Shown here: positions 1-64,000 of the stretch, piece by piece | How the letters are laid out: each line of letters starts with the position of its first letter | Numbering within the stretch: the stretch's first letter is position 1 | Source: Tethya wilhelma | Taxonomy: Eukaryota > Porifera > Demospongiae > Tethyida > Tethyidae | Length of the DNA stretch: 64,000 nucleotides | NCBI GenBank assembly: GCA_964030475.1 | Contig: CAXIPT010000001.1 | Location: 13,957,554 to 14,021,553, forward strand | Reading direction: 5' to 3' | Translations under genes and position numbers: made by a program | Notes under the pieces: generated by a model | Told to the model about the DNA's origin: nothing | Seen by the model: only the letters and a program-made list of their open reading frames with translations | Database searches by the model: none

Positions 1-962
1 GGAGGTAAAATTGCATGTTTGAGGCGTCCAATCTGCAGGACGACCTACAATTTTCAGTCACACCAGGAAATGAAAAATGCACCCGGAAGTGGGATTTGTA
101 TGGAGAAATTTTAAGATGGCCGCCTGAAAAGCTCTTGAAACAAGTCGACACTACAAAAAAAGGGCACTCGGTTCCTGCCCTTGAAATGTCTCTAGATTCT
201 GTCTACGAGGCATTTAAAGCCTCCTTTGCTTGAATTTTGCCACATGTTCAACAATACCTTTTCCCAGCTGTAAGTACCAAACAAAATTAGTTGGTTTTAC
301 CATTTTTAAAAGCTTTCACAGGACACTGTATTGAACTGTATACCAAAGTATTGTTGTATTTCTTACTATTTATGATTGTCACTATTTCTAATGCTCTGTT
401 TTATTCATGCCACAGCAGGAACTGCTCCCTCATGTTTTGATGATTATTGAGCTGTGTCATTTTCAGAACAAATGGGCACTATAGAAAAGAACCCCCAATC
501 AGTTAAAATAGATTGATAGCTAGGATACGGCATTATGGTATTTAACATATTAAAAAGTGCATTTGATTTTCTGTGAAATAGGAGAAATATTCAAGGGTAA
601 AGATTGGAAATTGTTCAATTTCATGGTTCTGAAACTATGAGTGCACGTGCGAAGTAGGTGTGACGTAAAACGTGAATAATAGAATTAGTGCATGTGCAGC
701 TGCCAAGAACTCGGTATATTTGTTACACTAAGCAGTCGCAATCTTATGGATAGAAATTATGCGAAACCAGAATGCACGTGTTTCCCGGCTGTGACTAAAA
801 ATGTATGGGAAATTGTAGGTAGTCGTGCAGACTGGTCCAGAGGGCCCAGGTGGCACATATTTGGAGGGGTGCCTTAATTAGAGTCTATATGGTATGTCAG
901 TAACATCCTCCATATGCATGTTTCCTGACAATGCACAGCTTCACATTTTAATTCAATCTTAC
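1..962. other. No recognised gene; downstream part of NLR-like locus A
   Basis: This lies 3' of the DEATH-like exon of locus A on the minus strand. I see no NACHT, LRR or other domain on either strand. A short plus-strand reading frame at 15-233 has no recognisable motif. The locus A gene probably continues left of the window, so part of this stretch is likely intron. Confidence 0.4.
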
Positions 963-1398
963 CATAGGCTGGACAGAGGTTGCCCTTTACAGCATCCATA
1001 ACTTCAAGAGTGTGAAACACTTTAGCCAGTCCAGCAAATGTAGTCTTTTTAATGTCAAACCACCAAATAAACACATCAGTCAAACATTGCTGAGCAAAAC
1101 TGGGTTTGTTGTGATTGTCCAATTGAATCTCATCCAGCTTGTACTTTGGAACACCAAGTTGAATGCCTAGCTCTTTCCATTTAGCTGCCAAAGGTAGTTT
1201 CACTAGCTCTGATAAGAAACTAGGAGGAATTTTACCTAAAAACAACCATCGATGATAATAAATTATAATTTTTGCATAAAATTAATTATAAACAAACTCA
1301 CTGTGGTCAGGCCCAGGATTAGTCTCAACATCTCCAGACAATAACAGTAGCAGAGTAAGAGACACTGCTAGTCTGTAAACTGTGTAAGAGAAATTCAT
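963..1398 (-). CDS. NLR-type gene A, first two exons: 2A-like signal plus DEATH-like domain (partial)
   Basis: Exon 1 (1398 to 1302) starts with ATG and encodes MNFSYTVYRLAVSLT, a run of leucines, then SGDVETNPGP. This is a hydrophobic signal sequence merged with a 2A-like motif (D-V-E-T-N-P-G-P). A GTGAGT donor follows in phase 1. Exon 2 (1235 to 963) follows an AG acceptor and keeps the frame. It encodes about 91 residues resembling a DEATH-fold domain (AAKWKELGIQLGV, then KLDEIQLDN) and ends at a GTAAGA donor, again phase 1. Known precedent: in sea urchin NLR-type proteins an N-terminal 2A-like signal acts as both secretion signal and ribosome-skipping site, giving secreted and cytosolic forms. 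The same dual fate here is inference. Later exons would lie left of the window. The segment is a near copy of 7478-7918. Confidence 0.7.
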
Positions 1399-1483
1399 AG
1401 CACAGCCTCCACTTTTCACATAACTGATTTGAAGACTTATTTTTGAGTGGCAGAAAAGATTCGGGACACGCTATCTAGTTAGC

Positions 1484-1560
1484 CTCGTTCTCGTTCTCGT
1501 TCTCGTTAGCCTGGTTCGTTCGTGACTACTGGCATGCTTCGGGAATATTTTCTTCGGAAG
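1484..1560. repeat. Degenerate copy of the TAGCCTCGTTC foldback element family
   Basis: It begins TTAGCCTCGTTCTCG, with the CGTTCT unit repeated, and ends near GGGAATATTTTCTTCGG. The last part matches 8068-8110 in the paralogous segment, so both copies probably inherited one insertion. It is half of the palindromic element seen intact at 13552-13625. Confidence 0.4.
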
Positions 1561-1871
1561 GAGAGGGCCTGGTACCAGTAGGATGAGGAGTCTAATGCAC
1601 GCACCAGAGCGGAAATCCAATATCCACCGGCGTGGCCTGGGCAAAATCAAGAGTTCTCAGCTGTTGATTCGATGGAGCCTTCAATGTCATCAGAGATGTT
1701 TCCATTTTTACAATCCTCTCTTCCTTGAATGACTTTGGGATATACACAAAACCACAAGGATATGTGAAAGTAGGTTGAAGAGGAGCCAAAATTTTATTAT
1801 AGTATTATTATTACAATAATATAATTATAATTACATAAGGGGTAGTTAACCTGTACACTCATTGAGTTTAT

Positions 1872-2697
1872 TCATGACACTAGAGTGTTTTCAGTTTTCT
1901 TATGTTCCTAAAAATTGGAGTGCATTGATCAACCACATTGCTGTAGTATTATTAATTTTAATCCTTACTTGTAAACGTAAGACAGCTGCCTCTAAGTTGG
2001 TAATGAAATCATCTAATGTCTCTTCATAGCTGGTCAATTCAAACTGCAAAAAGTGAGGGGGAAACTGTTTTACGCAAGAAACAAAACACCAAGTAAGAAG
2101 AGTTGCTGGGGTCAAGATGACTCGGACCTTCTTACCAAGGTTTCATGTTGAGTTGCTTGAAAGTGTGAGGCTCTCTCAATCCTCTCTCCAGTGTGGACTG
2201 CATGAGAGTGATACAATTGGAATGAGGTCCTCTAATTGGATTTATGGCAAACTATAAGACATACCATCTATTCTTGAGGTTTCCAGTATACAAGCCATTC
2301 TCTCACTGTATAGGTAGATATACAACATTGTCTGATAGCACCAATTGAATTTTTAATACTCACTTTTCAAATTTGACATCATCTAATCTTTGCTGTAAGG
2401 TGTCCAGAAGTTGGTTTCTTTCACTGACAATAGCTAATGTTGATATAAAGTGATGTTTCAAATTCTGTGAAAAATTTTCATTTTCAGTTCTAACCTTGAT
2501 AAGAGCTTATTTCTTCTCTAATTTGTCTGTTACTTTCCTGTGTAGTGTATGTGCATGGGTTTATGTCTCACTATTACATGTTTCATGTGTACATAAAAAA
2601 CAACAACAACAACAAACATTGCAACATAAACATACACTTGCAACAATGTCATATGAGGAAGACATTTTCTCACCTTACACTGGCTGATCTCTTCAAT
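1872..2697 (-). pseudogene. Partial duplicate of the coiled-coil gene (3' exons only)
   Basis: On the minus strand this carries near-identical versions of the last exons of the gene at 10286-11640: the end of exon 2 (to 2674), the SNRQIREEISSYQ exon, the IVSERNQLLDTLQQRL exon, ERMACILETSRID, VHTGERIERASHFQATQHETL, the ELTSYEETLDDFITNLEAA exon, and a last exon at 1907 to 1872 ending in TGA. An AATAAA lies beside the stop codon. Splice sites are preserved. The 5' half is absent because the sequence stops at the N at 2698. It may be an alternative haplotype placed in series or a true segmental copy, so calling it a pseudogene is provisional. Confidence 0.6.
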
Positions 2698-2698
2698 N
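2698..2698. other. Single ambiguous base at a probable contig join
   Basis: Bases left of this N match 11098 leftwards (coiled-coil gene). Bases to the right are NACHT coding sequence without that similarity. The reading frame running from the NACHT domain into the coiled-coil exon is therefore probably an assembly artefact. Confidence 0.65.
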
Positions 2699-5600
2699 TT
2701 TGGAAGCTTCTCTATGCTTCTGATCCTTCTAGCTGCAGTATCTCCTGCAATATTTCGTGTGTGACGCTTAATAGCATGCAATGCAAAGATGTTGTACAAC
2801 TCTGTTAGTGTCTTGGGGAGGACAAAGTTCTCTTGCTGGTAGACAAAAAGCATAATTGCACAATTTAGAGGAATATAGCAAAGGGACATGATATCTAGAC
2901 GTTCATGAAGCTGGGTACAGAGTTCCTGAGCTTTCTCTGGATTATCAATAATGGTCTTCATGATACATTCTTTAATCATTTTTTCAGTGAATCCTAAAAC
3001 CTCAATGTGACGATTAATTGAAGACAGCTCTTGCAACCCGACTGATGCATAAGGTCGTGATGTTACAACAACAGAGCATTTAGTTAGTACCTTACCTTCA
3101 ATAATATTCATAAAAAATGAACCGCGTGATCTTTCTGCTGCACTAAGCTCATCAAAGCCATCAAATATCAGTAGAACTCGCTTACCACTTGTCTTTCGAA
3201 TATGTCTCACCACAGACTGATGTATGTCGGGATCATCATGATAGAAAAAATCATCAATTGAGCTAGCCTGAGACACTGATCTGTCTCGCAAATGAAGCAA
3301 GACTACCAGATCATAATCTTGAAGAAGCACACCATTCGCCCAGTCTTGAGTAAACTTACGGCTTAGAGTGGTTTTTCCAACTCCTGGTGCTCCATCAATT
3401 AGGACACGAAGAGAAAGCTTTCCGCCAGCAAAACAATGCAGAGGCTTTAATATTTGCGTAGTTTGCATCTCGGTTTTTTCATCACTTCTACCAGCTAATA
3501 TTTTATCTACATTTCCACGCACATAATCCTTTTGTACTTCTTTAATAGATTCATATTTGTCAGCATACACACCACGTTGACGTGGTATCAAAGCTAGTCG
3601 TATGAACTGTCCTCCCAGAGAGGGGGGCCAGTCTGAGTCAGAGAGCACGGGTTGAGCTAGGTAGATCTCTCGTAAGTACTCACTGTACCTTACAATACAC
3701 TCTGGAAGTTCAGGCCTTGATTCAGGTAGTTTATAAAAATCAATATTACCTGTATGCGTGCATGGATAAAATCATAAGATTACAAATTTAATATAGCATA
3801 TATACACATATATACGCATGTATGGTAAGCTGCATAAGGAACACTAGTGTCCTAATAACTGTTCATGTCTCACTAAATTGTGTCTGGTGGGATGTATATT
3901 CTATACTAATTCTAGGCTATAGGCTATAGGATCTGTTGCCTATATAGTAGTATTCTTCTTGAGCATTTATATTAGCGAAATGGAGGACATCAATTCCCTA
4001 GTCAGACACACATCTATAATTATTTGCGTCTCGCTGGACATAATCCTACAGGGATGTTACCGGGGAAAGAGGTACAGTCCTAGACCCTATACATTTTACT
4101 GGGGAAAGAGGCACAGTCCTAGACCCTACCTTTTCACCGGGGAAACTTGAGGCACAGTCCTAGACCCTACCTTTTCACAAGGGGAAAGAGGTACAGTCCT
4201 AGACCCTACCGTTTCACCAGGGGAAAGAGGCACAGTCCTAGAGTCACCGGGGGAAAGAGGCTGAGTTGTAGACCCTACCTTTCTATCAGCAGAAAGAGGC
4301 AGGATCTAGGACTAGACTAACACCGAGCTATAGAATATTGGACATTATAAAACACCAAGAATCATCATGCAACCTAGCTTTAGGAACAACAAAATAATGT
4401 TGTTGTTTTTTTTTATATAAAACATAGACATACCACAATCATATTATGTGACACAGTCTCACACATTTTATACCATTATGAAAATGGATTTCTTTCATTT
4501 CCTTTTCCATATCATGTTCACCAAGTCCATGAAGAGCCTTTATAAATATCTGAAGGTTTGCAATAGCAGTTGGGCTGCCTTTTTTCCACAATTCCAGTGT
4601 TTTCAAGAAGCACCATTGATCAGAATCAATCTCAGAAATTGAGTGCTTCTGTTGGTCTTGTTTAATGCCATCCAAAATATCTTCAGTTACACCTAACTCA
4701 TGACCAACATCTTTCCACTTGCTGGCCATTGAAAATTTCATATTTTTTTCAAAAGGTGAACTTGGAGCTGCGTGTAATGTAAATTTGAAATATTTTGTTG
4801 CAGTCAAATTAATCACAAGAATTATGAAAACAGAAGTAGAGTATATCATTAACCCTTGGTGCGCACATGTACAGCAAGGGTTATGGTTGTCGTTTTGTCT
4901 GTCTGTCTGTGTGTTTGTTCACTCTATATCTCAAAAATGGTAGCTCCAGTCATCAACGCGACAAACCATGGTAAAATAATTGAGATTATCTAAAAAAACT
5001 TATATGTAGCATTTATTTAACAAAACCTGTAGTTTCTGAGATCTGAGGCTTTCTGAGTGCTAAGCTTTGAGGCCATATGCACCTGCTGATCACACCCATT
5101 TGTTAGTGTGCCTCATTTACACTGTATATTAGCAAACTCTGTGCTATCTTATGTCATTCGGCTTAATAGATATGTGGCTTTTCACACAAAATTTATTTTC
5201 AACAAAAAGAATTGACTGAAAGATGAATGTGACAGAACGAGATGAGGGTAAGCTCACTTACTTGGTAGGTAAGTTTAGCGAGCAACAACACATATTCTTA
5301 AGCATGCTGTTTGCTCTTCTTATAAGCATGCTTGCTGTTTTGGCATATTAGACTCATTTATACATAATAGGTATCCTGGTTTAATGAGTCACAGCATCAT
5401 GCAAATATGTGTATGCCCTAGAGAATATAGGTCCATTGCACATGACACCACAAGTCAGACTGAGTATGTTGACATCAGCAAAGTCTATCCAGAAATCGGA
5501 CATATCTTGGAGTATCATCTATATATGCCTTCATGGAGCTCTTGATACAGTTTATACTGTAACTTTATAACTTGAACGCATAATAGTTAGGAAAAACAAA

Positions 5601-7918
5601 GAATAGGCACTAGTATTACAATCTTTTTTGCATGCTGCTGCTGCAAAAGTTTAGAGTTTTCAGTGTTTTTATCTCCCATAATATGCCTTTTGGGCATTGC
5701 CTATTACACTCAAAAATTTCCATATCTTAGCTTGTAAGAGTCAAAAGTACATACACAATAGCAGTTGTAAAGTGTTCGTTTATACATAATAGCAGCAATA
5801 ACATTGTCATCATAATGAGAATACAGGCATTCAATCGAGGCAATCAAGGTTACTTAATCTTAACCATAATTGGCAAAATGAGTACAATACTTGACACAAT
5901 GAAATGACACACAAAATTCATGAGATTATCCTCTCTCTTGATTTACTTCCACCCACTAATACTCAATATTCAGGAAAGGTTCTGGGTACCAGAAATGTAG
6001 GCACTCCTCTGCCAAGGGTTAATCGTGTTCCCTGACAATGCACAGTCTCACAATCATATTTGGGTTATTATCCTATGTGGCAGCGTGCTCGCACACACCG
6101 GGATATAGTTTTTGGTCTGGGCCATAATTTGATGTCCGCAATTTTTTTGGCCTGCTTGGGCTTTAGGGGTCTCTTTAATGTCAAAAAAAGTTGCCTGTAG
6201 GTGGTCAGCAATGCAAAGGGACATTTTAGAAGCTAGAAAAATGCTTGTTTTCCTTGTTTATGATTGCAGAAATGGCGATTTGCTGTTTCTGCACTCTTTC
6301 ATGCTATATGGCCACTTTAGATTACGCAGGTAGCAGGTAATCCGTATACTTTCCCATTGTAGTATCCAGAATTTGCATTCATGACAGGTACTGTAAACTG
6401 GGGGAATTCCAAAAGTTTTTTCTGGCATGGTAATATATCGAAAAAGACAGTTACCGATTTTTCCAGTGATAGAGCAGAAGTACCAGCAGTAATGAAAGCA
6501 GCTACGGTGCATAAGCCTCGGCACACTCCACTAGCATGCACAACTAAACATGTATGCATTAGTCTCACTAGCCAGACTCTCTGAAAAAATAGGCTAGTGA
6601 GCCTCGGACTAACTGAGAGGTGCCAGCCCGACAAATTCTAGCCTGCTGCAATCAAGAATGTACTGAGCTGTGGTCAGCCTAGTTATAATAATCTTTGTTT
6701 AGAAATTCATTGATGCTTGTGGTACTTGAATGCACAATGACTGATCATAAGGAGGAATTATCTCACTATTATCACACAAAGGAGGAATTATCTTTATAGT
6801 GAGATAATGCTTTGTGTAGAAGTTTCCATCATAGTAGTAGGTTAGTTGTGTGTGTTATTATTCAACTTGCAACCCGGGGCATTGAGTTACATACCTGTCC
6901 AAGCAGCTAAGCCAGCCAAACTCAAGTCCTTCTAGGAGTCCATCAGGATTCAAGCTCTACTGTTTCTAGATAACGCACACTATATGGGGCGTGATTGATG
7001 GGTGCAGTTTCAACGCTAAGTGCTCAGAGAAGCACAAAAGCCTCAAATCTCAGAAACTACAGCATTTTGCAAGATTCTACACAACAAATTTTTAGATAAT
7101 TTCGATTCATGAACGTAAGTACCTTCCATTTAGACTCTGGAGCTGCCGTTCTTCAGATAATCTAGTAACAGACAGACAGATACACAGACGAAACGACTAC
7201 CGTAATCCTCTGCACATGCTACGCATGCACCGAGGCTTAACTAGCTTCTATAAACGGCTTAAAAAGATTTGCTTGGATCTAGACTCCAGCAAAATGTCCA
7301 TTATTCTGGAATTACCCCAGTTTACCTTATGGCTGTATTGTCTATGTATTTAACTTTAGTTTACAGAGTCAGCTCAGTAGCTACAAGGACTGTCAAGCAG
7401 AGCTCCTTCAAGTAAGGTACTTGTAGCATACGGGGTACAAGCCTCTAAGCTCTTGTTTTTATAATAATTAATCTTACCATAGGCTGGACAGAGAATCTCC
7501 TTCCCAGCATCAATAACTTCAAGCGTGTGAAGCACTTTAGCCAGTGCAACAAATGTTGTATTAGTTTTATTGTCAAACCACAAATTAAACACATCAGTAA
7601 AGCATTGCTGAGCAAAACTGGGTTTGTTGTGATTATTCAATTGTATCTCATCCAGCTTGTACTTTGGAACACCAAGTTGAATGCCTAGCTCTTTCCATTT
7701 AGCTGCCAAAGGTAGTTTCACTAGCTCTGATAAGAAACTAGGAGGAATTTTACCTAGAAACAAAACAAAATCAATGATATTTATAATAATATTTTGCCCA
7801 TAAAATTATAAACAGACTCACTGCGGTCAGGCCCAGGATTAGTCTCAACATCTCCAGACAATAACAGTAGCAGAGTAAGGGACACTGCTAGTCTGTAAAC
7901 CGAATAAGAGAAATTCAT
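2699..7918 (-). CDS. NLR-type gene B: 2A-like signal, two DEATH-like domains, NACHT NTPase (3' end missing)
   Basis: Proposed exons on the minus strand are 7918-7822 (2A-like signal), 7753-7478 (DEATH-like 1), 4767-4474 (DEATH-like 2, MASKWKDVGHELGV) and 3749 to the N at 2698 (NACHT). Every internal junction is phase 1 with GT-AG sites, so the chain stays in frame for about 570 residues. The NACHT part shows Walker A GAPGVGKTT (3393-3367), Walker B LLIFDGFDEL and a TSRP motif. No LRR is visible because the gene stops at the probable assembly join. DEATH plus NACHT is the known sponge NLR arrangement, placing this in intracellular innate recognition. The hydrophobic signal ending in D-V-E-T-N-P-G-P suggests dual targeting, as shown for sea urchin relatives. 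Joining 7478 to 4767 across a 2.7 kb intron is inference from phase; an unseen exon or two separate genes is possible. Confidence 0.65.
4040..4310. repeat. Minisatellite, unit about 37 bp
   Basis: Six or seven imperfect direct copies of a unit containing GGGGAAAGAGG, CACAGTCCTAGACCC and TACCTTTTCAC. It lies in an intron of NLR gene B. The GTCCTAGACCC core resembles the terminal repeat of the element at 25588-26235, so it may have expanded from an end of that family. Confidence 0.7.
4855..5105 (+). repeat. Dispersed repeat family R1, plus-strand copy
   Basis: It starts near GTGCGCACATGTACAGCAAG, then CTGTCTGTCTGT, later GTAGTTTCTGAGATCTGAGGC, and ends near the CACACCC at about 5097. Reverse-complement relatives lie at 6985-7237 and 50245-50482. 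The order of motifs is shared although the sequences have diverged. No coding capacity is seen, and it could be a SINE or a non-autonomous element. Confidence 0.55.
5200..6980. other. Intronic or intergenic stretch without recognised genes
   Basis: AT-rich sequence between DEATH-like exons of NLR gene B. Minus-strand reading frames at 6258-6634 show no family motif. A block near 6500-6560 (CATAAGCCTCGGCACACTC) recurs at about 48730-48780, so part of it is dispersed repeat. Confidence 0.4.
6985..7237 (-). repeat. Dispersed repeat family R1, minus-strand copy
   Basis: Its reverse complement matches 4855-5105 in order: TAAGCCTCGGTGCATGC, GTCTGTGTATCTGTCTGTC, GTAGTTTCTGAGATTTGAGGC. It lies in the same intron of NLR gene B in opposite orientation to the first copy, so the two could pair. 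Confidence 0.55.
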
Positions 7919-7924
7919 AGCACA

Positions 7925-8373
7925 GCGCAGCCTTCACTTTTAGCATAGCCTTGCGCCTATGTACCAAAGCAGTACTAGTCCCAAAGCGGAAATCCTATAG
8001 ATCTAGACCCGTTGCACGTGACGTCACAGGTCACATGACATAAAAAAAGTCAGCCATCGACAACTAGCCTCGTTCCCAGGCTCCTCCTTCGCGAATATTT
8101 TCTTCGGGGTCGTTGTAAAAGCTGGACTCTGGACTCTGGACTGGACTGTGGACTGGACTCTGGACTCTAGTTTGGACTGGAATTTGGACCACTTCATGTA
8201 CGTACACGTGTCTTAGTTTTGAGCTTACAACAAACCATGGATATTATCCATGAACAAACAAACAAACAATCAAACAAAACAAACTGTGATGATGAACTTA
8301 GTACAACTTATGTATGAGTTCTTGTCAACCAGAAAAGTGTATAAGGTAACATTGGTATTGTATGAAGTGTTTC
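7925..8373. other. Region upstream of NLR gene B with foldback half-element and GGACT repeats
   Basis: It contains a CACGTGACGTCAC stretch (about 8015-8028), half of the TAGCCTCGTTCCCAGG element (8067-8110) and an irregular CTGGACTCTGGACT repeat (8117-8180). The first bases upstream of the 2A exon should hold the promoter, but no clear TATA box is visible. Confidence 0.4.
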
Positions 8374-10205
8374 TCAGAAAGTGATTCCAAAAACTAGCCT
8401 TAGATACTCTTTGTGAATGATGCTCAGCTGTGGGGCAATGTCAACTGGTACTTTCAATGTGAGAGGCACGAAACTTGGTTCAACTGCCTTGACACACGGT
8501 AGTGACAGATGATAGTGGCAGGTTTGCTCTTGCAGTGGGGTGATGAGTGTTCCAGATTTGTCACGAAACGACCTTCTTTCACACCTCGCTACAACTAGAT
8601 CATATTGGAGGGGAGGGAATTGAACCATTTCCCGATCTAAGAGACCTTCGGCACCCCTGGCACATTCTGATGTTCCCTTTAATGAACTTCACGTAAAAGG
8701 GGTTGGTGTTAGGCTGAGATGCAATAGTAGGGGCTGTGATAGTACCTGAGGCACTCACATACTGTCCAGACTGAGGAGAGAAGATGGCCACATTCTGTTG
8801 AGGGTTGGTCACCGAGAGAGTGGTTGGAGCGACTGTGTGAGGAGAGAAGGTGGCCACATTCTGTTGAGGGTTGGTCACCGAGAGAGTGGTTGGAGCGACT
8901 GTGTGAGGAGAGAAGGTGGCCACATTCTGTTGAGGGCTGGTCACCGAGAGAGTGGTTGGAGCGACTGTGTGAGGAGAGAAGGTGGCCACAAAAACAGTGG
9001 TTGGAGTGACTGTGCGAGGAGCAACTGTGTGAGGAGAGAAGGTGGTCACACTCTGTTGAGGGCTAGTCATTGAGAGAGCTGTTGGAGCGACTGTTACGAA
9101 AACTGTCACAGGAGTGTGTTGAGCAACCACTGAAGGGTGAACTGACTGAGTGGGTACATTAGATGCTGGTTGCAGAGTACTTGACTCCAAAGCTGGCCTG
9201 GTAGTGCAAAACTCGGGTGTCTTCTTTGTGTTAGACCTGCTCCTACTTCTCTTAGGCAGACCACCTTTCCGCCCACGACCTGAAGGTAATCCGGCCATCG
9301 AAAGTGTAGTAATATTGGGCTGCTTAGAGTGCGAGTTGTACCACTGCAGGAATGTGACTAAGTCTCCATTGAGACAGGCCACAGCCAATGTGTGAGAACA
9401 TATCTGTGATGAAGTCCAGTTCAGACAGGCATTGCTGCACTTGTATTGGCCACTGGGTGCCTTGGTAACCTTGTGAGAATCCTGAGGTGACGAATACGAC
9501 AATACCATTCTTGCAGATGTATCAGGACCAGGTGCGGGAGTGATAGCATTGTCCATATTCAGCAGGTCTTCAGCCTTGTTCCACATGTGCTTTAAGGTCA
9601 CCAGTGACATCTTGGTAATTCCGCTCTCTTCAGGACTGACTTCCAAGGACACAGAGGGAGCGCCACTGACAGATAGAGTAGAGGTGGAAGCAGATCGAGT
9701 GGATTCTTGTGCGATTCTTGATGCCTTCGACTTCATTGTGGCCTTATCAAATCGCTCAACAACTTCTCGCTTTTGCTGTGGCCTCATTTTTGACCACTCA
9801 GAGGGTGAAACAGCAAAGTGAGAGAACTGAGAAAGAAGCCGGTATTGACCCCTGCCAGATAAAGCTCGGATGACTTCATCTCGCTGTTGGCCAACTAACT
9901 TCTTCATTTCTTCGTTGAATTCAGGCCACTCCGACTGCTTGAAACTGACTTTCCTCTTTATCATGGCATTAATGCTCTCGGATGCATTAGTTGTGTAGAT
10001 GCAAGGAGGACAGCCCAAGCCCACACTTTCTCGGATGTCCTTCCTCATGTTGTAGCATACGACCTTGGATTTGTACCGAAGGAAGTACTCAAAGAATCTC
10101 GGACCAGATGGAGGTGCAAAAGGAGCCTCACGTGTGTTCCACACTTGCTTCAACATGGCTTTGTGTGTATCCCAAGGAAGAGAGAGTGGAAATGTCTTTG
10201 ATTGA
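8374..10205 (-). pseudogene. MULE-transposase-derived gene with SWIM-like zinc finger, frameshifted and 5'-truncated
   Basis: The main frame (10156 or slightly upstream, to 8600) begins with the end of a Mutator-type transposase domain (CIYTTNASESINAMIKRK). It continues into a SWIM-like finger (CSNACLN, then ICSHTLAVA), a basic stretch, about 150 Thr/Pro/Gln-rich residues with 22-residue repeats, and a C-terminal CQGCRRSLRSGNGSIPSPP. The natural continuation (QYDLVVARCERRSFRDKSG to LRLVFGITF, stop at 8374) is in the next frame, so one base is gained or lost near 8606. The catalytic DDE region is not present upstream. MULE proteins cut and paste Mutator-type DNA elements; this copy lacks the catalytic core and cannot act alone. 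It sits between the coiled-coil gene and NLR gene B and is missing from copy A. A domesticated gene is possible but the frameshift argues for decay. Confidence 0.65.
8780..9075. repeat. 66-bp coding minisatellite in the MULE-derived gene
   Basis: About four tandem copies of a 66-bp unit encode ATFSPHTVAPTTLSV and variants on the minus strand. The period is a multiple of three, so copy number can change without a frameshift. Open frames on the plus strand across the repeat are shadows. Confidence 0.85.
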
Positions 10206-10285
10206 AAGCAGGTTGAAGAGGAGGCAAAGTTTTATTATACAATAATATAGAAGGGGTAGATTCAAAATACACTCATTGAGTTTGT

Positions 10286-11640
10286 TCATGACACTAGAGT
10301 AGTTTCAGTTTTCTTATGTTCCTGAAAAAATCCAAGTGCATTAATCAACCACATTGCTGTAGTATTATTAATTTTTAATCCTTACTTGTAAACGCAAGAC
10401 AGCTGCCTCTAAGTTGGTAATGAAATCATCTAACGTCTCTTCATAGCTGGTCAATTCAAACTGCAAGAAGTGAGGGGGAAACTGAAGAGTTGCTGGGGTC
10501 AAGATGACTGGCAGATTCTTACCAAGGTTTCGTGTTGAGTTGCTTGAAAGTGTGAGGCTCTCTCAACCCTCTCTCCAGTGTGGACTGCATGAGAGTGATG
10601 CAATTGGAATGAGGTCCTCTATGGTAAACTATATATAAGACATACCATCTATTCTTGAGGTTTCCAATATGCAAGCCATTCTTTCACTATAGAGGTAGAT
10701 ATACAACATTGTCTGATAGCACCAACATAAACCGATTGAATTTTTAGTACTCACTTTTCAAATTTGACATCGTCTAATCTTTGCTGTAAGGTGTCCAGAA
10801 GTTGGTTTCTTTCACTGACAATAGCTAATGTTGATAATAAAGTGATGTTTCAAATTCTGTGAAAATTTTTCATTTTCAGTTCTCACCTTGATAAGAGCTT
10901 ATTTCTTCTCTAATTTGTCTGTTACTTTCCTGTGTAGTGTATGTGCATGGGTTTATGTCTCACTATTATATGTTTCATGTGTACATAAAAAACAACAACA
11001 ACAACAAACATTGCAACATAAACATACACTTGCAACAATGTCACATGAGGAAGACATTTCTTACCTTACACTGGCTGATCTCTTCAATCAAATCCTGGAC
11101 TTCTTTCAAATGTTTCGCTTCTACCTCTTTTGACCTTTCTTCTGTGATCTCTCTCTCTAAAATGAGATGCTGGTGTTGACGCTTCAATTCCATGTAGCTC
11201 AGGTTGCTAAGTGTGTGTCGTGGTTGTGTGTACAGTATAGATATATAACCTTAAATAAGGCAGCTTAATAGAAACTATGTACAATACCTTTTAGGATTAG
11301 CTTTCCTTGGTAGAACTGTTGCTGAGCTCAAGTTTAGAGCTGGGGCTGGGGTAAGGTTCTCCTTCAACTCTTGAGAACCAACACTGCTTGACATTGGCCT
11401 CACCCTAATCTTATCTCTATCAGAGCCGTGTCTTGAGCGGACTTTTTTAACCATGTGTTGAGAATCAGAAACCTTTTCAGCTGACTTTGTCCTCTTTCTT
11501 GGCTGCTCCTGACCACTGCCACTGGTGCTCGTTTGAATCTCAGGAGGGGGTATTACTTTTATACTCCTTACAGGAATTCTACTATGTCTCTTAGATGGCT
11601 GAGGGAGCACTGCTGCTTTGTTTAAAACTTCTGTAGACAT
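10286..11640 (-). CDS. Coiled-coil protein of unknown function, 8 exons, about 273 aa
   Basis: Exons on the minus strand: 11640-11288, 11206-11065, 10929-10887, 10824-10755, 10686-10646, 10584-10523, 10460-10386 and 10321-10286. All have GT-AG borders and matching phases (822 nt including stop). The first about 118 residues are basic and rich in Ser, Pro and Arg (SKRHSRIPVRS, KKVRSRHGSDRDK), which is typical of low-complexity microtubule- or DNA-binding tails. The rest is charged heptad-like helix (LEREITEERSKEVEAKHLKE, ERNQLLDTLQQRLDDV). I do not recognise the family. The layout of basic tail plus coiled coil is like the augmin subunit HAUS8, but that is only a guess. It shares a short upstream region with glycogen phosphorylase. 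A partial copy lies at 1872-2697. Confidence 0.7.
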
Positions 11641-11851
11641 ATTTATACGTTTTCACAGTCCAAATTTCTTCGCTGATGCAATGTTGACTTTTTGAGTTCT
11701 TGATCACCTTCACAGAGTTCAAACCACCTGCTCCCTCCTTTTTTTTCTTCTGAGCATGCGCACAGGAAGTTGCTGGAAGGAAGTGAACCCTTGACCCACA
11801 CAGAACAGACTCTTGCTTGGTTCTGAGAGAGGACTTGTGCGTACTGAAGAG
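11641..11851. promoter_or_regulatory. Shared bidirectional promoter region
   Basis: 211 bp separate the start codons of two divergent genes, the coiled-coil gene (minus) and glycogen phosphorylase (plus). Both 5' UTRs and promoters must lie here or in the neighbouring coding exons. No clear TATA box is visible. Confidence 0.6.
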
Positions 11852-18495
<6,644 letters not shown>

Positions 18496-18833
18496 GACAC
18501 TATATGTTATTAGTCTCTTGTCAATCACGACTGTTGCATGTGTGTAATATTAATGGTACGTGGACTGGTGTGGGTTGTGTTGAGGAGGGTGTGCTCTTTT
18601 TAGGAATCATGTTATGTGTATGTTTTACTGGACTAGATATAATATGTTATACTAATGCTAGTTATAGCTGTAGTAATTGTTAGTGATTTCATTGTTGGTA
18701 TTATTATTGTACCAATCAGTCAGTTTTATCGATCTTGATTTCATAATACTATAATAATTATGTCAGTAAAAATAATAAATACAACTATATTGCAAAAAGC
18801 AAGGTTTTGTAGTTCAACAATGTTCTCTGTGGT

Positions 18834-20278
18834 TCATGGTACCCAGGGTGAGTCCATGGCTCCAGGCCAGTCACTGATGTAATGCTCATCCAAACCATTC
18901 TGCATGACATTGTAGAACATAATCAGTCAAAATGAGCTTGTAGACAGGTTAAGGCACAGTCTTAGCTGTGGTGGTGCTTACCAGTGTGTCCATGTCTTCA
19001 GTTGAGAGCTCAAAATCAAAAAGGTCAAAGTTCTCCTTGATCCTTTCCTTATTTCCGGTCTTAGGGATGCACACAAACCCACGTTGGAGACTCCATTTGA
19101 TCATCACCTGAGCTGGGGACTTCCCATACCTGCATGGAAGAGTGAACTTAATTTTTAGTATACAAATACCTTGAACATCCATAGATATCCATTTCAGACT
19201 ACAAGCCTGTAAATATGTCAGTAATGCCATAATGTAGCTCACTTCTTTCCTATTGCAATCAGAGTGGGGTTGCCTAGCTTCTCAGCTTTAGCAAGAGGTG
19301 AGTAGGCCATTATGACAATCCCTTCTTTCTGACAGTAAGAGACACACTCATCCCAGGCCAGGAAGGGATGGATTTCAATCTGGTTCACTGTGATGACATG
19401 AATCATGAACTGCCACAGGTGAATGGATATCAGGACATACTTACCAACAGGGACTTCATCAGGTCTGGCAGTCTTCAGTTCTTTCAGATGGTGTGCATTG
19501 AAATTAGCTACACCAATGGATCTAAAATGTACATAAGCAAATTAATAATAGCATTCAAGAAAATGTTCATACGATGTATGTCCATTATGTCCCAACAATA
19601 AAATAGTTTACTTTGTGAATCCTTGTCTCCTGAGTTCAATCATGGCATCCCAAGTCTCCAAAGTCTTTCCTCCCATTGCTGAGTGCATGAGATACAGATC
19701 CACATACTCCAAACCTAATCTAGTGATCACAACATTAATATGCAATGACATCATGACACATGTACCTCTAATTTGACCCACCCACCTTTTCAAGCTCGTA
19801 TGGAAAGCCTTTTTTGTGTTCTCTTTGCCATGACTGTCATTCCAAACCTGTCAAATTGTGCAGAGCAGGAGTACAATTCACAATGGCTCCAACTCACTGA
19901 GCCCATGATATGACTATGGATATGGCAAGCCAACTGATCCAAGTTCAAGCAAACTCAGCTACGTAAGATACCTTTGTGACAACAAATAATTCTTCTCTTG
20001 GAACACCACACTCCTTGATGGCCTTTCCTACTTCATCTTCATTGCTGAAAATTCATGTAAAGTATATATGAAGAATCAATGGCATGATCAGCACTCATAG
20101 ATAGTAGCTGTATTTATAGTGTTCATGTTTACTTGTATAAAGTTGCAGTGTCAAACAATCTGTATCCAGTTTCAACTGCCCAGGTAACAACTTCAGTCCG
20201 ATTTTCTAAGTATGTACCAAGTCCAAGTGCTGGCATCTTATAGCCATCACTTAGATGCTTTGTGAGCTTGCTAGCCAT
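18834..20278 (-). CDS. Aldo-keto reductase 1, 2,5-diketogluconate-reductase-like, 274 aa
   Basis: NADPH-dependent carbonyl reductase of the aldo-keto reductase superfamily, presumably cytosolic; the substrate cannot be read from sequence. Eight exons on the minus strand (20278-20133, 20044-19972, 19847-19786, 19719-19612, 19521-19445, 19387-19243, 19129-18982, 18899-18834) join in phase to 825 nt. The catalytic tetrad is visible: Asp43 and Tyr48 in RLFDTATLY, Lys73 in VVTKVW and His106 in DLYLMHS. The spacing equals that of bacterial-type AKR5 enzymes (45-50-75-108 in 2,5-DKG reductase). Cofactor motifs near the end include [14 protein letters not shown]. The start at MASKLTKH was chosen because it gives family-length protein. 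Its 3' end faces phosphorylase in tail-to-tail order. Confidence 0.9.
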
Positions 20279-20496
20279 ATCTCTGGTCTGCTCGATTCTG
20301 CTGCTGCTCAACTCTGGATCTGGTAAGAGTCGATACACTCAGTTGCGCAAAACGCTATGAGTCAGTATGATGTCATCGTCCACTGCAGATGATCATGGGA
20401 GAATATTTGTGGAGGAAACTGCCAGTCTGGATCTCATTCTGTGTCACAGTGATTAGCTATTTGGATTCTCGGACATGATATGACTACAGCACATCC

Positions 20497-20550
20497 TATC
20501 CTCGTTCCTAGGCCCGCAAAGGCCCTCTTTTGGGCCTGAAGACGAGGCTA
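20497..20550. mobile_element. 54-bp foldback element with 10-bp target-site duplication
   Basis: It runs from TATCCTCGTTCCTAGGCCC to GGGCCTGAAGACGAGGCTA. It is flanked by CAGCACATCC at 20487-20496 and 20551-20560. Same family as 13552-13625, and the same insertion is present at 22932-22990. Confidence 0.75.
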
Positions 20551-20587
20551 CAGCACATCCAAGATACATTAATTTTAATACATTTTA

Positions 20588-20746
20588 TAGAGCTCTTGCA
20601 ATTACGTAAAATGAGTCACTTCCGTATGGCAAAAATGTACAGAGCAATACGGAGAAATGAGCAGCTGTCATTTACTTCCGTATGGCTAATTCTAGTATCA
20701 CTTCAAAATGCTTCCGGTTTTGATGACGTCAATTGCAAGAGCTCTA
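20588..20746. mobile_element. MITE with 16-bp terminal inverted repeats, absent from the paralogous site
   Basis: The ends are TAGAGCTCTTGCAATT (20588-20603) and AATTGCAAGAGCTCTA (20731-20746). The paralogous sequence near 23022-23035 reads straight through as CATTTTATTGTTGC, an empty site. The target duplication appears to be TA or a little longer. Confidence 0.85.
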
Positions 20747-20858
20747 TTGTTGCATATCAATCATAATATTATTGATCTTGACAATAAATTAAATACCAGT
20801 TTTGCGCAACTGAGTTTCAATGTCAAGGGAAAAAATACAGTAATAGTTTATTTGTGGT

Positions 20859-22708
20859 TCATGGGATCCAAGGTGAGTCCATGACTTCAGGCCACTCACT
20901 GATGTAATGCTCATCCAAACCATTCTGCATGACATTGTAGAGTGTTAATGATCCTTATAGACATGCCACTTACCAGGGCACAATGCTGACTGTGACTATT
21001 GCTTATAATTATACCAGTGTATCCATGTCTTCAGTTGAGAGCTCAAAATCAAAGAGGTTAAAGTTCTCTTTAATCCTCTCCTTCTTGCCGGTCTTAGGGA
21101 TGCACACAAACCCACGTTGGAGACTCCATTTGATCATCACCTGAGCTGGGGACTTCCCATACCTGCATGGAAGAGTCGACCATTATTACCACGATTTGTG
21201 GTGGCAATCAACGGTCAACTCATGCAATACCATTACATCATCAGCATGCCAGGCAACACAGTGTCACTCCCCACTCAATGTCATGGAATAATCTGTGAAG
21301 TACTGCATGTATCTACTGCAGTGGAGTAACAGGTGCTTGTGTTGCACGTTGGGTATGTAGATGAGAGCCTAGGAATGAGGCTAACAGTAAATTATGCCAT
21401 TATCTTAATTATGTACATGCAGCTCACTTCTTTCCTACTGTGATCAGAGTGGGGTTGTCCAGCTTCTCAGCTTTAGCCAGAGGTGAGTAGGCCATGATGA
21501 CAATCCCCTCTTTCTGACAGTAGGAGACACACTCATCCCAGGCCAGGAAGGGATGGACCTCAAACTGGTTCACTGTGATGACATGAATCATGAACTGTCA
21601 CAGGTGAATGGATATCAGGACATACTTACCAACAGGGACTTCATCAGGTCTGGCAGTCTTCAGTTCTTTCAGATGGTGTACATTGAAATTTGATACACCA
21701 ATTGACCTAAATTAATGTACATGAACAAAATAATGTTCCTACAATGTCCATAATTATGTCATGCATATTAGTATTGTTTCTGATTCAAGAAAATGTTTGT
21801 TATGATGTATGTCCATTATGTCACAACAATAAAGTAACTTACTTTGTAAGTCCTTGTCTCTTGAGTTCAATCATGGCATCCCAAGTCTCCAAAGTCTTTC
21901 CTCCCATTGGAGAATGCATGAGATACAGATCCACATACTCCAAACCTAATCTAGTGTTGTTTGAAACATACACGAATACATACAAGGGAATAAAACACAG
22001 GGACTGCAATTGATATTCTAGACCTTAGATAATATAGGGCTAAGGGCTAGGGCATTATCTGTTTTCTAGACAGACATGAGAGTAACAAATTCATCAACTG
22101 TTTACACCTTTTCAAGCTAGTGTGAAAAGCCTTTGTTGTGTTCTCCTTGCCATGACTGTCATCCCAAACCTATCAAATGTTGTAGACTATTAGTGAAATT
22201 CAGGATACCTCCATTAGGCACTGTGGCACATCAAGCTCAGGCTCTCAACTACAAATATGTCATACGTACCTTTGTGACAACAAACAACTCTTCTCTTGGA
22301 ATACCACACTCACTAATGGCTTTTCCTACTTCATCTTCATTCCTGTTAAATACAATGTAAAGTATGAGGAAATTATCCAACACATGCAAAAAGATACAGC
22401 ACTAGAAATCAAGACAGCATAGCCTAAATATTTTTAGCTCAAAATACTTGTAGAAAGTTCAGGGGGTGGCGACTCCCATATGTACTGTACTTGGAGCCGC
22501 GACCGCGGTCAAGATGACGGTCAACGGTCAAAATGAGAAAAAATTATAGTGTTCATGTTTACTTGTATAAAGTTGCAGTGTCAAACAATCTGTATCCAGT
22601 TTCAACTGCCCAGGTAACAACTTCAGTCCGATTTTCTAAGTATGTACCAAGTCCAAGTGCTGGCATCTTATAGCCATCACTTAGATGCTTTGTGAGCTTG
22701 CTAGCCAT
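20859..22708 (-). CDS. Aldo-keto reductase 2, chimeric tandem copy, 274 aa
   Basis: Same family and catalytic residues as AKR1. Exons on the minus strand are 22708-22563, 22342-22270, 22169-22108, 21950-21843, 21706-21630, 21572-21428, 21162-21015 and 20924-20859, totalling 825 nt in phase. Exon 1 and the promoter match AKR1, whereas exons 2-8 match AKR3. The join lies in intron 1 at about 22440-22550, where a fragment of AKR3 exon 1 (ACTTGTAGAAAGTT) is still visible beside unrelated sequence. The protein ends [16 protein letters not shown]. The gene looks intact, with AKR1-type control of an AKR3-type enzyme. Confidence 0.85.
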
Positions 22709-22931
22709 ATCTCAGTCTGTCGATTCTGCTGCTGCTCAACTCTGGATCTGGTAAGAGTCGATACACTCAGTTGCGCAAAACGCTACGAGTCAGTACGATG
22801 TCATCGTCCACTGCAGATGCAAATCCATCATGGGAGAATATTTGTGGAGGAAACTGCCAGTCTGGATCTCATTCTGTGTCACACTGATTAGCTATTTGGA
22901 TTCTCGGACATGATATGACTACAGCACATCC

Positions 22932-22990
22932 TATCCTCGTTCCCAGGCCCGCAATTCAAAGGCCCTCTTTTGGGCCTGGGGACGAGGCTA
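22932..22990. mobile_element. 59-bp foldback element, duplicated insertion
   Basis: The ends are TATCCTCGTTCCCAGGCCC and GGGCCTGGGGACGAGGCTA. The flanking repeat CAGCACATCC lies at 22922-22931 and 22991-23000. It shares the insertion site of 20497-20550, so it predates the AKR duplication. Confidence 0.75.
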
Positions 22991-23139
22991 CAGCACATCC
23001 AAGATACATTAATTTTAATACATTTTATTGTTGCATATCAATCATAATATTATTGATCTTGACAATAAATTAAATACCAGTTTTGTGCAACTGAGTTTCA
23101 ATGTCAAGGGAAAAAATACAGTAATAGTTTATTTATGGT

Positions 23140-24882
23140 TCATGGGATCCAAGGTGAGTCCATGACTTCAGGCCACTCACTGATGTAATGCTCATCCAAA
23201 CCATTCTGCATGATATTGTAGAGTATTAATGATCCTTATAGACGTGCCACTTACCAGGGCACAATGCTGACTGTGACTATTGCTTATAATTATACCAGTG
23301 TATCCATGTCTTCAGTTGAGAGCTCAAAATCAAAGAGGTTAAAGTTCTCTTTAATCCTCTCCTTCTTGCCGGTCTTAGGGATGCACACAAACCCACGTTG
23401 GAGACTCCATTTGATCATCACCTGAGCTGGGGACTTCCCATACCTGCATGGAAGAGTCGACCATTATTACCACGATTTGTGGTGGCAATCAATGGTCAAC
23501 TCGTGCAATACCATTACATCATCAGCATGCCAGGCAACACAGTGTCACTCCCCACTCAATGTCATGGAATAATCTGTGAAGTACTGCATGTATCTATTGC
23601 AGTGTAGTAACAGGTGCTTGTGTTGCACGTTGGGTATGTAGATGAGAGCCTAGGAATGAGGCTAACAGTAAATTATGCCATTATCTTAATTATGTACATG
23701 CAGCTCACTTCTTTCCTACTGTGATCAGAGTGGGGTTGTCCAGCTTCTCAGCTTTAGCCAGGGGTGAGTAGGCCATGATGACGATCCCCTCTTTCTGACA
23801 GTAAGAGACACACTCATCCCAGGCCAGGAAGGGATGGACCTCAAACTGGTTCACTGTGATGACATGAATCATGAACTGTCACAGGTGAATGGATATCAGG
23901 ACATACTTACCAACAGGGACTTCATCAGGTCTGGCAGTCTTCAGTTCTTTCAGATGATGTACATTGAAGTTTGATACACCAATTGACCTAAATTAATGTA
24001 TGTGAACAAATGTTCCTACAATGTCCATAATTATGTCATGCATATTAGTATTGTTTCTGATTCAAGAAAATGTTTGTACGATGTATGTCCATCAAGTCAC
24101 AACAATAAAGTAACTTACTTTGTAAGTCCTTGTCTCTTGAGTTCAATCATGGCATCCCAAGTCTCCAAAGTCTTTCCTCCCATTGGAGAATGCATGAGAT
24201 ACAGATCCACATACTCCAAACCTAATCTAGTGTTGTTTGAAACATACACGAATACATACAAGGGAATAAAACACAGGGACTGCAATTGATATTCTAGACC
24301 TTAGATAATATAGGGCTAAGGGCTAGGGCATTATCAATGTTCTAGACAGACATGAGAGTAACAAATTCATCAACTGTTTACACCTTTTCAAGCTAGTATG
24401 AAAAGCCTTTGTTGTGTTCTCCTTGCCATGACTGTCATCCCAAACCTATCAAATTTTGTAGACTATTAGTATAATTCAGGATGCCTCCATTAGGCACTGT
24501 CGGTGGCACATCAAGCTCAGGCTCTCAACTACAGTGTCATACGTACCTTTGTGACAACAAACAACTCTTCTCTTGGAATACCACACTCACTAATGGCTTT
24601 TCCTACTTCATCTTCATTCCTGTTAAATACAATGTAAAGTATGAGGAAATTATTCAACACACGCAAAAAGATACAGCACTAGAAATCAAGACAGCATGGC
24701 CTAAATATTTTTAGCTCAAAATACTTGTAGAAAGTTGCAGTGTCAAACAATCTGTATCCAGCTTCAACTGCCCAGGCAAAAACTTCAGTCCGATTTTCCA
24801 ACCATGTACCAAAACCAAGTGCTGGGATTTTATAGCCATCACTTAGTGTTAATGTTAGATGCTTCATGACTTTGCTTGCCAT
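23140..24882 (-). CDS. Aldo-keto reductase 3, about 278 aa
   Basis: Exons 2-8 are almost identical to those of AKR2 (last exon 23205-23140). Exon 1 (24882-24725) differs from AKR1 and AKR2: it encodes [17 protein letters not shown], four residues longer, then [11 protein letters not shown] and [10 protein letters not shown]. The catalytic Asp, Tyr, Lys and His are all present. It is head-to-head with the ROCO kinase gene, 158 bp apart, so the two may share a promoter. Its substrate is unknown. Confidence 0.85.
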
Positions 24883-25040
24883 TGCTGAAAGCTAAAAGAC
24901 GATTCAAGTCTGGTAAGAATCGATACATTCAGTTGTGCAGCCACGTGGCCACGTGGTGCTTCCAAAAGAGGATAAGACTCTGACCTATTGACTTCAAACT
25001 GAGAATCAGAGTGCATATCACATCAGAGGAGAGAAGCCAA

Positions 25041-28000
25041 ATGGCTGATCGTAGATCCAGTTCCCTCCATAAATTCTGCCGCGATGGTAGCAGAAAGAAG
25101 ATCGAAAAATTCGTTGTAGGTATGGATGGATCCGAGCTCGCTGATCAGTTAGCCAGCAGACAGGGCATGTATGGCTACACACCGCTCCACGAGGCCGTGG
25201 TCACAGGGAAGAGTGATATTTTGGAGTTTTTGTTATCCAATGCTGAACACCCCCTTGTGAACTGCAAGGCAGCAAGTGGGTACACCCCTCTCCACCTAGC
25301 AGCTAGCAGTGGTCACAGAGAGTGTGTAAAAACCTTACTGAAACATGGAGCAAATATCAACAGCAAAGACGAGTATGAGAAAACACCAAAGCAGACGGCT
25401 GAGCTGAATTCAAAAGGAAGTATAGTACGCATGCTTCGAAGTGAAGGTATGCACACATTGAAGAGCCAAATATTATGTATGGTTAAAAAAACTCAGCATT
25501 TAGATATATAAACTCCTGTGGTGCGCTGTACATGACATTGTGCGTATGCCATGAATGTACAAAATTTCCAACCATAGTAGATACAGTCTAGTCTAGTCCT
25601 AGACCCCACCTCTTTCGCCAGCGAAAAATAGGGGTCTAGAAAAACTGGTGCACTTCCGGTGAAATTCTGGAATGTAGCTGCGTCATGATTCACGTGCAGC
25701 CTGACCTCAAAAATTTATTATGGCTCTTTCTGCATTTTCGCGAGCAAGTTTCAATCATTTTTTTTTGTGTCCAAGCAGGAGACTTTACAGTGAACATTAT
25801 TTAAGCCCTGAGAAAAGAGTAGTCGGTAAATAATCTTCACCGAATAGATCGAGTGCTTCAAGTCAAAAGTCACGCTAACCCTACCCACTGCAATTTCCGT
25901 AGCTCATGCCTTTGTACTAACTAAATTCTTATCTGTTCCATTTAGAGATGAAAGCACTAGCTTCAGCGATGTCAATGGTATGTTGTTTCGAGTTTCAACA
26001 GGTTTCAAAACTTTTGTACACACACGCAAAAATTCTACAGACTAGTCAGTTTACAAGTAACAATTTTTCGCGACTTCCACAATCAATGTTCAGTCATGTG
26101 ACATAATTGTCACATGACTTCATGTAAGCAATCTGATTGGCTCTGGCTATTTTTGAGCAGAGAACGCCAGAAGTGCGCCAGTTTTTCTAGACCCCTATTT
26201 TTCGCTGGCGAAAGAGGTGGGGTCTAGGACTAGACTAGATACAGTCCATGCTGTGGACAATATTGTCTATGACAGTACATGGTTCCTAAGGTTGCTAACA
26301 CTTATATAGCTTTGCTGTACTTCCTTCTACTGTGACAACATACAAGTTTGTGTAGTGTTGTGTGGTGTCCCTGTGTGACCTAATGTTATTTTAGCAACCC
26401 AAATATTGATTTTCCCTTTACTCCACATTGCTATCACACTACACTTCTGCAGAACTGGTCAAAGAAGTTGAAAATAATGGAGATAATTTGTCTGAACTAC
26501 TCAGAAGTGGAGCTGATCAACTTGAACCTGATTGTCTCAACAGAGCACTTGTTGCAGCTACAAGAAACAACCACCACCACAATATCGCTAAGCTTATCAT
26601 CAAAGGGGCCACTAATCTTGAAGAGTGCCTCCAGATTGCCAGAAGTGAAAAGAAGCCACAAGCTCGAGCCATGCTTCTTCTTGTTAAGGCTGCAAGGACT
26701 GGAAACAAAGCCATTATTAGAAAGCTGTTTGGAGAGAGAACTGAAGATCTCGAAAATCCAGATGACTATTCCGATGAGGATTTCAGAAACGTTCAAAAGG
26801 GAGTGCGAACTGGAGTGGTATCCACTGTGGTTCCAGTTGACATTGCTCGACGGCACGGTCAAGAAGCTGTCCGTGAAGAGCTATTGTTGAAGACTGATGT
26901 GAACAAGAAGGAGAGATGTGTGTTCTGGCACAGTCTTCGGCTGCTTCAGCTAGACATGTCCTGGCTGATGAAAATTCACTGGGTGAAAGATCTCCAGCTG
27001 TCTAGAAATGGTTTCAAGACACTTCCTCCTGAAATGGGAATCTACTTGAGACAGGTATAATTATGAAGGTACTGTGTTATCTAGATACAGGGCATTAATG
27101 TTTTCTATATTCTCATACATACTATAGGTAGTGAAGATAGACCTGAAAAACAATGAGCTGTCATCAATTCCGCAATGCCTGCTCAAGTTACCCAACCTTG
27201 AACAGCTGAATCTCTCACACAATAAGCTCGTGGAGTTGCCCCATGTCTCTAAGTGGTCCATTTCCCTCACAAAACTCAATCTCTCTTACAATCAGCTCTC
27301 CTCCATACCCCCCAACACAGCTGCACCAGCTCTCAGGTCCCTCAATTTGAGTAACAACCAGTTCAGTTCAGTACCCCTTTGCATCTGTTCCTTCACAATG
27401 TTGTATTCACTCGATCTCTCCAACAATCCCAATATTCTGACCCTCCCAGCCGAAATGGGAAGACTCTCCCATCTCAGTCAACTCAATCTGACTAACCTGA
27501 AGGATCTCAGTGATCCACCAAAGAACCTCCAGAAAGAAGCTAAAGATTGTATCCGCTACCTGAACAGCAAGCTACGCTGTGAAAGAGAGTTCTTCAAGAT
27601 GAAGTTGATACTCGTTGGCTGTGCCGATCGAGGAAAGACAACTCTCGTAGCTCGCCTCCAAGGTAAGAGTTGTGGAAACAAGTCCACAGTTGGAGTGGAG
27701 ATCAGTGAATGGTCTTTCAAGCCCTACCTGGGACAGAAGCAGTTCCATTTCAGCATCTGGGATTTTGGTGGCCAAGAAGAGTACTATGCCACTCACCAAT
27801 GCTTCCTCTCTCAATATTCTCTTTACCTGCTGCTCTTTAACCTCACTCACGGAGATAAAGGTGTCGAGGAATTGAAGCCGTGGCTCAACAACATAGCCCT
27901 TCGAGCTCCCCATTCATGTGTCATCATCGTTGGCACACATCTGGATCAAGTAGAAGAGGACCAGAGAGTGGAGGTGGATGCCTTGCTACAGAGGGTTGCA

Positions 28001-31000
28001 AGTCTTGCCCAGACGTACAACCACAAGCTTCAAGTGGTTGAAGTGATTCCTATCGCACTGACGAAATGCATTGAAAACATTGGTCACCTCAAAGACGCTA
28101 TCTACAACCACGCAGCCAACTACAAGACAAGAGCTGGCCAGCCGATTATGGGAAGGATGATTCCTGCTAGCTATCACGCTCTGGACAAACATCTTGAAAA
28201 CTTACAAAGAAAAGTTAAGAGTGGTCTTCTTGAGCCAATCATGCATGCAGAGGAGTTCAAGACGATGGTACAGCAGATGTCCCTGGCTGACATTCAGAAT
28301 GAGGATGATCTCAAGACGGCCACTCTGTTCTTGACAGACGTTGGATCGTTACTCCATTACGATGATCGTGGACACAACCTTCACGAGCTCTACTTTATCG
28401 ACCCCCGCTGGCTGTGTGACATGATGTCCAAGGTGGTCACAATCAGAGAGGGAAGCTGTTTTGTTCAGGACGGTATCTTGAATAGCAAACACATTCCATT
28501 GGTGTTCAAAGACGACCGATTCCCTTGGCAGTATTCTGAACAGTATTTTGCTCTCCTAGATCGATTTGAAATAGCTCTTCCCCTGGACAACAGGAGACTT
28601 CTAATTCCATCTTTGCTACCGGAGAAAAAGCCAGAGAGTTTTCTGGACGAGGACCCGGAGAATAAGCAACCTTTTTACGCTCGGTTTATCATGTTCAGCT
28701 CAGCTTCCACTCCACCTGGTTTCTGGAGTCGTCTTCTCTCCAGAATCATGCACTCTGTACCACATGTCTGCTTTGCTCTGGACAAAAAAATCCCATCTAA
28801 TCTTTCCCATGTGGTCAATAGATTCGAAATGTCGTCTTACGAGCTGATTCCAGAGATAGCAACTTCTGTAGGTCCAAGTAGTATGAGTGGTGGGTTCAAT
28901 GATAGTTCCCCACAAAGATCCAGGTTTGCCACTTCTATTCTACCATGCACACCTTCAACCGATTCGGATTCCTTCCCGAACAGCAGCAACCTGTCCTCTT
29001 CCCATCCCAGTATTAGTGGACCCATGTCTTCCATGGACTTCAGTACCGCGATGGGTGCACCCCATTTCCTTCCCAACTTTCCCGAGACTCTTCCTCACTG
29101 TGTACCCGAATCTTTCGATCTCGAAGAAATCCAACTAGAGTATTGGCGTACAGGCCTACACTATCAAGATTCAAGTGTCATGTTTAGGGTCGAGTCACTC
29201 TTGGACAGCAGGAAGTATCAAAGGGAGAACAAAGAAGGTGTGGTCATTGTAGCCTCACCTAACGGTGTTGGGAAGAAGATTGTTGGTCAACTTGTCGATC
29301 TTATCGTCTCCCTGGTCAATCAGTGGTATCCTGGTCTTCAAGAGCCCACACACACCTTGTTCTCTGGCCTGGAGCAGGTGGTGTCGTGTTTTGAATGTGT
29401 GAAGAAAGGCCGAGCCAAACCGTACGAATTCAGTATTGAACAATGCCTCTCAATCATCACCAAGAGTAAAACTAAAATTGAATGTGGTTACTTTAGCAAT
29501 GGATCTGATATGAACCACACAGTCGAACTAGTAGACCTTGTACCAGATCTCCTTCTCCACGATATAGGTACAGAATTTCTGCTTCAAGATGAAGAAGTCG
29601 TTTTTGAAGAAAACAGAGCTTCTCTTCTTGGAAAAGGTGCGTACGGTACAGTTTACCAAGGAAAATGCCGGGGTAAATCAGTTGCCATCAAGAAGTACAA
29701 AAAGAAAAATGAAAAAACCTTATCTGAGTTACGTTCAGAGGCCAAACTACTGCTAGAGTCTCACCATCCTTGTCTGGTGTGCCTCGTTGGAGTGTGTATG
29801 CACCCCATCATGGCCATCGTGCTGGAGAAGGCTCCTTGCAAGTCACTCGAGTATGTTGTTCTTGAGAGAAAGCTGCCCATCCATCGTCTCACGATTTTCA
29901 GAATCACAGCCGAAGTAGCCGCAGCCATATACTTTCTTCATCAAAAGGGCATCATCTTTCGTGACCTCAAGGCTGCTAATGTCCTTCTGTGGACTCTTGA
30001 CCCAGACTCGCTGTGTCACTGCAAGCTCACTGACTTTGGAATTGCCACTTACCTTGCTCCAGTTGGTACAAGGGGCTTAGAAGGAACCAAGGGTTTCATT
30101 GCACCTGAAGTCTTGCACATTGGCAAGAGAAAACAGAGATCTATCTATGACCACAAGGCAGATATCTTTTCCTTTGGAATGTTTCTCTACCAACTGATTA
30201 CCCGTAGATATCCATACCACAATCTCGATCCTCTTAAGATTAATCGTGCTGTGGAATTAAAGGAACGGCCGTTCCTCGAAGATGTTGCTGTAGCTCGTAC
30301 TGGCTACCATTACCTCACTCAGCTTATGAAGAAGTGTTGGAAGGACAACCCCAAGCATCGACCAGAAGCCAGTGATATCATCAGAACCGTCTGCCTCTCT
30401 ACAGTACAGTCAGTGATGTGTGTTGCACCCATCAAGAGCAGACTATCGCTGCGACAAGCCATTGCCATCACTCCCTCTAACTTCCTTCAAGCCGACAAGA
30501 AACACAAGCTGAATAGCGAACTGTGGGTGGTCTGCAATAGTGCAATGGGTGCAGAGATCAACATGTACAACACTCACACCATGGAGAAGGTCAACGAGAC
30601 CTCGATCAAAGACAACCAGATCCACTGTTTAGCTCTGTGTGGTGACTGGGTGTGGGTGGGGTCAAGAGCTGGCATCAACTATAGCCAGATTGATATCTTC
30701 AGTATATCCAAAGGAGATCGCATGCACAGTTTCAGGATGTGTGAAACTAGTTTGGTCTCATGTATCGCTAGCACAAAGAAGTCCGTATATATTGGCACAT
30801 TGGAAGGCTATTGTTTCTGCTTTGCAAATGACATCGTCAAAATAAGAGCCGACTGCAAGCCAAGATGTCAGTTTGTTTCAGAGTACGCCATTGATGGGAT
30901 CACCACCACTCAGCATTGTGTCTGGGTCTCTCACACTAAATTCATCACTTTTCTCAACTTCGACAGTCTCACTAAAGAGGGATCATCTATCCATCGCAGG

Positions 31001-32161
31001 CAGGAAGACAAAGACACGTATGTTGGTCAACTGTCACCATCTCCAAATGGAAGCACCATCTGGAGTGCTCATTTGGGTGACACTATCCTCACCGCATGGG
31101 ATGCACATCAAAGGACGTATTCTTTTGATGTCAATGTTGCTGACCACCTTAGAGAGATCTACAAAGATGCGTCTGATGAGGATATGGTCATCACTGCCAT
31201 GACGCCTGCTCTGGACTGTGTGTGGGTTGGTATGGCAACGGGGCACATTGTGGTGTTCCATCAGAGTGAGATGCTTTCGTGGTACCATCCTTACACTGGG
31301 TATGTCCGTTTCTTGACGTGTATTCCGTGCAGTGGACCGTGTGAGATGGAGCAGAGCATCGTAGTCAGTGGAGCCAAAGGTTTCCGGTCAATGGTACATC
31401 TAGTGCATGAGAAGAGTGAAGAAGACACTAAAGACGTAGCCGGGACTGTCGTGATGTGGGAGGCATACCAGGCAAGGACCGTGAGACAGATCAAACTTAT
31501 CGAAAGAGAAGCTCCTGGATTTCTGGCCAACCACAGCTCTGTACGTAGAATGATCGTTGATGGAAAGTTCAAGAATGGCACATTCATTTCAAACATAAAG
31601 ACTGTGGACACACCATACCAACCAGACTTTGATGTCACTCCCGAACTGGACGTGAATTTGAGTGAACATATTTCTGAAAACTCTTCCGGATCTCTAGAAA
31701 TGGCACAGACCGAATACTACAGTCTCAGAACCAAAGACACTAACACACACAACGGCTCTCATTCTACATTCAAGACTTGTTTGGATGGTTCCTCTCCCCA
31801 GAAAGTAAAAGGCACACTTGAAGAACCAGAAGTTCCACAGATTGTGAAACCTCGGACGCGTACAGCTAGTGGCAACGCTGAGGTCTTCACCATTAAACTA
31901 CCCTCCACTGATTCTAAACAGACAGTTCGTCTTGCTATTCCCAAACCAGTGAAACTCAAAGTCCTTCTGAGTGAGTTACAGGTCAATGCTTGCATCAATG
32001 AAGACACCTATCAGTTGAAATACTATGTAAATGAGATGGAGAACGTGAGAATAGACACTCAAAATGATTTAGAGATGTATTTAAGTCTACCTCAAAAACC
32101 TGAACTAACACTAGCACCTCCTAATGTTGAAAAAATCCAAGAAAGTGTGTCTTTTGCATAA
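25041..32161 (+). CDS. LRRK-type ROCO kinase: ankyrin, LRR, Roc, COR, kinase, propeller, PB1-like
   Basis: Three coding exons (25041-25446, 26453-27054, 27128-32161) join in phase to about 2013 aa, close to human LRRK1 (2015 aa). Ankyrin repeats fill roughly residues 1-300 (GYTPLHLAASSGHRECVKTLL). LRRs run about 320-470. The Roc GTPase has GCADRGKTTL near 506, switch DFGGQEEY and GTHLDQ. COR follows, with a Ser-rich insert at 28870-29060. The kinase has GKGAYGTVY, VAIKK near 1190, FRDLKAANVLL near 1281 (Phe for the usual His, as LRRK2 has Tyr) and DFG near 1305. A repeat-rich propeller-like region follows. The last about 85 residues look like a PB1 domain (KYYVNEMENVRIDTQNDLE). LRRK proteins are GTPase-regulated Ser/Thr kinases acting at membranes and cytoskeleton. 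The 5.0-kb last exon is unusual. An in-frame Met also exists at 25011. A polyadenylation signal lies at about 32264. Confidence 0.9.
25588..26235. mobile_element. 648-bp MITE with long terminal inverted repeats in ROCO intron 1
   Basis: The ends are inverted copies of about 75-80 bp (GTCTAGTCCTAGACCCC, CTCTTTCGCC, GAAAAATAGGGGTCTAG, AAAAACTGG). They are flanked by TAGATACAGT at 25578-25587 and 26236-26245, a 10-bp target duplication typical of Mutator-type elements. No transposase is encoded. Confidence 0.85.
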
Positions 32162-32374
32162 TATTATAGTCCTTTATAGTGAACATTAACTTCTATTGTT
32201 CATAAGTGTGTACATCACTTGTATAATCAACATTGACAATTTTATGCTCATTGTACATGAATCAATAAAAATTTAGTTTGCACAATTTTTATTAACTATG
32301 GATTATTTTTTGTGGTTATGGGTGAGTGAGTGATGATACAATTAATGCTAGCCACAACAGTACAGTATTAGTTG

Positions 32375-32742
32375 TCATGGAATCCATGGAGCAACTACTA
32401 TGACTGAAGGCCAATCAGCATAATGTTCATCCAATCTATTCTATGGGAGAAAAACAGGAAATAGAGTTTTTAAATTGTAGGGAATAAAATCACCAAGTCT
32501 TTATCACAGAAGCTGTCACAAAATAATTATTAGTGTGTCCATGTCTTCAGTTGAGAGCTCAAAATCAAAGAGGTCTCCTTAATCCTCTCCTTATTTACGG
32601 TCTTAGGGATTCACACAAACCCACATTGGAGACTCCATTTGATCATCACCTGAGCTGGGGACCCCTAGTTACTCTATTGTCACCTGCACCCATCCAGTAA
32701 CCAGCAATTAGCCTAAAAAAACTTTCGGCTGCTAGGCAATGA

Positions 32743-32793
<51 letters not shown>

Positions 32794-33479
32794 NGGAGAG
32801 AGAGAGAAATTAGATACACATTTCACATTTGGGCTACAAGCATGGGAATAAGACTATAATTATAGGTTAGTAATGTTGTGATTATACAATGTAGTTCACT
32901 TCTTTCCTACTGTGATCAGAGTGGGGTTACCCAGCTTCTTAGCTTTAGCCAGAGGTGAGTAGGCCATGATGACAATCCCTTCTTTCTGACAGTAGGCGAC
33001 ACACTCATCCAAGGCCAGGAAGGGATGGATTTCAATCTGGTTCACTGTGATGACATGAATCATGAACTGTCACAGGTGAATGGATATCAGGACATACTTA
33101 CCAACAGGGACTTCATCAGGTCTGGCAGTCTTCAGTTCTTTCAGATGGTGTGCATTGAAATTTGATACACCAATTGACCTACAAATTAGGAGTCCAGATA
33201 ATTACTATGATATTACTTTGGTATACATGCATGAATTTACTTTGTAAGTCCTTGTCTCTTGAGTTCAATCATGGCATCCCAAGTCTCCAAAGTCTTTCCT
33301 CTCATTGTAGAATGCATGAGATACAGATCCATATACTCCAAACCTAATCTAATGTTGGAATGCTCCAAAGCATTGTGTTACTATTATGAGGTATAAACTG
33401 GCCCACTTTTTCAAGCTAGTATGGAACGAAGGCTATAGTTGTGTTCTCTTTACCATGACTGTCATTCCAAACCTAAAGA

Positions 33480-33522
<43 letters not shown>

Positions 33523-33826
33523 ATACAATTTTGCTACAAAACTCGTTTCAATTTCACCGTTGTAATAACAAACAGTTCTTCTCTTGGAACGCCACTTTCC
33601 CTAATGGCCCTCCTTATTTCCTCTTAACTGCTACAAAAGCAATATACAATGTCATGATCATGATAAATTATCACACAATAATCCCTGATTCCTACTTGTA
33701 TGTTGTCGCAGTATCAAACATACACCCTGCATCCAGCTTCAATTGCACCATTGCACATGCAATAACTTCTGCCTTAATCTGATATGTACCAAGACCTAGC
33801 AATGGCATGCTATAGCCATTCTTCAT
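32375..33826 (-). pseudogene. Decayed aldo-keto reductase copy
   Basis: All eight AKR exons can be traced in order on the minus strand, from a degenerate exon 1 (MKNGYSMPLLGLGTYQ) to a last exon ending APWIP at 32375. Exon 7 (32528-32660) has lost bases inside its conserved stretch and its acceptor side has been replaced. Exons 2 and 3 carry changes such as a lost donor context and an insertion. Two (CA)n tracts (about 32743-32793 and 33482-33521) and an N at 32794 interrupt it. It lies between the ROCO gene and the galactosyltransferase array, apart from the three intact AKR genes. Confidence 0.75.
32743..32794. repeat. (CA)n microsatellite ending at an ambiguous base
   Basis: About 25 CA units followed by N at 32794. 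It is probably a sequence gap, so the AKR pseudogene may be misjoined here. Confidence 0.85.
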
Positions 33827-34055
33827 GTGTTTCCTGCTTGACAAATGTACCTGCACTGAACTTAGAAGACGTTAGAGAATAAAATACATTGGGTAGGGAT
33901 CGTTACAGTTAAGATGCTCAATTTCTTTGCTCAGTTTCAATTTCCTGAATCAGCAATATTTTGTGCTAAATCAGCAAATTATCTCCTCCAATTTCCAATT
34001 TGGAACACAGGAACAGACGAGATTAGAAGCTGAGGGAACTTTGGACGAAAAAATC

Positions 34056-35255
34056 ATGTTCAGATGTTCATGTGTATGGAAAAAGAACTTATTTCGAAAG
34101 TGGTGTGCCCTCTTATTGTTAGTATTAATATTTTGTGGTTTGGGCATTCAGTTTTGGTATTCATTGAAAGCAAATAACTCTATTTATACTGAACGACTGT
34201 TTATAAGATCCTTCTCTATTTTTCATGATAACAACTATTATGATATTGCATCAGCTGAACCAAATGGAGAACCAAGGAAGGGTGCATCCAAACCAACTTT
34301 AGTCCATCCTACTCCTGTACAAACTACATTATCTCCTGTATCTTCAGTATCACCACCTACTGTTCCTCATTTAGAATCATCTGTACATGAAACTCAATCA
34401 ATTGTAACACATCATCTATTGGTGGTTATTGTTCTATCAAAAGATCGAGAAAGACGAGATGCCATAAGAGACACCTGGAAGAGCACTCATTACCATCAAC
34501 CACATTACAATGTTACTGTCAAGTTCAGTTTGGGAACTTTAGGACTGAATTCAACAGAATTAAAAGAATTGGAAGATGAAGAAATGGAACATCATGATTT
34601 GCTATTGCTGCCCCAACTGATGGACTCTTACACCAACCTCACTAGAAAGGTGCTGTACAGCTTTGAATGGGTGGACCAGAATCTTAATTATTCGTACTTG
34701 TTTAAATGTGATGACGACAGCTTTGCCCTCCTGGACAGAATGGCACATGAGTTATCCATTAGGCCCCCAGACAGAGGTCTCTACTGGGGATACTTTACTG
34801 GTAATAGCTTGCCTCAGTTTGATGGGCCTTGGGCAGAAACAAATTGGCTTGCATGTGACACCTACTTGCCCTATGCACTTGGTGGAGGTTATGTGTTATC
34901 ATCAAATGTGGTGCATGGAATTATTAAGATTGCTGATGTGCTAACGCACTACAGCAGTGAGGATGTTGCAATGGGTGCCTGGACAAGTTCCTTTGATATT
35001 GAACGGAAGCACGATGTACGTTTCGATGTAGAACAATTTTCGAGAGGATGTTCAAATGATTTCATTGTAACTCACAAACAATCCTTCCAGGATCTCTACA
35101 AAAAACATGAACAACTAATCACAAAAAATGTCTTGTGTGAAAAAGAGTTGATTTGGACTGAATACACATACAAGTGGTCACCGAAACCTTCAAAATGTTG
35201 TAGACCCTCTATACCTAGAAAATACAGACGACACTTCAGAAGTCACAAATCATAA
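34056..35255 (+). CDS. GT31 beta-1,3-galactosyltransferase-like protein 1, 399 aa
   Basis: Intronless type II Golgi glycosyltransferase. A short cytosolic tail (MFRCSCVWKKNLFRKW) precedes one membrane span (CALLLLVLIFCGLGIQF), a Thr/Pro/Ser-rich stem and the catalytic domain. GT31 hallmarks are RRDAIRDTWKS, KFSLGTLGL, a DSYTNLTRKVLYS stretch, the metal-binding KCDDDSF, GGGYVLSS and EDVAMGAW. The family adds galactose or GlcNAc in beta-1,3 linkage to glycoprotein or glycolipid acceptors; the sponge acceptor is unknown. An earlier in-frame Met at 33927 would give an unusually long tail, so 34056 is preferred. First of four tandem same-strand paralogues. Confidence 0.85.
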   Translation: MFRCSCVWKKNLFRKWCALLLLVLIFCGLGIQFWYSLKANNSIYTERLFIRSFSIFHDNNYYDIASAEPNGEPRKGASKPTLVHPTPVQTTLSPVSSVSPPTVPHLESSVHETQSIVTHHLLVVIVLSKDRERRDAIRDTWKSTHYHQPHYNVTVKFSLGTLGLNSTELKELEDEEMEHHDLLLLPQLMDSYTNLTRKVLYSFEWVDQNLNYSYLFKCDDDSFALLDRMAHELSIRPPDRGLYWGYFTGNSLPQFDGPWAETNWLACDTYLPYALGGGYVLSSNVVHGIIKIADVLTHYSSEDVAMGAWTSSFDIERKHDVRFDVEQFSRGCSNDFIVTHKQSFQDLYKKHEQLITKNVLCEKELIWTEYTYKWSPKPSKCCRPSIPRKYRRHFRSHKS

Positions 35256-35306
35256 TTCATTGCATACTGATCATTAGGCCTCAACATGTGCAGAGGATTA
35301 CTGTTG

Positions 35307-35359
<53 letters not shown>

Positions 35360-35516
35360 NNNNNNNNNNNNNNNNNNNNNNNNNNNNNNNNNNNNNNNNN
35401 NNNNNNNNNNNNNNNNNNNNNNNNNNNNNNNNNNNNNNNNNNNNNNNNNNNNNNNNNNNNNNNNNNNNNNNNNNNNNNNNNNNNNNNNNNNNNNNNNNNN
35501 NNNNNNNNNNNNNNNN
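35360..35516. other. Assembly gap of 157 N
   Basis: Run of N directly after a (GT)n microsatellite. The true length is unknown. Confidence 0.98.
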
Positions 35517-36233
35517 ATGATACTGAGGATCCATATGAGGGATCAAGCATAAAAATGAAGTAGTCATGTGCCGAAATTGAGACATTCCTTGTTCCAATAC
35601 TTTTTACCGCACTGCCCATTCCTACACTACTTATTTTTTTGAAATTTTTGCTACTTGTGAAATTACTGGTTGAAGGATTTAGTCTGACAAAATATAGAAA
35701 GTCTCAAAGTTTCAACTGTGCTACTTGATCATTTTGAATACTGTGCATTTAAGTTAAGTTCTTACAAATGTTCTTTTTGTGCAGAAAAAAAAATCTTGAT
35801 GCATAGATTCGATGCTATCATGATGCGATGTTGGCAGCTCCTCAGTTTGTATGTTTATTTTGCCGTACATGCCGCCACTACAAAAACTAGCACCAAGCTG
35901 AAGCTAGCTATGACTTTATTTATCCTCTTGCGGAGGATTTGCTCCAAGGAGGCTTGTGTTGTCAATAAATATGCATAATGTAGACTTTAGTCCATGCCTA
36001 CTGATGGCCATGCAGACTGGAAACATTGGAAAATTCAATTATTTTATGCTTCAATGCTTCGAAATTATAAGCCTAAGCTTGCTTATACCTTGACTTGCAC
36101 GTAAGGTACGTAGTAGAATAGAGACTTCGTACCGACGAAGTCTCTGTGTCTATTATCTGTTTATAGTATTACATCTGCTTACACATTCTGTTCGGGATCT
36201 GCAGTGATATCGCGGATCCCCCGGAGATTGAGA

Positions 36234-36359
36234 TACGACACGCGAGTGTCAATTAGCGCATTCCAATCACGTGACCACTATAGTTTGGTATTGGATTTGG
36301 TCACGTGCACCTACCATGCTGAGTCAGCAAAAGCATTGAATTGACACTCGCGTGTCGTA
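36234..36359. mobile_element. Inverted-repeat element with 21-bp perfect ends
   Basis: The left end TACGACACGCGAGTGTCAATT (36234-36254) is the exact inverse of 36339-36359. Inner CACGTGACC and GGTCACGTG blocks also pair. It is related to 63798-63945, which shares the CACTCGTGTCGTACCTCC end and the inner CACGTG motif. Confidence 0.75.
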
Positions 36360-36561
36360 CCTCCTCTGATCTAGATCGAGAGAACCTGGTCACAGATTGG
36401 AATGCAATAACAGACTTGCCAGTTCAGCAAAGGCGCACTCGTGTCGTACCTCTTCCCCGATCCCGGATCCCTCTGCTGGTCAACAGCCAGTCAGTGAACA
36501 AAAATCTATGTCAAAACAGACGTTTACATCCACATACGTTCAGAAGGAGTCCTAGATTATA

Positions 36562-37743
36562 ATGAATACTAAGCTAAAGCTTTCAAGAGCTTCTCGAGGA
36601 TTACTACTTGTGTTCCTTCTAATGCTGCTAGGCTTTGTTATCCAGTCTGGTTGGATGGTCATAAATCACCACAATTCAAGTTTAAAACGGGCCCAGAGAG
36701 TTCATGTATCTTTGTTTTATGTAAATTCAACTAGTAACGATATCCTTCCAACCGAAACTCAATCTCTGACAGCTGAAACTCATTCACAGACCACCAATTC
36801 CAAAGCAACCACATTTCATGAAAGCAAGCGGCTGCAACCTACACCATTCCCTAGGTCTTCTATGATTGAAAGTGTGCCAAAAGCACACCACCTGTTGGTA
36901 GTTATTGTGTTATCAAAACCTTCAAACAGAGAGAACCGAGATGCCGTAAGAGACACCTGGAAGAGCACCCATTACCATCAACCACATTACAATGTTACTG
37001 TCAAGTTCAGTTTGGGAACTTTAGGACTGAACTCAACAGAATTAGAGGAATTGGAAGATGAAGAAATGGAACATCATGATTTGCTATTGCTGCCCCAACT
37101 GATGGACTCTTACACCAACCTCACTAGAAAGGTGCTGTACAGCTTTGAATGGGTGGACCAGAATCTTAATTATTCGTACTTGTTTAAATGTGACGACGAC
37201 AGCTTTGCCCTCCTGGACAGAATGGCACACGAGTTAGCCACCAGGTCACAAGACAAAGGTCTCTACTGGGGATACTTTATTGGGAATGCCTACCTCAAGT
37301 TTGAAGGCCCATGGGCTGAAGAAAATTGGTTTGCATGTGACACATATCTCCCTTATGCTTATGGTGGAGGTTATGTGTTGTCTTCGAATGTGGTGCGTGG
37401 AATTGTTAAGATTGCTGATGTTCTAACATACTTCAACAGTGAGGATGTTGCAATGGGTACCTGGACAAGTTCCTTTGATATTGAACGGAAACACGATGTG
37501 CGTTTCGATGTAGAACAAATTTCAAGAGGATGTTCAAATGATTTCATTGTAACTCACAAGCAATCCTTGCAGGATCTCTATAAGAAACATCAACTGCTAC
37601 TTACAAAACATGCTTTTTGTGAGAAGGAAGAAGTCGTACGTCAGTACATATACAAATGGTCATCAAAACCTTCGAAATGCTGTAGATACCCATCAAGAAA
37701 GAAAAAGCTTCACATACACACAAGACCTAAGACTTCACTGTGA
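36562..37743 (+). CDS. GT31 beta-1,3-galactosyltransferase-like protein 2, 393 aa
   Basis: Same type II plan as copy 1: MNTKLKLSRASRG tail, membrane span LLLVFLLMLLGFVIQSG, then a Thr/Gln-rich stem unlike that of copy 1. The catalytic domain has RDTWKS, KCDDDSF, GGGYVLSS and EDVAMGTW. From RDTWKSTHYHQ to the DDDSFALLDRM block it is nearly identical in DNA to the other three copies, whereas stem and C-terminus differ. The C-terminal CCRYPSRKKK is basic. It is intronless. Confidence 0.87.
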   Translation: MNTKLKLSRASRGLLLVFLLMLLGFVIQSGWMVINHHNSSLKRAQRVHVSLFYVNSTSNDILPTETQSLTAETHSQTTNSKATTFHESKRLQPTPFPRSSMIESVPKAHHLLVVIVLSKPSNRENRDAVRDTWKSTHYHQPHYNVTVKFSLGTLGLNSTELEELEDEEMEHHDLLLLPQLMDSYTNLTRKVLYSFEWVDQNLNYSYLFKCDDDSFALLDRMAHELATRSQDKGLYWGYFIGNAYLKFEGPWAEENWFACDTYLPYAYGGGYVLSSNVVRGIVKIADVLTYFNSEDVAMGTWTSSFDIERKHDVRFDVEQISRGCSNDFIVTHKQSLQDLYKKHQLLLTKHAFCEKEEVVRQYIYKWSSKPSKCCRYPSRKKKLHIHTRPKTSL

Positions 37744-38047
37744 TAGAGTCAGGGTGTTCTTGATTGATTGGATTGTGATACAGCAGATTATTAATTCTAA
37801 TGACAGGTCCATGATTTTTTTAATGCAAAATGCTTAACATAATTATACTGTATAATTTCAATGGAAGAATGTATGACCTTATGACAGACTCTAAGAGGGG
37901 TGGAGTCTAAGAGGAATATTATTATGATTATGTATGGTCCAAAGGTCATCAAGAATGCAAAATCAGCAGAGGTCAAGCGGTTGAGACTCCGAGTATGTGA
38001 CAACAAAGGCTCTACATATCTTACATGGTCTGGCCTAGGTATGTCTG

Positions 38048-39073
38048 ATGTGTCGCAGAAAGGTCAAACTGTTCTTTGTATTAATTGTTTTGGGTTTAGG
38101 AATTCAGTCTGTATGGTATGCCACGACAATACCCAATACTCTGGTAAACCTATCAACGATGACAAACAAGTCTGTTGTTTTGTATAAATCTATTGCAAGT
38201 CCTGTCCCAGTTTCTCCTTCTGTGTTTGCATCCTTTTCACCTGGCTTGGTGGTTATCATTTTATCAAAAGATCGAGAAAGACGAGATGCCATAAGAGACA
38301 CCTGGAAGAGCACCCATTACCATCAACCACATTACAATGTTACTGTCAAGTTCAGTTTGGGAACTTTAGGACTAAATTCAACAGAATTAGAGGATTTGGA
38401 GGATGAAGAAATGGAACATCATGATTTGCTATTGCTGCCCCAGTTGATAGACTCTTACACCAACCTCACTAGAAAGGTGCTGTACAGCTTTGAATGGGTG
38501 GACCAGAATCTTAATTATTCGTACTTGTTTAAATGTGATGACGACAGTTTTGCCCTCCTGGACAGAATGGCACATGAGTTAGCCACCAGGTCACAAGACA
38601 AAGGTCTCTACTGGGGATACTTCATTGGGAATGCCTACCCCAAGTTTGAAGGACCATGGGCTGAACCAAGTTGGTCTACATGTGAGATATATATCCCCTA
38701 TGCTCTTGGCGGAGGCTATGTTTTGTCTGCAAATGTAGTTCATACAATTGCTCAAAATGCTGATGCTTTGACTGTGTACAAAAGTGAAGATGTTTCAATA
38801 GGAGTATGGACATCTTCAATGAATATTGAACGAAGGCATGATATACGTTTTAATGTTGGTGAGGAAACAAGAGGTTGTGCTAATAACTTTATTGTAACAC
38901 ACAAAATGTCAACAGAAGACATGTACAACACAAGTAAACTCCTCCTCACAAGAAATCATCTCTGTGTAAAACAATCCCTTGTTGCATTGTACATGTACAA
39001 TTGGTCTAGGAAGCCACTGCATTGTTGTAGCCCAAGGTCTGTGAGACGTAGAAGACTGTATTACAGATCATAG
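38048..39073 (+). CDS. GT31 beta-1,3-galactosyltransferase-like protein 3, 341 aa
   Basis: The shortest of the four: an MCRRKVKL tail, span FFVLIVLGLGIQSVWYA and a brief stem, then RRDAIRDTWKS and KCDDDSF. The C-terminal third is the most divergent (NADALTVYKSEDVSIGVWTSSMNIERRHD, then RGCANNF). The metal-binding triad and the EDV-x-x-G-x-W motif are kept, so it should be active. This split between a uniform core and divergent tail fits gene conversion of the core only. A Met at 38048 gives a normal tail. Confidence 0.87.
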   Translation: MCRRKVKLFFVLIVLGLGIQSVWYATTIPNTLVNLSTMTNKSVVLYKSIASPVPVSPSVFASFSPGLVVIILSKDRERRDAIRDTWKSTHYHQPHYNVTVKFSLGTLGLNSTELEDLEDEEMEHHDLLLLPQLIDSYTNLTRKVLYSFEWVDQNLNYSYLFKCDDDSFALLDRMAHELATRSQDKGLYWGYFIGNAYPKFEGPWAEPSWSTCEIYIPYALGGGYVLSANVVHTIAQNADALTVYKSEDVSIGVWTSSMNIERRHDIRFNVGEETRGCANNFIVTHKMSTEDMYNTSKLLLTRNHLCVKQSLVALYMYNWSRKPLHCCSPRSVRRRRLYYRS

Positions 39074-39415
39074 TGTTCAAATCAAGTCTAGACCCTTTCC
39101 TAGACCTTCTCCTTTTGGGGATCCAAAAATGACGTGTTGCACATGAAAATTGATTTGTGTAGCTGATGACCATTACCAGATGAAATCCTGCCCCGCCCCG
39201 TAGGTTTACTTTTGTGCGCATAATTATACTAGCGCGTATATATAGCCTCGTAATAATTACGTACCCTGGCGCACGCGGGGGGCCGGGGTACAAAGTAAAA
39301 TATGCCAATTGACCACATGCGGATGGGCACAACCAAAACACAAAACAAGACCGAGATCGAGAACAGATGACAGACGTGGTTCAGAATGTTCACAAGGAGT
39401 CATTATTTTATTATA
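39074..39415. other. Intergenic spacer between galactosyltransferases 3 and 4
   Basis: It contains a CTAGACCCTTTCCTAGACC block (about 39089-39110) like the end of the element at 25588-26235, and a GC-rich CGCACGCGGGGGGCCGGGG patch near 39271. No gene is seen. Confidence 0.45.
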
Positions 39416-40498
39416 ATGAATGCCAGGCTTTTAACAGCCTTGCAAGGATTTATACTACTTGTGATGGCTCTAATAGGCTTCCAGTTTGTTTGGATAGCTG
39501 TCCACAATTCAAGTTGGAAACGTGCCCAGAGAGTTCATGTATCTTTATTCTATGTAAATTTAACTACCATCGATATCCTTCCCACAAAAACAGAGTCTCA
39601 GGCCATCAAGATCAAAGCAACCACATTTCATGAAAGCAAGCTGCAACCTATACCATTCCCTAGGTCAAAAGCCCACCACCTGTTGGTAGTTATTGTGTTA
39701 TCCAAAGTTTCAAACAGAGAGAACCGAGATGCCGTAAGAGACACCTGGAAGAGCACTCATTACCATCAACCACATTACAATGTTACTGTCAAGTTCAGTT
39801 TGGGAACTTTAGGACTAAATTCAACAGAATTAGAGGATTTGGAGGATGAAGAAATGGAACATCATGATTTGCTATTGCTGCCCCAACTGATAGACTCTTA
39901 CACCAACCTCACTAGAAAGGTGCTGTACAGCTTTGAATGGGTGGACCAGAATCTTAATTATTCGTACTTGTTTAAATGTGACGACGACAGCTTTGCCCTC
40001 CTGGACAGAATGGCACACGAGTTAGCCACCAGGTCACAAGACAAAGGTCTCTACTGGGGATACTTCGTTGGGAATGCCTACCCCAAGTTTGAAGGGCCAT
40101 GGGCTGAAGAAAGTTGGTTTGCATGTGACATATATCTCCCTTATGCTTATGGTGGAGGTTATGTGTTGTCTTCGAATGTGGTGCATGGAATTGTTAAGAT
40201 TGCTGATGTTCTAACATACTTCAACAATGAAGATGTTGCAATGGGTACCTGGACAAGTTCCTTTGATATTGAACGGAAACACGATATGCGTTTCGATGTA
40301 CAAGAAAGTCCAAGAGGATGTATGAATAATTATATTGTAGCTCACAAACAATCAATCAAAGATCTCTATAAGAAGCATCAATTGTTACTCACAAAACATG
40401 TTTTTTGTGAGAAGCAAACTAGGTATGGATACATATACAATTGGTCATCAATTCCTTCAAACTGCTGTGAAAAACCATCAAGAAAGAAAAAATCTTAA
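39416..40498 (+). CDS. GT31 beta-1,3-galactosyltransferase-like protein 4, 360 aa
   Basis: MNARLLTALQG tail, membrane span FILLVMALIGFQFVWIA, and a stem clearly related to copy 2 (WKRAQRVHVSLFYVN). The catalytic core carries RDTWKS, KCDDDSF, GGGYVLSS and EDVAMGTW. The C-terminus ends SNCCEKPSRKKKS. Copies 2 and 4 are closest overall. An in-frame Met at 39386 would add ten residues; 39416 is preferred for a short tail. It is intronless, and the RPAP1 3' end faces it from the opposite strand. Confidence 0.86.
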   Translation: MNARLLTALQGFILLVMALIGFQFVWIAVHNSSWKRAQRVHVSLFYVNLTTIDILPTKTESQAIKIKATTFHESKLQPIPFPRSKAHHLLVVIVLSKVSNRENRDAVRDTWKSTHYHQPHYNVTVKFSLGTLGLNSTELEDLEDEEMEHHDLLLLPQLIDSYTNLTRKVLYSFEWVDQNLNYSYLFKCDDDSFALLDRMAHELATRSQDKGLYWGYFVGNAYPKFEGPWAEESWFACDIYLPYAYGGGYVLSSNVVHGIVKIADVLTYFNNEDVAMGTWTSSFDIERKHDMRFDVQESPRGCMNNYIVAHKQSIKDLYKKHQLLLTKHVFCEKQTRYGYIYNWSSIPSNCCEKPSRKKKS

Positions 40499-41088
40499 CA
40501 CATATCTCAAAGACATAATTATTGCGCTAGATCAGGTTACATAATCATTAATGGTGACATGAATTCATTCAAAGCTAGCTGTACAGCAATGGACCATCAG
40601 CCTGAGTGAGTGGGTGAGTGAGTGAGTGAGTGAATGAGTGAGTGAGTGTAAAATTGGTTAAATTGGTATGCTGCATTTGATGACAGTCACTCACTCACTC
40701 ACTCGTAACTTATCCCAGGATAATCCCAGGATATCCCATGGCATTACTGGACAACACTCAAAATCTACACTGTCCTAATATATTGTCATGTGTGAGTATG
40801 TATTGTATTGCTAAAGTGCCAAGAGTTAATTTAAGCACTTTGGATGCGCTTTCATTAGTACTAAGTCTTGTTATTAAGGATCGATACCATACACTAGGCA
40901 ACTTGGTTGGCAACAAAAGTTGGCAACAAAATTACTACTGAGTCCTTTGCAAAAAAATCTTTTTCTTGCAAATTGTTGCCTTGTCACTTGTCTAGCCCCT
41001 AGCCCCTAGCCCCTGCCTATTGCCTGATCAAGTCAGGAGGTGAAAGTTCATTTGTGTTGTTGACGACCATTACCTGACACATTTTTCT
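40499..41088. other. Intergenic region with inverted GTGA/TCAC tetranucleotide tracts
   Basis: A (GTGA)n tract at about 40605-40650 and a (TCAC)n tract at about 40687-40704 can pair as a hairpin. CTAGCCC is repeated near 40994-41012. No gene is seen between galactosyltransferase 4 and the RPAP1 stop codon. Confidence 0.6.
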
Positions 41089-41585
41089 CTAGCTAATATA
41101 ATTCACAACAAGAGGATTCCAGGGGTCATTTTCAACCACCGACAATAGTCTAGACCTTTGATTCTCAGTTAATGTTGACTTGAGTTTAATTGTATACTCT
41201 TCTAGGCCATCATAAAACAGCAGAAGCTTTTTGGGTTCCTAAAAATTACAAAAAATATGAGCAGTGGATGATGACCTCTATGATCAATCATATACCTCAT
41301 GCTTCAGTTGTAACACTCCTTGTAGCAGTCTCTTCTGCAAAGGGTTGAGATGTTTTGAAGTCATCTCATCATCACTCCACTCCAAGATAAAGCAGTGGAC
41401 ATGGTGAATAGCAATGTGGTAAAACAATGGACTCCACTCACTTCTGCAAGAATTAAAAAGTTTGACTTTGAAATAGCCTTATCTTTAGTGCACACACGAC
41501 TTGTGTGATGTCATTAAAAAAAAGAGAGAAAAGCAAAGAGTACTATATGAGAGTTCAGTGTGAATCATCATTTCCGAATAGGGGG

Positions 41586-41639
<54 letters not shown>

Positions 41640-44600
41640 TGACATTGTTTGATGCTATTGCCAACAAATACATATTGAGCAGATCTGCATCAGTTTCAAT
41701 TGGATACAAGAAATGGGTCAATTCCACAGGAACCTATAAAAAGCATAATAAAAGGGTTTTGTGTTTAATTGTAAGCATCATTCACATAAGCTCACTTGTG
41801 TGAGTGGTAGTGAGAATATACGAATGATGGAGAAATGATCACTCCAAACCATCCTTCTCAAATGAACACTGAATCGCTGTTGTAAGGGTAGCAAGATGAA
41901 GCTTGCAAAGAGGTGATCTCCATAAGATACAGCAGCATATTGATCCAGCAAAGCAGAATATCTAAAAACGAAACACCAGGGTTAGTGAAGAACCTTGCAA
42001 GAGACATTATACATTACTGACTCACAGAAGAGGGAAAATATCATTTTAGAGTTGTTACTTGTGCTCAATAATACATAATATTATATATAAATTTTGTCAT
42101 TGCTTACAATTCTTCAAATGAGGTGAGTCCAGGTACGGGCAAATTAAAACTAAGTGCAGATTGAGATTGCTCATGACAATAAAGCTTCAATAGGAGTGCG
42201 AGTATACGTTGAATAGTGCTATCAAGAAATAGATCATTGCCTATAAATTGAGAGTATATTATAAATATAATTTTATAGATTGGTTACTCAACATGGAGTG
42301 ATTATATACCTATTAGAAACACACACATGAGTCGAACAAGTTTTGCTGAAACAGGTGTTTCACCAAGTGCTTTAGGTTGGTAGCTCTCCAATAATAACAG
42401 AAGTTGCAACGTGTTTGTCACAATGATACTAGTCCTAGGAGATACCTCAGCTGACTCAGCACTAAATCAAGGTACATTTCAGTATGAATAGCAATAATAG
42501 TGACTAGAACATTACCTTTCAGAGATTATTGTTCTGTTGTACTCTTGCACAACAGGAAAGAGCACCCAGTCCATAGTTAGCAAGGAACAGTGGTAGGAAG
42601 GCAGAAGCAAACTTTGTGTCTCAAGGGGATAGTGCTCAAACAAGCTCCTGAATTAAAAGATAAATTCACCAATATTGTTTGTTCAACATGCTTGACGAAT
42701 GCACTAAGGTGAACAAACCTCAGGTCTACATTGTCTAAACCAATCGCTTGGATGCTCTTATTACACTGAACACATGCAATAGCAACTTCAAACTCTCTAA
42801 AAGGTACTTTTTTCTTTGTACTGACTCCATTGCTTTATAGATGCTTTCCAATGACCAATAAGTAGACAATATTTACTTTTTATTTATTGTCGTTTGCAAC
42901 CACCGTAGTGGCCTCCAAAAATTGCGAAGCCGACGGTCTTTCACGTCGTCAACGCGGGATATTGGGATAAGTTTTCAATCAGCAATAACCACGCCTCGGT
43001 TAAACCTCATTGGCTATGGTACTGCCACTGCGCAAAGCTAACTCGCTCACTTTCATGACCCTTATATATCTGGTGAGTTGTACAATCTACTTGTGGGTGC
43101 CTAATTATATTCATTGCCACCATACATACCACAACGTCGTTGTGATGTTTTTAATTGCATACCAATACCAACTCACTTTGACTTCCTTGCTCTCTGTCTG
43201 CTACAGATCCCTGCTTTTTCAAAGGCATTCAAATAAGCATTAGCAATAGATGGTAAGTTTTTTAACGCTGTGGATAGTACTGAGACATTGTCGAGTGACT
43301 GCACCGATTCTCTTAGACTCAAAATCTCAATATCTTTCTCTAAATTCATTGAAGGGCTGTATAATTATTATATTAACATGTTTGTAAAAAGAAATTCATG
43401 GGGGAAAGTATGCTTACATACTTCAATGGAGCAGGATTAAACAGCACAGATTGGAAGAGCTCAACGACTATATGCTCCATACCAGGAGGCAAAAGAGTTG
43501 CAAGTTTAAAGGACACATTGTGAAAGAGTTGAACCACTTTTTCTTTAGATGATGTGAACTAGAATGTAACAAGACCACAATTCAAAGGCTAAGCTAAAAT
43601 TAATAGACACAAATAACGTTTAACCTGTACGTTGTGTAGTTTAACAGCAGCATGAAGCATACATAGCTCTCCAAAATTAAAGCACAAACACTAAATACAG
43701 GGAAAAATAAGCATCAATTACATAACGACTTGTAGATTTGTATACAAACCTTACTAACTGGTGCACTTGTAACATTTTTCAAGTATTTTTGAAACTTATC
43801 GTGGGTACAAATCTCTGTGGCCTGCATTTAACAGAACACTCAAACATTACAAACTAATGTTATACTCAGAAAATTTACCGTTTCTACGACCCCCTTATGC
43901 AGCTGTGTCAAGGCCAAGCAGAGATTGAGATAACTCAAAATAAAGTCGCTGCAGCCAAAACACAAACGCTGAGGAAGAAGAAGCTGCTGAAAGTCATCAA
44001 GCTGCATGGTCTGGTGAGCTCCATAACGAGCCAGCTTTGGCGCAGGAGGAAGTGGGAGGTGAGACAGAAGTGATTGGTGTGATGATGATGATAAATCAGG
44101 AGCAGGTTTAGCGGAGGAGAGTTTGGAAGTAGTACTGGATATAAAGATAAAAAAAAATTAAAAACCCAGTTACATGTGTGCCATCTGGCAGTTTACCATT
44201 ACAATCCACACCTTAGTGTTTCAATTGCATACGTCAAAACAGTGGAATGGGTGATTTTCTTGACTATTCCAGAGGCTAGATTCTCGACTGCTTGAAGAAC
44301 TTCAACAAGAATCTCCTCAGGCTGTGGAAAATACACTACAATCTTGAGCACTGTCTTGGATTAGTATATATTTCCAGGCTGCATAGTCTATATAATATAG
44401 ACTACATAACCTGGAAATACTAGTATCTATGGTATTTCAATAAAGTACAGAATTACCTTTCGAGTGAACAATTTCTTGTAGTAGTCTGCCACACAATGGA
44501 TCAAACTAGCTATGCAGATCATCTTCTCAACCTGTGAAAGCAAAAGACACCTAATTTGACAAAGAAACGTGGTCACAATAATATTGTAAGTACCGGCACA

Positions 44601-47600
44601 TCTGTATCAACTCCAAACACTTGGTCTGCCCACTTCATTAGGCAGTTGATCAGGGGGTTCAACATGCCAGCTGCACAGCTCCACTCAAGAGCTGGAGGCT
44701 GAAGGCTCACTGCATGATGAAGGAAATCACTAGAGAGATCACACTATTATACTTTATATACCTTTTTCAGATTCTGTTTTCAACTGCTCTGGTGTGATGG
44801 CAGACACATGCACAGCTGCTTGGATCAACCTAAACATGGCAGTTATCCTCTTAGTCTCTTCCTGGTCAATCTCCACTAAATTCAAAGCTGAAAACTTCTG
44901 CAATTGTTGAAGAACAACAGGATATGTGTCTCTGTAAATAAATATAAATAAAATATATATATATATATATATGTACATCTATCTTTTCACAATTTCAGTC
45001 TTTCTATATACCTAAACGCTGCATCTCCTAATCCATAGTGTAAAGCAATTGTCCATGTTTTGAAAGCAGTGGTGGCAAGCTCATATGCTATTTCCCTGGG
45101 TAAGTCTAAGTCACAAGGATGAACTAGTGTGTAGCGAGAGATCACTGACATCAACTTCAACTTAGAAACCTATTATAGACCAAACATGAAAATAATTACT
45201 CAAACGGTGAGTAAAGCAGAAACTTTGTTAAAATCCGAGCTACAAGCATGCCTCACCATGTGTGCTGTAAGGTGTCGACCAGCAGAACAGAGAGCCATTG
45301 CCAGTCTGATTGCCGCCACTTGAGGTCTACCATGTGCTCTTTGGCCATCTTCTCCTTGAGAGGACCAAGACAATGGTAGGAACTCACTGAACACCACACC
45401 CAACAGACGTGGGCAGTTCAACACCTAACACAGAAATTTGGTTCACATTGAACACTACTTTCATTCATTCATTGATGGGACTAGACATACTTGAGTGGCT
45501 GCTGCAGTGGAGTGCCTCGCTAGTTTGGTGAGAATTTCCAGAAGCTGGATGACTGTAGTGGCAGGAGGGCCACACACCTCTAGAATGTAACGGACCCTAG
45601 GGAGCAGCTTCACATGAAGAAATCCCTGTGTGGAAGCAATATGGCATTCCGAACTGGACAAAATGTTCATGATGATAAATCAGGAGCAGGTTTAGCGGAG
45701 GAGAGTTTGGAAGTAGTACTGGATATAAAGATAAAAAAAAATTAAAAACCCAGTTACATGTGTGCCATCTGGCAGTTTACCATTACAATCCACACCTTAG
45801 TGTTTCAATTGCATACGTCAAAACAGTGGAATGGGTGATTTTCTTGACTATTCCAGAGGCTAGATTCTCGACTGCTTGAAGAACTTCAACAAGAATCTCC
45901 TCAGGCTGTGGAAAATACACTACAATCTTGAGCACTGTCTTGGATTAGTATATATTTCCAGGCTGCATAGTCTATATAATATAGACTACATAACCTGGAA
46001 ATACTAGTATCTATGGTATTTCAATAAAGTACAGAATTACCTTTCGAGTGAACAATTTCTTGTAGTAGTCTGCCACACAATGGATCAAACTAGCTATGCA
46101 GATCATCTTCTCAACCTGTGAAAGCAAAAGACACCTAATTTGACAAAGAAACGTGGTCACAATAATATTGTAAGTACCGGCACATCTGTATCAACTCCAA
46201 ACACTTGGTCTGCCCACTTCATTAGGCAGTTGATCAGGGGGTTCAACATGCCAGCTGCACAGCTCCACTCAAGAGCTGGAGGCTGAAGGCTCACTGCATG
46301 ATGAAGGAAATCACTAGAGAGATCACACTATTATACTTTATATACCTTTTTCAGATTCTGTTTTCAACTGCTCTGGTGTGATGGCAGACACATGCACAGC
46401 TGCTTGGATCAACCTAAACATGGCAGTTATCCTCTTAGTCTCTTCCTGGTCAATCTCCACTAAATTCAAAGCTGAAAACTTCTGCAATTGTTGAAGAACA
46501 ACAGGATATGTGTCTCTGTAAATAAATATAAATAAAATATATATATATATATATATGTACATCTATCTTTTCACAATTTCAGTCTTTCTATATACCTAAA
46601 CGCTGCATCTCCTAATCCATAGTGTAAAGCAATTGTCCATGTTTTGAAAGCAGTGGTGGCAAGCTCATATGCTATTTCCCTGGGTAAGTCTAAGTCACAA
46701 GGATGAACTAGTGTGTAGCGAGAGATCACTGACATCAACTTCAACTTAGAAACCTATTATAGACCAAACATGAAAATAATTACTCAAACGGTGAGTAAAG
46801 CAGAAACTTTGTTAAAATCCGAGCTACAAGCATGCCTCACCATGTGTGCTGTAAGGTGTCGACCAGCAGAACAGAGAGCCATTGCCAGTCTGATTGCCGC
46901 CACTTGAGGTCTACCATGTGCTCTTTGGCCATCTTCTCCTTGAGAGGACCAAGACAATGGTAGGAACTCACTGAACACCACACCCAACAGACGTGGGCAG
47001 TTCAACACCTAACACAGAAATTTGGTTCACATTGAACACTACTTTCATTCATTCATTGATGGGACTAGACATACTTGAGTGGCTGCTGCAGTGGAGTGCC
47101 TCGCTAGTTTGGTGAGAATTTCCAGAAGCTGGATGACTGTAGTGGCAGGAGGGCCACACACCTCTAGAATGTAACGGACCCTAGGGAGCAGCTTCACATG
47201 AAGAAATCCCTGTGTGGAAGCAATATGGCATTCCGAACTGGACAAAATGTTCAAAAAAAAATTCAAGTGTTCAAAAGTACAAAGGTCATTGCACATACTC
47301 AGGTCAAGTGTTCAAAAGTACAAAGGTCAATGCACATACTCAGGTCAAGTGTTCAAAAGTACACAGGTCAATGCACATACTCAGGTCAAGTGTTCAAAAG
47401 TACATAGGTCATTGTACAATCATACCCAGGTCAAGTGTTCAAAAGTACAAAGGTCTGCATTGTGTGAACAAACTCCAATCCGCACTAGCTTGACCTGGGT
47501 ATGCGAATGACCTTTACACTTTTGAACACTTGAAATTAATTTTGAACATTTTGTCCAATTCGGATTGCCATAAGGCAAAGGAGGAAAAAAAAGAGAGAGG

Positions 47601-49066
47601 GGGGAGGGGGAGGGGGAGGGGAGAGGAAAGGTAAATATGCTCAATCATCATTAGAAATTGAACAGAAAAAAGGAAGACGAGCATTATTATACTAAGATGC
47701 TCCATGATACCTTGATGACATCTCTTTGAAAGATTTCAGTGTCAGTTTCTGTCTCATCCTCTGCTCCACCCTCTCTAGGCTGGTGAGGTGACTTCAAGGC
47801 AGGTAGCACATCTCCATGGGAACAGAAGGAATATTCATCCAACATATACTGGTATCAGAACATAGTTAAAATAATATTAATATTATGCAATCAAATGGAA
47901 TTCCGTATTCTTTACACAAACCTCTTCAATTGGTAGCACTAACAAAGAGTGTATGGCATTGATGGCTGCATACATGACAGCATTGCTGCTCTCATCCAAT
48001 GCCAGTCTAAAGAGAAGAGGAACTCCATCACTCAAGAGTCTTCCCAGTACAGACCCTTCCACCAAAGAGGTGTACTCTCCCTGTTTGGCTCTCTGGATGA
48101 TCTTGGCCAGAGTTTGGAGAGCAAGGACCCTCTGTTGTAACACTGTACTTCTACAAAATGGCACCAATTCATTCAGAGTATATCCAGCTGCCTGAAAGGG
48201 GTAAAAGTGTTCTAACTAAGTGTTAAATTTAGTCTCATACCCATGCTTTTTCCCTTTCACTCAGGAGAGCTATATAGAGCCTGGGTACGAGGCTAGTTAA
48301 AGTTAATGTATACCTAACTTATACACATACCTGTGGTTCATCGCCATGGTGATGCAGACCAAGGTGTGTAGGTACCTCAACATCGTGTGGAACCATGAGA
48401 CCATTGAGAGAGAACCTGACCTCCTTGGGTGCATCTTGATCACTCCGATCCAGTGTGTGCTTGGTTACATCTGTCATCCACTCCATCTTGTCCTTCTCTA
48501 CAACGTCCATATGAACCCAGCCTTCTGGGGGAGCAACAAACTGAGATGGTGGGGATTGAGGGGATGGCAACTCAGTGTCGTCCATTCCATCATCATCAGC
48601 AGCAGCAACAGTGGCGGTAGTAGCAGCAATATGCTCAGTGTGAGAATCGATACTTTTCTTTGATCGTAAAAATGAGAGCAGTTTTGGATCTGCAGGGGAT
48701 GCAATTTAAAGTACTAATGAAGGCACCTACAGTGCACAAGCCTAGGCACACTCAACTAGCATGCACAACTAAACATGTATGCATACAGAAGACCATCAGT
48801 ACTGAGACTCCTAGTTAAAATAATATCTGTATAGAAATTCATTGAATTGTAAACAGTTATTCTGATGCTTATAGTAGCTACTGCATGATCCACACTGACC
48901 AGTCAGGCACTGATACAAAACAACTAAGCTACTATGATGCACAAAGTAGATGCACAACAATCTATATATCACTTGAAAGTCCTTCTCATGCTGATTAAAT
49001 AGTGCTAACCATTTTTTTTACACAACAAATCATTGCCAAACAATACCCAAAAGTATCTAGTCAGTC

Positions 49067-49111
<45 letters not shown>

Positions 49112-52100
49112 AAAAAAANCAAGTTATATCAAAAATTTGAGAGAGAAGAAAGCCTTCAAGCTCAGAAATAGTATCGCTATGATCAAGCTCAGAATCAAGG
49201 TTAGTTACCGTGATAATTAGTTGGCATAAATTAAAAGTATTTCCATGCAGAGAACCAGAATGTGTTGAGCCAACTTTGATAGCAAAAAGCAACTCTTTTT
49301 TATAGGTAGTACATTCCTTGATACTCGTTTATATCACAAATAAGCCTAAACAAAAACTAGAAAGCTTTGAAACTGAGAGTATAAATTCAATGTTGCCATT
49401 TATAGGTAGGGTTCAAAGGTCTAGGTCTGCCCAATCCTACAACACTTTTTAAAAAATTTTTTTGCTATAATAATTATATGATTGCTGAATCACAAACTCA
49501 TAATGCAGACACTTATTATAATTATGATAATTGAGCTAATTCCCTACTAATAATTATTATTAGTCTATGCACTGAGCTATACACTGTCTCTCCTAATAGC
49601 TAGGCACTATACGAATAATATAATAACACACAAGGAAGTCCAAAAAAAAAAAAAAAAAAAAAAAAAGACCACAAAAAGGCCACAAAAGATCCCTTCATAT
49701 TGGAGTCCAGGAGGGAAGGAAAAGACTGTGGCTCAAACTATTGAATTCAGCACACTGAGAGGATTCAAACGATATACACTTTGCTATAGTTTGGACAATG
49801 TAGGCCTGACTTGGACCACAATTGTATGTACAACAATACGGTATTACCCACTGTACATTTGATTCAGTAGGTTTTTCAGGTGCTCTAAATCAAAGCAACT
49901 CTGTATCTCAGGATTTTGATTAAAATGTGACAATCTACATATCATTTGAAAGCTCTTCTTATGCTGATTACAATGGTGCTAACTCTTTTTTGTATAACAA
50001 ATACTAACAAACAATACGCAAAGTATCTAATAAGTCCAAAAAAGGCCACAAAAAGATGCCTTCATATTGAAGTCTAGGAGGGTTTGAAAACTGCAGCCCT
50101 TACTGTTGCATTCAGCACACTGAGAAAATTCAAACGATATCTACTTTATTATAGTTTGGACAACATAAGCCTGATTTGGATGCCAATCGTATATACAACA
50201 AACTTGAATTAAGCTGCAGCTCAAGCCAGCTCTACTGTATTTCTAGATAACACACACTATATGGGGTGTGATCGATGAGTGCAGTTTTGAAGCTAAGCAC
50301 TCAGAGAAGCACAAAAGCCTCAGATCTCAGAAAATACAGCATTTTGCAAGATTCTACCGTCAAATTAAGATTATATTAATTCATGAACACAAGTACCTTC
50401 CATTTTGATCACAGAGCTTCAGATAATTTAGTAACAGACAGACACACTCCTCTGCACATGCTACACACATGCCGGGGCTTAATAAGATCACTAAGTGCCT
50501 TGTTGAATAAGAAGATGCATTGGGCTCCAGCTGCTAACCTAAGAGTTGCTGTATCCTCTCTTTCTCTCTCAGTATCTCCTCTTCGGGTAGCGAGGAAAGT
50601 AGTTGGACATTTTCCTGGTGAATTTTGGCAACTTCTTCACCAGCCATTTGCTCAGGCACACCCATTGTGTTCAACCCTTCACCAGAAATGAGATTGGACT
50701 TCACGAATCTATGCAAGTAAGCATGATCTTCAAAACACAACAAATTAGGAGTTATATCTTTATACATCTCACCTGTCCCAAGTCTGTGAAGCATTGGAAT
50801 CATACTCTTTTATTCCGTCTCCACCACTAGACATCGGTGCAGCTAAGTCTGCCATCATAGGCTCAGCTTCATTAGAATCACTGGGAGCTCCACGTGGTGT
50901 TTCAATATCAATGGCAGTACCACCAAGATTGACTGGTTCAACAAAATCTCTTTGGATGTTTACAGCTGCCTGTGGTAGCTGCATTGCCTTGGTAGTCTCG
51001 ATGCCGAAATATTCTAGCCCATGTTTCTGAAACTGCTGAGCAAACAGACTCTTTGAGTGACCGACTTTCTTAGACTTGTCACTGCTGGCTTTTTTGGCAA
51101 TGACATCACCTTCTAATGAGTGTACAGAGGGGAATCCCCGTCTAGTTAACAGAAAAGGACCAGAACTTGACGAGGTGCCAAATGTCTCGTGCTCCTGTTA
51201 TATTTACAATACAATAAATATTGACATACTGAAATGTCTCACACTGCAAGTGTACCTGAATGTCAGCAAGAACTTTGGTGATGTGTCTATCTTGACCTAT
51301 ATTTAAATCAATTTTTTTAAAAAATTGCCTTTGGGTAACTTAGAGGGACAATATCAAACACCTACGTTCCATTGCCTCATGAGGATCTTCAGGTGGCTCT
51401 CTCATCATCTATTACAGAGAATAAAAAATGTTTGATTCAAAAACTTTATGCATTGAGCTAACAACATAGAGAGATGCCATAGATATCTACTTATAAATAG
51501 TGATCGCCATCATGACAATTGTGTGACAGTAAGTGTTTTCTGAAGTAGTACGACATGGAAGCAGGTATTGCCATTTGCAGCAGCCATACTGCTCTGTACA
51601 TACATTGCATGATGCACCTACAAGTAAGTCACCGATACCTTTTGTTTTTGCCTCTCCTCCTTAAATCGTGATTTTTTCAATGGAGGCTTACTGCCTTCAT
51701 GAGATGAATAATCTACACACACATTAATCTGAATAAATCCATACACATAAAAACACCATACCAATCAACACGAACACCATTATATACATGGTAGACTGGT
51801 ACATGCCATGAATACCACGCTACATGTGCTTTTGAATGAATCCCTAAAGCTCTCAGGTTGTATGTGTACAAACACATAAAGACAAAGCTTCAAATCATAC
51901 CTTCTGTTTTCAACTGTACAACATCCCTATCTTTTTGTTGATGAGCTGCAGTACCACTAGACTGACTTCTCTTCTTTCCAACTTTCAACCCACTCCTCTC
52001 ATCAGGTGATGAGCCATGCTGGAGAAAGGCAGACGGATTCTCGTTGGATTCCAAAAACCTTTCCTGAAATGCTAGCAGATCTTCTTCAGTGTCTGTTGCC

Positions 52101-52118
52101 TTTGGTCTGCGGATCATA
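41089..52118 (-). CDS. RPAP1: RNA polymerase II-associated protein 1
   Basis: RPAP1 links RNA polymerase II with chaperones and import factors and supports polymerase and Mediator function. The start at 52118 (MIRRPKATDTEEDLLAFQ) matches the human N-terminus MLSRPKPGESEVDLLHFQ. In order on the minus strand: an N-terminal acidic region (52118-51901 and further exons); the 51193-50777 region (KSLFAQQFQKHGLEYFG); the RPAP1_N region EEILREKERIQQLL (about 50720-50530); DPKLLSFLRS to the RPAP1_C signature RFSLNGLMVPHDV, THLGLHHHGDE (about 48690-48330); then helical-repeat exons (KLLPRVRYILEVCGPPATT, NCPRLLGVVFSEFLPLSW) to the last exon, stop at 41089-41091. More than 20 exons; not all borders were fixed. 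A 1584-bp tandem duplication (44085-47252) makes the locus as assembled unable to encode one continuous protein through both copies. Confidence 0.9.
41587..41638. repeat. (CT)n microsatellite in an RPAP1 intron
   Basis: About 25 CT units immediately 5' on the plus strand of an RPAP1 exon edge. Read on the minus strand it is a purine (GA)n tract just after a donor site. Confidence 0.85.
44085..47252. repeat. RPAP1: Exact 1584-bp tandem duplication inside RPAP1
   Basis: Units 44085-45668 and 45669-47252 appear identical over several exons and introns. At the junction the duplicated exon reads GATTTATCATCATGA on the minus strand, an in-frame stop. The unit starts inside an exon and ends in the left terminal repeat of the element at 47225-47572. 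An intact RPAP1 needs only one unit. Confidence 0.9.
47225..47572. mobile_element. MITE with long imperfect inverted ends and an internal minisatellite
   Basis: The left end TATGGCATTCCGAACTGG and its continuation ACAAAATGTTC pair with the right end GAACATTTTGT, CCAATTCGGATTGCCATA. Similarity extends over about 85 bp. The middle holds about five copies of a unit with CAAGTGTTCAAAAGTAC and GGTCATTGCACATACTCAG. No coding capacity. It lies in an RPAP1 intron. Confidence 0.75.
48700..50520. other. Large RPAP1 intron with poly(A) tracts and repeats
   Basis: It holds long A tracts (49069-49118 with N at 49119; 49643-49665) and two diverged direct copies of about 190 bp (about 49660-49830 and 50035-50190, sharing CACAAAA, CTTCATATTG, TTCAAACGATAT). 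Repeat R1 is at 50245-50482, and a block near 48730-48790 is shared with 6500-6560. No exon is seen inside. Confidence 0.6.
50245..50482 (-). repeat. Dispersed repeat family R1, third copy
   Basis: It shares CACACTATATGGGG, GATCGATGAGTGCAG and AGCACAAAAGCCTCAGATC with 6985-7237 in the same order, ending near CATGCCGGGGCTTAA. Confidence 0.6.
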
Positions 52119-52303
52119 GTGCAGATAGTATAGCATGCACCCTCATACACCTGCGCTCTAATTAGAATAGCCGCAAAAAAATTTGCTAACTAAGCTTTTT
52201 GTACCTGCATGTGCTTGCAAACGAGTGAGGTCAGCCAGCTGAATCCGCTCACAGCGTCAACTTTTACCAAATTTTATTTCTGAGAAAAGCTGAAACAAAA
52301 AAC
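52119..52303. promoter_or_regulatory. Shared bidirectional promoter of RPAP1 and reticulon
   Basis: 185 bp separate the divergent start codons of RPAP1 (minus) and the reticulon (plus). Both promoters must overlap here. No TATA box stands out. Confidence 0.6.
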
Positions 52304-55300
52304 ATGGAAGAGCCAAGAACTGGTTCTGCCGACTCTGAAAACAGCTCAGACAACAGCTATGTGCAGGTGTCCAAAGAAGAGGTGCAACATGTGGAGGAGG
52401 AACCAGGCGTTCCCTCCAGTGAACCTAGCCAAGAGGTGGCTAGCATACCAGCAGGAATCGAAGATGAAGACATCTATACTGCTCCAGACGATGACCAGAC
52501 TCCAGCAACCACTACATCACCACCACAGGTCAGTTGGAATATCTAATAGTGGAAAGGACAAATTGTCTCCTGTAGTTGTAAGCCCAGTTTACACAGCACC
52601 TCCTTATTTCCGGTTTCACAGTTGGATTAATCCCTGATTTGGCTATTTAAACAAGCCTAATCAGGATTGGAACCAGATTAGCTAGTAGAGGTGATGGTTG
52701 ATGGATTGGTGATACTGCAGTTCTTAATGTTATTGTATATCAGTGTAAATAAATATCCAGATTAAGGTAGCCAGGTTAGGTGCTGTGTAAAGAAAAGAAT
52801 GGAGGTAGGGGGACTGTAGTTTGCTGGATTAATTTTATTCGACTGAAATTGACCATTTTTGTTTGTTCTTACAGAGTTCTACCTTCGATCCAAGCTCTGA
52901 TCCCTACTTTATAGAGTCCTCAGAAGTCGAGAGCCCTCCGAGTAATGAGACCACACCCATCTCAAGTAGAAGAGTGGAGGATGTCCCCAGTTTAGAGTCC
53001 ACTGAGGTCAAGAAGAGTGGTGAGTCCCTCCCCCCAGCTTTCGTTGGGAAAATGTTATCATTTTGTGTATAATCATCAAACAGTTGTACAAATTATGTAT
53101 GGCTTAGCAAGTTATAGATATTAGCTTGTTTTGTAATAGAAGGGAGAAAATAGCCAATGAACTACAACTTGTACACAGCCAGGCCAGCATGGGAATTCAC
53201 AGAGGATTATTGTCACTTAACATTATCCCAGCACCAGTAAAAGTAAGATTACATCTAGACTACAATATTATATGCAAAATTTTTAATGGCCACACATTAT
53301 TTTCATATACAACACAGTATGTAGCTCTTCGTTCAGCATCTTAATGGATTTGTTTCCTGTTGTGTGAACACTAAAGAAGGCAGTTGTAAACATTCCACAG
53401 TGGCCTTTAAATTTTGTTGTATTTATAGTCTACATGTGATATTTATCATCTTACTTTTTCTTGTGCTTGGGCAATGTTGAGTGACAGTTTCACTACATCC
53501 TCTGTGAATTCCCTTGCTGGCTTGGCTGTGTGTAAATTGTAGTTGGTTGTAAAAACAAGAGCTACAATATGTACAACTATTTTAGCACAAACACAATGCT
53601 GGAATTTGTTAATTGTTTCCATATCTCTGTGTCGATCTGTCAACCTACCCTAGGCAATCCCATAGCACATGCCTCATCAACAATGACTCTGTGTGCTATT
53701 GAGTGTGCACTCCAAAGCAATATAAATACAGCATTCTAGTTTGGTGACTCCCAACTGGTGTGCATGGAGTGGGTGGTGTCCGTTCTCTAATAACATACAT
53801 ACTTCTTTATACAGATCTTCCCCAAGCCAAGGGCTACTTGAGCTTTCTCAATGTTCTGCATCCAATTGGTAGGTGCTATTGTATGACTGTCTTGTTTGTA
53901 CACAAGATACCTAAACTTTATCACACACACACACACATACACACACACACACACACACAGTTCTCTACATCATCTATTGGAAAGACTTCAAAATCAGTGC
54001 AGTGATTGTTGGTGTGTGTTTTGTGGTTCTTCTCACTCTCACCCTCAACACCTTCATCCACACTGTGGTCTTGTTGCTTCTCTCCTTCATGGTCGTCTCT
54101 CTCACCTACATTGTCTCAAAGGTTGCCATCGATTCCTTCTACAACAGAGAGGTCAAGAATCCATTCGGGTATGTTCTATTCTTTTTTCTCCTTTTGTAAT
54201 GATAGTCGCTCATTCCAGACCCACAATAAGCTTGGCGACATTTAGTTTTGCTGACTTGGTCAAACAAAGAGAGCATTTCTCTTCTGTGAGGTGGAGTTGG
54301 GACACTAAGCTAGCTTCATGTTTATACACCCTTCATGTTCTTTGTGTTACACTCTACTCATTTCCTACTATGGATGCCACTACATAGTCGTGTATTGTTG
54401 AGCTCTGAAATGATCTGTAGCCTTACTTGGTTGGTGTGGGAGCTTCAGTTTTTAATGCTATAGAGTCAGAATAAGATTGTGGCTAGTAGAAGCTTCCTAA
54501 ACATTTAGGTTACTGCATGCTGCTGCTCTATGTGGTGAAAGGTCACTGGGTGGTTCACAATGAATGGCTTGGTGATGTCACTCATGTGTGCTAACTAGAT
54601 CTATACACTTAGCACTATAAATAGCAAAGCCATCATTATAGAGTCATCATATGCATGTAATAATGCACCTTGAAATGCTATCCTGTCTAGTATAATAAAA
54701 GTTGCATCAGTTCTTCTCTGAGGAATTTGCTGAGAATGCATTATGACTAAGTCATTGCATAATCTACCATGTGTATGGTTTCATTTGCTGACTAGAAAGT
54801 AATGGTTGTGAGCTATATAGTTGCTAAGCAATGTACACTCACTGTATTCTTTGAGGATTCTGTCTGTCACACACACACATACACACACACACACACACTG
54901 CAGCAACTATATCAATCAGCCTTTCTCTCTACCTGAAGATAAGGTACATAAGATTATCATCTTGTGTTGTGTAGTAGTACTCCACTCTATCTGCAGTTAC
55001 ACCATTATCCTATCACACTGGTTATTTTTTAGATTGTTGAATGGACCAAGTACTTTGTCAAAATGCTTCAGTGTGAGTTCAACTGTCTTCTCCGTCTCTT
55101 GTTGTTTCACAAGATCAAACCATCTCTCATGGTGAGTGGGAGGGTCTGTGTAGCTCTAGATCTATCCTTGTAGTGGCAAAGTTCTCAGTCTGTAGATTGG
55201 GCAAACCACAAGTCTTCTTGGGTAGCCTCATTTCCATGGTTACTAGTTATATATATATATGTACAGTACATGGCATACCACATGTGATGGTTCTCTTTCT

Positions 55301-55605
55301 CTTTCAGTTTGGAGTGGGTCTTTGGCTTGTTTCCTTTGTCACCAACTATATCACAGTGTTGTGTGGGCTCTTCATTGGTAAGTTGTGAGTCTGTCTGAAT
55401 TCACATGCTGAATAGCTAGAAATTTTCAGAGGAAAAATTTCACAGTTTTCATGGATCAAAATTTTACCTTTTGGGGGTCATAAAATTTAATCACAAAAAG
55501 TTTGCCTTCCATGAAAATTTTATTCCTCGAAAATTTCTAGTTTTACAGTACCCATTCAGACCCTAACACACATCATTCTACTTACATTTGCTCTCTGTGT
55601 TCCTG

Positions 55606-55648
<43 letters not shown>

Positions 55649-56345
55649 ACAGCCATCACTCTCCTCTTCTCTGTCCCACCCATCTATGACAAATACCAGG
55701 TGAGTGAGTGCATGAGCTTATGTGTACGGTGAGCATACAGTACATGCTGCCAGCAACTTTGATGTTGTCTCATTCCTACTAAAGGTTGTGATAGACCAAC
55801 ATGTGGGCCAGGCTCTGAAGAAAGGCTGCGAGACTTTCAAAATGTAAGCACTGTAATGTATGACTCTCTATGTGCATATGTACCTACTACCTAGAGTCAT
55901 ACAGCCACTCACTGGCTCAGCTCCCTCTCTCCCAGACCTTCTCTTAGACCTTTACAGCTAAAGAACTCCCAGGCCTTCTTTTAGACTTTTGCAGCTAAAG
56001 AACTCCCAGGCCTTCTCTTAGACTTTTACAGCTAAAGAACTCCCAGACCTTCTTTTAGACTTTTGCAGCTAAAGAACTCCCAGGCCTTCTCTTAGACTTT
56101 TACAGCTAAAGAACTCCCAGGCCTTCTCTTAGACTTTTACAGCTAAAGAACTCCCAGGCCTTCTTTTAGACTTTTGCAGCTAAAGAACTCCCAGGCCTTC
56201 TCTTAGACTTTTGCAGCTAAAGAAAGGCCTTGCATTGGTTCTTGTAAATATTGCGATGTTCATGATTGTACACCCACACACACACACTCCTACTCAAAGG
56301 GTGAAGAGTCGCCTCCCGTACATAGGAAAGGCCAAAGAAGATTAA
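52304..56345 (+). CDS. Reticulon (ER membrane-shaping protein), 330 aa
   Basis: Reticulons curve and tubulate the endoplasmic reticulum through two hairpin membrane segments. Ten exons join in phase to 993 nt: 52304-52528, 52875-53019, 53815-53868, 53961-54168, 54904-54943, 55033-55131, 55308-55377, 55653-55699, 55785-55843 and 56300-56345. An acidic, Ser/Pro-rich N-terminal region (about 130 residues) precedes the reticulon-homology domain. That domain starts VLYIIYWKDFKISAVIVGV (compare the vertebrate LLYWRDIKKTG). Hydrophobic hairpin 1 ends at SFYNREVKNPFG, a loop follows, then hairpin 2 (LWLVSFVTNYITVLCGLFIAITLLFSVP). The tail MVKSRLPYIGKAKED resembles the usual Lys-rich end. Three acceptors directly follow (CA)n tracts. 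It is head-to-head with RPAP1. Confidence 0.9.
55610..55648. repeat. (CA)n microsatellite abutting a reticulon splice acceptor
   Basis: A continuous CA tract ending CCACAG just before exon 8 (55653). Similar tracts precede exons 4 and 5. Confidence 0.9.
55940..56225. repeat. Minisatellite of about 37 bp units in the last reticulon intron
   Basis: About seven copies of a unit with CTTCTCTTAGACTTTT and CAGCTAAAGAACTCCCAGGC. Units differ mainly at TTTTAC versus TTTTGC. It is rich in pyrimidine tracts with AG, so it could offer cryptic acceptors before the true one at 56298-56299. Confidence 0.9.
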
Positions 56346-56693
56346 CTATTATAGCACAGTATGTACTCTAGTATAATATTATATTGTTATTACAATATGC
56401 TATACAGTAATATATAGTCTAGTTGACCTCTGACACCAGCCGATCCGTGCACATAGTACATATTATTACTCCCATTTTTTTTTTTTTTTGGCCTATGTAT
56501 ATTATTCCGTGTGGTTATAGTAAGTTATTGTGATACATTAACAAGCTTTTGTACTATGAGATGCTATACTTGGAAAACTAAAATCAATGCTATTATATAG
56601 TATGTTGCATGACTACATGACACTTGAACAACAAATACACACAAATTTAAAAATAGAACTTGCAATGTGTACAGCCTTGTCTATCTATGGTCT
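56346..56693. other. Convergent intergenic region
   Basis: 3' flanks of the reticulon (plus) and F-box gene (minus). AT-rich with a poly(T) run near 56466-56479. No gene seen. Confidence 0.5.
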
Positions 56694-57632
56694 CTAACTG
56701 AATCTTATCTTCACACAAGCACCTGCCATCTTGCTGCCATAGTGTCCTGCCCAGAACTGGGTGTCTTTACCAGCATCACAAAACCGAATGAACCTCACAC
56801 CAGGACCGTAAGAGGCAAACACGTGCTTCACCTTTCTCCACCCCAACTCTCCACCTTGCCACTGCTCCGTCCTCTCAGAGAAAAAGAACTCGTCATTCAC
56901 TCTCCCCTTGTCGTTTATGAGTTGTACCATGAACTCAAACACTGAGCCACAGTCCCAGCGCGCTGCAAACCACTCCGAGATCTCAATGAACGGTTGCACT
57001 GTGTCCATGATCTCATTGGTCAGACCATACTCGGACAGCACGATGTACTGTTCCCGTCGACACCACATGTATGAGGTAACGTAGTTTTCGATGGAGCCGC
57101 AATTTTCCTTCAAAACTTCTTCATCTTTTGGATCGTCGAGTTTGATCCATTTTTCAATGGTCCAGTCGCTATGATATCCAGGCTCACAGACTGGTTTTCC
57201 GTTCTCTATCTTTATTCTTGTTGAGTTCTTGGACTCACCCTGACTCCAAACAGTGATAGTCCATGGAGCCATACTGAGTTGACCCTTAGAGTCAAAGCAC
57301 TTGATGATGTTTGTGTCATGCACTGTTGTGATGCACAGCTTGGCCCAGTTGACTTGTGAAGAGGGTAGCTCTTCAAGCAGCACGCTATAGTTGCCACTCT
57401 GCTTCATTCTGAGCTGCCAAAAGGTGTGGTCACAGAAGAAAGACCGCCATCTTCTGTTCACTAGTGCACAGACTCTTAGTAGCTCCCTTGGAGGCACATA
57501 CTGGAAGATATGGAGTACAAGTTCGTTGGGGAGCACAAATAATGGGTCATTCTCTTCATCTGTGATCGAATCCACTGATTTCAGGCGCTCAGGATGTTTC
57601 TGTCTCTCTGACAGTGCCATTCTTGCCCCCAT
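56694..57632 (-). CDS. F-box protein with FBA (sugar-recognition type) domain, about 312 aa
   Basis: It is the substrate receptor of an SCF ubiquitin ligase. An N-terminal F-box (LPNELVLHIFQYVPPRELLRV, then CALVNRRWRSFF) binds Skp1. A C-terminal FBA domain follows, ending DAGKDTQFWAGHYGSKM. This matches the vertebrate FBXO2/6/17/27/44 group, several of which bind N-glycans of misfolded glycoproteins exported from the ER. The Trp in DTQFW aligns with a sugar-contacting residue of FBXO2; glycan binding here is inference. The single coding exon stops at 56694-56696. The start is MGARMALSER at 57632 (or Met at 57620). Only about 75 bp separate it from the upstream same-strand TTL-family stop codon, so its promoter lies in or near that gene's last exon. 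Confidence 0.88.
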   Translation of the reverse strand: MGARMALSERQKHPERLKSVDSITDEENDPLFVLPNELVLHIFQYVPPRELLRVCALVNRRWRSFFCDHTFWQLRMKQSGNYSVLLEELPSSQVNWAKLCITTVHDTNIIKCFDSKGQLSMAPWTITVWSQGESKNSTRIKIENGKPVCEPGYHSDWTIEKWIKLDDPKDEEVLKENCGSIENYVTSYMWCRREQYIVLSEYGLTNEIMDTVQPFIEISEWFAARWDCGSVFEFMVQLINDKGRVNDEFFFSERTEQWQGGELGWRKVKHVFASYGPGVRFIRFCDAGKDTQFWAGHYGSKMAGACVKIRFS

Positions 57633-57706
57633 CCCAAAATGTCGTTTATTCATGCAGCATAACCCAACCCACCAAAAACTTGCAATCAAAATAACCTGTA
57701 CATTAT

Positions 57707-59083
57707 TTATGTACACCATAATTTATCTGTTTTGCATTTGCCATCAAACCAAGCAGTCATAATATAATTTGTAGAAGATAGCTCAAGGTCTTTGAGGTGC
57801 TGTTGCTGGAATAATGAAGTGTTGCCATGGTGATGATTGTCGTTGTGATAAGGAGAAGGAGGGAACACCCGGTAGAAATTCCTACGACTGACATGTTCCA
57901 GGAAGGCTGTCTTCAGTGTGAGTGTCTCTTTCCTGCTTTGACAGGTACTGCACAGCTTGCACAACTAAAGAACATGAGTACAGTCATGTATGAATGTCAG
58001 TAAAGATAAAATTTGTGAGCCTTTCTTTACAAATGAAAAATGGACTATATAGTTTGACTGGCTAGTACTAGAACAGCACATTTTTAAGTTGTAAAGCATT
58101 GACCAGGGATTGAAAGCAGGAAATGACATACCTAATGTGTGTATCAGTACTAAAATTATCATGATTGTTGTCACTGCCACCATTAGGACTATGGTTAAGT
58201 CATTGTGATTGATTTCAGCTCACCAAATGAGAGTTGCAATCAGAGCAGGCCCCATTGACACACTCCTCAAGGGGAACCTGGATGTCTCTATCACCAACCA
58301 ACATGATACTCTCGTACTCACCATTGTATCTCATACTCTCATCACTAGCAGCTGCTCTCAACAGACCCACCAGACTGAGCAGGTTGAAAAGAACCTAGTG
58401 TGAGAACAACAGAATTAAAGCCCTGTACTGTAGGTTGGTCATAGTGCTGCAAAAGCATCTTTATAGCTGTTTATTTTTACCTGTTCATACATGATTCTGT
58501 TTCTGGGGAAATGATTTGAAGAAAGATTCGGAGACAAGTTGACCTGGAATAACAAAAATAACACAGCTACATTATCATCCTCCTGTGTCAAAGAGATACA
58601 TACCTCCATAAGCCACAGATCTAGATCTTCATCAATGACAAAGTCAAACCTCACAAGCTCAAAAAAGTGACTGCACAGAAACACAAACAGCAGGGAGACA
58701 CGTTCGCACACATACTAATGACTTTCTAAATTCACATACCTCAAGCTACTGTGGAATCTTTCAGAGTAGTCAATGGGCATGTGCTCACAGTGTACCAACA
58801 CCTTCAACAATGGTATCATGTGCATACAAAATTAACATCTACTAAGGTCCACTCTAGTTTCATGACAGCAGCACCACATACCCTTCTGATAGCATCATAG
58901 GCTCTCTCCCAAATCACACCAGGGTTGTGGCCTAGAGGGAATATATTCATGACTCTCTTCTTCTCAAATGTAAGGAAAGAAAACACTCACTACCTCTGTT
59001 TCTCAGGAGTGTATTGAGAGCTTGTTTGTTGCTAAATTTCTGCTCAACAATCATTGGTCTGAGTGAAGGCAACTGAAAGTATA

Positions 59084-59125
<42 letters not shown>

Positions 59126-60825
59126 AGGGGGTGAGTGGGTGAGTAGGCATACAATGGTCATACAGGTACACGTCATACCTCAGTCACTTGCTCATAGTTG
59201 TCATCCACCACATATTTCTTGGTGTTCTTAGCATTGAACGGAAGATAATCCTCAGAACAAAACCTGTAAGAATCTCCTAAATTTAATAATGGAAAGATAG
59301 ACATACTATGTACCTTAGCAGGATCTCTTCTTGGTAGACATACACTCTCAGAGGATCCACAGAAGTTATCACAGTGTACACTCCTATATCGAACTTCCTA
59401 AGGAACATGCATTCATAATCACACACACACTATAAACTGTATCGTACACACTAGTTTGGAGGAGTCACACAAACAAAACATACATGAAATGGTCCATTCA
59501 ATCTACCACCAATGACCCAGGCATACATACATACCTTCCATCAATAAGTAGAGGATTGCTGATAAATCGTTGAACAAAAGAGCCCTCCTTCTTGAGATCT
59601 ATGTCTGCAACAACAACCAGGAATTAATACACAAAACAGCTATAATTATAAAAAATGGAGGAAAAAAAACGTAAAATTTAAAAAAAAAAAAAAAATTACT
59701 GTGTTATTTTGTTTATTTTTTTTACGTACACTTAATATCCTTGATGTGAATCCCCCTGTGATTATTGCTCTTCTGTACCCATAGCCAACCTGGGTGGGCT
59801 GCAGCCTACATTACAGATTATTAAATAATAATAAAATCCCTGCATCATGTATATTTTATGTGGAACAATATATATACTCCATGCAGAGCCCAATAGTTGA
59901 AGCTAGTATAAATATAAAGGAGCTATCTACGCCAACATGAATGAGCATAAAGAAAAAGAAGGGAGATAACATAAGACATTGGTATGTAGAAGGCTAGGTT
60001 GGTAATTTGGTGGTTGGTTAATTGGTAAGCTTTTCCACCATCTCGAGTGAGAAAATTCACTACAGACTGTGGATGTTCAAATGCATGGATTTCAAATTTC
60101 TACCAGCAAACAACACACTTTGTAACAGATTCAAACATTTCACACCTCTTCCTTTAGTCTATCTGCCTGTTTTGGGAGTTGGAATGCCTTTGGGACAAAG
60201 GAGAAGTTCAGAGCAGCCAGTTGAGGCTTGAACGTGAAGCATCCCGTGCCAGGGAAGTGGTTGATCTTCTGATGTGGTTTGAGTGAGCTCCACATTTGGG
60301 GAGGGAGGGACTTGAAGGGGTACTCGTGAGACCAGAGCACATCCCAGCTGTCACCTGGCCCTCCTAGTTGATAGCCCACCCGATCGAAGACAGTGATCAC
60401 ATGACTCAATGGACGATCCTATATTATTTCAGCCACACATGTAAGACGAATATAATAATAATGTTGCAGTAGTACTGGTACTGATGTGCATACTGTCCAA
60501 TTTATCTATGAATGTGTGTATTTTATGAGGAACTCACAGTCTTCGAATATATCCACAGAATGGGAGTGTGGGGACTCGGAGTATGGGAATGAGACTGATC
60601 CAAACCTGTCTCAAACTTGGTCTTAGATGAGCCAATATCATACACCAAATACACGTTGACCAGCAGCAGGAGTGAGCCCACACTGATGAATATTCCAAGC
60701 CATGTGGTGAGTCTACTCCTCAGTAGTTTTCTTCCTATGTACAAGTACTGGTACTTGAGTGTCTTGGGGAGACTGCCCTTACTGCTCATGACTCTCCTCA
60801 ACCAAAGAGCATTCACTTCTCCCAA
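57707..60825 (-). CDS. TTL-family ATP-grasp ligase with N-terminal signal anchor (TTLL-15-like)
   Basis: TTL-family ligases add amino acids to protein side chains, usually Glu or Gly on tubulin. About 13 exons; firm ones are 60825-60538, 60418-60146 (in-frame module PLSHVITVFDRVGYQLGG to PKAFQLP) and the last, about 57972-57707. Family motifs are WVQKSNNHRGI, FDIGVYTVITSVDPLRVYV, a QEEILLRF stretch and the catalytic strand FELVRFDFVIDEDLDLWLMEVNLSPNL. The N-terminus has basic residues (RKLLRSRLTTW) before a hydrophobic span (LGIFISVGSLLLLVNVYLV), giving type II topology with the enzyme domain in the lumen. The C-terminal part is Cys-rich (CVNGACSDC, CKLCSTCQ). C. elegans TTLL-15 is the nearest plan I recall; that link is from memory and not tested. 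Start is at 60825 or Met 60789. Confidence 0.8.
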
Positions 60826-61092
60826 AGATATCTTCTAGCTAGTGTTTATCATATTCATTGTGTGATACTGGATACTAAGCTAGCTGCNGAGTGGGAAGAC
60901 TTGTTTCAGTTGAGAACCACTACATGCAAAATGGATAGCTACCGTATATTGATTTATTTCTTTTGTAGGGCATATGAATTCTACTGCGCACACCAACTTG
61001 CCTGTCTGTATTCAAACAAGTGGTAGATATATCAATATTCATTCATGTGTTGATTACTGGAGTGGGTACTTATGAATAACACTGAAACACAC
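60826..61092. other. Divergent intergenic region with ambiguous base
   Basis: It lies between the TTL-family start and the first clear exon of the CatSper-like gene. N at 60888. A short frame from ATG 60931 (MDSYRILIYFFC) could be the signal-peptide exon of the plus-strand gene, but I could not find a phase-consistent splice to the next exon. Confidence 0.4.
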
Positions 61093-61487
61093 AGGGAGTT
61101 TGTCTTGGACAAGGTTCAATAGTAGTGAAGATTGCGAGGAATACAGCACTCTTTTTATTCCAACGAGAGTTAAATCAACATCAAAGAATGAAGTTTTTGT
61201 CATTGGGAATGGAATTGTATACAGGTTTGTGTACCTTTCAGTTTCACTAAATTTTGTGTGTTTTGATCATTTGGTAGACTGATTACTGATTCTATTCTAT
61301 TTTATACCAATTCAGCCCGAATAAAGGAGCATTATGGTATCAATTACCAGCAACTGAACTTGATTCATTTTCCACCAGTAGAGATGGAAATTACGCATTT
61401 TCACTTGGCCAAAATGAGGTATTGTAGCCATATTATTATAGCAAGCTAAGTAAATAATATTATTGTTACATAACACATCCTTACAAA

Positions 61488-61535
<48 letters not shown>

Positions 61536-63759
61536 CAGACTAGTGAAGTTTGGGTCGGTTTTATAGGCAGTTCTGAACTGATTCGAGTGTATCCAAATGA
61601 TCTTCTTGAAACTCTCTGGGATATTGACCAGGACAGTCCAAACATCACTGTGTCTTTTGATGACCAAAATGCCCTTCAAATTGTTAGTACCACTAATTTC
61701 AAAATTCTGATATTGTTTACATTTACATAACACAGGATGATGGTGTTATATACCAGAACCTGCCACTGTCTATATTGATTCAGAATGCTCAATTTCAGTC
61801 ACAGACCTCGTGTAACTCGACATTTATGTCGACCTTCTCAAGTGATCATTACCCATTGTCAGTCAATGCTTATACCTTCCACCAACTCACCACTGCTACT
61901 TGCAGATGGTCAGACAGTGTCTGTCCACTCACAGACCTACGAGTTATGGCTCCAGGGTGTGGTTCTCTGACTAGGTCAAAATTTCATCTTGTCCAAGATG
62001 GCTTTCTTCAGTGGGTGAACAAAACCACTCTACCAGAGGTGAACTGTGAAGTCTTGGGTAATTATCTACCAGGCGACATCTTTCTTGGTCAATCACAAAG
62101 CTACACATTCACCGTTGACATTTTTGTGAATCCTGAACTCCCAGGTATATACATAATTATATGTGTACGCAGTTGTATCATCGATAGATTCTGGCTCTCT
62201 GTGATGATTATGGGATGTATCTAACCTCACAGATCCTTCTGAGATGTTTCTTGTGAAAAGGATGTCTGACCCTGCTGAGATTATGGATGTTCAGATCAGG
62301 AAATCATTTCACAGTCAACTCAATGTCTTAGCGCATGAAGTGAGAACCCATATGGTGTAGTCTTTCCATAGACAATTATGTTGCCAATTGAATTAGTGAA
62401 TTGTACTTCAATAGTTTAATACATGACATTGTATATCTGTAGATAATTTTCATGGAACAGAACCACTTTGAAGGGCAGTACGAGCCAGGATACACAATGG
62501 TTTCTGTCGACATTGAATTTGAGGTAGCAATCAGTTTACATATTATGTACAATGTTTCTGTGATTGTGAACTGGAGTTGGAATCTCTGCCCAGGTATTAG
62601 GAGCAAATACCAAATGCCGAGACACAACATCATCAACACACACTGGGGGTGTACAGAGCCACCTTGAAACCCGTGTACACATTGGTTGTCCACCAGGATT
62701 ATCACTCCACTTTGACATGCAAGCTACCAGCTCACAATACATCCAGTACTGCACACCAGCTGATGACATTAGCTGCTACTACTTTGGCAATGGTATAGTG
62801 TGATACTTCTAAGTTTAGACTACACCGTTGTGTGAGAATGTCATGGTACTGGTATGGCACAGTATTATAGGCGGAAGGCTAACAACCAGAGTTAATTGTT
62901 GAAAATTAATGTTATACCGTATAGCGGGTAAACTTGGTGAGAAGTAAATTTGGCGAATTATTCTTCAAATCGCCAAACAGTTTAATACGCACGTGCGCCC
63001 ATGCAGCGTACAGAATTGAATCGTCAAATTAAAAATCGCCAATAATCCCAAAATGGGAATTCGCCAAATTTTAAGCCTGCCAAATTTACCCGCTATACGG
63101 TATGCCAATATAAAAAAATTATATGAAAGTCTGATTAGCCTTCCTATATATGTAAACATGCTGTATGTCATTCAAGGTTGCATGGTGTCCTTATTTCCTC
63201 TCTCAGAGTTTCATCCTGTGTTTGAATTGGTTGACTCTGTCACTGATGAGAGAAGGGTATACGATGGAGTCTACACTTTGAAGGTGGTGCAAGGAGGAAC
63301 CCACACCAACAAGATGAGGACTCTTTCACATATCACAAATGTGTAAGCATGGATATTATAACTTCCATAAGCTGTGGTGTAAGTAATAGTGCACAACGTA
63401 GTTTGAGCCCGAATGTACACTATTTCTACATGTTGGTTTGGAGAAATGGTTGAATGGTTCATTCACTACATATACTCAGAGAGTCAGGCATATGGACACC
63501 AGTGAATGAGAGCAAGAATGAGTCACCTCCCCGCTATCACTATGGAGACAATGGAATACAGTGAGACTTCCAGTGGGACTACTACTGCTACATCATGATT
63601 TTTTTTTCCACCAAGGTGGGTGTGTAGCACGACAGGTGCCTGTGGGGAGATATTTCCTCTTAGTGGACAAACACCAGAGTACTACCTCATATTGGAAGCA
63701 TCGAATAGGTAAATAGGGATCTACTGTAGGTGCCAAACTGTGCACAAAGCACTGTTCAC

Positions 63760-63796
<37 letters not shown>

Positions 63797-63960
63797 AGAG
63801 GAGGTACTACACGAGTGCGCCTTTGCTGAGCTGGCAAGTCTGTTAATTACATTCCAGTCATGTGACCGCAATACTTCACAATGAGAGTTGATCACGTGCA
63901 CCCACTTGCCAGCTCAGCAAAGGCGCACTCGTGTCGTACCTCCTCAGCACACACACACAC

Positions 63961-64000
<40 letters not shown>
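61093..64000 (+). CDS. CatSper auxiliary subunit delta/epsilon-like protein (3' end outside window)
   Basis: CatSper delta and epsilon are single-pass subunits whose large extracellular domains form the canopy of the sperm calcium channel. Exons include 61093-61223 (SSEDCEEYSTLFIPTRV), 61315-61420, 61537-61684, 61736-62143, 62234-62340, about 62443-62524, about 62593-62793 and 63207-63344. Two further exons follow, about 63482-63562 (RYHYGDNGIQ) and 63616-63709. Features that led to the call are a propeller-like start (NEVFVIGNGIVYR, NEVWVGFIGSSE), the Cys-rich stretch CPLTDLRVMAPGCG, VHIGCPPGLSLHFD, and WVCSTTGACG followed by PEYYLILEASNR. These resemble the CATSPERD/E C-terminal ectodomain. 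Sponges are among the early animals reported to have CatSper. The transmembrane segment and 3' exons lie beyond 64000. Signal peptide not located. Confidence 0.6.
61488..61531. repeat. (CA)n microsatellite preceding a CatSper-like exon
   Basis: About 22 CA units followed by CATATCAG, the acceptor of the next exon. The same (CA)n-acceptor context occurs in the reticulon gene. Confidence 0.9.
63798..63945. mobile_element. 148-bp inverted-repeat element within (CA)n tracts
   Basis: The left end GAGGAGGTACTACACGAGTG (63798 on), continuing GCGCCTTTGCTGAGCTGGC, mirrors the right end to 63945 over about 40 bp with few mismatches. The centre has GTCATGTGACC and GATCACGTGC. It is flanked on both sides by (CA)n, so the target duplication is unreadable. 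Same family as 36234-36359. Confidence 0.8.

Follow-up and report, generated by a model that had tools for sequence, protein, structure and literature searches.

The leader exon of gene 1 in the window, the 64,000-nucleotide stretch of Tethya wilhelma DNA analysed here, is real: a short first exon encoding a hydrophobic segment that closes on a canonical 2A (StopGo) core. Judging from the sequence, the protein probably sheds its own hydrophobic leader during translation. The explanation we favor, at a probability of roughly 0.57, is a self-releasing leader, in which StopGo would free the leader and yield a mainly cytosolic receptor, while an unskipped minor fraction may be secreted. Across the Tethya wilhelma genome, 2A leader exons resembling that of the window seem to stand at the front of immune-type genes of several kinds, and a freshwater sponge, Ephydatia muelleri, shows a matching arrangement.

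A 2A leader exon and the gene behind it

The first exon of gene 1 (7822..7918, minus strand; 97 nt from the ATG to the phase-1 end) encodes the 2A/StopGo leader MNFSYSVYRLAVSLTLLLLLSGDVETNPGPDR and one further nucleotide before a phase-1 GTGAGT. The StopGo core octapeptide DVETNPGP, identified as a sequence motif at 7829..7852 (minus), is directly preceded by LLLLSG, and the putative splice donor GTGAGT (7816..7821, minus) lies 7 nt past the NPGP codons. The start Met stands 22 residues upstream of the core, placing the 2A at the N-terminus; the leader measures 29 residues to the Gly and 30 to the last Pro, and its hydrophobicity is 2.83 on an 11-residue score. The original prediction had the coordinates and the reading of this exon right, as well as its 2A consensus, but the exon runs on past NPGP by two codons (D, R) and one base. 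Both copies of the leader in the window carry DVETNPGP, and the combination of a D(V/I)ExNPGP core with an L-rich upstream context identifies a 2A at the level of sequence.

In our model of gene 1, the leader is followed in frame by Death, Death and NACHT exons, with introns 1–3 all in phase 1. Exon 2 (7478..7753, minus), with a putative phase-1 acceptor and donor, matches Pfam Death above the cut-off (2.8e-5). Exon 3 (4474..4767, minus) is a second Death match, at 3.8e-4 and 21.0 bits and thus under the cut-off of 22.6, and exon 4 (2674..3749, minus) carries NACHT (PF05729, 1.9e-26). The splice between leader and Death exon is a join that we infer from the sequence; the proposed phase-1 path through the Death, Death and NACHT exons is supported by the Pfam matches and the phases, and the order leader, Death, NACHT recurs in the annotated Ephydatia muelleri protein P0123. 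Designation of gene 1 as NLR-type holds in part. The NACHT domain asked of an NLR and the Death exons are there, but the Pfam scan found no LRR in gene 1 up to the start of gene 2 (short split LRR exons could escape such a scan), and the lone listed frame between the NACHT exon and gene 2 (80 aa) had no Pfam match. We therefore describe gene 1 as Death-Death-NACHT and not as a full NLR.

The leader of gene 1 has a homologous second copy, MNFSYTVYRLAVSLTLLLLLSGDVETNPGPDH, which forms exon 1 of gene 2 (1302..1398, minus), and exon 2 of gene 2 (963..1235, minus) is homologous to the gene 1 Death exon. Among the matches listed, the closest NACHT on the same strand is found some 10 kb beyond the gene 2 2A in the downstream direction, past the window edge. 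The two leader exons are 95% identical, and their flanks diverge. Identity begins just 5′ of the ATG, falls in intron 1, resumes at the exon 2 acceptor and falls again past the exon 2 donor, as one would see for a pair of coding exons. Over leader codons 1–30, the copies are separated by 3 synonymous and 1 non-synonymous differences.

With residues 1–125 of the window model as query, two proteins reached E ≤ 0.001: P0122 (EMCRGX_G002839), named as Ephydatia muelleri by one source, and P0123, which we assign to the same species on account of its EukProt name, Em0001g2631a, and its 70% identity to P0122. Both are annotated models. P0123 has its 2A at the very N-terminus: it starts MPFVLIMQLLLLLSGDVETNPGP, with a longer reading MPFVLIMQLLLLLSGDVETNPGPLGQ, and its 23-residue leader ends LLLLLSGDVETNPGP; Death (26.8 bits), NACHT (33.8) and LRR_6 (32.9) all score above their cut-offs. 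In P0122, LLLLLSGDVETNPGP lies at about residues 112–126, followed by Death and NACHT. Both proteins carry DVETNPGP and can be aligned with the window model over 90 residues that span SGDVETNPGP and the Death domain, at 31% identity. They are thus like gene 1 in the succession of this motif, Death and NACHT, and unlike it in the LRR of P0123, in having one Death found each against two in gene 1 and, for P0122, in a 2A placed about 120 residues in. We note that the P0122 and P0123 records name no 2A.

2A sites across the genome and the genes that follow them

The 124.6-Mb assembly contains 78 DxExNPGP sites and 0 sites for the reversed-pattern control, and on this count a chance motif was rejected; base composition would lead one to expect about 0.4–1.1 sites. 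Relaxing the first core position added 12 GNVERNPGP sites (N for D), for a total of 90. Thirty of the 78 sites were read in sequence, comprising 27 non-retrotransposon and 3 retrotransposon-type sites, and the remaining 48 are represented by their position and core letters. A phase-1 GT occurs within 10 nt past NPGP in all 27 non-retrotransposon sites, exactly at +7 in 23 and at +1 or +10 in the remaining four; GT at +7 is also seen in one of the three retrotransposon-type sites. The 11-residue hydrophobicity is at least 2.8 in 23/27 non-retrotransposon 2As, and the retrotransposon-type 2As score 0.93, 2.72 and 2.68. An in-frame Met lies 22–33 residues upstream of the core in 22/27 non-retrotransposon sites. 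Sites L016, L020 and L021 sit behind open frames of greater length and cannot plainly be called N-terminal, and four sites on C13 lie inside open frames of 883–1010 aa. Of the 16 downstream frames that were checked, 14 show a candidate phase-1 acceptor close to their start, some of them with other-phase candidates as well; for L046 and L057, the filter used gave no candidate phase-1 acceptor. A chance figure of (1/3)^12 was set aside, as more than one acceptor was considered at each locus.

Conservation of the motif among the read loci is not itself evidence, because the loci were found by the motif. The exon as a whole can be compared in the 19 leader exons of the VERNPGP family, which have a mean identity of 0.84, with 0.31 (ungapped) at the intron edge and 32% upstream. 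Their dN/dS is 0.35 over 171 pairs, which are non-independent, and their hydrophobic stretch extends over about 20 residues, compared with the six residues of a StopGo context.

The window Death exon as sole query identified 10 loci at E < 1e-10 (the split C14 copy counted once). A same-strand 2A lies 69–501 nt upstream in 8 of them, and the other two (C1:26855907 and C3:12032081) lack a listed 2A within 3 kb. The same eight loci rank first to eighth when the leader by itself is used as query. Two have an in-frame stop in the Death exon and in one this exon is split, so some of the eight may be pseudogenes. When all 90 sites are considered, a listed NACHT or Death match within 10 kb is found downstream on the same strand in 14 cases and upstream on the same strand in 2; on the other strand, the counts are 1 downstream and 0 upstream. 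Random placement, carried out for the 58 of the 90 sites on five contigs, averaged 0.68 and never exceeded 3, against 11/58 observed. A search with the L058 exon, for which 36 of the 150 matches listed were examined, revealed a 2A within 3 kb upstream in 10 of the top 30 and in 2 of 6 further matches chosen by eye. No motif-less copy of either leader was found (73/73 and 58/58 matches overlap the motif), counts that are biased because the queries contain the motif. NPGP was present in 0 of the 120 proteins listed out of 504, whose entries look like exon-level predictions.

The genes behind the leaders were surveyed in 20 regions holding 21 sites, 20 of them with about 7.5–8 kb of downstream sequence and gene 2 with 1.3 kb. 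On the same strand, sixteen sites have a Death or Death-like exon downstream of them (L039, L040, two in L043, L044, L046, L047, L049–L053 and L055–L058); one site precedes a ROCO-type frame, three are retrotransposon-type and one (L041) is without assignment. Death calls rest on Pfam Death or on homology to the window exon or the L058 exon, L058 itself being a query; Pfam Death is above the cut-off in gene 1 only and weaker in L039, L046, L049, L050, L055 and L056. The frame downstream of L045 contains ZU5 (above cut-off) and COR-A (below cut-off); its Death-like start, read by eye, has no Pfam Death match and was not counted as Death.

Further downstream on the same strand, we find NACHT (L043), NACHT with LRR (L050), weak Roc/COR (L049), ankyrin (L052, L053, L055), ankyrin with Death and COR-A (L056), AIG1 with fn3 (L058), fn3 (L057) and a RIG-I C-terminal domain at 57.5 bits with DEAD below cut-off (L039). 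TPR and CHAT, also on the same strand, follow L044 about 4 kb further on, an uncertain link. We infer that these domains and the leaders belong to the same genes. L056 and L050 have two 2A exons each, the second being GNVERNPGP. The 2A of the RIG-I-like locus L039 has a poor hydrophobic core (1.36), and a general link between 2As and RIG-I-like genes was rejected: a listed 2A lies near one of 11 RIG-I C-terminal-domain matches, the other ten being clustered on C5 with no listed 2A close by. At two ROCO-type loci, the 2A stands about 125 residues in, after a start segment conserved between both. The L058-type Death-like family appears weakly tied to Pfam Death, with 2 of 6 members touching the profile (best 0.0026) and one more at 0.13; by sequence against solved Death folds, its best E was 0.17, to a non-Death protein, and a search with the L058 gene model gave no protein match at E ≤ 0.001. 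Such leader exons precede several immune-type architectures, beyond the one gene of the original prediction.

Proposed leader release and competing explanations

In the proposed mechanism, the nascent leader would stall the ribosome at NPG|P and be released without formation of the Gly-Pro bond. Translation would then resume to give a leader-free Death-Death-NACHT receptor that begins with Pro and is cytosolic, and this should be the main product. Upon a failed skip, the leader would stay on and a minor fraction could reach the secretory route, the split between products being set by the interaction of the leader with the ribosome tunnel. Given the length of the tunnel, a leader with 29 residues to the Gly should not yet have emerged at the skip decision, before SRP access, and SRP should consequently matter only after a failed skip. 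For gene 1, we would expect transcription, skipping, a cytosolic product and minor secretion. In favor of this explanation are the canonical core behind LLLLSG, a context related to one that is active in lysate, the annotated Ephydatia muelleri proteins, the conserved leader exons with their diverging flanks, the 2As upstream of eight window-type Death exons and the case of the sea urchin.

A precedent exists in the sea urchin, and the parallel drawn in the original prediction is genuine. According to Roulston et al. 2016 (PMC4981915), SpNLR2A has a 26-residue leader with about 80% recoding; its product is 85% cell-associated and 15% in the medium, compared with 44% in the medium for a skip-dead control. 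Similarly to the window leader, that of SpNLR2A is N-terminal and hydrophobic, ends in D(V/I)ExNPGP and is fused to Death-NACHT (26 residues long, against 30 to the last Pro in the window). An N-terminal 2A leader on NLRs is thus already known, in a different phylum. Unlike in the sea urchin, putative 2A sites in the sponge stand in addition before frames of the RIG-I-like, ROCO, ankyrin, AIG1-fn3 and NACHT-LRR kinds.

Production in two compartments is the weak step of the self-releasing leader, because two of the three retrotransposon-type 2As are nearly as hydrophobic as the window leader (about 2.7 versus 2.83). Hydrophobicity gives no clean split between non-retrotransposon and retrotransposon-type 2As, which counts against the favored explanation, and skipping may be the selected function, with secretion a side effect. 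Also on the debit side of that explanation are the GT at +7 in a retrotransposon-type site, the two window-type Death loci without a listed 2A, the stops and the split in some Death exons, the lack of NPGP in the 120 proteins listed and the empty protein search with the L058 model. The hydrophobicity scores also fit an account in which the leader serves skipping only: the hydrophobic run would be a tunnel-binding StopGo context, the receptor cytosolic and secretion without a role. The purpose could then be the proline N-terminus (a possible degron) with the leader as by-product, or the tuning of output. Further in its favor, the RIG-I-like locus retains its 2A despite the weak hydrophobic core, and the 2A lies far into the protein at the two ROCO-type loci and in P0122. 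Most domains found downstream of the 2As are usually cytosolic, with fn3 the main exception.

Viral StopGo sequences point in the same direction, as L-rich contexts form a StopGo class themselves. In Li et al. 2026 (PMC12846837), an LLLLSG-like group precedes StopGo cores, the L-rich motif 6, which resembles this group, is active in lysate, and so is the p12 = N variant, the form also present in the 12 further sponge-genome sites. The viral L-rich motif 2/6 class shares with the window an LLLLSG-like hexapeptide before D(V/I)ExNPGP. The sponge leaders are unlike viral StopGo in belonging to host genes, in their N-terminal position and in occupying a separate exon with a phase-1 donor. One virus in the same source needs more than 30 native residues for full activity, against about 30 in the window leader, a comparison that speaks against a self-releasing leader. 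We nevertheless consider skipping without any secretion unlikely, if a serious contender: the hydrophobic stretch of the VERNPGP family exceeds the six-residue context, most non-retrotransposon sites have an in-frame Met at leader distance, and one sea-urchin leader functions as a signal sequence (PMC4981915).

An alternative that concerns origin more than present function is that the exon derives from a 2A-bearing non-LTR retrotransposon, a fragment of which was exonised and now serves the host as an exon or persists as a relic. The genome does hold retrotransposon-type 2As, namely L012/L042 and L019/L048, with reverse-transcriptase matches, and L025/L054, so called by a similar Cys-rich stretch only. 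They share the core motif of the window leader. Unlike it, they lie inside a long open frame with a Cys-rich region next and no leader exon; in L048 and the L042 region, reverse transcriptase comes after the Cys-rich region. The leaders, on the other hand, occupy their own exon with a recurring donor position, and no RVT_1 match in the window ranks in the best 150 of the 812 candidates from the genome, which makes this origin very unlikely. Membership of the window copies in such elements was rejected, as neither reverse transcriptase nor endonuclease was found in the window frames scanned or in those best 150 of 812 candidates.

That the exon is a plain secretion signal, with NPGP incidental and no skipping, would agree with a short hydrophobic N-terminal exon, yet it is hardly credible given the 78 motif sites against 0 in the control and the retention of the motif in Ephydatia muelleri although the Death region is just 31% identical; the overlap of every leader match with the motif points the same way, subject to the query bias noted above. 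Finally, stops or a split Death exon in some family members would suit a leader that never becomes joined to the Death exon by splicing, or copies that are pseudogenes, but the chance of this is negligible in view of exon conservation against intron divergence, matching donor and acceptor phases, the same-strand downstream bias of NACHT and Death matches and the joined leader-Death form in annotated Ephydatia muelleri proteins.

A leader exon apparently shared among immune-type genes

In the open-access literature searched, we found no earlier description of a sponge 2A leader, although Rao et al. 2025, who surveyed cellular proteomes for 2As according to PMC12846837, may already list some of the sites. 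The NLR repertoire of Dysidea avara (PMC12909245) likewise includes many NACHT and Death genes and the Death-NACHT architecture; by term search, 2A-like, NPGP and signal peptide are absent from that text.

More tentatively, and at less than even odds, the StopGo leader exon may have spread by duplication and exon shuffling to the front of tens of genes of immune type, with at least six architectures among them, within this one animal genome. Skipping would then be a shared, tunable control (release, localisation, N-terminal proline) over a large part of the innate immune repertoire, with the paired D-type and N-type leaders at some loci acting as alternative first exons; in that case, the occurrence in Ephydatia muelleri would mark the leader as a long-standing trait of sponges.

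In sum, some 90 sites, most of the read ones in short exons before immune-type genes, together with the corresponding annotated protein of a freshwater sponge, would offer a natural system for leader shedding, and the 27 non-retrotransposon sites read are a natural reporter panel. The sponge system would let one ask whether sponges and sea urchins acquired their 2A leaders separately, whether the extent of skipping is under regulation and for what reason an immune receptor would lose its leader.

Further genes in the window

Directly upstream of the 2A leader exon (window 7918-7822, minus strand), and on the same strand, lies a 543-aa open frame (8603-10231) without any Pfam match at E<=0.001. 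Domain matches identify an F-box protein with an F-box-associated region, also on the minus strand, at 56697-57722. On the plus strand, a 1677-aa open frame (27128-32158) encodes an LRRK2-like ROCO kinase, as revealed by matches to LRR, Roc, COR-A, COR-B, protein kinase and LRRK2-type beta-propeller domains, and a tandem galactosyltransferase cluster occupies 33897-40495, with a Galactosyl_T match in each of its four adjacent frames.

2A sites and a RIG-I-type cluster elsewhere in the genome

Four 2A sites lie on contig C13 of the Tethya wilhelma assembly (183783-200551, plus strand), spaced 5-6 kb apart within open frames of 883-1010 aa. Two other genomic regions, L048 and L042, contain non-LTR-type elements in which a Cys-rich region follows the 2A; both regions have RVT_1 matches, that in L048 at 1.4e-36.

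Contig C5 carries ten clustered matches to the RIG-I C-terminal domain (1273197-1322018), and none of the 2A sites listed genome-wide is close to this cluster.

Paired 2A exons

Core motif matches reveal two consecutive 2A exons in each of the loci L056 (1000-1730) and L050 (1000-1870), a D-type exon (DxExNPGP) preceding an N-type exon (GNVERNPGP). In the first 2A exon of L056, the sole Met before the core in the open frame lies 7 residues upstream. The two exons of each pair are possibly alternative first exons.

Longer segments ahead of 2A

The annotated Ephydatia muelleri protein EMCRGX_G002839 (residues 1-127) has about 110 residues, starting MGVDLATYRARIG, ahead of its 2A stretch, which is followed by Death and NACHT domains. 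By eye, this start resembles the WRxRI start in two ROCO-type Tethya loci, L045 and L049.

Pairwise comparison of these two loci reveals a conserved MPLWSxxxWRxRI segment with 2A after it (L045:629-1036; L049:617-1080), at an overall identity of 32%. Its conservation ahead of 2A suggests that in both loci 2A may split off the upstream part as a protein of its own, about 130 residues long.
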